DNA from: a virus
DNA: 54,019 nucleotides
Strand: one strand, 5' to 3'
IMG/VR virus record: IMGVR_UViG_3300030329_005776
Location: 25,055 to 79,073 of that record
Shown here: piece after piece, positions 1 through 54,019 of the stretch
Layout: each line of letters opens with the position of its first letter
How positions within the stretch are numbered: the first letter of the stretch is position 1
Made by a program: the position numbers and the translations under genes
Notes under the pieces: model-generated
Told to the model about the DNA's origin: nothing
The model's database searches: none
Seen by the model: the letters and a program-made list of their open reading frames with translations, nothing else

Positions 1-768
1 TTAGTGCGTGAAGTAGTTAAGCGGACTATGAATAAAGATACAGCCGTCAGAAATAAAACTGTCGCTATTTTAAAAGAAGCTTTTAGTGCTAAAAATGAAT
101 TAGGGAAAGAACTACGACTCTTTAAGACCTTAATGGAAACAACAGGAGTTTCTGCAAGGATTGGCGAAAAATTAATTCAAGAGACTAAAAAGGAATATAA
201 GAATCTAAATGAAAAGAAAATATTCTCAGAACAAAGCACATTAATTAAGAAAATTAATAAAGAAATTTCTAAATCTGTGTTCTCCAATTTCGTTCCAAAC
301 TACAAAGACATTGCAACTCTTTCGCAGATATTTGGCGAAGATGTAGGAGTTAAACATCGTGTTGTTTTAGAGGAAAAGGTCTTGTCTAAGATAACCCACA
401 AAAAACAAAAATATGAAAAAAATGATAAAGTAAACAATCTTGTTGTTAATAAGTTTGTTGAGAGGTTCAATAACCAGTATAAAACAACCCTATCAGAAAA
501 TCAAAAACATTTGCTTAATAAATATATTTTATCATTTTTAGATAACGGTGTTGACTTGAAATTATATATAAACGAGGAAATAAGTCGACTTAAAAGTATT
601 ATTAAAGAATCTTTTAATTTAGAAGAACTAAAAAAAGATAATAAGATGCTCGATAAAATGAAGAAAGTACAAGAGCTTCTAGAGTCTTGCAACAAAAAGC
701 CTTTAGATAAAGAAATGATTCAAAACATCCTTAAAGTACAACTAGTTGCCAAAGAGGTACAAAGCTAA
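1..768 (+). CDS. Hypothetical helical protein, probably 5'-truncated by the window edge
   Basis: I do not recognise this protein. The frame is open to the first base, so the start may lie outside the window. Possible starts inside it are GTG at 4 and ATG at 28. The product is lysine- and glutamate-rich and looks almost entirely alpha-helical, with likely coiled coil in the last third. It has no signal peptide, membrane segment or catalytic motif that I can see. Its stop codon overlaps the ATG of the next gene (TAATG), so the two are probably translationally coupled. In T4-like phages the portal and small prohead-core genes sit just upstream of the gp21 protease, so a head-assembly or core role is the contextual guess. 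Confidence 0.7.
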   Translation, partial: LVREVVKRTMNKDTAVRNKTVAILKEAFSAKNELGKELRLFKTLMETTGVSARIGEKLIQETKKEYKNLNEKKIFSEQSTLIKKINKEISKSVFSNFVPNYKDIATLSQIFGEDVGVKHRVVLEEKVLSKITHKKQKYEKNDKVNNLVVNKFVERFNNQYKTTLSENQKHLLNKYILSFLDNGVDLKLYINEEISRLKSIIKESFNLEELKKDNKMLDKMKKVQELLESCNKKPLDKEMIQNILKVQLVAKEVQS

Positions 769-1367
769 TGGCAGCGTTTAATGTAAAGGTTGAAGGCCCA
801 AGAGGCACTTTTGAAGATGTGCCACCGCCTCCCAAATTTAAAGTTAAGGTGGAATCACCAATTGCAGCAAAGGTAAATTTAAAGGCCAGAAAAACAATGG
901 ATGGAAATATATTAATAGTTGACCATCCAGAAATAGATATTGTTTTATCGCCTTCGCAGAATAAAGTTTTTGCTCTATCTAAAAATCAATATGGTGATCA
1001 TGTGTACGCAACACAGTCCAGGCTATTTGAACACTTAGCTAAAAATGGAGTTGTCGATGCATCTACAATTCATGGTGGAAATATATTTGGTTCTCTAGAA
1101 GGTACTATAATGACTCCGTTGGAACCCGCAAAGGTTGATCCAATTCAAATGTCTCTATACACTGTAGTTTCATTCTTGTTAGAAGAGAAGCCACATTATC
1201 TCGCAGTTCAGCAATATAAGATTGATTTTGAAAAAGATCTTCTTGATCCTAGCGAGAAAGATTCGACTGAACTTGGCGAAGTACCACACGAACCATTTAA
1301 GGGCACTGTTAACCAATTTACTGGATATCCTGCTCAATATGGTTTAACAGGCTTTACTGGGTATTAA
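768..1367 (+). CDS. Hypothetical head-module protein
   Basis: This 199-residue protein belongs to no family I recognise. The N-terminus is proline-rich (VPPPPKFKVKV) and is followed by short beta-prone stretches. The C-terminus is rich in Gly, Tyr and Phe, with the repeated element TGY or TGF (FTGYPAQYGLTGFTGY). There is no signal peptide or membrane helix. The start codon overlaps the preceding stop by one base. It lies between a helical protein and the DUF1360-like gene, upstream of the prohead protease, so a minor virion or assembly role is likely but unproven. Confidence 0.75.
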   Translation: MAAFNVKVEGPRGTFEDVPPPPKFKVKVESPIAAKVNLKARKTMDGNILIVDHPEIDIVLSPSQNKVFALSKNQYGDHVYATQSRLFEHLAKNGVVDASTIHGGNIFGSLEGTIMTPLEPAKVDPIQMSLYTVVSFLLEEKPHYLAVQQYKIDFEKDLLDPSEKDSTELGEVPHEPFKGTVNQFTGYPAQYGLTGFTGY

Positions 1368-1398
1368 TATTAATTTAAAAAGAGATATAGAGGTTTAA

Positions 1399-1728
1399 AT
1401 GGATTTATTATATTTTGTTCTTGCTGCATACGGCATGACCCAAATAATAATTTTGGGATCAATATTTAATAAAGTACGCCCTTCTAAAAGTTGGCTCAAG
1501 GGTTTTGGAAAGCTTTTTCATTGTCCAATGTGCATGGGCTTTTGGGTTGGTGTGTTTTTGTTTGGAATTAATGGTTATACAGAACTATTTACATTTGAAT
1601 ACAATTTAGCGAATGCACTTGTATTGGGGTGCTTAAGCTCTGGTACGAGCTATTTGTTAAGCGTATTGGTTAATGATTTTGGGTTTAAAATAACTCATAA
1701 AAACGAGGGAGATTGTTATGTTGACTAA
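1399..1728 (+). CDS. DUF1360-like membrane protein with CxxC motif
   Basis: The 109-residue product begins with a hydrophobic helix (about residues 3-22). It then has the motif FHCPMCMGFWVG (about residues 46-57), followed by further hydrophobic segments. A CPxC/GFW motif next to membrane helices is characteristic of the DUF1360 family, which many T4-like phages carry and whose function is unknown. The start is an ATG behind the AGAGG at about 1389-1393. It sits among head genes, yet the protein should be membrane-inserted, which suggests a role at the membrane during head assembly or infection; that is inference. Confidence 0.75.
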   Translation: MDLLYFVLAAYGMTQIIILGSIFNKVRPSKSWLKGFGKLFHCPMCMGFWVGVFLFGINGYTELFTFEYNLANALVLGCLSSGTSYLLSVLVNDFGFKITHKNEGDCYVD

Positions 1729-1798
1729 AAAATGGAAACTACAGCCCGTTCGACGTTGTTGCAGCGGCTCTAGTATCGGGCGGCTTGAGGCCGCGTAA
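1718..1798 (+). CDS. Possible 26-residue basic peptide, or a structured leader of the protease gene
   Basis: A short ORF starts inside the end of the DUF1360-like gene, behind the ribosome-binding site GAGGGA (1705-1710). It ends just before the protease gene. It would encode a basic peptide with two adjacent cysteines (VRRCCSG). The DNA is visibly more GC-rich than its neighbours. A hairpin, GCGGC-TTGAG-GCCGC, spans 1780-1794. The segment may encode a peptide, may be an RNA structure controlling gp21 translation, or both. T4 has small prohead-core genes (67 and 68) in this position, but I see no clear similarity. Confidence 0.35.
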   Translation: MLTKKWKLQPVRRCCSGSSIGRLEAA

Positions 1799-1811
1799 AG
1801 GAAGGGAAAAG

Positions 1812-2447
1812 ATGTCTAAAGGACTTTTAAGAGAGTATTATGAACTAAAGTGCGATGATCGTGGCTGCAAAGATCTCTTGAATGAGAGCGAAAAAAGGAT
1901 GATCAACGATGGATTTTTGTTGTTTCCTGCAAAGTTGCAGCAATGTGATGTACAAAATGGGAATGGTAGAGTCTACGGTCGACAAGTTTTAGAAAGAGAG
2001 ATCGAAAACTATGCGAAAATGGTTGCTGAAGGTCGCGCTATTGGCGAATGTGACCATCCGGACGATAGTGTGATAAATCTTAAAAATGCTTCTCACAAAG
2101 TTGTTAGAATTTGGTGGGATGGAGATGACGTTATAGGGGTAATTCAATGCCTTAAAACCCCTTCCGGTCAAATCCTAGAGGGCCTATATAAAAGTGGCGT
2201 TAAATTTGGATTCTCTTCCAGAGCCTTGGGCTCTCTAGGTCCATGCCCAAGAGGCACCGGAGCACAGATGGTTCAAGATGATCTTCAATTGATTTGTTTT
2301 GATGCTGTTTCCGAACCTTCAGCACCAGAGGCATATATTCTAGATCAAAAAGTAAAGATGTATGAAAACGTAGAAAAAGATTTGTCTAAAATTTTTACAA
2401 AAGGTGATAGAATTAATAGAGCTTTAAATAATATCTTTATAGGGTGA
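1812..2447 (+). CDS. 21: Prohead core protease (T4 gp21-like)
   Basis: This is the serine protease of T4-like phages that digests the scaffold and trims head proteins after prohead assembly. The 211-residue product shows the family layout: His in ECDHPDD (about residue 82), Ser in FGFSSRALGSL (about 135) and a conserved LICFDAVSEPSAPEA block (about 160-174). The length matches T4 gp21 (about 212). I chose ATG 1812 over an upstream TTG at 1785 because AAGGAAGG (1798-1805) is a strong ribosome-binding site at the right distance and the N-terminus then matches the family start. It is followed closely by a short core-like protein, and the scaffold and capsid genes come next. Confidence 0.92.
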   Translation: MSKGLLREYYELKCDDRGCKDLLNESEKRMINDGFLLFPAKLQQCDVQNGNGRVYGRQVLEREIENYAKMVAEGRAIGECDHPDDSVINLKNASHKVVRIWWDGDDVIGVIQCLKTPSGQILEGLYKSGVKFGFSSRALGSLGPCPRGTGAQMVQDDLQLICFDAVSEPSAPEAYILDQKVKMYENVEKDLSKIFTKGDRINRALNNIFIG

Positions 2448-2450
2448 TAC

Positions 2451-2888
2451 ATGAAAAAATCAGAATTAAAAAATGTTTTAAAACCATTGATTAAACAATG
2501 TGTTAAAGAGGTGCTATTAGAAGAGGGCGTTTTATCTAATATTGTTTCTGAGGTTGCAGTTGGGCTTAAACCACTATTAACGGAAAATAGGAATTATAGT
2601 GCTGAAAAAAGCGTTGCGACCTCTAATCAAGATGCACTTCTACAACAACAAAGAGCAGAACTTGAAGAAGAGAAGCAGAGAATGATAAAAGAACAAAAAA
2701 GAAAAATTTTAAATGCCACCGGATTTGGTAATGAAATTTTTGAAGGCGTAGATCCAATTTCTTCTGTTGGTGTTCCTGATGAAAGTCCATCTCACGGAGC
2801 GCTATCAGGGATTGACCCTAAAGACCCAGGAGTAGATATATCTGGTATCATGGCTCTTGGTGGCCACAAATGGAATAAGTTAGTTTAA
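2451..2888 (+). CDS. Probable prohead core or internal head protein
   Basis: This 145-residue protein starts with an amphipathic, lysine-rich helix ending in VLLEEG. That resembles the hydrophobic-x-Glu cleavage sites used by gp21-type proteases. A Gln/Glu-rich coiled coil (about residues 60-85) follows. The C-terminal third is Gly/Pro/Asp-rich and ends in a conserved-looking LGGHKWNKLV. It lies three bases after the protease stop. Together these features suggest a core component that gp21 processes. No enzyme motif is visible and I cannot give a family name. Confidence 0.7.
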   Translation: MKKSELKNVLKPLIKQCVKEVLLEEGVLSNIVSEVAVGLKPLLTENRNYSAEKSVATSNQDALLQQQRAELEEEKQRMIKEQKRKILNATGFGNEIFEGVDPISSVGVPDESPSHGALSGIDPKDPGVDISGIMALGGHKWNKLV

Positions 2889-2898
2889 AGGAAATAAA

Positions 2899-3126
2899 AT
2901 GGCAAAAACAATTAATGTAGAAGTTAAACCGAGAGACAAAAACGAACATCCAGAAAGAGTGATAAAAAGATTTATGAAAAAAGTAAAAAATAGTAAAGTT
3001 TTAGAACTCTACAAAGAGCGAATGAGATATGAGAAGCGTTCTGACAAAAAGAGAAAACAAAAGGCAAGAAGAAAAAAACTTTTAGAAAAACTTCACAATC
3101 AAAGAATTAAGGAATTAGGAAACTAA
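2899..3126 (+). CDS. rpsU: Ribosomal protein bS21-like
   Basis: The 75-residue, extremely basic product matches the bacterial small-subunit protein S21 in size and pattern. It opens with a short beta-like segment (INVEVKPRD). The block ERVIKRFMKKVKNSKVLE (about residues 19-36) corresponds to the family's ALRRFKR...GVL region, and YEKRSDKKRKQKARRKK corresponds to the YEKPTxxRKR..A tail. In bacteria, bS21 sits near the anti-Shine-Dalgarno end of 16S rRNA and helps initiation. Phage-encoded S21 is known from marine phages and may bias ribosomes toward viral mRNA. Its place between head genes, apart from any translation gene, is odd and suggests late expression. Confidence 0.85.
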   Translation: MAKTINVEVKPRDKNEHPERVIKRFMKKVKNSKVLELYKERMRYEKRSDKKRKQKARRKKLLEKLHNQRIKELGN

Positions 3127-3151
3127 TTAGAGTTAAAAGGAGCAGTGAAAT

Positions 3152-3562
3152 ATGTCACATGAAATAGCAAATCCCGGACGTTCACCAGGGTTGAGAAATG
3201 TTGGTTCTTATCAGGCTTCGGGCCACCCGTTTGTTTATGGGGCGACTGTGGCAGACGGTGCAGAAACAAAAGTATCATTTCCCTTTGTTACAAAGTCGAT
3301 AACGGTGATTGCATCAGGTACGACTAATGACCCTCTTATTGGAATTACATTTAATTCAACAAGTAGTGCTGGAAATGTAATATCAGGAAAACACTATATT
3401 ACAATGGACAGTAGCGGAGATAGTATGACCTTTGACGTTAAATGTAAAGAAATTTATATTCACGCCAAAAACGCCACTAGCGGTTTCGAAATGTATGCCT
3501 CCTTAACTAATATTCCCACACATAGCATGTATGACCTCACAGGTTCAGGACTCACTGACTAG
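3152..3562 (+). CDS. Small beta-rich virion protein (hypothetical)
   Basis: This 136-residue protein is rich in Ser, Thr and Gly with alternating hydrophobic stretches, as expected for a beta-sandwich. No cysteine pattern suggests metal binding; the only Cys is in DVKCKEIY. A good ribosome-binding site (AAGGAGCAG, about 3138-3146) precedes the ATG. Its stop overlaps the GTG start of the LamG-type gene (TAGTG), so the pair is probably co-translated. Context and composition suggest a head decoration or head-fibre component. I do not recognise a named family. Confidence 0.7.
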   Translation: MSHEIANPGRSPGLRNVGSYQASGHPFVYGATVADGAETKVSFPFVTKSITVIASGTTNDPLIGITFNSTSSAGNVISGKHYITMDSSGDSMTFDVKCKEIYIHAKNATSGFEMYASLTNIPTHSMYDLTGSGLTD

Positions 3563-4401
3563 TGGGTTTTCATAAGGCCATCGCTGGTAAAATAAGAGCG
3601 GGTGGCAAAACCGGCAGATCTGGATTTGGCAGTAGCACTGGAGGCAGATCACGCCGTTGGGCCGGAACAATCCCAACCGCTTACTGGAGAGTCCAAGGAA
3701 TTGCTGCAGACGCAACCACTCTCCCAGATGTATCAAAAGCAGGTAATGATTTAGATGGCACTTTAGCTGGAACTGTTGATGAAACGGGCGCTGATGCCAC
3801 GTGGAATACAACTACAACTGCTAATGGCAGCAACCAAAGCCTTCGTTTTAACGGCACTGACAATAAGGTGACAATAGCTTATAACGCAAAGCTTAAGCCC
3901 GACAATTCGATTAAAAAGCTGTCTGTTTCTATGTGGATCAAGACTGATCAAAATAGTGATTATCTGATGGTCACCGAAGAAGACGCTCATTCACCGACTG
4001 CCGGTTGGTTTTATGGCGCAATTGGCGTAGGTACAACTAATAAAGCAAACGTTTATTGGAATACTGCCGGTAGTCCTGGCTGGAAAGCTAGCACAACATC
4101 TGTACAAGATGACAATTGGCATCACATTGTGCACGTATATAACGGAGATGCAACAAACGAAATAAGCATTTATATCGATGGCGTTTTAGAAACTGAATCT
4201 GGCGCTCAAAGTGGCAATTTTGTTCTTGGCAATGTACCAGTATTGTTAGGATATCGCCGCCATTCAGGCGCAAATTATTATAAATATTATATGGATGAAA
4301 TAGCGTACTGGACAGATATAGCTCTCACTGCAGATCAAGTTACAGACCTATATAATAAGGGAAAAGTTCAAAATTGTTTTGCAGGAATTAGAAAGTCATA
4401 A
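3562..4401 (+). CDS. LamG/concanavalin-like jelly-roll virion protein
   Basis: The 279-residue product starts with a basic Gly/Arg/Ser-rich segment (about residues 1-35). A LamG-like fold follows. Its landmarks are SLRFNGTDNKVTI (about 92-104), LSVSMWIKT, DDNWHHIVHVYNG, EISIYIDGVL, and a closing MDEIAYWTDIALTADQV. These are the usual signatures of laminin-G/concanavalin domains, which bind carbohydrate or protein surfaces. It probably decorates the capsid or binds host or particle glycans. The GTG start overlaps the preceding stop, and no other start nearby has a better ribosome-binding site. No signal peptide is present, as expected for a virion part. Confidence 0.8.
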   Translation: MGFHKAIAGKIRAGGKTGRSGFGSSTGGRSRRWAGTIPTAYWRVQGIAADATTLPDVSKAGNDLDGTLAGTVDETGADATWNTTTTANGSNQSLRFNGTDNKVTIAYNAKLKPDNSIKKLSVSMWIKTDQNSDYLMVTEEDAHSPTAGWFYGAIGVGTTNKANVYWNTAGSPGWKASTTSVQDDNWHHIVHVYNGDATNEISIYIDGVLETESGAQSGNFVLGNVPVLLGYRRHSGANYYKYYMDEIAYWTDIALTADQVTDLYNKGKVQNCFAGIRKS

Positions 4402-4465
4402 TATTAATGTATGACTGAGCCGTTCCCCTCTTTAAAATATAAAAGTCATTTACATGTTTGTCAAA

Positions 4466-4473
4466 CTATTTAT
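4466..4473 (+). promoter_or_regulatory. Candidate late promoter element CTATTTAT before the scaffold gene
   Basis: CTATTTAT lies 31 bases upstream of the gp22-like gene. The same element, usually preceded by AA or TA, occurs before several other virion genes in this window at 18-52 bases from the start codon. I infer that it is the -10-like element of a phage late promoter. Confidence 0.45.
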
Positions 4474-4504
4474 TCTTGAAAAACTGTTTTAAAGGAGCAG
4501 AAGT

Positions 4505-5662
4505 ATGTCTAATATGTTGGAACAAGCTATTATCGATGCCGAGTCATTAAAAGAAGCCGCCCGTCAAAGCGCTGAAGAAAAAATTGTAGAGCACTTTTCG
4601 AAAGATATTAAAGAAGCCGTCAATATGATCTTGGAACAAGAGGAAATGTTTGGACTAGGAGATTTCGGCACAATGGCCGATACGCAAGCCTATGATCCAA
4701 TGGCAGCCGCAATGCCAGCAGCCATGACACCAGCCGCCCCTTCAGTTGTTGATGTCGAGGCAGAAGAAAATACGAAAGATAATGGTAAATTTGTTGTAGA
4801 TCAGTTGCCATATGCGGCAACCACAGACAGTAAAACATTTGTAAGTATCGACTTGGACCGACTTGAAGAGTCAATAAGACAAGAACTTGACGAAAACTCG
4901 ATGGGAGTTGAAAGCTTGGAAGAAGAGTACGATCTGGAAGAAGCGCTTCTTTTTGAAGAGCCCGTACCTGAAGACGAAGATGACGACGATTCCGACGTCG
5001 GAGATGAAGATGATGATTCTGTTAACGAGAGCATTACACAAATGATTAAAGATGTTTTGGCAGAAGAAATGAGTGATCTTCTGGATGAGGATGAAGAGGA
5101 GCATATGCCACTCTTAGAAGAAGAAACAGAGGAAGAAGAAACAGAGGAAGACACAGACGACAAAAAAGAACTCACTCCTGCACAAAAGAAACTTCCTCAA
5201 GCATTACAGGATAAAATCCTTAGTGAATCTAAAACACTTAAAACAAACAACAAATCTCTCTTAAAAGAGCAAAAGACACTTAACAAAAAAGTCCATTTAC
5301 TAGAAGAAAAACTAGAGAAATATGGCACAGTCATTAATAAGCTTCAAGAGAAGCTTAATGAAACTAATTTGGCAAACGCTAAATTATTATATCAAAACCG
5401 CGTTTTGGATAGCGACTCCTTGAATGAGCGACAAAAAGATAGAATTGTCGAAACTATCATGAATGCAAAAACAGTTGAAGAAGCAAAAATTATATATGAA
5501 ACTCTTCAAAGTGCAGTGGGAGCTAACTCATCTAGACGTAAGCCAAAATCACTGAACGAAGTTGTGACTAAACGCTCTTCAGCCTTTATGCCTCGCAAAG
5601 AGGAAAAAAGGGTAGATCCCTTTACGGCAAGAATGAAAGCTCTTGCTGGAATTAAGGACTAG
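4505..5662 (+). CDS. 22: Prohead core scaffold protein (T4 gp22-like)
   Basis: Position immediately before the capsid gene, strong acidity and coiled coil identify this as the gp22-type core scaffold. Residues about 120-240 are dominated by Asp and Glu runs. Residues about 225-320 form a helical coiled coil (LLKEQKTLNKKVHLLEEKLEK). The C-terminus is basic (FMPRKEEKRVDPFTARMKALAG) and probably contacts the capsid. Several hydrophobic-x-Glu tripeptides offer gp21 cleavage sites, as expected for a scaffold that is digested away. At 385 residues it is longer than T4 gp22 (269), mainly through the acidic stretch. AAGGAGCAG gives a strong ribosome-binding site. Confidence 0.85.
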   Translation: MSNMLEQAIIDAESLKEAARQSAEEKIVEHFSKDIKEAVNMILEQEEMFGLGDFGTMADTQAYDPMAAAMPAAMTPAAPSVVDVEAEENTKDNGKFVVDQLPYAATTDSKTFVSIDLDRLEESIRQELDENSMGVESLEEEYDLEEALLFEEPVPEDEDDDDSDVGDEDDDSVNESITQMIKDVLAEEMSDLLDEDEEEHMPLLEEETEEEETEEDTDDKKELTPAQKKLPQALQDKILSESKTLKTNNKSLLKEQKTLNKKVHLLEEKLEKYGTVINKLQEKLNETNLANAKLLYQNRVLDSDSLNERQKDRIVETIMNAKTVEEAKIIYETLQSAVGANSSRRKPKSLNEVVTKRSSAFMPRKEEKRVDPFTARMKALAGIKD

Positions 5663-5695
5663 ATTTTTTATTTTATAAAGGAGGAGAAAAAAACA

Positions 5696-7483
5696 ATGTC
5701 TATACTTCAAAAATTAACAGAAGGTATCGTTAATCGCGATATGAAGAAGGAAGGCGCCGCTCTGCTTAACAAGTGGGGTAAAACCGGACTTCTAGAGGGT
5801 CTTGGAAGTGAGAGTGCTAAAAACAGTATGTCTCGTCTTCTTGAGAACCAAGCAAAAGAGCTTCTTAGAGAGGCTTCCACGATGGCAGGTGGTGATGTCG
5901 AGGGCTTCGCAGCAGTCGCATTCCCAATCGTTCGTCGTGTTTTCGGTGGCTTGATCGCCAATGATCTGGTCAGTGTCCAGCCCATGAGTCTACCTTCGGG
6001 TCTGATTTTCTTCATGGATTTCACTGCTGGAGGTGACCGCCTGTCAATGAAGGGCCCTGAGGGTGCCGATTCACTATATGGCGGTGGCAAAGTCGGTCAG
6101 GAAATCACCGAGGGTGTAACTCTTACGGGCCGAAATGCTGAAGGCAGCTTTTATGAGCTTAATAATGGCTATTCTTCGCCAACCGGTTCGACAACGCTTG
6201 TTCACACAATTGTTGCCTCTGGTACATTTGGTGCAGATCCAGACACTGGTTCGGATTTATCGAGGGCTCAAGTTGAAGAGATTCTTCAATGGGATCCTGC
6301 TGTTGTTTCTGGTACAACCTCATACGCAATTGCTGCTGTCGAGCTTACTGGTACTAGTAATGATGTAGATCAGTTCAATTATAAAAACTTGATTGCACTT
6401 GTAGCCAGAGATGGCTCCAATGATCCTGGTACGTATGACGCCAACACCCCTCAAGCTCGTCGTTTGACTTGCTTTGCTGCTGGTACCGGCTCAGAGGGTA
6501 AATCTGCCACTCAAACTCAAAGACTTCTTGTCGTTGGTTTGCGCGACAATTCCACTGGTGCTGCCGTTGAGGCATCAATGAACACAACTGAAACTTATGA
6601 GTTCCCGTTGACTGACAACTTTGGTGGTACAGCCGCCGCAGGCGCCGGTCAAGCGATTGGTGCGGTTGTTGGCGACGATACGTGGGGTCTTGAGAATAAC
6701 GAAGCCATTCCTGAGATTGATCTTAAGGTAGATTCCGTGTCCGTCACGGCAATCACCAAAAAGCTCAAAGCAAAGTGGACTCCTGAACTCGGTCAGGATC
6801 TTAATGCTTATCACAACCTTGATGCAGAGGTTGAGCTTACTTCAATCCTTTCTGAGCAGATTGCTCTTGAGATTGACAGAGAGATTCTTGAGGATCTGAT
6901 TAAAGGTGCAACTGCCGGTACTTATTACTGGTCGCGTTCACCTGGGCTGTTCGTAAATCGTACAACCGGTTCTGAGATTGGTGCATCTTCGGCTGCTCCT
7001 GACTTCACCGGTACTGTTTCTGAGTGGTATGAGACACTTCTGGAAACGGTTAACGATGTTTCAGCACAAATTCACCGCAAGACGCTTCGTGGTGGCGCAA
7101 ACTTTATTGTTTGTAGTCCAGAGGTTGCTTCGATTCTTGAGTTTACTGCTGGTTTCCGTGCATCGGTTGCTGTCGATGAGAACAAGGGCACTGCAGGCGC
7201 TCAAAAGGTTGGTTCGGTTAGTAAGAAATGGGACGTTTACGTCGATCCTTACTTCCCCCGTAACGTGCTTCTTGTAGGACGTAAGGGCAATAGCTTCCTT
7301 GAGAGTGGCTATGTATACGCACCTTATGTACCGTTGCAAGTTACTCCCACTATCTTTGGTACGGAAGACTTCGTACCACGTAAGGGTGTCATGACTCGTT
7401 ACGCCAAGAAGATGGTTCGACCTGATATGTATGGTCTGGTTGTTGTTCGAGGTCTCTTAGGTGAGGCTGGAGCTACTGCCTAA
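5696..7483 (+). CDS. 23: Major capsid protein (T4 gp23-like)
   Basis: This 595-residue protein is the precursor of the major head subunit. The N-terminal region resembles T4 gp23: a helical delta domain (SRLLENQAKELLREA) followed by AFPIVRRVFGGLIANDLVSVQPMSLPSGLIFFMDF (about residues 75-109), typical of gp23. Probable gp21 cleavage is after LRE (about residue 59). The C-terminus (FGTEDFVPRKGVMTRYAKKMVRP) is also family-like. It is longer than T4 gp23 (521), with a beta-rich insertion around residues 150-330. A strong GGAGG site precedes the ATG. The gene is followed by a terminator, and its codon use is more GC-rich than its neighbours', consistent with high expression. Confidence 0.96.
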   Translation: MSILQKLTEGIVNRDMKKEGAALLNKWGKTGLLEGLGSESAKNSMSRLLENQAKELLREASTMAGGDVEGFAAVAFPIVRRVFGGLIANDLVSVQPMSLPSGLIFFMDFTAGGDRLSMKGPEGADSLYGGGKVGQEITEGVTLTGRNAEGSFYELNNGYSSPTGSTTLVHTIVASGTFGADPDTGSDLSRAQVEEILQWDPAVVSGTTSYAIAAVELTGTSNDVDQFNYKNLIALVARDGSNDPGTYDANTPQARRLTCFAAGTGSEGKSATQTQRLLVVGLRDNSTGAAVEASMNTTETYEFPLTDNFGGTAAAGAGQAIGAVVGDDTWGLENNEAIPEIDLKVDSVSVTAITKKLKAKWTPELGQDLNAYHNLDAEVELTSILSEQIALEIDREILEDLIKGATAGTYYWSRSPGLFVNRTTGSEIGASSAAPDFTGTVSEWYETLLETVNDVSAQIHRKTLRGGANFIVCSPEVASILEFTAGFRASVAVDENKGTAGAQKVGSVSKKWDVYVDPYFPRNVLLVGRKGNSFLESGYVYAPYVPLQVTPTIFGTEDFVPRKGVMTRYAKKMVRPDMYGLVVVRGLLGEAGATA

Positions 7484-7512
7484 AAACTAATTTAGTTTAG
7501 TTTTAAACTTGA

Positions 7513-7543
7513 CCCCGGTTTCTTCGGAGACCGGGGTTTTTTA
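7513..7543 (+). terminator. Rho-independent terminator after the capsid gene
   Basis: A 10-bp stem, CCCCGGTTTC paired with GAGACCGGGG (one G-U pair), closes on a TTCG tetraloop and is followed by TTTTTT. This is a textbook intrinsic terminator, 30 bases after the capsid stop. It insulates capsid expression from the neck genes, which have their own candidate promoter. Confidence 0.93.
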
Positions 7544-7628
7544 TTTCCCACAAAGTAAAATACTTTCAAAAACAGCGTTGCTCAAATTTTGACGGCCCCA
7601 ATTTTTTGAGATTTTACTTTTTAAGGAA

Positions 7629-7636
7629 CTATTTAT
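7629..7636 (+). promoter_or_regulatory. Candidate late promoter element CTATTTAT
   Basis: CTATTTAT sits 20 bases before the next ATG, in the gap between the capsid terminator and a new gene. A new promoter is expected exactly here, because transcription from upstream should stop at the terminator. Confidence 0.5.
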
Positions 7637-7656
7637 TATAATCAAGGAGATTCCCC

Positions 7657-7938
7657 ATGGGCAAGAAAAGAAAAATGATAGCAAAAACTCAGAAATATGG
7701 TAAAAAGTATGCTCAACATCCAGCTTTGAGCACTCAGGAAGTTGAGGTCGAGGAAGTTAAATTTGAGCCGATTGTCAATCCGACTATAGAGGCGCCTAAA
7801 GAGAAAACTGTCAAGGTAGAACCAAAAGAGGCTCCAAAACCAAAAGAGGCTCCAAAAAAGACAACCAAGACGACCACAAAAAAGAAATCAATGTGGCCCA
7901 GCGCTAAAAAAAGCACAAAGACCACTTCTAAGAAATAA
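7657..7938 (+). CDS. Lys/Pro-rich basic protein (hypothetical)
   Basis: The 93-residue product starts with a basic segment (MGKKRKMIAKTQKYGKKY). A short acidic middle (VEVEEVKFEP) follows, then a low-complexity PKEAPK repeat and a Lys/Thr-rich tail (KKTTKTTTKKK). The tail resembles histone H1-like DNA-binding tails. It may bind packaged DNA or bridge head proteins, but this rests on composition only. AAGGAG precedes the ATG. It stands directly after the capsid terminator and ahead of the neck genes. Confidence 0.75.
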   Translation: MGKKRKMIAKTQKYGKKYAQHPALSTQEVEVEEVKFEPIVNPTIEAPKEKTVKVEPKEAPKPKEAPKKTTKTTTKKKSMWPSAKKSTKTTSKK

Positions 7939-7964
7939 CATTTAGTTTTTTGTCTCTCTCTCAA

Positions 7965-7972
7965 CTATTTAC
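7965..7972 (+). promoter_or_regulatory. Candidate late promoter element CTATTTAC
   Basis: CTATTTAC is a one-base variant of the late motif. It lies 18 bases before the gp13-like gene, and the gene's ribosome-binding site (GAGAGGAG) follows almost at once. The weaker match makes this call less certain than the other sites. Confidence 0.35.
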
Positions 7973-7990
7973 TGAGAGGAGATCAAATGA

Positions 7991-9289
7991 ATGGCCACAC
8001 CCACTTTAAGTCCAGTTTCACAAACCAGCGCAGTTGTGCTAACTACAGGCAGCGCTCCGTCTGACGTTGAAGATAATACTAGTTTACCTTTTGGGCTGTA
8101 TTCAAATACAGCATCCGGTCTTTTTTCTCAATATTTTTGCTCTGGAGCCGCAGAACAAGTATCCTATACATATAAAAAATTAGGTGGCGATGTTTTAGAC
8201 ATTGAGTTGACTGATAACAATATTTATGCAGCTTACGAAGAAGCAGTTTTAGAATATTCTTACATTGTTAATATACATCAGGCTAAAAATGCACTTTCTG
8301 ATCTTCTTGGGGCTACAACTGGAACATTTGATCATGAGGGTCAACTACAATCTGGAGATTCCCTAGAGGGTACAAATGTTAATTTAAAATTCCCTCGATT
8401 CGAGTTTGCCTATTCTCGTCGAGTTGGATATGGAGTTGCAACTGAGATTGGTTTTGGTGGAGAGGTTCCAATTTATTCTGCTTCTTTTGATACAGTCACT
8501 AACCAGCAAGACTACGATTTGCAACAAATAGTTTCTTCATCTGCAGCAAATAGTTTATCTTTGCCATATTATGGTGAAGTGGGCGATAAAAAAATTAATA
8601 TAACGAAAGTTTATTATAAAACCCCGCATGCAATGTGGAGGTTTTATGGGTATTATGGTGGTATAAACACAGTTGGCAACTTGGCTAGTTATGGTCAGTG
8701 GGCAGATGACTCAACTTTTGAAATCATACCAACGTGGCAAAATAAGTCACAAGCTATGGCTTTTGAAGATGCCATTTACACCAGAAACAGTCACTATTCT
8801 TACGAGATTAAAAATGGAAGACTTCGCCTTTTCCCATCTGCTGTCGAATCGAGCCCAAGCAAAATTTGGATAGAGTTCTTTGTGGATTCAGATCCATGGT
8901 CAGAGCCAGACACAGAAGGGAGAGGTGGTAAATCTGGAATCGATGGTATTAATAATTTAAATACACTGCCTTACGAGAATTTACCTTATGAGAATATCAA
9001 CTCTATAGGAAAGCAGTGGATTAGAAGATTTGCCCTATCTCTCTCTAAAGAAACATTAGGAAATATAAGAAGTAAATTTGCGACTATACCAATTCCTGGT
9101 GATAGCGTTACTTTAGACGGCCCAGCGCTCTTATCACAGGCACAAGCAGAGCAAGAAAAGCTTAGAGAGGAATTAAAAACAACTCTAGATGAACTAACAT
9201 ATCACAAGCTGATGGCTGAAGACGCAGCACTTATGGAGTCAGTTAATACAATTAATAAATTAATTCCTTTAAAGGTATTTGTGGGGTAA
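7991..9289 (+). CDS. 13: Neck/head-completion protein (probably gp13-like)
   Basis: This 432-residue protein sits where T4-like genomes place the neck gene 13, just before the gp14-like gene. Residues about 60-95 (LGGDVLDIELTDNNIYAAYEEAVLEYSYIVN) have the adaptor-type pattern 'D-hydrophobic-E-L-T...AYEEAV..Y' of head-tail connector proteins. The middle is beta-rich with many aromatics. The C-terminus has a helical segment (EQEKLREELKTTLDELTYHKLMAEDAALM). It is larger than T4 gp13 (309). The assignment rests mainly on gene order and the N-terminal pattern. In the virion it should help close the portal and attach the tail. Confidence 0.65.
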   Translation: MATPTLSPVSQTSAVVLTTGSAPSDVEDNTSLPFGLYSNTASGLFSQYFCSGAAEQVSYTYKKLGGDVLDIELTDNNIYAAYEEAVLEYSYIVNIHQAKNALSDLLGATTGTFDHEGQLQSGDSLEGTNVNLKFPRFEFAYSRRVGYGVATEIGFGGEVPIYSASFDTVTNQQDYDLQQIVSSSAANSLSLPYYGEVGDKKINITKVYYKTPHAMWRFYGYYGGINTVGNLASYGQWADDSTFEIIPTWQNKSQAMAFEDAIYTRNSHYSYEIKNGRLRLFPSAVESSPSKIWIEFFVDSDPWSEPDTEGRGGKSGIDGINNLNTLPYENLPYENINSIGKQWIRRFALSLSKETLGNIRSKFATIPIPGDSVTLDGPALLSQAQAEQEKLREELKTTLDELTYHKLMAEDAALMESVNTINKLIPLKVFVG

Positions 9290-9294
9290 TTTAA

Positions 9295-9807
9295 ATGGCA
9301 GACGCAACAGACAAAAATAAGTGGTCACAACCTGCTTCACCTCCACCTCCATTATTTTTAGGAGAGAAAGAAAGAGATTTAGTAAAGCAGGTTAATGATG
9401 AACTAATTGAAAGAGTTGTTGGCCAAGAGATAATTTATTATCCCATAAGCCTGGAACATACCAATTTTCACCCGCTATATGGAGAGGCTGTAGAAAAAAG
9501 CTTCCTATCTCCAATAAGAGTCCATGTTTTGGTTGTGTGGGAAGGCTATGCCACCACAGTCAGCAATTTGGGTATTGATAAGAGATTATCTTTGACAGTT
9601 AATTTTCACAGAAGAAGGCTTACAGAAGACCAAGACTTATATATTCGAGAGGGTGACTTTATATTGTATGGTGATGACTTTTTTGAAATTGCAACAATTG
9701 ACTACCCAAAGCAGATATTTGGCCAAGGCCATGATGGTTGGGAACGAATATTCGAAGCTCAGGCCAAGTGTATAAAAGCAAGAGAAGGCACGTTTGATGC
9801 TAGTTAA
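9295..9807 (+). CDS. 14: Neck protein (gp14-like)
   Basis: The 170-residue product contains LVKQVNDELIERVVGQEIIYYPIS (about residues 30-53), the opening pattern of T4 gp14 neck proteins. A beta-rich body follows with EGDFILYGDDFFEIATIDYPKQIFGQ, which matches the family's 'GD.i.y.d..FEI..v' segment. It is shorter than T4 gp14 (256). The start is six bases after the previous stop. Together with the gp13-like protein it should form the neck to which the finished tail docks. Confidence 0.7.
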   Translation: MADATDKNKWSQPASPPPPLFLGEKERDLVKQVNDELIERVVGQEIIYYPISLEHTNFHPLYGEAVEKSFLSPIRVHVLVVWEGYATTVSNLGIDKRLSLTVNFHRRRLTEDQDLYIREGDFILYGDDFFEIATIDYPKQIFGQGHDGWERIFEAQAKCIKAREGTFDAS

Positions 9808-9824
9808 TTATAAAAGGGATTAAT

Positions 9825-10088
9825 ATGGAAGAGTACACAATATCAAGAAGTGACGGATGCACCGCAACTGGAACAAAAGTTGATGGTAAGGTAAACGGCA
9901 CCGTGACAGTAACTTTCCCTAATGGCGTAATTAAATTATTGGGTGATTATGTGTATAACGTACCCGTTGGTTTGCACCAAGAATGGGATGAAGATGGTGA
10001 TTTAGTTACCACATCTTTGTACAGTAATGACGGCAGACTGCTTGAAGTGGATGGCAAACCCATTCCAAATGACGAGGAGCAACCCTAA
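9825..10088 (+). CDS. MORN-like repeat protein
   Basis: The 87-residue product has MORN/YwqK-type repeats: GKVNGTVTVTFPNGVIKLLGDY, then VPVGLHQEWDEDGDLVTTSLYSNDGRLLEVDGKP. Each reads roughly 'hydrophobic-G-x-aromatic-x-x-D-G-x-hydrophobic'. Such repeats form open beta-sheet strips that often serve as spacers or protein-binding surfaces. The gene shares a base with the start of the beta-helix/gp15 gene (TAATG). It may support or bind the collar-region appendage proposed there; that is inference from position. Confidence 0.65.
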   Translation: MEEYTISRSDGCTATGTKVDGKVNGTVTVTFPNGVIKLLGDYVYNVPVGLHQEWDEDGDLVTTSLYSNDGRLLEVDGKPIPNDEEQP

Positions 10089-12076
10089 TGGCAACTATTA
10101 CTGTTGGTAGCGGAGGAGACCACGCATCTATACAAGCTGCTCTCTCAGCAGGAGCAGTCAGTAATGGCGATACAATACAACTTGTCTCTGGGTATAGTGT
10201 GGATGAGAGGATACAACCCAGCGGACTTGATAGCATTACTGTAATAGGAGACGTTGAAAATCCTGGCAACTATGATGTCTATTACAGTAATCCCGGCACT
10301 TCTTACGGTTATAAAACCATAGATATGAACAACTGTACTAACTGGACTTTTAAAGGATTTAAAGGGCGATATACGGGAGATTTCTCCACCTCTAGTGGTT
10401 TTTTACACGGTGGATATGGTGACAACGGTGGACATCTTCTCGAAGATATGATAATTGAGACATCGGGATATTATGGGGTGTCGGGCATGGGCGACAACAC
10501 AACTTATCGCCGCTGCAAGTTTGACGGATCATTTCACACTGCCGCCGACAACGCATACTTATTAGGTCCAGATTCTACTAACGCTTCAGGGTCTCTTGTT
10601 GAATCGTGCTTTGTTTTAAACGCATCTTACATATGTATCTACTTAGGCACTAATGGCAACCCTGGCCCTACGATAAAAAACACTACCGTATACAATAACC
10701 GCACAGCGGGTAATGCTTCGTCTATAGGTATATATGTATTAGGCGATAATGCTAAAGTCTATAATACAACGGTGGGTATGGATTGTCTAACTTCCGATGG
10801 ATTTACAGGTGACAAAGCGCTGCTCTATGGCAGTCCGACAACATCAACAGCTTCCCATTGTGTCCTTTGGGGGGCGCGTTGGTCTTCTGATAACATTAAC
10901 ACTAACGTTGGATCGACATCCAATATAACAAAAGGTTCTGGCGTTTCTTCAAATGCTGTAGTATTCAACAGTGTTGCTAGCGCTGACTACACTCCGTTCA
11001 GCGGTTCGGGCGCTTTGTTGTTTGAAAAGGGAAGTTCAACATTCGCGCCAACATTAGGTCTTGCTCGTAATTCTTTTAGAACACCACCCTCAATCGGTGC
11101 ATATGCGTACTATGTGGCACCTGCTAGCGACCCTAAGCGCAAAACCAATGGAAGTAAAATAAAGAGAACCACTGGTGTTAAAGATGTCGCTAAGGAGCTA
11201 GAAAGTAGTAATAAATTTCTAGATGAGTTTTTTGTAAACCCCTCCAATTTCGAAACAATTGATTACGCATTTTATGATTTTATTAATGATAAGATGCAAA
11301 TTAGAGCAAATACTAATAAGGGGTGGAAAAAAGTAACTTTAGTCTGGTCTTCCCCAGAGAGGGTTTATTTTTCTAAAAAAGATAAAGATATATATGATAT
11401 TGATGGCACCCTTATTTACCCTATTATAAGTATTCAGAGGACTTCCATGACAAAAGATCTAGCCAAGAAGGGTAAATATTTTGGTGCACCAACCCAATTT
11501 ACAGATCCGATAAGAGGTGGTAGAATTGCTATTTCTCAAAAAATAGTTAGCGATAAGACAAATAATTTTGCCATAGCTCAAAATATAAGAAAGTTTAATA
11601 ATGTAAATCGAACACCGGGAAGACAACCGTATTATCCTCTAGTTGAAAAGAAAAATAAGAAAGTTGTAATAGAAACCCTTTCAGTACCACAACCAGTGTA
11701 TGTGAGTATGGGTTATCAAGTTACCCTACAATCAAACTATCAACAACATATGAATCAAATGTTACAGCCATTTGTGACGTTAGGCGGCCACATAAATTCC
11801 TTTTTGATAGAAAAAGATGGCCACAAATATGAAACGTTTTTACAGTCAGATTTGTCGCAAAACAATAATATTTCATCATTCGATCAGGAGGAGAGAGTTT
11901 TTCAAACTACTGTTAATTTTGAAGTACTTGGTTATGTCATAGGCGAAGGAAAAAACCAGGAGAGACCAAAAGTTACTAGAAGAGAGAACGTAGTAGATGT
12001 AAAATTGCCACGCGAGCGAGTTATTTTGAGCGATGAGCAAGATTTTGACCCAAAAAGTGGATTTTATAGAGATTAA
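10088..12076 (+). CDS. 15: Beta-helix domain fused to gp15-like tail sheath terminator
   Basis: The C-terminal half (about residues 350-662) resembles T4 gp15, which caps the tail at the neck. It has WKKVTLVWSSPERVYF, YPIISIQRTSM, and a later YVSMGYQVTLQSNYQQHMNQMLQPF (compare the family's 'yeLsiytrY..dm.qi.eqilPyF'), ending in RVFQTTVNFEVLGYV. The N-terminal half (about 1-345) is different: GSGGDHASIQAALSAG, then repeated short beta strands with Asn/Gly/Ser turns, as in right-handed beta-helix (pectate-lyase-like) appendages. T4 gp15 has only 272 residues, so this is a clear fusion or insertion. No internal start with a convincing ribosome-binding site separates the halves. Confidence 0.72.
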   Translation: MATITVGSGGDHASIQAALSAGAVSNGDTIQLVSGYSVDERIQPSGLDSITVIGDVENPGNYDVYYSNPGTSYGYKTIDMNNCTNWTFKGFKGRYTGDFSTSSGFLHGGYGDNGGHLLEDMIIETSGYYGVSGMGDNTTYRRCKFDGSFHTAADNAYLLGPDSTNASGSLVESCFVLNASYICIYLGTNGNPGPTIKNTTVYNNRTAGNASSIGIYVLGDNAKVYNTTVGMDCLTSDGFTGDKALLYGSPTTSTASHCVLWGARWSSDNINTNVGSTSNITKGSGVSSNAVVFNSVASADYTPFSGSGALLFEKGSSTFAPTLGLARNSFRTPPSIGAYAYYVAPASDPKRKTNGSKIKRTTGVKDVAKELESSNKFLDEFFVNPSNFETIDYAFYDFINDKMQIRANTNKGWKKVTLVWSSPERVYFSKKDKDIYDIDGTLIYPIISIQRTSMTKDLAKKGKYFGAPTQFTDPIRGGRIAISQKIVSDKTNNFAIAQNIRKFNNVNRTPGRQPYYPLVEKKNKKVVIETLSVPQPVYVSMGYQVTLQSNYQQHMNQMLQPFVTLGGHINSFLIEKDGHKYETFLQSDLSQNNNISSFDQEERVFQTTVNFEVLGYVIGEGKNQERPKVTRRENVVDVKLPRERVILSDEQDFDPKSGFYRD

Positions 12077-12108
12077 AATTATAAAAAGGTTTTTGCTTTA
12101 TTGGACTA

Positions 12109-12116
12109 CTATTTAT
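12109..12116 (+). promoter_or_regulatory. Candidate late promoter element CTATTTAT before the tail sheath gene
   Basis: The match extends downstream: CTATTTATTAAAGAAATAACGCC here is almost the same as the sequence before the acidic protein gene at 48919. That shared block of about 20 bases, found 36 kb apart in front of two unrelated genes, supports a conserved promoter and leader. Confidence 0.55.
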
Positions 12117-12155
12117 TAAAGAAATAACGCCCTCTGTTTAAAGGAGAAACAGTAT

Positions 12156-15100
12156 ATGTCTTATAAGAAATTTAAGTTTATATCGCCGGGAATTTTTATC
12201 AATGAAATTGATAATTCTCAATTACCCGGATTGCCGACCGCTATTGGACCCGCGGTTGTTGGTAGATTAGAGCGAGGCCCCGCACTTAAGCCCGTTCAAG
12301 TTAATTCATTTTCGGATTTTATAGAAGTTTTTGGTAAGCCCATTGCTGGTGGCAAAGGTGGTGATGTTTTCCGCTATGGAAACTATACTTCTCCCACGTA
12401 TGCAGCATATGCGGCACAAGCATGGTTGCGCAATAATTCTCCTATAACAATGGTTAGACTTTTGGGGCAAACACACAAAGATGCAACTAGCGAAGGCTAT
12501 GCTGGGTGGAAAACTGCAGACAGCGTTGGGGATAGCGCAACGGGCGCCAACAACAACGGCGCATATGGGTTGTTTATTTGCGAAAGTGGATCAAGCACAA
12601 TGTTTAATTTGACTAGCGCTGCCGAGAATACATATGCTACCCGCGGCGCTGAGGGTACCTTAGCAGCAGTTTGGTATCTCACAGCAGGAAGCATCCAACT
12701 TTCTGGAAATGTTGCTAGCTCTGGGACTACTACTTCAGCTAGCTCTTCCGCTTTTACCTTTTATGAAGCCGCAGACACAGGGCCGACATTTAAGGCGATA
12801 ATTAAAGATGGCAGTGGTAACAAAGTTATCGACTCTTCTTTCAACTTTGACCCCGATTCTCCACGGTTTATTAGAAAGGTTTTTAACACAAACCCAATTA
12901 AAACGAATAGTACAATTGTCGGCAGCGACAACGACACAAATTATTGGCTTGGAGAATCATTTGAGGGCCACGTTCGAACTTATAATCATTCGGGATCCCA
13001 AATTGGATTTAACAATCAAACTGCAGCCAAAACATATGGCGCTATTATGCGCTTAGGTACACCAGATGGTAGTACCGATGCTGGAGACAACACAATGTCT
13101 CCAACCAAAAGTCCTAAACAACAAATGGCAAAAACTGGATGGTTTATTGCTCAAGACTTATCTACTACATTCGATGAATATGACGCATCACAGATGCAAA
13201 AGTTGTTTAGGTTTGTTAGTCGTGAATTGGGTGAAGAGACTCAACGTAAAATCAAAATAAGCATTAAAGACCTTAGAGCATCAGACCCTCTAGACTCAAA
13301 TCAATATGGCACTTTCACTGTTTTGATTCGAGACATTGCAGATACTGACGCTAGTCCAACAATCTTAGAACAATACAATAATTGCAACTTAGATCCCGGT
13401 TCTAGCAACTATATAGGTCGCAAAATTGGTAATAAGTTTACTGAATGGGATGATACGGATCGAAGATATAGGTCTTTTGGCGACTTCGCTAATGTCTCTA
13501 ACTACATTTATGTTGAAGTACATAGCGATGTAGAGCGAGGCGTAGCAAATGAAAAGTATTTGCCCTTTGGTGTAATTGGACCACCTCGCTACGTTGGCTG
13601 GGGTACGACTGCAAGCGGCAATATTTCTCAATATGGCGCCACATCTTCTATCTCCGGCGCCGCAGGCGCTTTTGTACAAGTCGCCGTCAGTGACCCACAT
13701 GCAGGCACGAGTGGAACAGCATCGTCCGGAACACTTCCGGGAGGCACCTTAGACAACCTTATTCTTAATGCTCAATTTAAGTTCCCAGAATTAAGACTGA
13801 GAGTTAGCTCTTCGGAGGGCGCCTCCTTAACAGATCCTAAAGACGCCTATTTCGGCGTTGATGTGTCCTATAATGGTTCTCGCGGCCTAGACCACAGTAC
13901 TTTTGACGTACTTCGAACCAAATGTGTGGACTTAACTTGGGACGCAACTTCGGGCAAAACAGAAGATATGTGGTATTTCTCGCTCGATGATGTTCGAAAT
14001 GTTAATGTGACCGATGCAAATTATAGTGGGAGTTATAGCACACAAGCTGTGTGGGCTTCCGGCTCTAGACATGATGGTCTTTCCTACACCGCACACACAG
14101 GCTCAAAGGATGCAACAACTGCTGGCCCATCTGCCGCTAGTTACCTCAATGTTATTGATGACGATAATGGTGGTGACACTGCAGGGTGGAAACAGTTTAC
14201 TACTTGTTTGGCCGGTGGCTCTGACGGTCTAAATATCAAGGAAAGTGATCCATTTAGAAATACCGGGTTAAGTGGTAAAACTGAAACAGACAGTTCAGCC
14301 TATAATTCAGTTTCAGTAGCTATCGATTCTTTGAGAGATTCGGAAGTTGTGGAATACAACTTGTTGGCAATGCCAGGACTTACAGACAATACGCTTAATA
14401 ATAAGTTGATTGATATGTGTGAACTGAGAGGTGATGCATTGGCAGTTGTTGACTTGCATGGTGGCTACACACCACCACACGAGAGTAGTGGAACGAGAAC
14501 TGATCGCAAGGGCAATGTAAAAACCGTTGTGAGCAATAAGAAAAATACGCTTCAAGTTAATAGCAGCTATGGATGCGCCTATTACCCATGGGTACAAATT
14601 AGAGACACCATTAACGGTGTTACTCTTTGGGCGCCCCCTTCAGTTGTCGCCTTGGGTGCGATGTCTTATGGTGAGGCAAATTCTCAGCTTTGGTTTGCAC
14701 CTGCAGGCTTTACAAGAGGTGGCTTAAGTGCTAATCGTGCTGGTGGTGTACCTGTTGTTGGAGTTGAAGAAAAGCTCACAGTTAAGCAACGCGATAGGCT
14801 CTATGAGAACCAAATTAATCCGATTGCTTCTTTCCCAGCAGAAGGTATCGTAATCTTTGGGCAGAAAACACTTCAAGTGAGTGCATCTGCCTTAGATAGA
14901 ATCAACGTTAGAAGACTGCTAATCTTCTTGAAAAAGCAGGTTTCTAGATTCGCCTCAACGATTCTTTTTGATCAGAATGTTGATGTTACTTGGGCTAGGT
15001 TTAAGTCTAAAGTGGTACCATTCCTATCAGATGTTAAAGCTGGTCTGGGCTTAACCGATTATAAAGTCGTGTTGGATGAAACAACCACAACACCAGATCT

Positions 15101-15212
15101 TATGGATAGGAACATTATGTATGCGAAAATCTATATTAAACCTGCGCGTTCAATTGAATATATTGCAATTGATTTCATTATTACCAACACAGGAGCATCT
15201 TTTGAGGATTAA
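12156..15212 (+). CDS. 18: Contractile tail sheath protein (T4 gp18-like)
   Basis: The N-terminus, FISPGIFINEIDNSQLPGLPTAIGPAVVGRLERGP, is a standard sheath start. The C-terminal domain (about residues 880-1018) has NQINPIASFPAEGIVIFGQKTL, then INVRRLLIFLKKQVSR and the closing ARSIEYIAIDFIIT, the handshake region that links neighbouring subunits. At 1018 residues it is much longer than T4 gp18 (659). The extra length lies in Ser/Gly-rich, beta-prone inserts between about residues 130 and 650, probably surface domains. It forms the contracting outer cylinder. The candidate late promoter and AAAGGAG precede it. Confidence 0.95.
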   Translation: MSYKKFKFISPGIFINEIDNSQLPGLPTAIGPAVVGRLERGPALKPVQVNSFSDFIEVFGKPIAGGKGGDVFRYGNYTSPTYAAYAAQAWLRNNSPITMVRLLGQTHKDATSEGYAGWKTADSVGDSATGANNNGAYGLFICESGSSTMFNLTSAAENTYATRGAEGTLAAVWYLTAGSIQLSGNVASSGTTTSASSSAFTFYEAADTGPTFKAIIKDGSGNKVIDSSFNFDPDSPRFIRKVFNTNPIKTNSTIVGSDNDTNYWLGESFEGHVRTYNHSGSQIGFNNQTAAKTYGAIMRLGTPDGSTDAGDNTMSPTKSPKQQMAKTGWFIAQDLSTTFDEYDASQMQKLFRFVSRELGEETQRKIKISIKDLRASDPLDSNQYGTFTVLIRDIADTDASPTILEQYNNCNLDPGSSNYIGRKIGNKFTEWDDTDRRYRSFGDFANVSNYIYVEVHSDVERGVANEKYLPFGVIGPPRYVGWGTTASGNISQYGATSSISGAAGAFVQVAVSDPHAGTSGTASSGTLPGGTLDNLILNAQFKFPELRLRVSSSEGASLTDPKDAYFGVDVSYNGSRGLDHSTFDVLRTKCVDLTWDATSGKTEDMWYFSLDDVRNVNVTDANYSGSYSTQAVWASGSRHDGLSYTAHTGSKDATTAGPSAASYLNVIDDDNGGDTAGWKQFTTCLAGGSDGLNIKESDPFRNTGLSGKTETDSSAYNSVSVAIDSLRDSEVVEYNLLAMPGLTDNTLNNKLIDMCELRGDALAVVDLHGGYTPPHESSGTRTDRKGNVKTVVSNKKNTLQVNSSYGCAYYPWVQIRDTINGVTLWAPPSVVALGAMSYGEANSQLWFAPAGFTRGGLSANRAGGVPVVGVEEKLTVKQRDRLYENQINPIASFPAEGIVIFGQKTLQVSASALDRINVRRLLIFLKKQVSRFASTILFDQNVDVTWARFKSKVVPFLSDVKAGLGLTDYKVVLDETTTTPDLMDRNIMYAKIYIKPARSIEYIAIDFIITNTGASFED

Positions 15213-15227
15213 AAATTCAACTTAGTT

Positions 15228-15235
15228 CTATTTAA
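15228..15235 (+). promoter_or_regulatory. Weak candidate late promoter element CTATTTAA
   Basis: CTATTTAA, again just upstream of a virion gene (24 bases before the tail tube ATG), differs in the last base from the proposed late motif. An extra promoter here would suit a protein needed in high copy. The evidence is only the partial match and its position. Confidence 0.3.
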
Positions 15236-15258
15236 TTATAGAAGGAGACTTTAAGCTA

Positions 15259-15903
15259 ATGACAATTCAACAAGATCAATTCTGGAGCGCCTCTACGGTC
15301 GACCCAAAAAGAAGTTATCGGTGGATTTTGCTTTTAAACAAAATTCCTACATATGTTATTAAAACAGCTGGAAAACCGAGCTTTACCATTGAGGGGATTC
15401 AACATCAATTTGTTTCTCACACTTTTCACTATCCTGGGAGAATCCAGTGGAATGAACTTAATATAACATTGGTTGATCCTGTTTTTCCGGACGCGTCTGC
15501 TATTGTGGTTAAAACTCTCCAAGCCTCTGGTTATGCCATTCCTGGTAAATATACCGATGCAAAAAGATCTTTTAGTAAAAAAGATGGTGTCAAAGCTCTT
15601 GGAGTGCCTCAGATGGAGCAAATTGATGCAACGGGTAACGTCATTGAAAGGTGGACGCTCCAAAATTGTTGGTTGTCGGCTGTGAATTTTGGGGAACTTA
15701 CATATGAAAGCGACTCAATGATCAATGTCCAATTAACACTTAGATATGACTGGGCTGAATATGAAGGACAGCCAGATCCGAAAGCGGCACTTCCGATTCC
15801 TGAGAGCGTTATGACTAACGGCATGGATCAGCCTTCGACGATTACAAACTATCAAACTGAATTGGGACTCACACGAAGCCCATCAGCAGGTCTCGCAACT
15901 TAA
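15259..15903 (+). CDS. 19: Tail tube protein (T4 gp19-like)
   Basis: The 214-residue product directly follows the sheath gene, as gp19 does in T4 (163 residues). It has the tube-fold pattern: an early SYRWILLLNKIP, KPSFTIEGIQHQFV, then the loop and strand segment FHYPGRIQWNELNITLVDPV (about residues 56-75), and a late LQNCWLSAVNFGELTYESDSMINVQLTLRYDWAEY. The last block is typical of tail-tube proteins. A Pro-rich tail extends beyond the family core. It forms stacked hexameric rings inside the sheath. Confidence 0.92.
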   Translation: MTIQQDQFWSASTVDPKRSYRWILLLNKIPTYVIKTAGKPSFTIEGIQHQFVSHTFHYPGRIQWNELNITLVDPVFPDASAIVVKTLQASGYAIPGKYTDAKRSFSKKDGVKALGVPQMEQIDATGNVIERWTLQNCWLSAVNFGELTYESDSMINVQLTLRYDWAEYEGQPDPKAALPIPESVMTNGMDQPSTITNYQTELGLTRSPSAGLAT

Positions 15904-15924
15904 AAAGTGGAGCACCCTTAAATT

Positions 15925-16683
15925 ATGCCTGAGTTCCCAATGTTTAGTCCAAAAGCTTTTCAATTCTGGTCTAATAGCGAAGCGCGACCAAAAAGAGTTT
16001 TTGAGGCTATTTTGATCTTTCCAGATCTTATTTTTGGCGGCGATGGCTTACAAAATATTGAACCCTATTTAATAACATCTTTTAGTCGCCCCGGTTATTC
16101 TTCAATTGAGGCAACGACCGCAGAATATCAGTTAAAATCTGGTGATTTTGCGAAAATTAGCTATCCGACACAGGGTTTTAAAACAAACCCTCTGAAAATT
16201 ACGCTTTTGGATGTTGTAAATCACAACAAAGGTGCGAACACTGCAGCTGCCGTGCATACATCTTTAGTGCTTCAAGGGAAAACTAGTACATTTGCTGATA
16301 GAACAATGCTGGTACGGGAAGATCAGCCACCGGAAGTGCTCCAAACATCATGGATGGAATACCCAAGAGTGTTTCATATTATTGAATTTGATAATGCTGG
16401 TCGCACCGTTGGAGAATGGATAATAGAAGATCCAGTACAGACATCAGTTAGTTTTTCCCCTATAAATTATAAAGGGTCAGGCTTTGGCACTATTGATATG
16501 ACTTTTGAATATAAGAATTTTGAATATTTAAGTTCATGGGGAGATCGCCTTTTGTCCGAGAGATCAAAGGATATGGGTCGAGCGTGGAATCCCTACTCAA
16601 CAGCGTTGGATAAGGCAGCAGACTGGTGGACAGATAAGATGAACTGGACTAGTATGTTTGGCGAATCAAAAGAAAAAGCTTAA
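15925..16683 (+). CDS. Second tail-tube-fold protein (gp19/gp54-like)
   Basis: This 252-residue protein repeats the layout of its upstream neighbour: ARPKRVFEAILIFP at the start, SFSRPGYSSIEATTAEY, FKTNPLKITLLDVVN, and a late PVQTSVSFSPINYKGSGFGTIDMTFEYKNFEY. It therefore appears to share the tail-tube fold, with a longer helical C-terminus (about residues 210-252). T4 gp54, which starts tube assembly on the baseplate, and gp48 also have this fold, so it may be the tube initiator or a specialised tube ring. The start follows the preceding stop by about 20 bases. Confidence 0.72.
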   Translation: MPEFPMFSPKAFQFWSNSEARPKRVFEAILIFPDLIFGGDGLQNIEPYLITSFSRPGYSSIEATTAEYQLKSGDFAKISYPTQGFKTNPLKITLLDVVNHNKGANTAAAVHTSLVLQGKTSTFADRTMLVREDQPPEVLQTSWMEYPRVFHIIEFDNAGRTVGEWIIEDPVQTSVSFSPINYKGSGFGTIDMTFEYKNFEYLSSWGDRLLSERSKDMGRAWNPYSTALDKAADWWTDKMNWTSMFGESKEKA

Positions 16684-16734
16684 AATAAGCAAATATATAT
16701 AATATAATTTAATTTAGTATAAAGAGAGGTTAAT

Positions 16735-17607
16735 ATGGCTAATAGAAATGAAGGTCGCTTAAGCGCAGCGCCACCGGTAGATCTACCACCTTCACAGGAG
16801 CACACTCCAAGCGCCCCTAATGTACCACAAACATTGAACTTTATTACACCAACAGAATTTGTTGAACTTCCTAGTGGTGGAAGTTATTATCCACCAAATC
16901 ACCCGCTTCACAATCAAGAGGTTATTGAAATCAAACACATGACAACCAAAGAAGAGGACATATTAACCTCTCAAGCCCTATTAAAAAAAGGGCTAGCTTT
17001 GGATAGAATGCTTGAAAGTATTATTGTTGATAATCGAGTTAGAGTCGATGATTTACTTCTTGGGGACAAAAACGCCCTTATTGTTGCAGCGCGTTCCCAT
17101 GGATATGGCATGTTGTACGAAACGACCGTCAAATGCCCTTCATGTGGTGAGAGTCAACAATATAATTTTAATTTGGGCGCCCTGCAGTCTTCTAAAGTTT
17201 CTGAAGAGCTATTGGAAGAAAAGGGAATCAGTCTTACTGAGAGAAATACTTTTTTAATTCCAATTCCAGAAACTGATTTTACTGTCGAGGTAAGGCTTTT
17301 AACCGGATACGACGAAAAGAAGATCAATGAGACCATTCAACACAAAAGAAAACGCAACTTTCCAGAAAGCCCAGTTACTGATTTCTTGAGAAGCTTAATA
17401 ATTTCAGTAAATGGTGTCACGGAGCCTAATTCTCTAAATGGGTTCATTAATACACTTCCAGCAATTTATGCTCGCTATATTAGGAAAACTTATGATAAGC
17501 TAGTTCCAAGCTTAGATTTAAGTCATGATTTTAAGTGTTCACATTGCGGTCACAGTGATTTACTGGAGGTTCCGCTTAATGCGGACTTTTTTTGGTCTAA
17601 CTCATGA
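16735..17607 (+). CDS. 26: Baseplate hub assembly protein (gp26-like) with two CxxC pairs
   Basis: The 290-residue product matches the T4 baseplate family that includes gp26. After a Pro-rich start it has FVELPSGGSYYP, then IEIKHMTTKEEDILTSQALLKKG (about residues 63-85), and LLGDKNALIVAARSHGYGMLYE. Two cysteine pairs, CPSCGE (about 134) and CSHCGH (about 270), could bind zinc. Related proteins help assemble the central hub and may not stay in the virion. The end overlaps another reading frame that encodes a 65-residue protein, a layout that recalls tail-assembly chaperone pairs. Confidence 0.75.
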   Translation: MANRNEGRLSAAPPVDLPPSQEHTPSAPNVPQTLNFITPTEFVELPSGGSYYPPNHPLHNQEVIEIKHMTTKEEDILTSQALLKKGLALDRMLESIIVDNRVRVDDLLLGDKNALIVAARSHGYGMLYETTVKCPSCGESQQYNFNLGALQSSKVSEELLEEKGISLTERNTFLIPIPETDFTVEVRLLTGYDEKKINETIQHKRKRNFPESPVTDFLRSLIISVNGVTEPNSLNGFINTLPAIYARYIRKTYDKLVPSLDLSHDFKCSHCGHSDLLEVPLNADFFWSNS

Positions 17608-17776
17608 GTATATTCAAAGCATTTATGAACAATTTTTCTATATGAAATATTATAGTAATTGGTCGTTAATGGAATTGTATAATCTTCCTGTTGGGCTACG
17701 CGGTTGGTATTTTGAAAAGCTTTTGAAACAGAAAGAAAAGGAAGCTGAAGCCAAAAAACAACCACAAAGACGCTAG
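17579..17776 (+). CDS. Small helical tail-assembly protein overlapping the gp26-like gene
   Basis: This 65-residue ORF starts inside the end of the gp26-like gene, in the +1 frame. ATG 17579 has a perfect GGAGG (17565-17569) nine bases upstream. The product has a short helix with SIYEQFFYMKYYSNWSLME, then LPVGLRGWYFEKLLKQ, then a charged tail. The 'LPVxLRxWYxxxLxKQ' pattern occurs in small proteins that follow gp26-like genes in related phages. A run of seven T at 17587-17593 in the overlap could also allow frameshifting, so a fused product is possible. The next gene is the tape measure, consistent with a chaperone role. Confidence 0.7.
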   Translation: MRTFFGLTHEYIQSIYEQFFYMKYYSNWSLMELYNLPVGLRGWYFEKLLKQKEKEAEAKKQPQRR

Positions 17777-17808
17777 CCTATATAATAATAAAAAATTACA
17801 CTGCTTAA

Positions 17809-17816
17809 CTATTTAT
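17809..17816 (+). promoter_or_regulatory. Candidate late promoter element CTATTTAT before the tape measure gene
   Basis: CTATTTATA with the usual AA prefix lies 33 bases upstream of the tape measure ATG, in a non-coding gap of about 70 bases. Nothing else in the gap looks like a promoter. Confidence 0.5.
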
Positions 17817-17849
17817 ACATGTACAGGTTTGTAGGGAGTATTTTATAGT

Positions 17850-20024
17850 ATGTCAGACAAAACTCTTCAAGAGACGATTGCGGCCCTGGAAGAAGCCAAT
17901 TTAGAAAATTTGGTGGATTCTCTGAACAGCGCTGCGGATGAGGTGGCTCAAATTAAAAACGCCACTGCTGACTTTGTGACCCAGATGCGCGAGGGAAAAC
18001 AAACAGCCGAGGCAATGAAGCAAGTCATCAAAGACATGGGCACCGACTTTGTAGATCAAAACGACAGCGCCCAAGTACAAGTTCAAATCTATAAGCTCTT
18101 AGGAAACCAACTAAAAGCAAACAATACAATAAGCGCAGAAAAAAAGAAGCTCTTATTAGAACAAATAGAAGCAAATGAGAATATAATCGCTCAGACCAAT
18201 ACACAAGTTAGTGGCCAACAGCAGCTGCGAACCGCACTCACCAAAAATGTTCAACAGACTAAACTTTTTGACACCGCCATTAGGTCAACAGGCAAAAGTT
18301 TTAGTAATGCGATAAATCAAGGCGATTTGCTCACCAGCACTCTTGCTAGGGGAGTCGATGTCCTCACAGACAAAACTGCCAATTTTGCTGGTCAATATGA
18401 AAAAGATGTAATGGATAAGTTTCCACAGCTAGCTGGTTTTCTTGGCGCTGGAGTAGCCCAAAACGATAAGTTAGCTGGTGCTATGATGAGTTTAGCAAAT
18501 ACTGTAAAATCCCTATATATGGAATTTAGCAATTTAACTACAGGGTTTGTTGAATTTACTGGCCAAGTAATAAAGGGTGACGCAGCAGTTTCTAATTTTA
18601 CTGGTCGCGTTATAAAACTTCAAAGAAGAAATAGAATGCTTGGCGTGACAGTAAAAGATGTCACCGAAGCATATACAGGGCTGACAAAGGCCTCCAGAAC
18701 TTATGGAATGTTGTTGGGCACTAACGCAAAAAGAAATATAGCTGCAGCAGATCAGTTAACAGAAATGGCCCTAACATTTAAAAAAGTGGGCTTAGGAACA
18801 GAAGGCTTCGGTAAAGCAGTCGATGTTTTAGGAAAAACTTATCGTCGCAGCGATATTCTTAAACAAAGTAAGCTATTGGGAGCCGAATTTGTCAACATTG
18901 CTCGTGTAACTGGCCAAAGCGCCGACATGGTAAGTAAAAACTTTGACTCGGCAATGAAAAATTTAGCAGCATATTCACTACCCAAGGCCAAAGATGAGTT
19001 TAAAAAGCTCTCTATCATCGCTGCTACGACTGGAGTGGAAATGAGCAAGGTTATGGATGTTGCATCAAGATTCGATGACATCGAAAAAGCAGCAAATGCT
19101 GTTGGTGAATTGAATGCAATGATGGGCGGTCCTTATCTCAATACTCTAGATATGGTCAATGCCTCTGAATCAGAGCGTATTGAAATGTTGAAGGACATGA
19201 TGACCCAAAGCGGCGAAAGCTTTGCTGAAATGGATAGGTTCAAGAAAAAAGCAATTGCCCAGTCGGTGGGTATGGATGTTCAAGCCGCAGCTAGAATGTT
19301 TGGGGCCCAACAAGGTGAAATTGATAGTGCAACTCAGGCTGTTGATAAAAATGGTGCCTCTTATGAGAGATTGGGTATGGCAGCATCAGCATCAGCAGTA
19401 TCAATCCAAGATCAAATGGAGGCGACGAAACAAAGTACATTTTTACTCAACAAAGCATATACAGAATCTCGCAAATTGATTAACTTAGTCAACAGACAAG
19501 TAACTAAGTTGGGTGACACATTTAGGAGAGATATTGGTGGAATAGCTGTAGGCTCATTACAAGCGATGCATAAAGAGATAAACAAAGTATTTACAGCGCT
19601 GGAATCGGGAGACAAAAAAGGCGCCTTGGAACAATTTGCGAAAATTGCTGGCGCCTTCGCCATCGCGGGAAAAGAAGGTGTCGTATCTGGAGTCATAGCT
19701 AAAACGGCAGCCGAACAGTCGACAGGTCAGGCGCCAAATCCGCTAGATCCCACTCCAACACCAGTAGAAGCCACCACTGAAACACCCGCTGCCGGTCCTC
19801 AGATCACGCCAGCGCAACCGCAAATGACCCAAGCAAACCAAAATATGACGGATATATTTATGGGCATGGACACTATTCCCAGCCCATATGCTCAGGGCCC
19901 CCAATTACAGGAAGTAGCTAACGCAGTATCTGTAGCTGTTGCAGATGCGATCAAGAACCAGCCAGCGCCTAATGTTTATTTAAATAATGATTTAGTAAGT
20001 ATGCATGTTACGTCGCTAGCTTAG
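17850..20024 (+). CDS. 29: Tape measure protein (T4 gp29-like)
   Basis: At 724 residues, mostly helical and rich in Ala, Lys, Gln and Asn, this fits the protein that fixes tail length (T4 gp29 has 590). It has long coiled-coil stretches (about residues 1-150), then less charged helices with small residues (FLGAGVAQNDKLAGAMMSLANTV, and AKIAGAFAIAGKEGVVSGVIAKTAA near 600-630). The tail is Pro/Thr/Gln-rich (about 635-690). Position after the gp26-like genes and before the tube-cap gene agrees. It is ejected or threads through the tube in known systems. Confidence 0.85.
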   Translation: MSDKTLQETIAALEEANLENLVDSLNSAADEVAQIKNATADFVTQMREGKQTAEAMKQVIKDMGTDFVDQNDSAQVQVQIYKLLGNQLKANNTISAEKKKLLLEQIEANENIIAQTNTQVSGQQQLRTALTKNVQQTKLFDTAIRSTGKSFSNAINQGDLLTSTLARGVDVLTDKTANFAGQYEKDVMDKFPQLAGFLGAGVAQNDKLAGAMMSLANTVKSLYMEFSNLTTGFVEFTGQVIKGDAAVSNFTGRVIKLQRRNRMLGVTVKDVTEAYTGLTKASRTYGMLLGTNAKRNIAAADQLTEMALTFKKVGLGTEGFGKAVDVLGKTYRRSDILKQSKLLGAEFVNIARVTGQSADMVSKNFDSAMKNLAAYSLPKAKDEFKKLSIIAATTGVEMSKVMDVASRFDDIEKAANAVGELNAMMGGPYLNTLDMVNASESERIEMLKDMMTQSGESFAEMDRFKKKAIAQSVGMDVQAAARMFGAQQGEIDSATQAVDKNGASYERLGMAASASAVSIQDQMEATKQSTFLLNKAYTESRKLINLVNRQVTKLGDTFRRDIGGIAVGSLQAMHKEINKVFTALESGDKKGALEQFAKIAGAFAIAGKEGVVSGVIAKTAAEQSTGQAPNPLDPTPTPVEATTETPAAGPQITPAQPQMTQANQNMTDIFMGMDTIPSPYAQGPQLQEVANAVSVAVADAIKNQPAPNVYLNNDLVSMHVTSLA

Positions 20025-20053
20025 TTAACTTAAAAAGGAGAATTGATAAAGAA

Positions 20054-20980
20054 ATGGATTTGAAACCCCTAGAGAGCAAAAATATCAGAAAAAGCGGCTA
20101 TAAAACGTTAGATATAGTCCCCTTGCACATAAATCATCCTGGTATTTCGTTACCTGTGGAAAATTTAGATATTAGTCAACAATTTAGCCCCTCTTATAAT
20201 AAAGAGGAGGTTTATGGTCGTATGGACCCAATCGTTACTTACAAAAACACAGGTCGTTCAATGAGGTTCTCTTTTAGCTGTCAAGCTCATCACTATTTTG
20301 ATGGAAATCTAGGAGTTTCAGATAATGTTTATCAGATAAATTTATTAACGCAATTTCTTTATCCAGCGTATCAGTCGACCGACTCAACTAAAAGCCTTTT
20401 GAGATCACCTCCCTTTTTTAGAATTAGGTATGGTAGTTATGTTGGAAGTTATAGTGGTACTGGCGTTTCCACGGGCTTAACTGGCTATATAACTGGCTTT
20501 AGCCACCAATTGGGTAAGATTGCAAGAAATATGGCATATGCCTCAACTGCAGAGGGCAATCATTTAGCAGTTCCTCGCGAAATAAAAGTTAGCTTTTCCT
20601 TTGAAGTAATACACGATAAAGATGTTGGTTGGCGCCGCGCAGGAGAAAAGGACAAATTTAGTATAAATGGCTATGATGGGGAATTTCCATATCGAAGCGG
20701 CTTTAACAGTACTTCCGCACCAATTGAGACACCATCCGAAGATGACCCACCAACTCAGAAAGAAAATGTTGACGAGGCTAGCGGAGACGGAAAACCTGCA
20801 ATTAAAGCCTCTGCGGAAAACAGTCCCGAAGAAGAAAGTAGCACTGCCAAAAAGGGCGCGAAATCGGTTGGAAAACGAGTGGAAAGCAAAAATACAGAGC
20901 GTATACTCAGTCCCAGCCATGACTATGAGGGCGCTGCGGGATTGAAGGGCCGTAGCACTTATAGATTGGATAAGATATAA
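20054..20980 (+). CDS. 48: Baseplate tail-tube cap (gp48/gp54-like)
   Basis: The 308-residue protein contains EEVYGRMDPIVTYKNTGRSMRFSFSCQA (about residues 54-81), a recognisable block of T4-like tube-cap proteins. Further tube-fold strands follow: FFRIRYGSY, GYITGFSHQLG and a late EIKVSFSFEVIHDKDVGWR. The last 100 residues are low-complexity, Glu/Ser/Lys-rich and probably disordered. It should sit on the hub and nucleate tube polymerisation. AAAGGAG precedes the ATG by a normal distance. Confidence 0.75.
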   Translation: MDLKPLESKNIRKSGYKTLDIVPLHINHPGISLPVENLDISQQFSPSYNKEEVYGRMDPIVTYKNTGRSMRFSFSCQAHHYFDGNLGVSDNVYQINLLTQFLYPAYQSTDSTKSLLRSPPFFRIRYGSYVGSYSGTGVSTGLTGYITGFSHQLGKIARNMAYASTAEGNHLAVPREIKVSFSFEVIHDKDVGWRRAGEKDKFSINGYDGEFPYRSGFNSTSAPIETPSEDDPPTQKENVDEASGDGKPAIKASAENSPEEESSTAKKGAKSVGKRVESKNTERILSPSHDYEGAAGLKGRSTYRLDKI

Positions 20981-20999
20981 GGTGAGAGGATAAGAAATT

Positions 21000-21329
21000 A
21001 TGGCATACAATTATTCAAGATATCAAAACATTCCGACATTTAAAAATGTTGATCCAAGCTATATAAATCAGTTTACTGCTAGGAAAGTCAACAATGTTGT
21101 TCAACACACAACAGTTGAGTTTGGTTGGTCTCCTGATTTTGATGTTGAAAAAGAATATTGGGGCGTTGGCTTTCGCTTCTATAAACTAGCAGATAAATAT
21201 TATGGTGACACATCTTTGTGGTGGATTATACCTTGGTTCAACCAAAAGCCCTTGGAGAGTGATTTTGAAGCTGGAGATCCAGTGTTAATTCCTCTTCCAT
21301 TGGAAAGGGTTTTAAGTTTTTTTAGATAA
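21000..21329 (+). CDS. 53: LysM-like baseplate wedge protein (gp53-like)
   Basis: The 109-residue product ends in a LysM-like domain: WGVGFRFYKLADKYYGDTSLWWIIPWFNQ (about residues 60-88), then DFEAGDPVLIPLPLERV. T4 gp53 (196 residues) and other baseplate proteins use LysM modules to fix the wedge to the hub and peptidoglycan side. It is short and starts almost directly with a small N-terminal segment. It follows the tube-cap gene by 19 bases, in a continuous baseplate operon. Confidence 0.75.
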   Translation: MAYNYSRYQNIPTFKNVDPSYINQFTARKVNNVVQHTTVEFGWSPDFDVEKEYWGVGFRFYKLADKYYGDTSLWWIIPWFNQKPLESDFEAGDPVLIPLPLERVLSFFR

Positions 21330-21355
21330 AGAATAGATGGAGAAAAGAGTTAATA

Positions 21356-24301
21356 ATGGCTAGAGATTGTGGAAAAGGAAAATCAGCAAAAAAGGCAGTA
21401 AAGCAAACTTCTAAAAGGCCCTGGCTTAGACAGGGCTATTTAATGGTCCGTGCGCCCTCTCTTGTAAAACCGTTGGAAGAGAATCATAAACAAAGCCCCT
21501 ATATAAAACAAATTTTTGTACCAAAGACGGACGGATCCTCTACGATTAATATGCTAACAACAAACCCTTCTGTGCTTTCGTTCTTCAATGGTCGGCCCGT
21601 TGATTATAGTCAATTGGTACCACACATTGAATTATATAAAGTATACATACACAATAAAGAAGAAATTGAAGAGTATGAATTTCCCTTTAAGAGCTTTTCA
21701 GATTTTACAAAAGATTGGCCTTCTCCTATGAAAAATATTCTTTTTAGGGGTCGAGATGCAGGTATTCAATCAATAGATGTTAAAATGGAAGGTCGAGGAA
21801 GAAACCCAGTATCTGCAAATGTGATGGACATAAAAATTAAATTTTTCTTTAATGACACTTTGACCTTGTTCAAACGCCTTCCAAAAGAAATAAAGGGACA
21901 TTCAGTTAGTTATTCAGATTTAATTAGATATCCTCCCTCAATGCAGGGTTCTGCAACTGGCTTAAATAGCAAAGCATTTAGAATAAGGCTAAGATTGGGA
22001 TGGTCCATGTTAACTGGAGAGGGCTCACATATTGCTTCACAACCGAATTCCAAAGACTTTGTTAGCGCAGTTCAGGACAGTAAAATTTCAATTACTGCCG
22101 ACTTATACACTCACCAAATGGAATTTAATAGTGACGGCTCTCTAACCATCACCGCACACTATAAGGGCGCCCTAGAATCTGCTTTTTCCTCACAGGTTTC
22201 TAATATACTTAGAAATCAAGGGGGAAACAATGAACTGAACAAAATGAATGCAGCTATTAAGCGAGCGGAAGATTCTCTTCTCCGAATAAAACTTGGAGAA
22301 CGTTACAATTATATTGAGTCTACTGAAAAATTAGCAGAAGAAACAGAAAAACTTTATAAATACAGAGATATGTTAGATAAAGCAGCTGAACAATCAAAAG
22401 ATCAGTTTCCCAAAGATTTGCTTGAGCAATTCAAAAAAGTAGAACAGGCTACAAACGCTCTTCGTAAAAAATATCCAGGTAGCAAATCACCAATCCAGGC
22501 GCTAACAGCCGCAACTAAAGACACTACTGCCGCTCAAATTAGAGATGAGTTAAGGAAGATGGATAATAACCTTAAGGCCGCTGAGAAAAGGTCAAAAGCC
22601 TTAAAGAGTGCAAAAGCGAAAGGTCGCTCCACAAGAAAAAAAGTAGCTGCTCAGAAAAAAGCGATCAAAGCACTGAAAACGTCAAAGAGCCGATATGAAC
22701 GGGCGATGAAAGGTAAACATCTTTTTTCTTATGTAGAGTTTTTGCGAACTCAAAACAAAATAGCATATGTTACAACAGGTAGAAAAAGCGAGTTTAATAC
22801 ATACGTCGACATGATAAACACAGCAATCGAAAAGGGAGGATCGGAAAGTTCAGCTGAAAAAATTAATAGATTGCAGGGGGAGCTAGAAGGAGATGAGCCT
22901 AGATCAGAACATAGATATCAACTTGAGCTTGGACCCATGTGGGACGAAAAAGAATACCTAATGGAAAAGTATGGCGACTTAGGAGTTGACACTGTTTTAA
23001 GTCTGCAAGCCGGTATGTCACTCTTAAGAGATGATTTGATATCAGATGCGCCTGAGCCCGACACCATTCCAGAAAAAGCAGCTACGAAGATAAAAAAGAA
23101 GCCAAAGCGTAGACGAAAAGGCAAGCGAAAGGTGTCACGCGGAACAGCAAAAGACGCGGTGGTTTGGGATTTTGAATCCCCTCGATGGGTGAAGGGTGAT
23201 AAACTTTATTATTTCAGATTGGGAGATTTATTAACTTCAATATTAGAAAAGGGGGATTTTGGAAAAACCATTGAAGAGGAATCTCCTAATTTTAAAGTTT
23301 TTTTGGGAGAATATGATATTCCTGAGAGTGGAAATACAACCAAACGTTTTAATTTATATAATCTTCCAATATCTTTAGAGATATTTCATCTTTTTGTGGC
23401 ACAAAAGATTGTAGGAACGGGCAGAAAAAATTATCCACTTTTGAATTTTACTTTTGACTTAATTAAGTTTGTGATGGACAAAACTCAATCTGTTTTTTCC
23501 CATTCTTCTGATTTTGTTTCTGTGTCACTTATACCGCCCAACTTTAAGATGGATTTAACCTCAATCGACTTGCCCTCAAAAGAGCTTGAAAATGCCCTAG
23601 AGGGAGAAAGAAAAGAATTTTTACAGCTAAAAAATAATAGTACTATTAACACGCTAAAGGTGACAAGCATCAAAAACACTTCGAATTGTTTTGTTTTACA
23701 CTCTAAAAGAAAATTAGAGGCCGGTGAGATGTCCCCCTATAGAGGAGATATCAAAGAGGATGAGCAGCGCGGCATATTCCACTTTTTTGTCGGCGGTCCA
23801 GATCGCGGCATACTTAAAAAAATCGACTTTAAACAAGCCGGTAACAGCCTATTTTCGACTGCCCTCATGAGAAATGGACAAAGCGGCGGCGCCGAGACTA
23901 GAAATGGCGTGATTAAGCCATCAAAATTTTCATGCGAACTGACGCTAGTTGGAAATCCTTTCTTTTTTATTGGGCAAATGATTTATATTAATACCTCTCT
24001 TATAAGTGGGGGTAACTTTGAGCAAAATGTTATATTGAATGGAGGCTATTATGTCGTTACAGCCGTTGAAAATATCTTTACAAATGATCGCTGGGAAACA
24101 AAAATAAAGGGTGTTTTGAATATCCCAGATCATGCAATTCCGGGCCGAAAAGAAAGACTTATGTCTGCCTGGACGTCCGTTGGCGAGTTAGATAGCGTGA
24201 CGAGAGGCCGTGTGCAGGAGAATCTAGACAAGGACGGCAAGGCGCTAAATGAAGCAACTAATAGAAGCACTAAGACGCCCAAAATCCCGAGGACCAAATA
24301 A
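21356..24301 (+). CDS. Large baseplate or virion structural protein
   Basis: I do not recognise a named family for this 981-residue protein. Residues about 65-290 are beta-rich and contain LVPHIELYKVYIHNKEEIEEYEFPF, DAGIQSIDVKMEGRGRNPVSANVMDIKIKFFF and YSDLIRYPP, a pattern seen in large phage baseplate components. Residues about 295-480 are long charged helices, probably coiled coil. A very basic stretch (KKPKRRRKGKRK, about 580-592) separates them from a second beta-rich part (about 600-930). Position after the gp53-like gene suggests a hub or wedge subunit. The start has a weak ribosome-binding site (GGAGAAAAGAG). Confidence 0.75.
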   Translation: MARDCGKGKSAKKAVKQTSKRPWLRQGYLMVRAPSLVKPLEENHKQSPYIKQIFVPKTDGSSTINMLTTNPSVLSFFNGRPVDYSQLVPHIELYKVYIHNKEEIEEYEFPFKSFSDFTKDWPSPMKNILFRGRDAGIQSIDVKMEGRGRNPVSANVMDIKIKFFFNDTLTLFKRLPKEIKGHSVSYSDLIRYPPSMQGSATGLNSKAFRIRLRLGWSMLTGEGSHIASQPNSKDFVSAVQDSKISITADLYTHQMEFNSDGSLTITAHYKGALESAFSSQVSNILRNQGGNNELNKMNAAIKRAEDSLLRIKLGERYNYIESTEKLAEETEKLYKYRDMLDKAAEQSKDQFPKDLLEQFKKVEQATNALRKKYPGSKSPIQALTAATKDTTAAQIRDELRKMDNNLKAAEKRSKALKSAKAKGRSTRKKVAAQKKAIKALKTSKSRYERAMKGKHLFSYVEFLRTQNKIAYVTTGRKSEFNTYVDMINTAIEKGGSESSAEKINRLQGELEGDEPRSEHRYQLELGPMWDEKEYLMEKYGDLGVDTVLSLQAGMSLLRDDLISDAPEPDTIPEKAATKIKKKPKRRRKGKRKVSRGTAKDAVVWDFESPRWVKGDKLYYFRLGDLLTSILEKGDFGKTIEEESPNFKVFLGEYDIPESGNTTKRFNLYNLPISLEIFHLFVAQKIVGTGRKNYPLLNFTFDLIKFVMDKTQSVFSHSSDFVSVSLIPPNFKMDLTSIDLPSKELENALEGERKEFLQLKNNSTINTLKVTSIKNTSNCFVLHSKRKLEAGEMSPYRGDIKEDEQRGIFHFFVGGPDRGILKKIDFKQAGNSLFSTALMRNGQSGGAETRNGVIKPSKFSCELTLVGNPFFFIGQMIYINTSLISGGNFEQNVILNGGYYVVTAVENIFTNDRWETKIKGVLNIPDHAIPGRKERLMSAWTSVGELDSVTRGRVQENLDKDGKALNEATNRSTKTPKIPRTK

Positions 24302-24313
24302 TGCATTTAAATT

Positions 24314-24321
24314 CTATTTAT
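24314..24321 (+). promoter_or_regulatory. Candidate late promoter element CTATTTAT
   Basis: TCTATTTATACC lies 18 bases before the ATG of the last tail-module gene. This short intergenic space (38 bases) contains only this element and the ribosome-binding site GGGAGAAAAGAG. Confidence 0.45.
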
Positions 24322-24339
24322 ACCGGGAGAAAAGAGTAA

Positions 24340-25698
24340 ATGGGTGTAATATTTCCAAAGCCATGGGGGAAAAATGATTTAGCAAACCCTCACATGTTTT
24401 CGGAAAGATTAAAGTATAAACAAAAATCTTTCAATGGCGCCGACCCAATTCCAATTGACATGCTATATGAGAAACCTTTCTATGGGAAGGTTGATAAAAA
24501 GGGTCGTACAATTTATCCGTCTGAAGTCAACATGGAACAAATTCCGGGATCTGGATTGTTAATGGTTCATGATTTTGTTGCGCATGCTTTTTCGAGGCTC
24601 AAGTCAGAGGTAGAATTAATCGCGTCTTTTAAAAATCACAATTTTGCTAGTATGTTTCCTTCTGGCTATGTTCCAGTTTCGGCAATGCATAATTTCCATA
24701 AGCTATATCAAAACCATTTTGTTGATAATGTATATAATGTTTTTATAAACAATTGGATAATTGGCACTTCCAGAAAAAGACATATAAGAACTTTTCCTAA
24801 TTTTGTAAAACAATTTGTTGATTTTTCTGAATTTATGAACGATCAGTTCCCAGTAACTAAAACAGGGTTTATAATGTCTCCGATGTGCCCTCACGCAATA
24901 AGTGGTTTCATAATTGAGCTTGAAGGGCTTGACAAAGATGATGATAGTAAAAAATATGATGGCTGGATATCCAACCCATCTTTTCGAAAATATGCAAGAT
25001 TAGTTGCTGCATTTGGCTTTTATGTAGATAAAAATTGCCCATGGAGAATAGCTGCTAACTTAGACCATCCATACATGACCCAAAACGCAATGCCAGCATA
25101 TGGAACTTCATATGAGGACGGGAGAATGTTTAAAGATTATTTCTATCAAGCAGAATATTACTCATACGAAGACTTTAAAGTTAGAATGTGGTATGGCTAT
25201 AGATCCTTATTGGTTGATAATGATACAAATACGTTTGGTTTAATAACACAGGTTCGCAATTGTACAAGAGAGACGCATGCAGATCTTCTTTCACAGTCTT
25301 TTAATACAAAGTGGAAAAAAGGATTTCTAAAAGAAATTTCTGAAGATTTTGATAAATTTTTATTAGAATACCCAGATTCTTTTTTTCTGCCACATTATTT
25401 TAAAATCCGCGTGTCAGAGAGCGGTAAAAAAATGAAGGATAATCAATACAACGCCAAGTTAAGAAATATTTTAAAAATTAATGAATTGCATGGCATCAGT
25501 AGAGCATTATTAGCTATAGGTGACATTACAAAACAATCCAACATATATCTCAAGAACGAAAATGCAGAATATCCTCGTAAAATAAAATATTTTGGAAAAA
25601 GTATAAGTTCGGGCTTGCATTCTTATAAAGAACGTGATAAAGTAGCCAGTGAAGATATTAAAACATCCAATATCATGACGGATTCAGAATATCTATAA
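24340..25698 (+). CDS. Hypothetical protein at the end of the tail module (possible virion protein)
   Basis: The 452-residue protein has no signal peptide and no family motif I can name. It is rich in Tyr, Phe, Trp and His. Blocks include MVHDFVAHAFSRLKSEVELIASFKNHNFASMFPSGYVP (about residues 76-113) and CPHAISGFIIELEGLD (about 186-201), followed by ARLVAAFGFYVDKNCPWRIAANLDHPYM (about 227-254). The unusually dense conserved-looking aromatic and His/Cys residues would also fit an enzyme. A candidate late promoter precedes it, which favours late expression. The next gene is a replication polymerase, so this marks the end of the virion block. Confidence 0.7.
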   Translation: MGVIFPKPWGKNDLANPHMFSERLKYKQKSFNGADPIPIDMLYEKPFYGKVDKKGRTIYPSEVNMEQIPGSGLLMVHDFVAHAFSRLKSEVELIASFKNHNFASMFPSGYVPVSAMHNFHKLYQNHFVDNVYNVFINNWIIGTSRKRHIRTFPNFVKQFVDFSEFMNDQFPVTKTGFIMSPMCPHAISGFIIELEGLDKDDDSKKYDGWISNPSFRKYARLVAAFGFYVDKNCPWRIAANLDHPYMTQNAMPAYGTSYEDGRMFKDYFYQAEYYSYEDFKVRMWYGYRSLLVDNDTNTFGLITQVRNCTRETHADLLSQSFNTKWKKGFLKEISEDFDKFLLEYPDSFFLPHYFKIRVSESGKKMKDNQYNAKLRNILKINELHGISRALLAIGDITKQSNIYLKNENAEYPRKIKYFGKSISSGLHSYKERDKVASEDIKTSNIMTDSEYL

Positions 25699-25717
25699 AG
25701 AGGATATCACGTAAAAA

Positions 25718-26908
25718 ATGATCTTTCAAACGTTTGATGATAAAAAAGATTGTATTGCTGTTTATGTAGATAATCAGCTTTTTTTGGAAAAACTGCCAAA
25801 GAGAAAATCCCTAACTCACACGTGGGATTATTCCGAAAGCTTACAAAAACCAGACATTAGATATGCTAAGTATTATTGTGGGGGCAAATCCTTATCAGAA
25901 ATGTGTCCCGACTATCTTACAAAAGAGTGGGAAGTAGTCAAACAAAAATTAAATGCATTTCATCGATCCGCGAAAGAAGTTAAATTAAATTTAAATGAAT
26001 ATTGTTATTTTGATCTATTGCCACCCCACGTGTTGATGGAATATGGCAAAATTAAAAATCAAATATGTGCAAATGTATTTAAGAATTATGAGAAGCCAAA
26101 AGATTACGATTTTAGAGTGAGTCTTGCAAAAGTCCTCACAGAAATTAAAAATCAAAAATTAAATATTGATATGGAACCTCTTAAAAAGAGGCGTCACGAA
26201 TTTAAGGTAAGGCAATTTTTTCGCAAGTTTAAAGAAATTGAACCGTATATATGCTATAATATGTATGGAGCTAAAACTGGAAGACTAACAGCTTCTCAGT
26301 TTCCCATTCTTACAATGCACAAGAGTTATAGAAAAATATTAAAGCCAAACAATCATTGGTTTTTAGAGATGGATTACAATGCTGCTGAACTTCGCGTCAT
26401 GATGGGACTATTGGGAAAAGAGCAGCCGCTAGAAGATGTACATGAGTGGAACATGAAGAACATTTTCAACAACAAGGGCACGAGAGAGGAAGCAAAAAAG
26501 AGAATTTTTGCATGGCTTTACAATCCCAAATCTCAGGACAATCTTTTAAATAAAGAATATAATAGAGATTTTGTTACCAACAAGTATTATGATGGAAAAC
26601 AAGTAACGACGTTTTTTGATAGAACAATTGATTCTGATGATCATCATGCATTGAATTATATTATTCAATCAACTGCTGCAGATTTGTTTCTAAGGCAAAT
26701 GATAAAGGTTTGGGAATTGTTAAAAGATAAGAAATCAAGTATTGCTTTTTGTCTACATGATTCTCTTGTCATTGATTTACATGTGGATGATGAAATGTAT
26801 GTAAATGATATAAAAAACATGTTTGCGAAAACCGAACTGGGAGAGTTTAAAGTAAATTCTTTTGGTGGAAGAAATTTTGGCGATATGAAAAGGTTAAATA
26901 TTAAATGA
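25718..26908 (+). CDS. Small family-A DNA polymerase
   Basis: The C-terminal two thirds show all Pol I motifs. Motif A is FLEMDYNAAELRVM (Asp at about 218). The O helix is TREEAKKRIFAWLYN (Arg, Lys, Phe and Tyr kept; the usual Gly is Asn). Motif C is FCLHDSLVIDL (about 343-353), where the usual HDE reads HDS. A GAKTGRLTASQFP segment before motif A is also typical. At 396 residues there is no room for a 3'-5' or 5'-3' exonuclease domain, so this looks like a bare polymerase. It may fill gaps or act in repair beside the DnaE-type replicase at 41985. Its stop overlaps the ATG of the tubulin-like gene (ATGA), implying joint translation. Confidence 0.88.
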   Translation: MIFQTFDDKKDCIAVYVDNQLFLEKLPKRKSLTHTWDYSESLQKPDIRYAKYYCGGKSLSEMCPDYLTKEWEVVKQKLNAFHRSAKEVKLNLNEYCYFDLLPPHVLMEYGKIKNQICANVFKNYEKPKDYDFRVSLAKVLTEIKNQKLNIDMEPLKKRRHEFKVRQFFRKFKEIEPYICYNMYGAKTGRLTASQFPILTMHKSYRKILKPNNHWFLEMDYNAAELRVMMGLLGKEQPLEDVHEWNMKNIFNNKGTREEAKKRIFAWLYNPKSQDNLLNKEYNRDFVTNKYYDGKQVTTFFDRTIDSDDHHALNYIIQSTAADLFLRQMIKVWELLKDKKSSIAFCLHDSLVIDLHVDDEMYVNDIKNMFAKTELGEFKVNSFGGRNFGDMKRLNIK

Positions 26909-27771
26909 AAACAATCATTGGCTTAGGTAAAGCAGGGTGCAATATTGCAGATAGCTTCTCTCAATATCCCCAATATAAAATATATAAAATCGATACAGAC
27001 TTAAAAGAGGACAAAAATTGCTTTAATTATCCCTCTTTTAAAACTCTGGAAGAATATGAAAGTAACTGTCCTAGTCTTAAGAAGTTCTTCAGATATGTAA
27101 AGGGCGAAGTATTATTTATTACGAGTTGCGGTAAAATCTCTGCTGCTTCTTTGAGAATATTGGAGCAGCTAAAAAACAAATGCGATATCAGTGTTTTATA
27201 TGTGCGCCCAGATCGATCTTTACTTTCAGAACTGAAAGCATTAAATGACAATTTAATTTTTGGTGTATTGCAACAATATGCACGCTCAGGCTTATTCAAG
27301 AGAGCATATTTGGTGGACAACATAAAGCTTTCCGAGATAGTTGGAGATGTGCCTTTAAGAGAACATTACAACAGCTTAAATCAATTAATAACATCGACAA
27401 TTCATATGGTTAATGTGTTTAATCACTCTAAATCAGAAATAGACACTTTCGATGAAATCTTGGATGTTGCAAGAATTTCAACCTTCAGTATGGTCTCTTA
27501 TGAAAATAATGAAGAAAAAGTGTTTTTTGATCTTGACATCCCCAGACAGAAGTGTTATTATTATGGCATGCCTGAAGAGCTATTAAAGTCGGACGGAAGT
27601 TTAATGAAAAACATCTCAGAACAACTTAAAATTTTGAAACAATATGATAAAATAAAGGTCAGTTACGGAATATATTCTACGAATTATGACGTGCCTTACG
27701 TTTATGGTCTGTTGAATAGTTCTGTGGTACAAAATAATAATTTTAGACTTGACAAAGAAATAAATTTATAG
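26905..27771 (+). CDS. Divergent tubulin/FtsZ-like protein
   Basis: The 288-residue product follows the order of elements in the FtsZ/tubulin GTPase fold. It opens with strand and loop IIGLGKAGCNIADSF (residues 4-18; compare FtsZ GVGGGGGNA). VLFITSCGKISAASLRILEQL (about 69-89) sits where the GGGTGTG loop lies, followed by ISVLYVRPD (compare AVVTKPF). AYLVDNIKLSEIVGDVPLREHYNSLNQLITSTIHM (about 134-168) matches the nucleotide-contact helix region, then IDTFDEILDVARISTFSMVSYE. The glycine-rich GTP loop is degenerate (SCGKIS). It shares a 4-base overlap with the polymerase gene. The assignment is by pattern only, and the protein may have lost GTPase activity or use a different nucleotide. Confidence 0.55.
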   Translation: MKTIIGLGKAGCNIADSFSQYPQYKIYKIDTDLKEDKNCFNYPSFKTLEEYESNCPSLKKFFRYVKGEVLFITSCGKISAASLRILEQLKNKCDISVLYVRPDRSLLSELKALNDNLIFGVLQQYARSGLFKRAYLVDNIKLSEIVGDVPLREHYNSLNQLITSTIHMVNVFNHSKSEIDTFDEILDVARISTFSMVSYENNEEKVFFDLDIPRQKCYYYGMPEELLKSDGSLMKNISEQLKILKQYDKIKVSYGIYSTNYDVPYVYGLLNSSVVQNNNFRLDKEINL

Positions 27772-27777
27772 TATTAT
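27749..27777 (+). promoter_or_regulatory. Sigma70-type promoter before the ssDNA-binding protein gene
   Basis: TTGACA (27749-27754), 17 bases, TATTAT (27772-27777). The -35 box lies inside the end of the tubulin-like gene. Transcription should start near 27784, giving a leader of about 50 bases that contains a palindrome at 27791-27806. Confidence 0.82.
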
Positions 27778-27790
27778 ACAAACCAGCGAT

Positions 27791-27806
27791 GTGAGAGAGT
27801 TATCAC
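27791..27806 (+). promoter_or_regulatory. Palindromic leader motif, imperfect copy
   Basis: GTGAGAGAGTTATCAC differs by one base from the perfect palindrome GTGATAGAGTTATCAC at 34270-34285, in front of the helicase gene. It can form a hairpin with a GAGT loop in the mRNA leader of the ssDNA-binding protein. It may be an operator for a regulator or a translational control site. Confidence 0.45.
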
Positions 27807-27833
27807 ATTGACTTAAAAAGGAGAAAATAAATT

Positions 27834-28595
27834 ATGGCTATTGATATGAAAAAAATGCGAGAGCGAAAAAATGCTCTTGAGAATAAAGGCGGCAACAACA
27901 ATCGTTTTTGGCGACCTCAAGACGGTGAACAAACAATTCGTATTGTTCCCACTGCTGATGGAGATCCCTTCAAGGATTACTGGTTCCACTATAATGTTGG
28001 AGACAATCCAGGATTTTTAAGTCCAAAGCGAAACTTTGGAGAAGATTGTCCATTGGATTCTTTTGTGCGTCAACTTTGGCAAGAAGGCACGGAAGATAGC
28101 AAACGAATGGCCAAAAAGCTTTCTGCACGTCAACGTTTCTTCGCACCCGTTGTTGTACGAGGCGAAGAGGATAAAGGTGTTAGAGTTTGGGGCTTCGGTA
28201 AGACCGTATATGAAACCCTCTTAAATCTAGTACTAAATCCTGAATATGGAGATATCACTGACGCCGAGAGCGGTACAGATCTTGTGCTGACTTACGGTAA
28301 ACCTGCTGGAGCACAATTTCCAGTTACACAACTTACACCCCGCCGACGAAGTTCCTCGCTTTGTAAAGAACCGGAAAGATGCCGTGAATTTTTGGACGAT
28401 GTGCCAGATTTTGATGAGCTATTTTCAGCTAGCCGAAAATCTTTTGCAGAGGTTCAGGCTATGCTAGATGAGTTCCTTTTGGGCGATTCTGACCCAGAAG
28501 AGAACTCCACAGAAACTACCAAATATGATGGCGGCGAGAAGGAAAAATCTAGTACTTCCGTTGACCAAGCTTTTGCTGATCTTCTTGGTAGTTAG
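27834..28595 (+). CDS. 32: Single-stranded DNA-binding protein (gp32-like)
   Basis: The 253-residue product has the layout of T4-like helix-destabilising proteins: a basic N-terminus for cooperativity (MKKMRERKNALENKGG), then RFWRPQDGEQTIRIVP (about residues 24-39) and WFHYNVGDNPGFLSPKRNFGEDCPLDSFV, which begin the DNA-binding core. GVRVWGFGKTVYETLLNLV continues it. The acidic, Ser-rich tail (from about 210) ends in AFADLLG, as expected for protein contacts. The two cysteines in the core (C65 and C178 region) are fewer than T4 gp32 uses for zinc. A strong promoter, a leader motif and a terminator flank the gene, so it is likely an independent, highly expressed unit. Confidence 0.88.
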   Translation: MAIDMKKMRERKNALENKGGNNNRFWRPQDGEQTIRIVPTADGDPFKDYWFHYNVGDNPGFLSPKRNFGEDCPLDSFVRQLWQEGTEDSKRMAKKLSARQRFFAPVVVRGEEDKGVRVWGFGKTVYETLLNLVLNPEYGDITDAESGTDLVLTYGKPAGAQFPVTQLTPRRRSSSLCKEPERCREFLDDVPDFDELFSASRKSFAEVQAMLDEFLLGDSDPEENSTETTKYDGGEKEKSSTSVDQAFADLLGS

Positions 28596-28610
28596 GCTGT
28601 AAACCGCAGG

Positions 28611-28640
28611 GAGGCATGGGTAACAGATGCCTCATTTTTT
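28611..28640 (+). terminator. Rho-independent terminator after the ssDNA-binding protein gene
   Basis: GAGGCAT (28611-28617) pairs perfectly with ATGCCTC (28627-28633) around a 9-base loop, followed by A and a run of six T. It ends the ssDNA-binding protein transcript before the recombinase gene. Confidence 0.85.
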
Positions 28641-28660
28641 AACATAGAATAGGAGTTAGA

Positions 28661-29764
28661 ATGGCTAAGAATAAAAAAGCTGGCAAGCTTTCTATTGCCG
28701 ACATGCGCAAACTTATCAATAAGAAGGCTGGAATTAATGTAGCACACAATTTAAATGAAGATAGTCCTACAATTGTTAAGGAATGGATTCCCACAGGTTC
28801 TAGATGGCTTGATAGTATTATTTGTAGAGGACAGTTGGCAGGAATTCCAGTAGGAAAGATTGTTGAAGTCGCAGGACTTGAAGCAACAGGTAAATCATAT
28901 ATGGCAGCACAAATTGCTGCAAACGCCCAGAAAATGGGTATTGATGTTGTATATTTCGATTCAGAGTCTGCAATTGATCCTGGGTTTTTAGAAAAAGCTG
29001 GTTGTAATGTGGATAATCTATTATATGTACAAGCAACATCTGTAGAGTTCGTTCTAGAAACAATTGAAGAACTTTTAGGTTCTAATGAAAATAAAATGTT
29101 ATTTATCTGGGATTCTCTAGCTTTAACACCTGCCGTTTCAGATATTGAGGGAGATTTTAATCCTCTGTCGTCGATGGCAGTAAAGGCTAGAATTCTTGCA
29201 AAGGGTATGTCAAAACTTACAGTGCCAATTGCAAATAGTCAATCGACATTTCTGGTATTAAACCAACTTAAAACAAATATCACTAGAAGCCCTTCAGAGG
29301 CTCTTACAACGCCCTATATGACTCCGGGCGGCAAAGCTATGATTTATGCTTATTCGTTGCGTGTGTGGCTCACTGGGCGCAAAGCAAAGGCATCTTTTAT
29401 CACTGATGATAAAGGATATCGAATTGGTTCTGAGGTAAAAGTAAAACTTGAGAAATCTCGCTTTGGAACTGCTGGAAGACAGTGTAATTTTAAAATTTTA
29501 TGGGGAGAGGAAATTGGAGTACAAGACGAAGAAAGTTGGCTGGATGCGATTAAAGGCTCGCCGCACCTATCGAACGCTGGCGCATGGTTTACACTTGATT
29601 ATGGTGATGGCACGTCCGACAAATTTCAGAGCGCAGGTTGGAAAAAGAAACTTGAAGAACCTAAATTTAAACAGCGAGTTTTAGAGATAATGGATGAAGA
29701 AATTATCATGAAATTTGATAAACGCACAGGTTCCGCAGAATCTTTCTACGAAGATGGGGAATAA
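28661..29764 (+). CDS. uvsX: RecA/UvsX-type recombinase
   Basis: The 367-residue protein carries the RecA core. The Walker A motif is GLEATGKS (about residues 71-78), then VVYFDSESAIDP (about 95-106), Walker B MLFIWDSLAL (about 146-155), and FLVLNQLKTNI (about 202-212), the L1/strand region. TTPYMTPGGKAMIYAYSLRVWL follows. The length is close to T4 UvsX (391) and E. coli RecA (353). It should pair homologous strands for recombination-dependent replication and repair. An AGGAG site lies just before the ATG. There is no separate promoter after the upstream terminator that I can identify. Confidence 0.93.
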   Translation: MAKNKKAGKLSIADMRKLINKKAGINVAHNLNEDSPTIVKEWIPTGSRWLDSIICRGQLAGIPVGKIVEVAGLEATGKSYMAAQIAANAQKMGIDVVYFDSESAIDPGFLEKAGCNVDNLLYVQATSVEFVLETIEELLGSNENKMLFIWDSLALTPAVSDIEGDFNPLSSMAVKARILAKGMSKLTVPIANSQSTFLVLNQLKTNITRSPSEALTTPYMTPGGKAMIYAYSLRVWLTGRKAKASFITDDKGYRIGSEVKVKLEKSRFGTAGRQCNFKILWGEEIGVQDEESWLDAIKGSPHLSNAGAWFTLDYGDGTSDKFQSAGWKKKLEEPKFKQRVLEIMDEEIIMKFDKRTGSAESFYEDGE

Positions 29765-29815
29765 ACCATTTTTTGTTACTAATTAATAGTAGCTAAAACA
29801 AGGAGGCTTTCTAGC

Positions 29816-30184
29816 ATGAAACTAACGAAATCAAGACTTAAACAGTTAATCAGGGAAGAATGGCAAGCTGCATCTGCCGAGGGAATGGAGGTCGGTGAAG
29901 AACTACCACTGGCAAAGAAAGATAGTAGTTATATTAAACGCATGCGTGACGAAGTTAAAAAAGCTTATATTGATGAACTAGGCCAACTTCTAAGCAGAGA
30001 AACCGACGAACCACTAAAAGGTCATCAATTTGACAAATGGGTGCAAGCATTGACGATCACCCAAGGCAAAGATGCACGAATCGGTGGGCCCTCTATTTCG
30101 CAAGATGCGTCTGATGCACAAACCAAACTCCACCACACAACGGATACGGACCCCTCATACGCACAAATTGCTTATGAAGAGTAG
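29816..30184 (+). CDS. Small protein with N-terminal capsid-targeting-like peptide
   Basis: I recognise no domain in this 122-residue protein. The first 16 residues (KLTKSRLKQLIREEW) form an amphipathic basic helix ending in hydrophobic-x-Glu. Nearly the same start occurs in the next gene. T4 internal proteins have similar short N-terminal capsid-targeting peptides cleaved by gp21. The body is charged and Gln/Asp-rich and ends HTTDTDPSYAQIAYEE. A strong AAGGAGG precedes the ATG. The pair may be packaged and injected proteins; this is inference. Confidence 0.7.
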   Translation: MKLTKSRLKQLIREEWQAASAEGMEVGEELPLAKKDSSYIKRMRDEVKKAYIDELGQLLSRETDEPLKGHQFDKWVQALTITQGKDARIGGPSISQDASDAQTKLHHTTDTDPSYAQIAYEE

Positions 30185-30195
30185 AGAGCCTCAAT

Positions 30196-30732
30196 ATGAA
30201 ACTCTCACAAACTAGACTCAAGCAAATTATTAAAGAAGAGCTATATGTAATAATGGCCGCACTGGACCATGAGGAAAACTTTGTTAAAAAGCTTGAAGAA
30301 GGTCATGGCGGTGAAGGTTCAATGGCGAGAAAGCAACTTGCACGCACTGCTGAGTTGGCAACAATGATACAAGATTCTATTACAGATGAAACTAATCTTG
30401 AGGAATGGGTTGAGTCAAAGATAACAAAAGCTCAAGATTATTTAACTTCAGTTTTAAATTATATGCGTGGTGACGAGTTGGTTGATAAGCCCACCCTTCA
30501 AGAGCGCGGATTTGGTGAGGGAACTCCACCTTCTGGAGAATTTTATAAAAAGCAAGTTATAGAGGAAGATGAGCTAGAGGAGCGGAAACTTTCAAAAGCA
30601 GAAGACAAAGAAAAAGAGAAAGTCGTTAAAGGCATGAAAAAGAACAAATCAGATTTTGAAAAGCGATACGGCAAAGATGCTAAAAGCGTAATGTATGCGA
30701 CTGCAACCAAAATAGCTAAAGAAACAGCATAA
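30196..30732 (+). CDS. Small protein with N-terminal capsid-targeting-like peptide
   Basis: The 178-residue product starts KLSQTRLKQIIKEELYVIM, matching the beginning of its upstream neighbour, while the rest differs. Residues about 20-90 are helical (HEENFVKKLEEGHGG..., ARTAELATMIQDSI). The last 60 are strongly charged (EEDELEERKLSKAEDKEKEKVVK) and end with a basic segment that has a KSVMYATATKIAKE helix. The latter resembles short C-terminal motifs seen on several phage virion-associated proteins. Function unknown. The start is 11 bases after the previous stop and has a poor ribosome-binding site, so coupling is likely. Confidence 0.7.
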   Translation: MKLSQTRLKQIIKEELYVIMAALDHEENFVKKLEEGHGGEGSMARKQLARTAELATMIQDSITDETNLEEWVESKITKAQDYLTSVLNYMRGDELVDKPTLQERGFGEGTPPSGEFYKKQVIEEDELEERKLSKAEDKEKEKVVKGMKKNKSDFEKRYGKDAKSVMYATATKIAKETA

Positions 30733-30737
30733 AAACC

Positions 30738-30766
30738 TTGACAAACTTTTCCTAGTTTGTTATTAT
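30738..30766 (+). promoter_or_regulatory. Sigma70-type promoter giving a near-leaderless flap nuclease mRNA
   Basis: TTGACA (30738-30743), 17 bases, TATTAT (30761-30766). The ATG is at 30774, about where transcription should start, and no Shine-Dalgarno sequence is present between. Confidence 0.85.
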
Positions 30767-30773
30767 AGTCTAC

Positions 30774-31742
30774 ATGAAAAGAATAATGATTATTGATGCG
30801 CTCAATCAATTCTTGAGAGCGTATATTGTTAATCCAGCCTTGTCTACAAATGGAGATCCCATTGGTGGAACTGCTGGATTTCTTAAAATTTTACAGAAAC
30901 TTTGTAGAGAAATTAAACCTGATAGAGTTGTTATTTGTTGGGACGGTAAAGGCGGCAGCGCAAGACGCAAAATTGTTAATAAAAATTATAAAGAAGGGAG
31001 AAAGCCGCTAAGACTTAATCGTGACGTCAAAAACCTTACAGAAGAAGAGGAACTTCAGAATAAGGTTTGGCAACAAATACGTTTAGTGGAATATTTAAAT
31101 AATTTTCCAGTAACACAATTGGTTTCAGATGGCTCAGAAGCAGATGATGTAATTTCTTTTGTAGCTCAACTTCCTGATTTTGAAGATTGGCAGAAAGTAA
31201 TTGTTTCAAGCGATAAGGATTTCTTTCAACTACTTGACGACAAAACGGTTGCATATAGGCCCACACAAAAAGAGGTTCTAAACAAAAATGACATTGTTGA
31301 AAAGTTTGGTATCCATCCAACTAATTTTGCACTAGCAAGAGCGATTGTCGGAGACAAGAGTGATAATCTAGACGGAATTAAGGGGATCGGTTTACCAACC
31401 ATTGCAAAGCGTTTGCCATTCCTGTCGGAAGAAAAGACATACACCATTAATGAAGTTGCAGAATTTTGTGAAAACGCCAATTCTACTTTAAAGGCTTATC
31501 AAAATATTGTTGAGGGCCAAGATGTAATAAAAGAAAACTACCAGTTAATGCAGTTGTATGCTCCAAGCATTTCTGTGCAGAATAAAACTAAGATCAAGCA
31601 TATCATTAGAGATACTGATTTGACCTTTAATAAAACTGCAACAAATGGTATGATGCTTGAAGATGGAATTGGCAAAACAAATTGGAATGACCTTTATACA
31701 TCTTTTAGAAAAATTGTGGTAGGCGGCAAAAAAGAAACTTAA
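30774..31742 (+). CDS. rnh: 5'-3' exonuclease / flap endonuclease (T4 RNase H-like)
   Basis: The 322-residue protein belongs to the FEN/5' nuclease family. It has MIIDALNQFLRAY (residues 5-17; metal Asp at 7), RVVICWDGKGGSARRKIVNKNYKEGR (about 50-75), GSEADDVISFVAQL with acidic metal ligands, VSSDKDFFQLL, and the helix-hairpin-helix region VGDKSDNLDGIKGIGLPTIAKR (about 195-216). Its size matches T4 RNase H (305). It should remove RNA primers and flaps during lagging-strand synthesis. It complements the family-A polymerase at 25718, which lacks a nuclease domain. Its mRNA appears to have almost no leader. Confidence 0.92.
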   Translation: MKRIMIIDALNQFLRAYIVNPALSTNGDPIGGTAGFLKILQKLCREIKPDRVVICWDGKGGSARRKIVNKNYKEGRKPLRLNRDVKNLTEEEELQNKVWQQIRLVEYLNNFPVTQLVSDGSEADDVISFVAQLPDFEDWQKVIVSSDKDFFQLLDDKTVAYRPTQKEVLNKNDIVEKFGIHPTNFALARAIVGDKSDNLDGIKGIGLPTIAKRLPFLSEEKTYTINEVAEFCENANSTLKAYQNIVEGQDVIKENYQLMQLYAPSISVQNKTKIKHIIRDTDLTFNKTATNGMMLEDGIGKTNWNDLYTSFRKIVVGGKKET

Positions 31743-31747
31743 CATAT

Positions 31748-31821
31748 GCCCTCGTAGCTCAGTTGGATAGAGCATCGGACTTCTAATCCGAGGGTCGCAG
31801 GTTCGAATCCTGCCGAGGGTA
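31748..31821 (+). tRNA. tRNA-Arg (TCT)
   Basis: Full cloverleaf in 74 bases: acceptor GCCCTCG/CGAGGGT, D arm GCTC...GAGC, anticodon stem TCGGA/TCCGA with loop CTTCTAA (anticodon TCT), T arm GCAGG-TTCGAAT-CCTGC. No CCA is encoded. It reads AGA, which AT-rich phages use often. Confidence 0.95.
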
Positions 31822-31839
31822 CTGTTCAAGGAGATAAAA

Positions 31840-32091
31840 GTGATTTTTAAAATAAAAGTTTTTTTGATTTTGTTGGCTCTTGCTGGATGTACAGTTCACT
31901 TCGAAGAAGAGTACATTCCATGTGGATATGACGAAACGCCTTATTATAACGATCCTGATGAATGTGTTGGCCCATGTTGTATCTGGCATGCAGAGGATAT
32001 TTATTATTACAGTGAGTGTGCAGAAGTTTGGTGTTATGAAGAAAATGCATGCGCATGGCAACTGTACGAATATTCTTGCTATGCAATTTAA
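31840..32091 (+). CDS. Small cysteine-rich lipoprotein
   Basis: The 83-residue product begins with a basic, hydrophobic signal (FKIKVFLILLALAGC) with lipobox LAGC, so it should be lipid-anchored after cleavage before Cys17. The mature part is acidic, Tyr-rich and has eight further cysteines (CGYDE, ECVGPCC, ECAEVWC, NACAW, YSCY), which suggests a disulfide-bonded periplasmic domain. The start is GTG behind AAGGAG. Possible roles are superinfection exclusion or lysis (outer spanin-like), but no motif decides. It stands alone between a tRNA and a new promoter. Confidence 0.75.
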   Translation: MIFKIKVFLILLALAGCTVHFEEEYIPCGYDETPYYNDPDECVGPCCIWHAEDIYYYSECAEVWCYEENACAWQLYEYSCYAI

Positions 32092-32093
32092 AC

Positions 32094-32122
32094 TTGACAA
32101 TTAACGAATGCTTTGGTAATAT
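32094..32122 (+). promoter_or_regulatory. Sigma70-type promoter giving a leaderless mRNA
   Basis: TTGACA (32094-32099), 17 bases, TAATAT (32117-32122). The next ATG is at 32129, six bases after the -10 box, where the transcript should begin. No Shine-Dalgarno sequence exists. Confidence 0.85.
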
Positions 32123-32128
32123 AAATTT

Positions 32129-32644
32129 ATGAATATATTTGCTATTGAAGGAACTGGTAATAATATTGATTGGGTTAAATCCGCTCAGTCACAAGATAAT
32201 TATCGTGTAGTTAAGATGATTTTGGAATCTTGCCAGATGTTGTGCACAGTGCTCAATGAACAGGCAGGAGAACAAATTACACCTTATCGCTCTACACACA
32301 AACATCATCCATCTACCAAGTGGGTTTGTAACTCATCAGCTAACTTTGAGGCTCTTGTTGAGCACACAATGGCGATGCTAGAAGAGTACACAGAGCGCTT
32401 TGGTAAAATACATAAATGTTTGTATGTGTTGGAAAAGTGTATGGATTTGTATGATCCGTCTCTTTTTCCCTCTAGCGAGCCAACACGATTGCCGTTAGCG
32501 ATGCCTTATGAATTTCATTCTGACAATATTGTCGAATCTTATCGCAAATTTTATGCTTCAAAGCCGAGAATGCGCTATCCGAAAAATAAAATTCCGCAAT
32601 GGTTTGTAAATTATCGCGGCGATAAAAAATACGATATTGTTTAA
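32129..32644 (+). CDS. Conserved phage protein, possibly related to pyrimidine-dimer glycosylases
   Basis: The 171-residue product shows a pattern common in phages: MNIFAIE at the start, YRVVKMILESCQMLCTVL (about residues 28-45), HKHHPSTKWVCNSSANFEALVEHTMAMLEEYTERFGKIHK (about 57-96), and a late LPLAMPYEFHS. The family is often linked to DenV-type pyrimidine-dimer glycosylases because of a similar helical fold and the 'H.VVKM..E..Q' element, but its reaction has not been settled to my knowledge. The N-terminal nucleophile of DenV (Thr2) is not obvious here. It has its own strong promoter and no leader. Confidence 0.75.
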   Translation: MNIFAIEGTGNNIDWVKSAQSQDNYRVVKMILESCQMLCTVLNEQAGEQITPYRSTHKHHPSTKWVCNSSANFEALVEHTMAMLEEYTERFGKIHKCLYVLEKCMDLYDPSLFPSSEPTRLPLAMPYEFHSDNIVESYRKFYASKPRMRYPKNKIPQWFVNYRGDKKYDIV

Positions 32645-32650
32645 AAAGTC

Positions 32651-32679
32651 TTGACAATTATAAAAATTTAAGATAGAAT
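32651..32679 (+). promoter_or_regulatory. Sigma70-type promoter for the Leu and interrupted tRNA genes
   Basis: TTGACA (32651-32656), 17 bases, TAGAAT (32674-32679). It lies 14 bases before tRNA-Leu and after the stop of the preceding gene, so it should drive the tRNA island. Confidence 0.82.
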
Positions 32680-32693
32680 GATTAAAATAAATT

Positions 32694-32777
32694 GGCCGAG
32701 TGGTGGAATGGTAGACACAACGGACTTAAAATCCGTTATCCGCAACGGGTGTGAGGGTTCGAATCCCTCTTCGGCTA
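32694..32777 (+). tRNA. tRNA-Leu (TAA)
   Basis: 84 bases with a class II long variable arm. Acceptor GGCCGAG/TTCGGCT includes G-U pairs. The anticodon stem ACGGA/TCCGT holds loop CTTAAAA (anticodon TAA). Variable arm TATCCGCAACGGGTG; T arm GAGGG-TTCGAAT-CCCTC. No CCA is encoded. It reads UUA. Confidence 0.93.
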
Positions 32778-32782
32778 CATAT

Positions 32783-32972
32783 ACCAGGGTAGCTCAGGTG
32801 GTCAGAGCGCCGTTAGTAGGAAGCCAAAGGTCCACACACGGAATCGCGTTGCAAGCGCACGGGGAATCGCCCCCACCGTAATTAGTGGCGATTGGGTCTG
32901 AGGTGGAAACACCCATGCAAGGTGGATCTATGTACGAAGCGGAGGTCGTTGGTTCAAATCCAACCCCTGGTA
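32783..32972 (+). tRNA. tRNA-like gene interrupted in the anticodon arm by a structured insert of about 116 nt
   Basis: Both ends form a standard tRNA: acceptor ACCAGGG/CCCTGGT (perfect), D arm GCTC...GAGC, T arm GTTGG-TTCAAAT-CCAAC, variable loop AGGTC and anticodon stem CCGTT/AGCGG. The anticodon loop is replaced by 123 bases (32815-32937). Within it an 8-bp helix, AGGTCCAC/GTGGATCT, encloses hairpins GCGTT-GCA-AGCGC, GGGG-AATCG-CCCC and GGTG-GAAA-CACC. GTA repeats flank the insert, so several splice points would give the same loop AGTACGA (anticodon TAC, Val), but U33 would then be G. The insert is too short for any group I intron I know. It may be a miniature intron, a decayed one, or a tRNA-like RNA with another job. 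Confidence 0.6.
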
Positions 32973-32994
32973 CTTTTTAATTAAGGAGGATTAA

Positions 32995-33132
32995 ATGGAA
33001 TTTTATATTATTGCTTTGTTTGGTTGCGTCGGCGTTATTGGGTATGCATATCATATGATAAAGATGCAAAAAGAAATTGAAGTCTTAAATGATAGAATGG
33101 ACGCTGAAATGCGAAGGTTCGAAGAAGAGTAA
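32995..33132 (+). CDS. Small membrane-anchored coiled-coil protein
   Basis: This 45-residue ORF lies between two tRNA genes behind a strong AAGGAGG. It has one hydrophobic helix (FYIIALFGCVGVIGYAY, residues 3-19) and a charged helical tail (KMQKEIEVLNDRMDAEMRRFEEE) that could form a coiled coil. The size and layout resemble small phage membrane proteins such as i-spanins or antiholins, but no motif fixes a function. It ends seven bases before tRNA-Met. Confidence 0.7.
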   Translation: MEFYIIALFGCVGVIGYAYHMIKMQKEIEVLNDRMDAEMRRFEEE

Positions 33133-33138
33133 ACAACT

Positions 33139-33211
33139 ACTCCCGTAGCTCAGTTGGTAGAGCAGGCGGCTCATAACCGCTCGGTCGTAGGTTCGAGTCC
33201 TACCGGGAGTA
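33139..33211 (+). tRNA. tRNA-Met-type (CAT)
   Basis: 73 bases: acceptor ACTCCCG/CGGGAGT, D arm GCTC...GAGC, anticodon stem GGCGG/CCGCT (one mismatch-like end) with loop CTCATAA, T arm GTAGG-TTCGAGT-CCTAC. A CAT anticodon may be elongator Met or lysidine-modified Ile2. The fully paired acceptor start argues against initiator. Confidence 0.93.
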
Positions 33212-33231
33212 CTTTAACTAGGGGGCAACAA

Positions 33232-33672
33232 ATGAAAGTTGGCGATTGTTGGGAGTGCAATGCGACGTCAGTCGAAATTCACCATCATCATCCAGTGCCT
33301 CGTTCTCGCGGCGGCACCAAAACCGTTCCGCTGTGTTTAGAATGTCACGCAAAGGCACATCATCGCAAAAAACGGATGGCTTCGTCTATATTGACGAAAG
33401 AGGGCCTTGCACGCGCCAAGAAACGCGGTGTTGCACTTGGCAACCCTAAAATTACTGAGGTTGGAGAAAAAGGACGAAACACGCAAAAGAAACAGGCCGT
33501 AGCTTATGCAAACAAAATTGAACCAATGCTAAGAAATCTTCGTAAACAAGGAATGTCTTTCGCCAGCATTGCAAAAACATTCAATGAAACCGGCATTAGC
33601 ACTCGTCGTGGTGGTAAATGGCACGCAAGTACTGTCAGAAACTACTTCAATAAATTAGAGAGAAGTGCATGA
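33232..33672 (+). CDS. HNH endonuclease with a recombinase-type C-terminal domain
   Basis: The 146-residue product has an HNH nuclease core: paired cysteines CWEC and CLEC around HHHHPVPRSRGGTKTVPLC, then HAKAHHRKK (about residues 5-48). After a linker, residues about 85-143 (KIEPMLRNLRKQGMSFASIAKTFNETGISTRRGGKWHASTVRNYFNKLE) match the helix-turn-helix 'recombinase' segment found after the catalytic domain of large serine recombinases. A free-standing homing nuclease is the likely role, with the second domain directing DNA recognition. I chose ATG 33232; an open frame upstream runs through the tRNA and is not coding. Its place in a tRNA island fits mobility. Confidence 0.85.
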   Translation: MKVGDCWECNATSVEIHHHHPVPRSRGGTKTVPLCLECHAKAHHRKKRMASSILTKEGLARAKKRGVALGNPKITEVGEKGRNTQKKQAVAYANKIEPMLRNLRKQGMSFASIAKTFNETGISTRRGGKWHASTVRNYFNKLERSA

Positions 33673-33896
33673 AAAAAAGAATTCACGTCAATCAACATAT
33701 AATTCGTCGCAACCACAAGACAGGAGAAAGAGAACCAGTGTTGACAGTTAAGACGTACAAATCAAATGATTATTGCCACGAGGTGGTAATTAACGGTCCT
33801 TGTAAGGTTATATACTCTCCAGACAAACCATTATCTTGTGGGGCAAGAGTTTGGATAGAAACAGAAGCAGATTTGGTTTTAAAGGAAAACACATGA
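33669..33896 (+). CDS. Conserved small phage protein of unknown function
   Basis: The 75-residue product starts KKRIHVNQHIIRRNHKTGEREPVLTVKTYKSN and ends GPCKVIYSPDKPLSCGARVWIETEADL. This dense, short, beta-rich sequence recurs in phages of this kind, but no function is established that I know of. Its start overlaps the HNH gene stop (ATGA) and its own stop overlaps the next start, so the three genes form a tightly coupled string. Confidence 0.75.
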   Translation: MKKRIHVNQHIIRRNHKTGEREPVLTVKTYKSNDYCHEVVINGPCKVIYSPDKPLSCGARVWIETEADLVLKENT

Positions 33897-34234
33897 AAAC
33901 ATTAATAGGAATTCTATTTTTCACTCTAGGTAATATAATAGCGTGGTTTCAGTTTAATTCACAGTTTGTTTGGGATTGGTGGAAAGATAAGCCAATGTTG
34001 TCAAATTTCATTTTTGCCATTCCAATGGGTTTGTGTTTCTGGTATGCCATTAAATATATAGTGGAAGATACAGGTCTTTTATGGACTTCAAAGCTGATTG
34101 GTTTTGGGGTTTCTAATGTTATTTTCGCGGTGCTAACGTATTTTCTTTTGAAAGAGAGCATATTGGTCCCAAAGACTTTAGTTTGTCTTTTTTTGTCTGT
34201 CCTCATCATTGGAATACAAGTAGTATGGAAATAA
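33893..34234 (+). CDS. Small multi-pass membrane protein
   Basis: From ATG 33893, behind AAAGGAAAA, the 113-residue product is almost entirely hydrophobic, with about four membrane helices (about residues 3-20, 36-54, 62-84 and 92-112). Motifs such as QFNSQFVWDWWKDKP between helices 1 and 2, and a late KTLVCLFLSVLIIGIQVVWK, suggest a conserved transporter-like or structural membrane family that I cannot name. An open frame extends 19 codons upstream but lacks a ribosome-binding site. It is followed by the helicase promoter. Confidence 0.75.
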   Translation: MKTLIGILFFTLGNIIAWFQFNSQFVWDWWKDKPMLSNFIFAIPMGLCFWYAIKYIVEDTGLLWTSKLIGFGVSNVIFAVLTYFLLKESILVPKTLVCLFLSVLIIGIQVVWK

Positions 34235-34249
34235 ATAATAACTTTACTC

Positions 34250-34279
34250 TTGACAAACGTGCAATAAACGTGATAGAGT
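34250..34279 (+). promoter_or_regulatory. Probable sigma70-type promoter before the helicase gene
   Basis: TTGACA (34250-34255), 18 bases, TAGAGT (34274-34279). The -10 box is poor and lies inside the palindrome GTGATAGAGTTATCAC, which suggests repression or activation at this site. Confidence 0.6.
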
Positions 34280-34285
34280 TATCAC
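34270..34285 (+). promoter_or_regulatory. Perfect palindrome GTGATAGAGTTATCAC (possible operator)
   Basis: Six-base arms GTGATA and TATCAC are separated by GAGT. It overlaps the -10 region of the helicase promoter and lies 15 bases before the TTG start. A near-identical copy is in the leader of the ssDNA-binding protein gene (27791-27806), so both replication genes may share a regulator. Confidence 0.5.
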
Positions 34286-34300
34286 TCGGAGGTCGCAACA

Positions 34301-35668
34301 TTGAATTATAGCGAACAAGAAGATTTCTCTCAATTTGGAAAGTCTTTCCAAGAAAATATGTGCCAAATGATTTTTGAAAGCAGAGGCTTTGCAGATCAAA
34401 TGAAGGAGGTGCTAAACATTAATTTCCTAGAGTTTAAATACTTGCAAGTGTTTGTGCGATTGATTTTCAATTATAAAGAAAAATACTCAAGACAGCCATC
34501 TGAATCTATAATGACAACGATTCTGAGAACAGAAATAGCAAATGAGAATGAGCTAATAACGAAGCAAATTCGTGACTTCTTTGCGCGCATGTCAAAGACC
34601 GAGGTGCAGGACGAAGAATATATTAAAGACACGGCTGTGGACTTTTGTAAAAAACAAGTTTTAAAAGAGGCAATATTAAAGTCAGTACCACTACTTAAGA
34701 AATCTTCTTTTAATGATATTCAGACGCTCATTAACAATGCTATGAAGCTTGGGAATGATAACGACGATGGATATTATTATATTGAAGATTTTGAAAAAAG
34801 GTTTGAAATTAAGGCTAGAGATCCTATCACCACAGGATGGAAAGTTGTTGATGGCTTGACTAAGGGAGGCATTGGAAATGGAGAACTTGGCGTGGTTATT
34901 GCGCCGACAGGCGCAGGAAAATCAATGGCCTTGGTGCATTTGGGCGCCCAAGCCGTTAAAGAAGGAAAAACAGTAGTTCATTACACTTTAGAGTTGGCAG
35001 ATACAATTGTTGCCTCTCGCTATGATAGTTGTATTACTGGGATTCCACTACAAGAACTTTTCAATAAAAAAGAGGAAATTTATGATGAAATTAAAGATAT
35101 TCCAGGAAAATTAATTGTTAAAGAATATCCAACTAAATCTGCTAGAGTGGAAACACTTCGTAATCATTTAGAGAAGTTACAACAACAGGAAATTTCGGTT
35201 GATATGATTATTGTAGATTATGGAGATTTATTACGCTCAAATTCTAAAAATGATGAGAAAAGACACCAGTTAGAATCTATTTATGAAGAGTTAAGAGGTT
35301 TGGCTCAAGAGAATTCATGTCCGATATGGACAGCATCGCAGACGAATCGATCTGGTTTAAATGCTGAAGTTATAACAATGGAGGCCATATCAGAAGCTTT
35401 TAACAAGTGTTTTGTAGCAGATTTCATTTTCTCTATCTCTAGGACTATTCAACATAAAAATAGCAATGGAGGAAGAATTTTTATTGCTAAAAATAGGAAT
35501 GGACCGGATGGCTTGGTGTATCCTATATTTATGGATACCGCTAATGTTAAGATTGATGTACTTCCGCAGATTGAGACATTTGATGAAATCAAAAAAAGCG
35601 AAGTTAAAAAACAAGAGCAGAGTTTGCAAGAGAAATATAAAAATTATAGAAAAAAGAGGGGAAATTAA
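34301..35668 (+). CDS. 41: Replicative DNA helicase (gp41/DnaB-like)
   Basis: The 455-residue protein has a helical N-terminal domain and a RecA-type motor. Walker A is APTGAGKS (about residues 201-208), then HYTLELADTIVASRYDS (about 227-243; the 'E' and 'R' of motif H1a/H2 region), Walker B MIIVDYGDLLR (about 302-312), and WTASQTNRSG (about 343-352). This matches T4 gp41 (475). It unwinds DNA at the fork. The start codon is TTG behind CGGAGG, which is weak and may limit translation. No primase gene occurs in the window. Confidence 0.92.
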   Translation: MNYSEQEDFSQFGKSFQENMCQMIFESRGFADQMKEVLNINFLEFKYLQVFVRLIFNYKEKYSRQPSESIMTTILRTEIANENELITKQIRDFFARMSKTEVQDEEYIKDTAVDFCKKQVLKEAILKSVPLLKKSSFNDIQTLINNAMKLGNDNDDGYYYIEDFEKRFEIKARDPITTGWKVVDGLTKGGIGNGELGVVIAPTGAGKSMALVHLGAQAVKEGKTVVHYTLELADTIVASRYDSCITGIPLQELFNKKEEIYDEIKDIPGKLIVKEYPTKSARVETLRNHLEKLQQQEISVDMIIVDYGDLLRSNSKNDEKRHQLESIYEELRGLAQENSCPIWTASQTNRSGLNAEVITMEAISEAFNKCFVADFIFSISRTIQHKNSNGGRIFIAKNRNGPDGLVYPIFMDTANVKIDVLPQIETFDEIKKSEVKKQEQSLQEKYKNYRKKRGN

Positions 35669-37528
35669 ATGACAGATATAGCAAGACAGATTCTTTCAGA
35701 CATCACAGTACACATGAAATATGCACGGTATCTTCCTGAAGAACAACGAAGAGAAACTTGGGAAGAATTAGTAGATAGAAATAAAAAAATGCATGTAAAG
35801 AAATTCCCTCATATTAAGGAAGAGATTAATGAGGCTTATAAATATGTGTATGCCAAGAAAGTTCTGCCTTCTATGAGGTCCATGCAATTTGGAGGTAAAC
35901 CAATTGAGGTCGCCCCAAATCGAGTTTTTAATTGCGCTTTTTTGCCAATTGATGACTGGCGCTCCTTTAGTGAAGTTATGTTTTTGCTTTTGGGTGGAAC
36001 TGGCGTGGGATATAGTATTCAGGCGCATCATGTGGAAAGTCTACCGGAAATTCAAACCCCCTCTACTAAGCGCTCTCGGAGACATTTAATTGGCGATTCT
36101 ATTGAAGGGTGGGCAGATGCAGTTAAAGTACTGATGAAAAGTTATTTCTACGGTGGTTCAAAAATTCGCTTTGACTACAGCGATATACGACCGAAAGGTG
36201 CGAGGCTTTTAACTTCTGGCGGGAAAGCTCCAGGTCCACAACCTTTGCGAGAGTGCTTAGTTAAATTAGAGGGCCTTTTATGTCAGAAAGAGACTGGTGA
36301 TAAATTAACTCCTATCGAAGTACATGATATTATTTGCCATATTGCTGATGCCGTCTTGGCTGGTGGAATTCGAAGAGCGGCACTAATTGCTCTCTTTAGT
36401 GCAGATGATGATGAAATGATTGCTGCTAAAAGTGGCTATTGGTGGGAGAAAAACCCACAGAGAGGGCGAGCCAATAATTCGGTGGTCCTAATGCGCCATA
36501 GAATTACAGAAGAATATTTTCAGGATTTGTGGGAGAGAGTTAAAGCTAGTGGCGCAGGAGAACCAGGGTTTTATTTCACAAATGATAAAGATTGGGGCAC
36601 AAACCCTTGTTGTGAAATTGCATTGAGACCATATCAATTTTGTAACCTAACTGAAATAAATGCATCTGATGTGGAGACTCAAGAGGAATATGAGGCAAGA
36701 GCAAGAGCAGCAACATTAATCGGTACGCTACAAGCTAGTTACACTGACTTTCACTATCTCAGAGATGTGTGGAGAAGAAATACAGAAAAAGATGCACTCA
36801 TTGGTGTATCTATGACAGGGATTGGTTCTGGAAAAGTACTTAAACTTGATATGAAGGCGGCAGCAAAGGCAGTAAAAGAAGAAAACAAAAGAGTTGCAGC
36901 GTTAATTGACATTAAGCCAGCAGCGAGAACAACTTGTGTAAAGCCAGCCGGTACAACAAGTTTAACCTTGGGTACATCTAGCGGCATTCATGCGTGGCAT
37001 AACGATTATTATATCCGTCGTTTGCGCGTTGGTAAAAATGAGGCAATTTACACTCACTTATCGATATATCACCCAGAATTAATTGAAGATGAATATTTTA
37101 GACCACATGATACAGCAGTAATTAGTGTGCCTCAAAATGCTCCAGAAGATTCAATTCTTCGTCATGAAACTCCTTTAAAACTCTTACGTCGAGTTAAGAA
37201 GGTTAGCAAAGAATGGATTAGGCCCGGACACAGTAGAGGACAAAACACACATAACGTTTCTGCCACAATAAGTATTAAGGAAAAAGACTGGGAAACTGTT
37301 GGAAAGTGGATGTGGGATAATCGTGACTATTATAATGGTCTAAGCGTGCTTCCTTATGATGGTGGCACATACAAGCAAGCCCCCTTTGAAGATTGCACAG
37401 AGGAAGAATATAATAGTTTAATTAAAACTCTAAAAGGGGTTGACTTAAAGAACGTTATCGAGTATGATGATAATACTGATCTCACTGGCGAACTAGCGTG
37501 CGCCGGTGGAGCATGTGAAATTAAATAG
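35669..37528 (+). CDS. nrdJ: Adenosylcobalamin-dependent (class II) ribonucleotide reductase
   Basis: The 619-residue product is a monomeric class II enzyme. It has LPSMRSMQFGG with AFLPIDDWRSFSEVMFLLLGGTGVGYSIQ (about residues 60-115), NPCCEI (about 312-317, the N..C..E catalytic set), VSMTGIGS, and TCVKPAGTTSLTLGTSSGIHAWH (about 417-439). The C-terminal CAGGAC pair (about 611 and 616) is the redox shuttle. It makes deoxyribonucleotides using a B12 radical, independently of oxygen, so the host must supply cobalamin. It starts one base after the helicase stop, in the same operon. T4 instead uses a class I NrdAB enzyme. Confidence 0.9.
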   Translation: MTDIARQILSDITVHMKYARYLPEEQRRETWEELVDRNKKMHVKKFPHIKEEINEAYKYVYAKKVLPSMRSMQFGGKPIEVAPNRVFNCAFLPIDDWRSFSEVMFLLLGGTGVGYSIQAHHVESLPEIQTPSTKRSRRHLIGDSIEGWADAVKVLMKSYFYGGSKIRFDYSDIRPKGARLLTSGGKAPGPQPLRECLVKLEGLLCQKETGDKLTPIEVHDIICHIADAVLAGGIRRAALIALFSADDDEMIAAKSGYWWEKNPQRGRANNSVVLMRHRITEEYFQDLWERVKASGAGEPGFYFTNDKDWGTNPCCEIALRPYQFCNLTEINASDVETQEEYEARARAATLIGTLQASYTDFHYLRDVWRRNTEKDALIGVSMTGIGSGKVLKLDMKAAAKAVKEENKRVAALIDIKPAARTTCVKPAGTTSLTLGTSSGIHAWHNDYYIRRLRVGKNEAIYTHLSIYHPELIEDEYFRPHDTAVISVPQNAPEDSILRHETPLKLLRRVKKVSKEWIRPGHSRGQNTHNVSATISIKEKDWETVGKWMWDNRDYYNGLSVLPYDGGTYKQAPFEDCTEEEYNSLIKTLKGVDLKNVIEYDDNTDLTGELACAGGACEIK

Positions 37529-37537
37529 GAGGAAAAC

Positions 37538-37828
37538 ATGAGCAGTAGTTTAAAGCTAGTTGATGAAAACTTGAATGAGGAAGAGGCCAAAGAACAATAC
37601 GTTGTTAATTACCTTAAATCAATGTTGGCTATTGAAGAGGCAATGGAACCATATAAGGAACAAAAGAAGGAATTGAGAAAAGAGTTCATTGAAAATGGCT
37701 GGCTCTCTAAGGATGATATTTGGGCAGCGGTCAAAGCATTTCGACTTTATGAAAAGGGTGCCGATATGGATGACTTAAATGATATGTTTGACGCCATTGA
37801 GCGCAAGTTTGGAGCTAAGGATGCTTAA
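37538..37828 (+). CDS. Hypothetical acidic helical protein
   Basis: The 96-residue protein is acidic and mostly helical. MLAIEEAMEPYKEQKKELRKEFIENGW (about residues 29-55) and WAAVKAFRLYEKGADMDDLNDMFDAIE follow one another. The pattern 'EE.KKE....FI..G.....AL...VRL' loosely recalls GapR/DUF2312 chromosome-binding proteins, but the match is weak. A strong AGGAGG precedes it. It overlaps the GroES-like gene by eight bases. Confidence 0.65.
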   Translation: MSSSLKLVDENLNEEEAKEQYVVNYLKSMLAIEEAMEPYKEQKKELRKEFIENGWLSKDDIWAAVKAFRLYEKGADMDDLNDMFDAIERKFGAKDA

Positions 37829-38102
37829 GCCAGTTAATCGATATATTTTGATAGAAAAGGTGGAAGCTAAAGAGGAAAAAGAAGACTCTTTAGTTTTGGT
37901 GCCTGATGAGTATAAATTAGCTAAAAAATCTTTGCATGGGGTGTATAATGTTATAGACGCAGCGGAGGATTGCGAAAAAGTTTTAGACTGCAAGAATAAA
38001 GAAATTGTTGTGGATGAAACTATGGTACAAGAAATAGTATTAAGCAATAAAACTTACTATTTAGTACTAGAAAACTATGTCTATGGAGTTCATATGACGT
38101 AG
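37821..38102 (+). CDS. groES: GroES-like co-chaperonin (gp31 counterpart)
   Basis: From ATG 37821 the product has 93 residues, close to GroES (97). MLKPVNRYILIEKVEAKEEKEDSLVLVPDEYK corresponds to the GroES opening 'mkirPL.DRVivk..e...ks.gGIvlp'. A region about residues 22-36 is the likely mobile loop that docks on GroEL. HGVYNVIDAAEDC, KEIVVDETMVQEIVLSNKTYYLVLENYVYGV provides the barrel strands and the final hydrophobic pairing. The T4 gp31 co-chaperonin replaces GroES so GroEL can fold gp23. Here the same phage also has its own GroEL (53502). An upstream in-frame ATG lies inside the previous gene and has no ribosome-binding site. Confidence 0.78.
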   Translation: MLKPVNRYILIEKVEAKEEKEDSLVLVPDEYKLAKKSLHGVYNVIDAAEDCEKVLDCKNKEIVVDETMVQEIVLSNKTYYLVLENYVYGVHMT

Positions 38103-38125
38103 TACAACAAGCGAGGTACATATGA

Positions 38126-38821
38126 ATGGAAAACTTATCAAAGGCTGAAGTATATCAATTAGTAAGAGAAGCTATGGCTGAAAAAAATCTCATCAAAGAG
38201 ATGAGTTCTTACAATAGGGTAAGAGGCCACATTGAAGGAGGACATCCATTTGTGATTATGTCTTCTGATAGGCACGAACGGAGCCAATCAGAGAATCAAC
38301 AGATGTACCAACAAATGAAGCAGGATTTTGCTGCTGCGGGTTTTCCTTTTACCGAATTAAAAGGCGGCTTTAAGGAAACCACTAAAACAGAAGTAGATCC
38401 AGAAACAGGCGAAGAAGTAGAAGTAGAATTGGATGAGCCAATTCATGTGACTGAAAACAGTGTTTTAGTCACGACTCATGGACGAGGAGAAGATGTAGAA
38501 GAAAGTAGTGCAGAATCTTTATTTGATACTGCCGTTGAGATCTCTCGGAAATACAATCAAGAGGCATTTATCTTTGGAGAGGTGGCCACAACATCAAGAG
38601 GTAAAGATGTTAAGGTTATCAATGCATATGATAAAGACGGCAATCAAATACAAGATTCATGGGCTGGCCCTTGGACAAGTGTAGAGACTGTTTCTAAAGA
38701 TGCTGATTTTTGGTCTAGGGCTAGCGGAAAACACTTTCAACTTAAAGAGTCTAAAAAGACTTCTCAGCCAAAATCTTGGTTTGAGGCTATGAAAAAAAGT
38801 AAGAAAGGATTGAAGTGGTAG
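38126..38821 (+). CDS. DUF3293-like protein with N-terminal targeting-like helix
   Basis: The 231-residue product begins MENLSKAEVYQLVREAMAEKNLIKE, a helix similar in style to the peptides at 2451, 29816 and 30196. The central part (HPFVIMSSDRHERSQSENQQMYQQMKQDFAAAGFPFTELKGGFKE, about 38-82) matches DUF3293-type proteins: 'hPFvImSadR...s..eN......L...l...G......G.w.e'. A beta-rich section follows, including EEAFIFGE-like AFIFGEV. The C-terminus is basic (KKSKKGLKW). Function unknown. Its stop overlaps the ThyX start. Confidence 0.7.
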   Translation: MENLSKAEVYQLVREAMAEKNLIKEMSSYNRVRGHIEGGHPFVIMSSDRHERSQSENQQMYQQMKQDFAAAGFPFTELKGGFKETTKTEVDPETGEEVEVELDEPIHVTENSVLVTTHGRGEDVEESSAESLFDTAVEISRKYNQEAFIFGEVATTSRGKDVKVINAYDKDGNQIQDSWAGPWTSVETVSKDADFWSRASGKHFQLKESKKTSQPKSWFEAMKKSKKGLKW

Positions 38822-39525
38822 AAAATTATAGGCGTAAAATTGAAATATTTAAAGATAATATTGGTTCTGTTGAGTACGTTTCCCATATGGGTAGTGATGT
38901 TACAATTGTTAATTCCGCTAGGGTTAGTTTCGGTAAACACGTTGATGAAGTTAGCGACCGTGATCGCAAATTAATAAAGTATTTAATAAAGCATAGGCAC
39001 ACTTCAACACTAGAACATTGTGTTGTAACACTTAGATTTAAGGTGCCGTTGTTTATACGCTCTCAGCATCATAGGCATCGCACATGGTCTTACAACGAAA
39101 TCAGTAGACGATATACTGATTTTAATTTGGAATTCTATGAGCCTAGAGATTTTAGAAAACAGAGCAAATCAAATCGTCAGGCGTCAGTGGACGAGAGTTT
39201 TGACCCAGTAATGCCAAGTGACATTTTAAACACTTTGGCATCGCACGTTGTTAAGGAACACCATAAAAACTCTTTGGCGCTTTATGAAAAATTAACTGAG
39301 GCTGGTGTTTGCCGTGAACAAGCTCGCGGTGTCTTACCTCAGAATTTATATACAGAATATTATGGCACTTGCAACTTGAATAACCTATTTAAATTTATTG
39401 ACTTACGCATTCACGAAGGTGCGCAATGGGAAATTCAGCAAGTGGCGAAAGCGGTCTTAGAGATAACCTCAGACCTCTTTCCAATTGCTTATGAGTCTTA
39501 TCAATCAGTAAGGAAAGGAGAATAG
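38815..39525 (+). CDS. thyX: FAD-dependent thymidylate synthase (ThyX)
   Basis: The 236-residue product has the defining ThyX motif RHRTWSYNEISRRY (about residues 86-99; consensus RHRxxSxNxxSxRY), preceded by HTSTLEHCVVTLRFKVPLFIRSQ. A late EQARGVLPQNLYTEYYGTCNLNNLFKFIDLRIHEGAQWEIQ gives the substrate- and FAD-contact helices. It converts dUMP to dTMP with NADPH and methylenetetrahydrofolate. The best start is GTG 38815, which overlaps the preceding stop. With the RNR and the dUTPase it forms a phage dTTP pathway. Confidence 0.93.
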   Translation: MVENYRRKIEIFKDNIGSVEYVSHMGSDVTIVNSARVSFGKHVDEVSDRDRKLIKYLIKHRHTSTLEHCVVTLRFKVPLFIRSQHHRHRTWSYNEISRRYTDFNLEFYEPRDFRKQSKSNRQASVDESFDPVMPSDILNTLASHVVKEHHKNSLALYEKLTEAGVCREQARGVLPQNLYTEYYGTCNLNNLFKFIDLRIHEGAQWEIQQVAKAVLEITSDLFPIAYESYQSVRKGE

Positions 39526-39526
39526 A

Positions 39527-40117
39527 ATGATTATTGGAATTCTAGCAACGTTGGCAATTTCGGTTTCACCGCCGCCAACTTATGATGAGATTAGAGAGGC
39601 TGCTATTTATGAGTGCCACACCAAGAAGTGGCAAGATGTTGATCAAAAAATTGTTGATGATTTAATTGAAGTTGAAAAACACTTTTTTAAAGAGTATAAT
39701 ATACCTGTGGAGTTGAGAGGAATGCTGCTTGCAGCCGCATGTAATGAAAGTGGATACAATCCACGAGCTAAAGGAGATTGGACTACGCGCAAAGGTCGAA
39801 GAATCCCATTGGCAAAAGGTATCGTACAATTGCACTCATGGTGGACAACTAAATATATTGTGGATCGCTATGACCACATACAGTCTTCACGTGCATGGAT
39901 GCAACACATTGTCCACCAGAGGGGCAAAATTGACAAGAGAGGCTGGTGCAAAAGGCACAATAACATTAAAAAATGGGTTGTAGCGTGGGTACAAACGACA
40001 CGTGGGCGATCTAATAAAGGAAACAACTTTCGTTGTTATCAGTCTCCATCACATTATAAACATCTTAAAAGATGGTATAGAATAATTGAAGATTTAAGAG
40101 AAGAGCCTGGATGTTAA
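39527..40117 (+). CDS. Lytic transglycosylase-like peptidoglycan hydrolase
   Basis: The 196-residue product has an N-terminal hydrophobic stretch (IIGILATLAISVSPPP), probably a signal or anchor. A lysozyme-like fold follows, with MLLAAACNESGYNPRAKGDW (about residues 66-85; Glu in NESGYNP as catalytic acid) and AKGIVQLHSWW, as in soluble lytic transglycosylases. The C-terminal half is basic, with many Trp, His and Arg residues. It cuts peptidoglycan glycan strands without hydrolysis. It could aid release or, as part of the particle, entry. AAAGGAG precedes the ATG. It is one of three wall-degrading enzymes in the window. Confidence 0.8.
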   Translation: MIIGILATLAISVSPPPTYDEIREAAIYECHTKKWQDVDQKIVDDLIEVEKHFFKEYNIPVELRGMLLAAACNESGYNPRAKGDWTTRKGRRIPLAKGIVQLHSWWTTKYIVDRYDHIQSSRAWMQHIVHQRGKIDKRGWCKRHNNIKKWVVAWVQTTRGRSNKGNNFRCYQSPSHYKHLKRWYRIIEDLREEPGC

Positions 40118-40139
40118 TTTGGGCAACGGGGAGAAAAAA

Positions 40140-40382
40140 ATGATTAAATACGTGATGATAATTATAGTTTTATGTTGGGCAACAGTCGCCCCAGCAAAAG
40201 AAGCAAATTATGAAAAGATATTGGCTGAGTGGTCTAGCCAAATCACCAAGCAGCGACACCATATCAATAATGAAAATACTGAAAAACACTCTAAGAAAAA
40301 TCATTTCAAGATTCTAGAGCAGTGGAAACATGGTGTTGTAAAAATTCATCAAAAGGCACACACTTGCAAAAAAGAGGGATGA
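40140..40382 (+). CDS. Small secreted charged protein (hypothetical)
   Basis: From ATG 40140, behind GGGGAGAAAA, the 80-residue product has a signal peptide (IKYVMIIIVLCWATVAPAKE, cleavage after APA likely). The mature part is about 60 residues, rich in Lys, His and Asn. The repeated ILAEWSSQ and ILEQWKHG suggests a short helix repeat. Periplasmic location next to a transglycosylase gene hints at a wall-related or lysis accessory role. A longer version from TTG 40119 is possible but would push the signal peptide inward. Confidence 0.65.
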   Translation: MIKYVMIIIVLCWATVAPAKEANYEKILAEWSSQITKQRHHINNENTEKHSKKNHFKILEQWKHGVVKIHQKAHTCKKEG

Positions 40383-41111
40383 TTGCTTTTAACGCTCCCA
40401 AAACGTCATTTAGGCAGCGTTGTTGTAGGAGGCAATCTTTCTGCACTTCTCTATTCGCACACCAATAACTTACCATTAATAATAAACAAAATTAAAAAAC
40501 CTCATCGTTTTGAGAAAATTAATAATAAAAACGCCTTGGTTCAATGGCACAAATTATATTATTTGCTTTCAAACTCTGGCTTAAATCTACTGGGCGTAAA
40601 GGCACAAAGCACTCGAATTAAAGAGGAAGAGATCAGCATTACAACTAGAGATGCACGCGTGATTAAATACACTTATGATAAGGCCATAATATTTGATGAT
40701 GAAGAAGTATTTGGGCTACCAACCCCTCAAAAAGAAAATGAAGATTTTATAGTCTTAGACTGGATTGTTACAAAATCTTGCCAAATGCATGATCATGAAT
40801 TTTTTAAGACCGATGATAATCTCGTGAAAGAGGTATATTTCTACCCATCCGAAAGAATTGATGGCAATCACACAAAAAAGAAAGACTTAGTTTCAATATC
40901 TTATCTAAATTCTTCTCAACTACAAGACTTTGAATATTCCGACACTTATGTAAAATTTAAAGTTACGGATATGATGAAAAAGGCTGGCATTGGAGGCAGA
41001 AAATGTGGTGGCAATAACCAGTACGCTTTAAAGCTAGAAGTTGATCGACGAGAAGTAATAAAAGCTAAGATGCACACATATAAGAATACTGAAAAATTGG
41101 AGTTCAAATGA
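40383..41111 (+). CDS. Hypothetical protein with Rossmann-like start
   Basis: The 242-residue product starts HLGSVVVGGNLSALLYSHTNNLPLIIN (about residues 9-35), which looks like the beta-alpha-beta dinucleotide-binding start of FAD/NAD oxidoreductases, with GGNLSAL in place of GxGxxG. The remainder (ALVQWHKLYYLLSNSGLNLLG, DKAIIFDDEEVFGLP) is compatible but has no second signature. The start appears to be TTG, immediately after the previous stop. The stop overlaps the ATG of the nucleotidyltransferase-like gene (ATGA). The pair may act together. Function uncertain. Confidence 0.65.
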   Translation: MLLTLPKRHLGSVVVGGNLSALLYSHTNNLPLIINKIKKPHRFEKINNKNALVQWHKLYYLLSNSGLNLLGVKAQSTRIKEEEISITTRDARVIKYTYDKAIIFDDEEVFGLPTPQKENEDFIVLDWIVTKSCQMHDHEFFKTDDNLVKEVYFYPSERIDGNHTKKKDLVSISYLNSSQLQDFEYSDTYVKFKVTDMMKKAGIGGRKCGGNNQYALKLEVDRREVIKAKMHTYKNTEKLEFK

Positions 41112-41995
41112 TCGAAAAGGGAATACAACTCACAACCAGCTTTCATCTAGCGGGTATTGTACCGGTTGCTGGTCAAAAGCTAGATTTTAATTTTCCTTGG
41201 CACGACTGCTTGCAGCCAATTTCTAGTAATTACTTGGCCATAGAGCGCGCCGTATGGGAATGTGCTTGTGCTGGCTGTGAAACTATTTGGATTGTGTGTC
41301 ATGACGACATGCAGCCTCTTATAAGACATCGCCTTGGAGATTTTGTTCAAGATCCTTTAAAATATAATTTACCAAGAAAAAGGGCACCAAAACAATTTGA
41401 GAGAACAATTCCAATTTATTACGTTCCGATCCATCCAAAAGATAGAGATAAAAGAGATTGTTTGGGATGGAGTGTTTTATACGGCGCACTAACTTCTTAT
41501 TGGTTAAGTAAAACAATAAGTAAGTGGGTTATTCCTGATAAATATTATGCTGCATTTCCGTATGGTGTTTATGACCCAGAATTATTGTTACCATATAGAA
41601 GTAAAATATCTAGTAAAAAAGATTTTCACGTATCTTTTAACAACCAGACAGTAAAAGATAATGAATATTTGGGATTTACTTTCGATGCAGAAGACTTTAA
41701 AGAGGCTCGTAGAATTATTAGAAAAGAGGGCACTGGAGAGTTTTCACACTACAATGCATCGAAAAGAATCCCAGTAGAAGAAAGATGGTCAGCGAGATTT
41801 TTTGAACTTGACAAAGTGTTTAGAAATGTTATAATGGAAGACGTTAATTTGGAGCTACCGTGGTATCACAATATAGGAAGCTGGGAAGGATTAAAAACTT
41901 ATTTAGGAAGTGAAAATTCTCTTGACAAACCGGAGGGTGATGTGTTAGGATATCATGAGTGGAATTTGATTGGAGTCGATAATAATGAAGAGTAA
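41108..41995 (+). CDS. Nucleotidyltransferase-like protein
   Basis: The 295-residue product has HLAGIVPVAGQKLDFNFPWHDCLQPISSNYLAIERAVWECACAGCETIWIVCHDD (about residues 12-66). This has the pattern of NTP-transferase (sugar-phosphate nucleotidyltransferase) folds: a nucleotide-binding 'G.VPvAG', then 'P......ai..av.e...aG...i.iV'. Later blocks are PIYYVPIHPKDRDKRDCLGWSVLYGALTSYW and YYAAFPYGVYDP. Similar proteins occur in marine T4-like phages, without a known substrate that I can cite. It overlaps the polymerase gene by 11 bases. Confidence 0.7.
   Translation: MIEKGIQLTTSFHLAGIVPVAGQKLDFNFPWHDCLQPISSNYLAIERAVWECACAGCETIWIVCHDDMQPLIRHRLGDFVQDPLKYNLPRKRAPKQFERTIPIYYVPIHPKDRDKRDCLGWSVLYGALTSYWLSKTISKWVIPDKYYAAFPYGVYDPELLLPYRSKISSKKDFHVSFNNQTVKDNEYLGFTFDAEDFKEARRIIRKEGTGEFSHYNASKRIPVEERWSARFFELDKVFRNVIMEDVNLELPWYHNIGSWEGLKTYLGSENSLDKPEGDVLGYHEWNLIGVDNNEE
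41808..41835 (+). promoter_or_regulatory. Possible internal sigma70-type promoter
   Basis: TTGACA (41808-41813), 16 bases, TATAAT (41830-41835), inside the nucleotidyltransferase-like gene. It fits the consensus well, but the bases also encode that protein, so it may be chance. Confidence 0.4.
41922..41951 (+). promoter_or_regulatory. Possible promoter for the DNA polymerase gene
   Basis: TTGACA (41922-41927), 18 bases, TAGGAT (41946-41951), near the end of the upstream gene. The transcript would start near 41957, 28 bases before the polymerase ATG. The -10 box is weak. The TTGACAAAC opening matches the helicase promoter. Confidence 0.5.
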
Positions 41996-44900
41996 AATAC
42001 CTTTTGTTGGGTTACATGCACATAGTGGTGTTGGCAGTCCTTTTGATGGCTTGGGATATCCTCAAGAGCATATGGACTATGCGTATGAAAATGGCTGTGA
42101 CGCACTAGCGTTGACAGATCACGGAAATATGAATGGCATGGCATATCAAGTGTTACATGCAAAAAAGATGCAATCTGAGGGGAAAAACTTTAAGCCCATT
42201 TTTGGAGTTGAGGCTTACTTCTTGCCGAGCCTTTCTGAGTGGAAAGAGGAGTATGAGAAAGCTAAAGAAGACAAGAAGGCTAAACGCGGCTTAGATGCGT
42301 CAAGATCGGCCACGACAATTGAAGATGAGGGCTCATCAAAGACCGCAGTTAAAAACATACTAAATCGACGACGGCACTTAATCTTGTTGGCTCAGAATCA
42401 GACTGGCCTTAACAATATTTTCAAGATGGTTTCTAAATCTTTCTCAAAAGAAAGCTTTTATCGCTTTCCTCGTGTTGACTATAAAATGTTGAAAAAGCAC
42501 AATGAAGGTGTTATCGCAGCCAGTGCTTGTCTCGGCGGCGTATATGCTGGAGATTACTGGGAAAACCGAGATAATGGGCGCGATGCAGTATTGAGTGCAA
42601 TGAACAAAACCACAGAAAAGATGATAGATATTTTCGGTGATAGATGGTATGGCGAAATTCAGTGGAACAACATTCCTGAGCAACATGAGCTAAATAAATA
42701 TATTATTCAAACTTCTGGCAAGTACGGGTTTCAGCTTATTTCAACTGCCGACAGTCACTATCCCTCTGCACAGGCATGGAAAGATAGAGAGCTATATAAA
42801 CGCTTAGGGTGGCTTGGTAAAGGCGGTATGCCTTCCTGGATGACTTCTGAGTTGCCAGACGGCGTTGAGGAAATTGGATACGAGCTTTATCCTAAAAACG
42901 GCGATCAGATGTGGGAGTCTTATAAGAGGTATTCAAAAGAGTGCGGATTCGAATATGACGACGATTTGGTAATGGCCTCAATCAAAGAGACATACAACAT
43001 CGCTCACAACCGCATAGAAGCGTTTCTACCGGACAATACGGTAAGACTCCCAGACTTTGTAGTCCCAGCGGGTTTTACGGCCTCACAGGCGCTCTCACAG
43101 CTTTGTTTCGAGGGTCTAAGATCTCTGAACCTACAAACAAATGAAACATATACGGATAGACTTAAAGAAGAGTTAGAAGTTGTTGAAGATCGAGGGTTTA
43201 GTAAATACTTCCTCACTATGAATGCAGTTGTTGATAAAGCTAACTCTGTGCAAATAACTGGCCCTGGTCGCGGTTCAGCAGCCGGTTCGCTAATTGCCTA
43301 TGTCTTAGGGATAACACAAATTGATCCCATTAAATATAATCTTCTATTCTCTCGTTTTATGCGAAGGGATGCACAAGATTATCCTGATATTGATTATGAT
43401 GTATCAGACCCAATGGAACTTAAAGAAATGTTGATTGAAGAGTGGGGTGGAGATAAAGTTGTTCCAATCTCAAACTTTAACACTTTGCAATTGCGCTCCT
43501 TAGTTAAAGACATATCTAAGTTTTATCAGATACCTTTTACAGAAGTGAATGGCGTTACGTCGAAGATGCTTAAAGAAGCAACTCCGTTGGCCAAAAAGAA
43601 ACATGGAATTAAATCAGGTGTCTACACTCCAACTTTTGAGGAAGTGATGGAATTTTCAGAGTCTTTGAAACAGTTTCTCAATAAATACCCACATGTAGCG
43701 AACCATATTAATGTGTTGTATGGTCAGATGCGCTCTGTTTCTCGTCATGCTGGCGGTGTTGTGATAGGCGAGGACTTGAATAAGTACATGCCATTGATTA
43801 ATAGTGGCGGTGTCACTCAAACACCTTGGTCAGAAGGTCAGAACGTTAGACACCTTGAGCCAATGGGCTTTATTAAGTTCGACATTCTTGGACTCTCGAC
43901 ACTTAAAATGATCGAGGGTGCAATTGGCCACATCTTGAAGCGCCATCACGGAGTTGATAGTCCGACATTCAAGGATGTTAAGAGATATTATGATGAGTAT
44001 CTACATCCAGAAAAGATTGACTTGAATGATCAGAAGGTTTACGAAAACATTTTCCATAAAGGAAAGTGGGCTGGAATATTTCAGTTTACAGAAAACGGCG
44101 CCCAGAAATTTTGCAGAAAGGCAAAGCCTAGAAACATCATTGATGTGGCTGCAATTACATCTATCTATCGTCCCGGACCTTTGGGTGCAGACGTTGACAA
44201 ACTCTATGTGAAAGCAAAGAAGAATCCTGAAGATATTGTATATGAGCATGATCATGTAAAGGATCTAACAGAGGAAACTTATGGATTCTTGATTTTTCAG
44301 GAGCAGATTGCTTTGTTGGCACATAGGCTTGGCAAAGACTTGAGCTTGGATGAGGGCAATAAACTTCGCAAACTTCTTACCAAAAAAGGAACGGGAGCAG
44401 TTGCAAAACAAAAGAACAAAATAAAACTTAAGTTCGTTGCAGGTTGTGTGGAGAAGGGACTGTCTAAAAGTTGGGCAGAGAAGATGTGGAAAAAGTTTGA
44501 ATACTTTTCAGGGTATGGTTTTAATAAGTCACATGCTGTTTCGTACTCTATTATCTCTTATCAGTGTGCGTGGTTGTTTAATTACTATCCAGCAGAATGG
44601 ATGGCAGCGTTTCTTGACAAAGAGCCTGAAACAAGAAAAGAGAAGGCAATTAATCTTGCACAAAAGTTTAAATTTAAAATCGATCCCATTGATGTAAATA
44701 GGTCAGGGACAGTTTGGGAAATTGCAGAAGATAACAAAACCTTAATTCAGCCTTTGACTTCATTGAAGGGCTTGGGAGAAAAGGCAATTGAGCAGATCAT
44801 CGATAATAGACCTTTCAGCGCTATTGAAGAGTTCTTGTTTAACGAGAATATTGTCTATAGCAAGTTGAATAAAAAGGCTTTGGATGTTTTATCTCGCAGC

Positions 44901-45410
44901 GGAGCGTTGAACAGTTTGGTGGATGATAGATTCACAGGGCTTAAACACTTTTGGTCTGCTGCTGTCGTGGATCGCCCAAAGAATCTTAAGAAGTTTGAAG
45001 AGAACATAGAGTTATATTCTCCAGAGGGCGACTTCAATGATGAAGAAAAGATTAATAATCTAGTCTCTCTTACTGGGGTGTTTCCTATGGATTTAGTCTT
45101 AGACAATTCTGTGATGCAAAGATTGGATCATTACAAAGTTCCTCCAATTGGAGAGTGGGATAATGATTTGGGAGTTGCATGGTTTATTCCGAGAGAAGTA
45201 ATTTCGAAAAAGACAAAGAATGGTAAAACATATTGGATTCTGAAAGTAATTGATAATACTTCTACAGTTACTTCAATTAAATGCTGGGGCGTAGACCCAC
45301 AACGAGATGAAATATATATTAACCATCCATATATGAGCAAGCTGGATTACGACGAACAATGGGGGTTCAGCACGCGATCAATTAAATACAATTTTAGAAT
45401 GTTAGCATAA
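41985..45410 (+). CDS. dnaE: DNA polymerase III alpha subunit (C-family, DnaE-type)
   Basis: This 1141-residue protein is the likely replicase. It starts with a PHP domain (FVGLHAHSGVGSPFDGLGYPQEHMDYAYENGCDALALTDHGNMNGM). Its polymerase core has ITGPGRGSAAGSLIAYVLGIT, then PDIDYDV (Asp at about 468 and 470, the catalytic pair), SRHAGGVVIG, FIKFDILGLSTLKMIEGAI (about 628-646), and FNKSHAVSYSIISYQCAWL. A helix-hairpin-helix segment, LTSLKGLGEKAIEQIIDNRPF (about 927-947), and a C-terminal OB-like part follow. The length is close to E. coli DnaE (1160). T4 uses a family-B polymerase, so this is a replaced replicase. The ATG at 41985 fits the N-terminus; an open frame extends five codons upstream. 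Confidence 0.95.
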   Translation: MKSKIPFVGLHAHSGVGSPFDGLGYPQEHMDYAYENGCDALALTDHGNMNGMAYQVLHAKKMQSEGKNFKPIFGVEAYFLPSLSEWKEEYEKAKEDKKAKRGLDASRSATTIEDEGSSKTAVKNILNRRRHLILLAQNQTGLNNIFKMVSKSFSKESFYRFPRVDYKMLKKHNEGVIAASACLGGVYAGDYWENRDNGRDAVLSAMNKTTEKMIDIFGDRWYGEIQWNNIPEQHELNKYIIQTSGKYGFQLISTADSHYPSAQAWKDRELYKRLGWLGKGGMPSWMTSELPDGVEEIGYELYPKNGDQMWESYKRYSKECGFEYDDDLVMASIKETYNIAHNRIEAFLPDNTVRLPDFVVPAGFTASQALSQLCFEGLRSLNLQTNETYTDRLKEELEVVEDRGFSKYFLTMNAVVDKANSVQITGPGRGSAAGSLIAYVLGITQIDPIKYNLLFSRFMRRDAQDYPDIDYDVSDPMELKEMLIEEWGGDKVVPISNFNTLQLRSLVKDISKFYQIPFTEVNGVTSKMLKEATPLAKKKHGIKSGVYTPTFEEVMEFSESLKQFLNKYPHVANHINVLYGQMRSVSRHAGGVVIGEDLNKYMPLINSGGVTQTPWSEGQNVRHLEPMGFIKFDILGLSTLKMIEGAIGHILKRHHGVDSPTFKDVKRYYDEYLHPEKIDLNDQKVYENIFHKGKWAGIFQFTENGAQKFCRKAKPRNIIDVAAITSIYRPGPLGADVDKLYVKAKKNPEDIVYEHDHVKDLTEETYGFLIFQEQIALLAHRLGKDLSLDEGNKLRKLLTKKGTGAVAKQKNKIKLKFVAGCVEKGLSKSWAEKMWKKFEYFSGYGFNKSHAVSYSIISYQCAWLFNYYPAEWMAAFLDKEPETRKEKAINLAQKFKFKIDPIDVNRSGTVWEIAEDNKTLIQPLTSLKGLGEKAIEQIIDNRPFSAIEEFLFNENIVYSKLNKKALDVLSRSGALNSLVDDRFTGLKHFWSAAVVDRPKNLKKFEENIELYSPEGDFNDEEKINNLVSLTGVFPMDLVLDNSVMQRLDHYKVPPIGEWDNDLGVAWFIPREVISKKTKNGKTYWILKVIDNTSTVTSIKCWGVDPQRDEIYINHPYMSKLDYDEQWGFSTRSIKYNFRMLA

Positions 45411-45419
45411 GGAGAAGCT

Positions 45420-45887
45420 ATGAATTTAAAAGTATATAAAATTAGACCAGAGGCACGATTGCCACTTAGAGCACACAAAACAGACGCAGGGATGGACTTA
45501 TTTTATTGTCCGAATGGAGAAAGAAGCGATATTGTTGAGAGGGATGGATTAGCTATATGCCCTCGTGAATCAAAGCTTGTGCCAACGGGCCTAAAAATTG
45601 AGGTTCCCTACGGTAACATGTTAGAAATTAAGAACAAGTCGGGCATTGCCTCAAAGAGAAAACTAATTACTGGAGCATGTGTTGTAGATCCCGGCTATGA
45701 TGGAGAAGTTTATGTTAACCTTCACAACATTGGTTTACATACTCAATATATCAAACCAGGGGATAAAATAGCACAGGCAGTATTAATTCCTATCATACAC
45801 TGTGGCATAGAAGAAGTTATGCTTGATGCTCTAAACGAAGGTTCAACACGTGGAAGCGGTGGGTTTGGTAGTACAGGAGACAGATAA
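45420..45887 (+). CDS. dut: dUTP diphosphatase
   Basis: The 155-residue product has the conserved motifs of trimeric dUTPases in order: TDAGMDLFY (about residues 20-28), KNKSGIASKRKL (about 76-87), GACVVDPGYDGEVYVNLHN (about 90-108), and the glycine-rich C-terminal tail RGSGGFGSTG. It converts dUTP to dUMP, which keeps uracil out of DNA and feeds ThyX. GGAGAAGCT precedes the ATG, ten bases after the polymerase stop. Confidence 0.94.
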   Translation: MNLKVYKIRPEARLPLRAHKTDAGMDLFYCPNGERSDIVERDGLAICPRESKLVPTGLKIEVPYGNMLEIKNKSGIASKRKLITGACVVDPGYDGEVYVNLHNIGLHTQYIKPGDKIAQAVLIPIIHCGIEEVMLDALNEGSTRGSGGFGSTGDR

Positions 45888-45888
45888 A

Positions 45889-46752
45889 ATGAGTTTGAGA
45901 TATATTTTGAGAAAAGGCGATAAAGGCCAAGAGGTTAAAAGATTACAGGGGTGCCTATTAACAGGTAAAGATGGGGATTTTGGCCCAAAAACTGAAAAGG
46001 CACTAAAGGACTACCAAAAAGAAAATGGATTAACTGTGGATGGCATTGCTGGACCACAGACTTTTGGTCATATGGGCATTGAAGTGCTTGCAGGTATTGA
46101 TGTTAGCGCATGGAATGGGAAAATCAACTGGAAGGAAGTTGCTGATGCTGGCGTTAAGTATGTTTGGATAAAGGCCACAGAAGGACAGACACACACTAAT
46201 CGAGGCCACAAAGAAAAGTTTGCTGGCGCTAGAGACGCTGGGTTAATTGTAGGTGGGTATCACTTTGGACGTCCAGACTATAATAATCATTCCGATCCAA
46301 TGGTAGATGCTGAACGCGAAGCGCATCATTTTCTAAAAGTGATGGAAAAGGTTGGTTTAAATAAAGGTGATTTATTGCCGACCTTAGATGTAGAGAAGGG
46401 CATGAAAACAGATGATCAATATAATGTTGATTGGTCTCTTCGCTGGCTAGAAGTTGTTGAAAAAGAAGTTGGCGCTGGCAATAAGCCAGTAATCTATACT
46501 GCGAAATGGGCGTGGGATCTGTTTTTAGCTAAGGCAGACAAAGAAAGCCTTAATACACTTATTGACTATCCAGTTTGGTGGGCACGCTATATTCGTAAAG
46601 ACCATCTTGTAGGACCAGGAAATAAATTGAGAGGCTGGAAAGAGTGGGATGTGTGGCAATATACGGGTCACGGTAGCTGCCCCGGCGTTAAAGGGCGTTG
46701 CGACTTAAATTGGATGGCTGGTGGCCAGTTAGAAGAAATGAGGGTATCTTGA
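45889..46752 (+). CDS. GH25 lysozyme endolysin with peptidoglycan-binding domain
   Basis: The 287-residue product begins with a peptidoglycan-binding module (LRKGDKGQEVKRLQGCLLTGKDGDFGPKTEKALKDYQKENGLTVDGIAGPQT, about residues 6-56). A GH25 muramidase follows: GIDVSAWNGKINWKEVADAGVKYVWIKATEG (about 66-96), YHFGRPD, LPTLDVEKG (about 162-170; acidic catalytic pair), then YPVWWARY and VWQYTGHG. It cuts the MurNAc-GlcNAc bond in peptidoglycan. No signal peptide is visible, so release depends on a holin not found here. The ATG at 45889 has GGAGA upstream; an in-frame upstream start lies inside the dUTPase gene. Confidence 0.92.
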   Translation: MSLRYILRKGDKGQEVKRLQGCLLTGKDGDFGPKTEKALKDYQKENGLTVDGIAGPQTFGHMGIEVLAGIDVSAWNGKINWKEVADAGVKYVWIKATEGQTHTNRGHKEKFAGARDAGLIVGGYHFGRPDYNNHSDPMVDAEREAHHFLKVMEKVGLNKGDLLPTLDVEKGMKTDDQYNVDWSLRWLEVVEKEVGAGNKPVIYTAKWAWDLFLAKADKESLNTLIDYPVWWARYIRKDHLVGPGNKLRGWKEWDVWQYTGHGSCPGVKGRCDLNWMAGGQLEEMRVS

Positions 46753-47057
46753 GTATAGAAAGAAAACTTAGAAGAGCGCAAGCTAAAAAATCTAAAAAAA
46801 ATGCTGAGAAAGAAATGGCAACAAAAGTTGCTTTATTTGGAAAACTTCCTTCAAATTGCTTGACATGTGAAAAACCTTTTGATAAGATGGATAAACAACA
46901 GGTAATGTCTTGGAGCGTAGTTGTGCGACAAGAAGAAGAAAAAGTTAATCTTTATTGTCCCGAATGCTGGGAGAGAGCTAGAAATCTTGTTGAGGATTTA
47001 CAAAAGAGAATAGAGAGGAAGAATGACGGACCAAATAAACAAACCGAAACATTATAA
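46749..47057 (+). CDS. Small protein with a two-CxxC zinc-ribbon-like motif
   Basis: From TTG 46749 the 102-residue product has a basic helical start (IERKLRRAQAKKSKKNAEKEMATKV) and a Cys pair CLTC (about residue 37) plus CPEC (about 78), consistent with a zinc ribbon. It starts inside the endolysin stop (TTGA) and has AGGG upstream. The pattern is conserved in related phages, but I know no function. Nucleic-acid binding is plausible from the basic helix plus zinc ribbon. An ATG further upstream lies in the endolysin frame overlap and is less likely. Confidence 0.65.
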   Translation: MSIERKLRRAQAKKSKKNAEKEMATKVALFGKLPSNCLTCEKPFDKMDKQQVMSWSVVVRQEEEKVNLYCPECWERARNLVEDLQKRIERKNDGPNKQTETL

Positions 47058-47268
47058 TTTTAATTGGAAGGGTGAACAAGCCATTGAAACATACGACTAC
47101 ATTCGTTCTTGGAAGATGGACTATCCAGAAAGTAATATTATAAAATACGTGACTAGGCACCCTTATAAGGGGAAATCTCTTGAAGATTTAAAAAAGGCGC
47201 GCTGGTATCTCAATCGCCTGATTGAAGAAGTTGAAAAAACAAAAGGAGGATCATGCGAGAAGCACTAA
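47023..47268 (+). CDS. DUF3310-like protein
   Basis: The 81-residue product has the DUF3310 pattern: INKPKHYNFNWKGEQAIETYDYIRSW (about residues 5-30), then NIIKYVTRHPYKGKSLEDLKKARWYLNRLIEEVEK. Members are small phage proteins, often annotated as nucleotide kinase-like, with no proven activity. The N-P-x-HY and KY..R...K...EDLKKA..YL blocks are both visible. It overlaps the zinc-ribbon gene at its start and the IMPDH-like gene at its end, so expression is coupled to nucleotide metabolism genes. Confidence 0.85.
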   Translation: MTDQINKPKHYNFNWKGEQAIETYDYIRSWKMDYPESNIIKYVTRHPYKGKSLEDLKKARWYLNRLIEEVEKTKGGSCEKH

Positions 47269-48296
47269 CATACGATGATGTTTTATTAGTACCTAAATAT
47301 TCAGATATTGAAAGCAGAAAAGAAGTTGACATTGGAAATAATATGGATGAACACATACGTTTGAGTTTACCAATTATTTCATCTCCGATGGATACTGTTA
47401 CCGAGAGTGAAATGGCACATGAAATGGCAAATCACGGCGGTTTGGGAGTTATACATCGCTATAACAGTATATCAGAGCAATCTGGCTTGGTTCGGGAGTT
47501 GTACGATTCCATTTCTTCAAGCTGTGGAGGTACACCAAATATTGCCTTTGCAGTAGGAATAACTGGTGATTATCTTGAGAGAACTTATGGTGGTTGGGAA
47601 AATGGCGCAAACATTGTTTGTATAGATGTTGCTCACGGCCACCACTTAATGATGAAGAAGGCGATTGAAAAAATAAAAGTGGAGTTTGGTCCAAAATTAC
47701 ATATTATGGCAGGAAACGTTGCAACTTTAGAGGGCTTTAATGATTTAGCTGATTGGGGTGCAGACAGCATTAGATGTAACATTGGTGGTGGGTCGATCTG
47801 TTCAACGAGAATTCAAACAGGGCATGGCATGCCCGGATTACAAACAATATTTGATTGTGCATTGTCCGACCGAGATGTAAAGATTATTGCAGACGGTGGA
47901 ATTCGCTCTGGCGGCGATATAGTTAAGGCTTTTGCTGCTGGCGCTGATTTTGTGATGGTTGGCTCCTTGCTGGCTGGAACTGATGAAACACCAGGAGAAG
48001 TTGTATATACTGGACCCGCACATTTAGGTGGAAAACAAAAAGTTTATCGAGGCATGGCATCAAAGGATGCACAAATGCAGTGGCGTGGAAGATATTCTTC
48101 CAACGAAGGGGTTGCAACATATGTGGATTATAAAGGGCCAGTTGGGAAAATTTTAGATGGTCTTAAAAATTCAATCGCATCAGGGCTTTCCTATTCTGGC
48201 GCTAGAAGTTTAGAAGAATTAAGAACTAGAGCGGATTTTGTCCGTCAAACAAACGCTGGCTTAGGTGAAAGTCACACACATATTTTGAGGCGATAA
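47253..48296 (+). CDS. guaB: IMP dehydrogenase-like enzyme without CBS domains
   Basis: The 347-residue product is a beta/alpha barrel of the IMPDH/GMP-reductase group. It has LTYDDVLLVPKYSDI (about residues 4-18), IISSPMDTVTESEMAHEMANHGGLGVIHR (about 42-70), IMAGNVATLEGFNDLADWGADSIRCNIGGGSICSTR (catalytic Cys at about 183), DGGIRSGGDIVKAFAAGADFVMVG (about 212-235) and a flap segment with WRGRY. The DTVTE and the Arg-Tyr flap favour IMPDH. The two CBS domains of bacterial IMPDH are absent, and the size is that of GMP reductase (about 346), so the substrate is not certain. AGGAGG precedes the ATG. It should feed guanine nucleotides. Confidence 0.85.
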   Translation: MREALTYDDVLLVPKYSDIESRKEVDIGNNMDEHIRLSLPIISSPMDTVTESEMAHEMANHGGLGVIHRYNSISEQSGLVRELYDSISSSCGGTPNIAFAVGITGDYLERTYGGWENGANIVCIDVAHGHHLMMKKAIEKIKVEFGPKLHIMAGNVATLEGFNDLADWGADSIRCNIGGGSICSTRIQTGHGMPGLQTIFDCALSDRDVKIIADGGIRSGGDIVKAFAAGADFVMVGSLLAGTDETPGEVVYTGPAHLGGKQKVYRGMASKDAQMQWRGRYSSNEGVATYVDYKGPVGKILDGLKNSIASGLSYSGARSLEELRTRADFVRQTNAGLGESHTHILRR

Positions 48297-48622
48297 TGTC
48301 AGAATACGGCAGTGATAGAAAACAGATTTGCTTTGATAGTGTTACAAAGTTGCATGCCGACCTTAAGATAAGACTGCATCATGATAATATAAAGATAAGA
48401 GAATTTTTTAATGAAATCATAAAAGCATATATCGAAAGAAACGAGCATGTAATAAGCTTTGTAGAAGAGTTGAAAGAAAAAAAGAAAATATCTAAAAATA
48501 TTAGAAACAAGAACACTAAAATGTCACAAAAGCAAACACAAACAATTAAGCAATTTGGCTTAGATGAGAAAGATATTGAGGACATATTTGATATAATGGA
48601 AAAGGAGCATCCAGATTTATGA
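48296..48622 (+). CDS. Small helical, probably DNA- or RNA-binding protein
   Basis: The 108-residue product is basic and helical. The segment KLHADLKIRLHHDNIKIREFFNEIIKAYIERNEHVISFVEELKEKKK (about residues 18-64) recalls ribbon-helix-helix regulators: a strand followed by two helices. A coil then leads to GLDEKDIEDIFDIMEKEHPDL. I have no named family. Its start shares a base with the IMPDH-like stop. The next gene overlaps and looks like a transcription factor, so the two may act as regulators. Confidence 0.65.
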   Translation: MSEYGSDRKQICFDSVTKLHADLKIRLHHDNIKIREFFNEIIKAYIERNEHVISFVEELKEKKKISKNIRNKNTKMSQKQTQTIKQFGLDEKDIEDIFDIMEKEHPDL

Positions 48623-48858
48623 AGAAATGTTTAGAAAATTGTATAAAAAAGGATAAAAAATGCGGTCAGACTGATTGTCGAGTTTGGATTGATTATGAGA
48701 AAGATTTGAACTGTTCTCTGCTCTCAGTTAAGAAACACGGCGCAATGACTTTAGAAGAGACGGCAAAGCGATTAAACTTGAGTATTGTGAGGGTGAAACA
48801 ACTTCAAGACCGCGCCTTACAAAAATTACAAAAAAACAGACGTTTAAAGGGTCTGTAA
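48619..48858 (+). CDS. Sigma-factor region 4-like regulator with cysteine cluster
   Basis: The 79-residue product has an N-terminal Cys cluster (CLENC, KKC, DC, and NC in CSLL) that may bind zinc, followed by a helix-turn-helix typical of sigma70 region 4: GAMTLEETAKRLNLSIVRVKQLQDRALQKLQK (about residues 41-72). Region 4 contacts the -35 promoter element. Such a protein lacking region 2 cannot be a full sigma factor, but could be a -35 binder or a co-activator, as T4 gp33 is for late transcription. It lies just upstream of a CTATTTAT late motif. Confidence 0.75.
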   Translation: MKKCLENCIKKDKKCGQTDCRVWIDYEKDLNCSLLSVKKHGAMTLEETAKRLNLSIVRVKQLQDRALQKLQKNRRLKGL

Positions 48859-48866
48859 CTATTTAT
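48859..48866 (+). promoter_or_regulatory. Candidate late promoter element CTATTTAT with hairpin leader
   Basis: TAACTATTTATTAAAGAA lies 52 bases before the acidic protein gene and overlaps the regulator gene stop. The leader then contains a hairpin (GCCAG-AAGTA-CTGGC, 48878-48892). The block CTATTTATTAAAGAA and the CGCC after it match the tail sheath promoter region. Confidence 0.5.
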
Positions 48867-48918
48867 TAAAGAATACGCCAGAAGTACTGGCATTATATCA
48901 TAAACAAGGAGATTTTCC

Positions 48919-49545
48919 ATGAGTGAGAACAAGAACTTATTGAAAGAAGGTACAGTTCGCCGCTTTATGAAATTGGCCGGTACACAGGCAATTGCGAGCG
49001 ACTTTTTACAAGAGACATATTACAACCGAGACGAAGAAGGGGTTTTAGAGGAAGCACCAGAAGACGAAGTTGAAGGCGAAGAGGAATTAGATGTGGAAGC
49101 TGAAGCTCCCGCTGAAGATCTCCCTGAAGAGCCACTCGGAGCAGAACTAGAGGACGCTGAAGCAGATGAAGGTGCTGATGAACTAGAGGGTTCTGTCGAA
49201 GCATTTGCACGCGATGTTTTAGAGGTATTTAAAGATGTCGCTGACAAACATGGCGTTGACGTAGAAGTCGAAGAGATGGAAGAACCAGAAGAGATTGAGG
49301 TTGGCGAAATGGAAGTTGCCCCAGAAGAGGCTGGTGAAGAAGGTGAACTAGGCCCAGAAGAAGACGTTGAAGATGAAGAGGAGGCTTTGGAACTCGCTGA
49401 AATTAACTATGTTGATGAAGAAGCACTTATGGAAACTGTCTATAAGCGAGTTGCTAGTCGCCTTATCAAAGAAAAGCGTTCTGATAAGATGGCTGATCTT
49501 TTGGCAGAGAAAATTAGCAAGCGATTAGCTAAAAAGTCGCGATAA
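48919..49545 (+). CDS. Highly acidic scaffold-like protein
   Basis: The 208-residue product starts MSENKNLLKEGTVRRFMKLAGTQAIASDFLQETYYNRDEEG. A long Glu/Asp/Ala-rich domain follows (about residues 38-170), then a basic helical C-terminus (VYKRVASRLIKEKRSDKMADLLAEKISKRLAKKS). This layout, acidic middle and basic helix end, is that of scaffold or core proteins and resembles the gp22-like protein at 4505. It carries a candidate late promoter and AAGGAG. I infer an internal head or scaffold role, far from the head operon. Direct proof is lacking. Confidence 0.7.
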   Translation: MSENKNLLKEGTVRRFMKLAGTQAIASDFLQETYYNRDEEGVLEEAPEDEVEGEEELDVEAEAPAEDLPEEPLGAELEDAEADEGADELEGSVEAFARDVLEVFKDVADKHGVDVEVEEMEEPEEIEVGEMEVAPEEAGEEGELGPEEDVEDEEEALELAEINYVDEEALMETVYKRVASRLIKEKRSDKMADLLAEKISKRLAKKSR

Positions 49546-49573
49546 TAATATTATTAACATTTTGAGGTTATAA

Positions 49574-49951
49574 ATGTATGAGTTGGTATGGTTTATAGGT
49601 GGAGCTTTCACCTACAGGTTGCTTTCAAGACTTCTTGCTTTAACTCAGGCAGCTATGGTTTTTAAAAATATTGAAGCAAATATTTTAGTTATTCTTGCTG
49701 CACTAGCTGAAGACATGTCATACATCAAAAATCTTAGATACAAATCAATGCAAGAGGCAAACGTTGATATCGAGCACATAAAGAAAAACCGCGCATCAGA
49801 CGAGGAATTTTTTGAAGCGTGGAAAGCATCTTGTATTCGCAATATTCATACTTCAGTCCCTAATTATATTAAGCCCTCATTTTCTAGTTGGAGTGAGGGG
49901 ATGGATATAATAAGTGATTTTTACAGGGACCGAAAAAATGAAAGAAAATAA
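49574..49951 (+). CDS. Membrane-anchored hypothetical protein
   Basis: The 125-residue product starts with a hydrophobic segment (YELVWFIGGAFTYRLLSRLLALTQAAMVF, about residues 2-30), then a second weaker one (ANILVILAALAEDMSYI), and ends in a charged helical domain (DEEFFEAWKASCIRNIH...). A similar arrangement occurs in other T4-like marine phages without a known function. AGGT upstream gives a weak ribosome-binding site. It overlaps the next gene by 14 bases. Confidence 0.7.
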   Translation: MYELVWFIGGAFTYRLLSRLLALTQAAMVFKNIEANILVILAALAEDMSYIKNLRYKSMQEANVDIEHIKKNRASDEEFFEAWKASCIRNIHTSVPNYIKPSFSSWSEGMDIISDFYRDRKNERK

Positions 49952-50240
49952 AAAAAGCAATATTTTAAAATGGTTCATAAAAGAGGGTGCTTTACGTCAA
50001 GAGGGTAATGTTTATTACGCACCTCGCGCATTTACAGCAAACTCTATAATAAGTTGGGCCAAACAAAAAGCACCCACCCTAAAGCAAGATGAGATAGAAT
50101 ATATTATGAAAACAATCAGGCTTTTTTTACAAAAAAAGCTTGACTTAAAGTGGGAAGGTGATAGTATAGAGATATTGTCAAAAATTGTTGACAATCCGCA
50201 TATGGAAGAATCACAGATTCAAACAAAAGGTGTCAAATGA
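49938..50240 (+). CDS. Small hypothetical protein
   Basis: From ATG 49938 the 100-residue product reads as a compact helical protein with NILKWFIKEGALRQEGNVYYAPRAFTANSIISWAK (about residues 7-41), then KTIRLFLQKKLDLKWEGDSIEI. No motif decides a function. The length and the polar surface suggest a soluble regulator or adaptor. An alternative ATG at 49914 has no better ribosome-binding site. The gene is coupled to both neighbours by overlaps (the ClpP-like start overlaps its stop as ATGA). Confidence 0.6.
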   Translation: MKENKKSNILKWFIKEGALRQEGNVYYAPRAFTANSIISWAKQKAPTLKQDEIEYIMKTIRLFLQKKLDLKWEGDSIEILSKIVDNPHMEESQIQTKGVK

Positions 50241-50914
50241 ATTACTCAAAAACAAAAACAAAAACAAAAGCCAAAGAAGAAAAACCACAGGAGGATTCTC
50301 TTGCATCTTCACCAATAATTTTACTGAATACATCAAAAGATGAAAATCCTAAATTGAGAATGGTTGGTCTCTTTGGTGATTTGGTAGAGGAAAAAGTAAG
50401 TGATTTAGTTCAAGGGCTCATGGCTCTTAAAGAATATGATATAGAAGAAGAGCGCGAAGATCCAGAAGATCCAGAATCTCCTGTGAGAGCCTTGATCTAT
50501 AAGCCAATTAATTTTAATATTTCAACATGGGGTGGTTGCGCTCGTGGCATGTTTGCTGTTTATGATACCATGCGCCATGTTAGGGAATATTGTGACATAG
50601 TGACATATGGATTAGGAAAAGTCATGTCTGCTGGCGTATTGCTTTTAGCTGCTGGCACCAAAGGTCAAAGAAAAATTGGTAAGAATTGTCGAGTCATGAT
50701 ACACAGCGTGAGAGCCGATCAGTGGGGCGCAATTCATAATCTTGAAAACGAATTTGAGGAAACAAAATGGCTCCAAGAGCAACACATCAACGCTCTTGTT
50801 GCAGAGTCAGATATGTCAAAGAAACATTTGAAAAAACTTTTAGACAGAAAAGTAAATGTTTATCTCACCGCCAAAGAAGCGGTTGAATATGGCATCGCAG
50901 ATATAATCGTTTAA
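50237..50914 (+). CDS. clpP: ClpP-like protease
   Basis: The 225-residue product has the ClpP fold: MVGLFGDLVEEKVSDLVQGLMAL (about residues 42-64), FNISTWGGCARGMFAVYDTMR (about 94-114), YGLGKVMSAGVLLLAAGTKGQR (catalytic Ser at about 131), CRVMIHSV (His at about 156) and the late LLDRKVNVYLTAKEAVEYGIADIIV, where the Asp would lie. Residues 1-30 are a Lys/Glu-rich extension. An insertion with EREDPEDPES (about 70-84) is unusual. No Clp ATPase is seen in the window, so it may use the host chaperone or act on its own, for example in head or core processing. Confidence 0.85.
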   Translation: MNYSKTKTKTKAKEEKPQEDSLASSPIILLNTSKDENPKLRMVGLFGDLVEEKVSDLVQGLMALKEYDIEEEREDPEDPESPVRALIYKPINFNISTWGGCARGMFAVYDTMRHVREYCDIVTYGLGKVMSAGVLLLAAGTKGQRKIGKNCRVMIHSVRADQWGAIHNLENEFEETKWLQEQHINALVAESDMSKKHLKKLLDRKVNVYLTAKEAVEYGIADIIV

Positions 50915-50930
50915 AAAAAGGGAGAAAATC

Positions 50931-51824
50931 ATGGGCTGGAGACACAATCTTTATAATAAAAGATCGGCTAAGAAATATAATTGGGATCCCAGTTGGTTTG
51001 AGTCGGATGATTTTGATGACAATCTTGTAGAAAAGATAAAAGACTTTCAGATGCGCCACGATTTAGACCAAGATGGATTTTGTGGCCCAATGACGTATCG
51101 AAGAATCCTTTCAGAAAGAGAAGCCCTGGGTGAAGACCTACAGGATGATGGTAAAAAATATATTATTTGTGACGGCGATAAGATTCCCATAGAATGGGAT
51201 AAGGTCAGTAATATATATGATGTTAAAAACTACGCACTGCCAAAGGGCTGTTATCGTCGGTGGAAACCTAATAAAAGAAATATTAAAATGATTATTACAC
51301 ACTTTGATGTGTGTCTTTCCGCAGCGTCTTGTAAAAGGGTGTTGCAGAAAAAGGGCATATCCAGTCACTTTGTTATTGACAATGATGGCACTATATGTCA
51401 AATGGTAGATCCTCAACATGAAGGATGGCATGCTGGTAAAAGGGCAGTCAATAGAGCTTCGATTGGGGTTGATATATCTAACGGCTATTATACAAAATAC
51501 CAATCATGGTATAGGAAAAGGGGATTTGGAAGCCGACCAGTATTAAATGATGTTGTGGTACATGGGAAGAAGTTAAAAGAATGCTTGGGCTTTTATCCAA
51601 TTCAAATAGAGGCTTATAAAACTTTAGTCAAGACCCTTTGTAAATATTATGGAATTCCGCTAGATATGCCGACAGATGTTGACGGAAAAGTATTGCGCGC
51701 CGTTAGCACACCAGTGCTGAAAGGCAAATTTGAAGGTATTGCCAACCACTTTCATGTAACAAAAGGAAAAATTGATACGGCGAATTTGGATTGGGACAAG
51801 GTATTGAAAGAACTTAAGGACTAA
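50931..51824 (+). CDS. N-acetylmuramoyl-L-alanine amidase with peptidoglycan-binding-like start
   Basis: The 297-residue product begins with a peptidoglycan-binding-like helix set (DDNLVEKIKDFQMRHDLDQDGFCGPMTYRRIL, about residues 28-60). An amidase_2 domain follows: IKMIITHFDVCLSAASCKRVLQKKGISSHFVIDNDGTICQMVD (about 117-160), HEGWHAGKRAVNRASIGVDISN, and a final GIANHFHVTKGKIDTANLDWDKVL. The three zinc ligands are likely His in THFD (about 123), a later His in NHFH (about 276) and Asp or Glu nearby (Lys/Thr/Asp in KIDT). It hydrolyses the bond between muramic acid and L-Ala. It is the third wall enzyme of the window. Confidence 0.88.
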   Translation: MGWRHNLYNKRSAKKYNWDPSWFESDDFDDNLVEKIKDFQMRHDLDQDGFCGPMTYRRILSEREALGEDLQDDGKKYIICDGDKIPIEWDKVSNIYDVKNYALPKGCYRRWKPNKRNIKMIITHFDVCLSAASCKRVLQKKGISSHFVIDNDGTICQMVDPQHEGWHAGKRAVNRASIGVDISNGYYTKYQSWYRKRGFGSRPVLNDVVVHGKKLKECLGFYPIQIEAYKTLVKTLCKYYGIPLDMPTDVDGKVLRAVSTPVLKGKFEGIANHFHVTKGKIDTANLDWDKVLKELKD

Positions 51825-51832
51825 TTATAATT

Positions 51833-53446
51833 ATGGTTGATATAAATAAATTGGTAGACGCATATTATACCCCACAAGAATTAGATTTAAATACTCTTGT
51901 GAGGCTTATTCAAGAACAGATGACGGGCTTGCAGCCACTAAACGAGAGAGCAACAAAGCCTCAAGTTTTAAGTTGGTCTTCAATTCCCGAGATTCCAGTT
52001 TCTGAGATTGGGTGGTCGCAATTAGACACGACAGAAGGGGGTGAAGAAATTCCATCGGAGCAGCGATCCCAATTGCAGAACTTTTTAAATAATATTGGCG
52101 GCGATGATTTACAATCTAAATTGCGATCACTCAATGAATTTTATGAAGGTGATGATGAGACGTTCGCACGAATGATTGATGGTGATGCAGGGGCTACAAT
52201 TTCACGAGTAATGTCTTACTTGGTGTTTTATAAGACCCTTACTACAATTATTACAAACTTTAATGCTTCATCTGCTGGATTTTCTTTTGAATCTTTCTTG
52301 GGCGTTCTTTTGGGAGGCCAACAAGTCCCTACAGGCGAAGGCACAATTGCAGACTTGAGAACGGGTGATGGCACTCCAATTAGTTTGAAATTATATTCTG
52401 AGACAAGCGTTGAGGTTGGAGGAAGTTACACCGACTTGGTTAACGACCTTACAGCAGAAGATTCTCGTGGTATGCAATATGTTGTTGTCACAAAAAGTCT
52501 AGAAGGCAAAGACCTTCAAAAGAAAGGAAGGTTAGATTTTTATAGATTTAATTTTAATTTAAGTAATGTTGTCGATATTCTTGCGTTATCAAATGTTAAG
52601 CAAAACATTCGCCTGATAGAACTCCCAGTCGAGTTTATTAAAGATCCAACAATTGATTATAATGAAGGATTACCGGCAGTTGCGTCGGGAGTTTCTGTTG
52701 AAGAGTTGGAATCCATGTTTGCTGATGGGGTCAGAAAGATAATCGGAGATGATGCAAAGGCTGAAAAACTTTTGCAAGCTCTGGATTGGGCCAATAGCGA
52801 CGTTATTTTTACATCCATAAGCGGCAAGAGAATTCCTGGTCAATCTTCATTAATGCAGAGACCATTAAGGAACCTCGTGATGGATTTGGCTACATCTGCG
52901 GAGGGAGAAGAAGGTTTATATCCCGTCGAAAACGTACCAAAGATTGTCGCTGGCCTTAATATGATTAATAATCAAGTTAAGCAATACCGATCTCAGGCTG
53001 GTGAAAGAAGAAAAGAGTCTCTTGGCAAACTTCAATTTGCAAGCGCAAAGGAGTCTTTTAATTTTTACAGAAACGCTAATGAAGAAACGCGCCGACGCGC
53101 TTTAAAAAATAGTAGAGGGTATTTATTTAGAGATGATTTTAAATTAAATAAAACAAATGTCAAACAAGTAGGTTCGCTCTCTGCTAGTGCTATACCAGAA
53201 GGCCAAGATGGTGTTTATATTGGTTCTATCCGTATTGGTGTAGCCAATGTGCAGCAAATGCTAACTAAAGTTACGGCAGCGGTTAACGAAAAAGTATTTG
53301 AAATCTTCAACAACGTAAAAGTTCTCACCACTAATATTCAAGCATATTTTGCTGGCGGTCTAAAAGAAGATACTCAAGCAGACACTGCAATTGGCGCAGC
53401 ACAAAACATTGAAACAAAGACCGAAGAAATAAAATCTGAAAAATAG
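51833..53446 (+). CDS. Large conserved marine-phage protein, possible nuclease-like domain
   Basis: I do not know a settled function for this 537-residue protein. Residues about 45-70 carry LSWSSIPEIPVSEIGWSQLD and 70-110 a helical ENLNEF-like stretch (QRSQLQNFLNNIGGDDLQSKLRSLNEFYE). The block FSFESFLGVLLGGQQVPTGEGTIADLRTGDGTPISLKLYSE (about 152-192) has the order Glu, Asp, (x)-x-Lys seen in PD-(D/E)xK nuclease folds, with S in place of the second acid. The C-terminal half has helices and RYLFRDD-like segments. The nuclease idea is speculative. It stands before the phage GroEL promoter. A virion role is also possible. Confidence 0.65.
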   Translation: MVDINKLVDAYYTPQELDLNTLVRLIQEQMTGLQPLNERATKPQVLSWSSIPEIPVSEIGWSQLDTTEGGEEIPSEQRSQLQNFLNNIGGDDLQSKLRSLNEFYEGDDETFARMIDGDAGATISRVMSYLVFYKTLTTIITNFNASSAGFSFESFLGVLLGGQQVPTGEGTIADLRTGDGTPISLKLYSETSVEVGGSYTDLVNDLTAEDSRGMQYVVVTKSLEGKDLQKKGRLDFYRFNFNLSNVVDILALSNVKQNIRLIELPVEFIKDPTIDYNEGLPAVASGVSVEELESMFADGVRKIIGDDAKAEKLLQALDWANSDVIFTSISGKRIPGQSSLMQRPLRNLVMDLATSAEGEEGLYPVENVPKIVAGLNMINNQVKQYRSQAGERRKESLGKLQFASAKESFNFYRNANEETRRRALKNSRGYLFRDDFKLNKTNVKQVGSLSASAIPEGQDGVYIGSIRIGVANVQQMLTKVTAAVNEKVFEIFNNVKVLTTNIQAYFAGGLKEDTQADTAIGAAQNIETKTEEIKSEK

Positions 53447-53447
53447 C

Positions 53448-53476
53448 TTGACAATTCCTGTATAATACATTATAGT
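53448..53476 (+). promoter_or_regulatory. Sigma70-type promoter before groEL
   Basis: TTGACA (53448-53453), 17 bases, TATAGT (53471-53476), right after the preceding stop. A leader of about 20 bases with TCGGAGG follows, so the chaperonin gene can be expressed on its own. Confidence 0.85.
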
Positions 53477-53501
53477 TTAAGAAGTCGATATCGGAGGATA
53501 A

Positions 53502-54019
53502 ATGTCACGAAAATATGAGTTTGGCACAAGCCTACATCAAAAAATATTAAATGGAGCAAACATATTAGCAGACAACGTTGCTTCAACTCTCGGCCCGAGA
53601 GGCAGAAATGTTATTTTACATCACCCTGATGAAAGTCCCGTAGTTACAAAAGACGGTGTGACGGTTGCAAAGTTTGTACAACTGGAAGATCCATTTGAAA
53701 ATGTGGGCGCACAGATTATCAAACAAGCAGCAGCTAAAACTAATTCTGAGGCTGGAGATGGAACAACAACATCTACTGTTCTTGCTAGAGCTATTCTAGC
53801 GCAAGCGCAAAGATATTTAATGGCTGGCTCCGCTCCAGTGGAACTTAAGCGAGGTATGGATAAAGCAGTAAAAGTTATTGTAGAAAATTTGGAAGATATG
53901 GCAATGCCAATCAAATCAATGGACGAGGTTGCACACATTGCTACCATTTCTGCTAACAACGATAAGGTTATCGGTAAATTAATTGCAAAAGGTGTTGACT
54001 TGGCAGGTAAAGATGGTGC
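53502..54019 (+). CDS. groEL: GroEL-like chaperonin large subunit (cut by the window edge)
   Basis: The first 172 codons are visible. They match Hsp60/GroEL: GANILADNVASTLGPRGRNVILHHPDESPVVTKDGVTVAKFVQLEDPFENVGAQIIKQAAAKTNSEAGDGTTTSTVLARAIL (about residues 18-100). The ATP-binding blocks TLGPRGRNV, TKDGVTVA and AGDGTTTST are intact. EELxRG-type VELKRGMDKAV and ATISANND follow. It should form the folding chamber. With the GroES-like gene at 37821 the phage has a complete chaperonin system, probably for its capsid protein. A strong promoter and GGAGG lie upstream. The 3' end is outside the window. Confidence 0.96.
   Translation, partial: MSRKYEFGTSLHQKILNGANILADNVASTLGPRGRNVILHHPDESPVVTKDGVTVAKFVQLEDPFENVGAQIIKQAAAKTNSEAGDGTTTSTVLARAILAQAQRYLMAGSAPVELKRGMDKAVKVIVENLEDMAMPIKSMDEVAHIATISANNDKVIGKLIAKGVDLAGKDG

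Follow-up and report, generated by a model that had tools for sequence, protein, structure and literature searches.

A bS21-family gene at a fixed position inside the T4-type head operon of a phage clade

A gene for a protein of the ribosomal bS21 family was found inside a T4-type head operon, at a position that is fixed in the viral clade to which this DNA belongs. The window, that is, the whole stretch of 54,019 nucleotides that was analyzed, covers bases 25055 to 79073 of a 95,539-base virus record. The genes of the operon are arranged in the order terminase, portal, gp21-type protease, core protein, S21, scaffold, and gp23 capsid, with S21 two genes after the protease and four before the capsid gene. 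We consider it probable that the gene provides a late ribosomal substitution protein, made from the head operon and entering the 30S subunit of the host. The features concerned are as follows, with window coordinates.

1785..2447, plus strand: gp21-type prohead protease, likely start at 1812 (PF03420, E 4e-24; phrog_207)
2451..2888, plus strand: head-core-like protein of 145 amino acids (core145), directly 5' of S21; enriched in the protease-site motif
2884..2898, plus strand: ribosome-binding site of S21, AAAGGAA, of medium strength as judged from the sequence (duplex energy -4.9)
2899..3126, plus strand: bS21-family gene, 75 amino acids (PF01165, 32 bits; PDB matches to S21 only; under purifying selection)
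3152..3562, plus strand: conserved protein of 136 amino acids, found after S21 in many relatives
3562..4401, plus strand: LamG-domain protein (PF13385, E 5e-15), an insertion present only in the nearest relatives, L001 and L002
4505..5662, plus strand: probable scaffold at the gp22 position, from its position and conservation; enriched in the protease-site motif
5696..7483, plus strand: gp23-type major capsid protein (PF07068, E 2e-75)
7511..7538, plus strand: strong intrinsic terminator 3' of the capsid gene (12-pair stem with 7 G-C pairs, followed by a T run)

The names core and scaffold are based on position and on the protease-motif test described below, with no family match. Further 5' of the protease are the terminase and portal genes (outside the window), two conserved proteins, and a DUF1360 protein. 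The initial annotation had placed the S21 gene among head genes, between a core protein and virion genes, and the matches of the neighboring genes agree with this placement.

The same annotation had read 2899 to 3126 as a 75-residue S21 gene and had proposed a profile search as a check. The open reading frame starts with ATG, comprises 75 codons, and is the sole S21 match in the whole 95,539-base record. Its product, a small and very basic protein, scored 32.0 bits against PF01165 (E 1e-7, residues 13 to 60), above the gathering score of 27. When the single window sequence was searched against the PDB with phmmer, all 14 matches were bS21; a profile built from 40 family members gave 29 matches, again S21 throughout (best E 5e-11), and the matched chains come from bacterial, chloroplast, and mitochondrial ribosomes. 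Among the 40 phage family members scanned, TIGR00030 matched all 40, PF01165 matched 39, and the phage S21 family phrog_21469 matched 33. The window protein itself fell under the equivalog cutoff of TIGR00030 (23.9 versus 28.95 bits); it is therefore a divergent S21 that is not filed as a cellular equivalog. An AlphaFold2 model (pLDDT 90.6) contained three helices, and the 14 fold matches returned by Foldseek from the PDB were all S21 chains, each of them weak individually (E 0.19 or more; best Z 5.6). On its sequence, the gene was thus confirmed as encoding a bS21-family protein.

The conservation of an IKRFMKK stretch among the first relatives was partly an artifact of the search pattern. 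We therefore remeasured conservation on loci found via the capsid and protease. In 80 relatives sampled without the use of S21, the bS21 signature RF ... (Y/F)-x-K-P-S ... R was retained, with F25 in 77/80, an aromatic residue at position 44 in 79/80, K46 in 73, P47 in 69, and S48 in 73; the window copy reads YEKRS instead of YEKPS. Like cellular bS21, the family has the PF01165 domain and the RF and YEKPS signature, and probably a helical fold. It differs in having Lys at position 30 in 76/80 members, where four aligned bacterial chains have Glu, and in a longer N terminus in many phage members. The gene evolves under purifying selection (dN 0.08 and dS 0.70 between the window and the relative L003), and the divergence of S21 was correlated with that of the capsid (Mantel 0.66, reached by 0/999 permutations).

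The first relatives from IMG/VR were drawn with S21 itself as the query, and in these S21 always had the same head genes as neighbors and shared their strand. Relatives were therefore sampled again with capsid and protease alignments instead of S21, keeping the best 80 loci per scan. S21 was located between the protease and the capsid gene in 42/42 distinct operons in which both were present. The loci scored as lacking S21 had only one flanking gene recognized, and most of them end near that gene. Among the matches listed, S21 directly followed core145 in 85/91 loci and was on the head-gene strand in 96/96 loci. Because only the best 80 loci per scan were considered, "universal" applies to capsids about 56% or more identical to that of the window, and the alignments, built mostly from S21-bearing phages, may favor that clade. 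In a more distant clade sampled with the capsid of Microcystis phage Mel-JY01, S21 occupied the slot in 38/51 operons (best 80 loci), and several further head operons with S21 were found in bacterial-genome bins. S21 was absent from Flavobacterium immuto-like phages. In many relatives, longer runs of other genes separate S21 from the scaffold gene. The initial annotation had regarded a location within head genes as unusual for a translation factor. For this lineage it is not, since the position is fixed in the clade, and other phages are known in which bS21 and head genes lie together.

The S21 gene begins 10 nt after the stop codon of the 145-amino-acid gene and is separated by 25 nt from the 136-amino-acid gene. 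The stem at 7511 to 7538 is the sole clearly strong terminator on the plus strand within positions 1 to 10000. Since it comes after the capsid gene, S21 and the capsid gene probably share a transcript. This reading depends on how strong that single stem is, because intrinsic terminators overall were no more frequent in the scan than in shuffled sequences. Together with the 10-nt gap, the terminator position makes late coexpression of S21 with the head proteins probable, as the initial annotation had proposed. The T4 late promoter TATAAATA did not occur above chance frequency.

How might a bS21 made at this stage act? Under the reading that we favor, the late head operon would yield the phage protein together with the head proteins, and the phage protein would most likely enter host 30S subunits close to the 3' end of 16S rRNA, where the host bS21 is loosely bound and would be exchanged for it. 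Ribosomes active during particle production would then bear the phage version. Late expression and incorporation into host ribosomes are what the gene's identity and setting suggest; a bias toward phage mRNAs may follow and is the least certain step. Published work bears on this scheme. According to Mizuno et al. 2019, no ribosomal protein is encoded by viruses more often than bS21, which occurs mainly in aquatic ones, and the bS21 of HTVC008M enters E. coli 70S ribosomes, although the protein output of ribosomes with the phage version was only about 5% of normal (PMC6375957). Given this output in the E. coli assay, the effect of a phage bS21 on translation could be negative or host specific.

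The initial annotation had further suggested that AGGAG-type sites, strong before virion genes, would favor the mRNAs of those genes. This part was not upheld: Shine-Dalgarno strength did not differ between virion-side genes and other window genes (P = 0.40). With sites of the same strength elsewhere in the window, a preference for virion mRNAs is unsupported. Shine-Dalgarno sites preceded 80% of window genes, a figure somewhat inflated because the best of several candidate starts was taken, versus 16% of background ATGs. In Flavobacterium johnsoniae, Tyr54 of bS21 has been reported to help block the anti-Shine-Dalgarno sequence (PMC9723584). The window clade has mostly Arg, Ala, or Lys at this position, and the window protein has Lys. 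Across the sampled phages, Shine-Dalgarno signals were weaker where this residue was aromatic (raw P 1.6e-4); in a phylogenetic regression with 111 tips, P was 0.008 for signal strength and 0.075 for gene fraction. With 12 aromatic tips and clear exceptions (L299, L303, L304, and L316, which have neither Shine-Dalgarno sites nor an aromatic residue), this link is suggestive only.

A gene so closely embedded among head genes could encode a head protein, and we weighed this possibility in two forms. T4-type prohead proteases (T4 gp21) cleave after [LI]xE. The motif [LI]xE[AGS] was about 3- to 4-fold more frequent in core145, the scaffold, the protease, and the capsid than in their own shuffles, and its positions were conserved in the core, scaffold, and capsid proteins. 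In S21 it occurred at chance (0.09 versus 0.08), and the portal and neck proteins were likewise unenriched, which argues against S21 being a processed core protein. We therefore think it improbable that the S21 fold was recruited as a structural or nucleic acid-binding component of the prohead core and has lost its action on ribosomes. Such a role would suit the small, very basic protein and its fixed slot, which lies between the genes for core protein and scaffold wherever the operon is complete in the clade (best 80 loci), but the bS21 signature residues are retained, and the variation at the Tyr54 position partly tracks Shine-Dalgarno use. In the other form, the protein would be a genuine S21 that enters the head without being cleaved and is then injected, altering host ribosomes from the start of infection. 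Chen et al. 2022 had proposed that phage bS21 might be packaged (PMC9723584). A protein made beside the head core and free of protease sites would survive head maturation intact. Against this, S21 has no N-terminal leader of the core145 kind, no virion proteome with S21 was found in the literature searched, and the S21 gene of PA5oct, which is located elsewhere, is without the mass spectrometry note that many of its neighbors have, a weak piece of evidence. We consider packaging unlikely as well.

It is also very improbable that the gene is a passenger acquired from a host and of no benefit itself. bS21 is the ribosomal protein most common in phages (PMC6375957), and its distribution is patchy in the more distant clade (38/51, best 80 loci), as a passenger might be. 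This reading is largely refuted by retention and selection: S21 is universal in the window clade, is under purifying selection, and has diverged along with the capsid. A ribosomal role, put forward in the initial annotation as a function in translation, is therefore the likely one, favored by the retained signature and purifying selection, by the protease-motif test, and, suggestively, by the Tyr54 link. A stronger version is that virion production in this group of T4-type phages has bS21 as an obligate core gene: phage S21, possibly brought in by the head as well, would be built into late ribosomes, in a version tuned to the translation initiation of the host; we put this forward tentatively and think it less probable than not by a good distance.

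The presence of phage bS21 near head genes, its late expression, and its possible packaging were already published in 2022. Chen et al. found bS21 near head genes in many bS21 phages, with late transcription, and proposed late selective translation and packaging (PMC9723584). In their survey, a prohead protease was within ten genes of bS21 in 310/900 published phages (PMC9723584), and loci of the present type may therefore be among them. In their freshwater Bacteroidetes jumbo phages, as in the window, bS21 lies a few genes from the terminase, portal, prohead protease, and capsid genes, and it was transcribed late there and proposed to replace its counterpart in ribosomes, as we propose conditionally here. 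There, however, bS21 is on the strand opposite to the structural genes and the region is not transcribed as one operon, whereas in the window clade bS21 shares the strand of the structural genes and forms part of their operon. An aromatic residue at the Tyr54 position is universal in their bS21, in contrast to the Arg, Ala, or Lys noted above. Since the strand was the same in 96/96 loci, we regard the window S21 as a relative of their arrangement outside their five clades. The window-type slot is also retained at far lower capsid identity than in their phages.

The same slot and strand were found in Mel-JY01 (PP395634), in the order protease, one protein, RpsU, two proteins, scaffold, and capsid, RpsU being the name given to the slot gene in the phage's own record. 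Its capsid is about 38% identical to that of the window, its host is a cyanobacterium, and its S21 is too divergent for direct tblastn; a tblastn search of the window S21 against phage records gave no match, although this relative was found via the capsid. The pelagiphages HTVC008M and Mosig, Pseudomonas phage PA5oct, and Salicola phage SCTP-2 carry the same protein family, but their bS21 adjoins a ClpX/CobS-like ATPase, often near Hsp20 or ClpS, instead of lying in a head operon. In these four loci (L327, L328, L330, and L331, for HTVC008M, PA5oct, Mosig, and SCTP-2), bS21 comes directly after the ATPase or one short open reading frame away. The side of this ATPase is a second recurring place for phage bS21.

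Several other genes of the window were also observed. Short-helix starts outside the head operon (MKLTKSRLKQLIREE, MKLSQTRLKQIIKEE, and ...VYQLVREA) resemble one another; proteins at 29816 to 30184, 30196 to 30732, and 38126 to 38821 begin in this way, recalling the start of core145, and such helices may be leaders that target internal head proteins to the capsid. Alongside the T4-type virion, a DNA polymerase III alpha subunit of bacterial type (41970 to 45410) and a DnaB-like helicase (34301 to 35668) are present, as are an IMP dehydrogenase/GMP reductase gene (47253 to 48296), a GroEL-type chaperonin gene that runs past the window end (53502 to 54019), and three tRNA genes (Arg-TCT, Leu-TAA, and Met-CAT) within 31748 to 33212. 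The initial annotation had suggested that close S21 matches might reveal the host; no S21 relatives were found in the bacterial genomes searched. Capsid relatives in genomes were almost all in metagenome bins, and the nearest, an Acidiferrobacteraceae bin (L332), was too weak to name a host.

New here are the location of the slot within the operon and on its strand, the presence of S21 there in each of the clade's complete operons (best 80 loci), and the retention of the slot in phages whose capsids are roughly 36 to 40% identical. Further additions are the test for protease motifs and the observation that Shine-Dalgarno use is partly linked to the residue at the Tyr54 position. The evidence for S21 as a core gene in the window clade is stronger than before. 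Phage ribosomal proteins are usually regarded as optional, host-derived extras. The fixed bS21 slot in every complete operon among the best 80 loci argues that refitting ribosomes is part of making virions in this clade, and the cultured phage Mel-JY01, which has the same arrangement, makes this idea testable.
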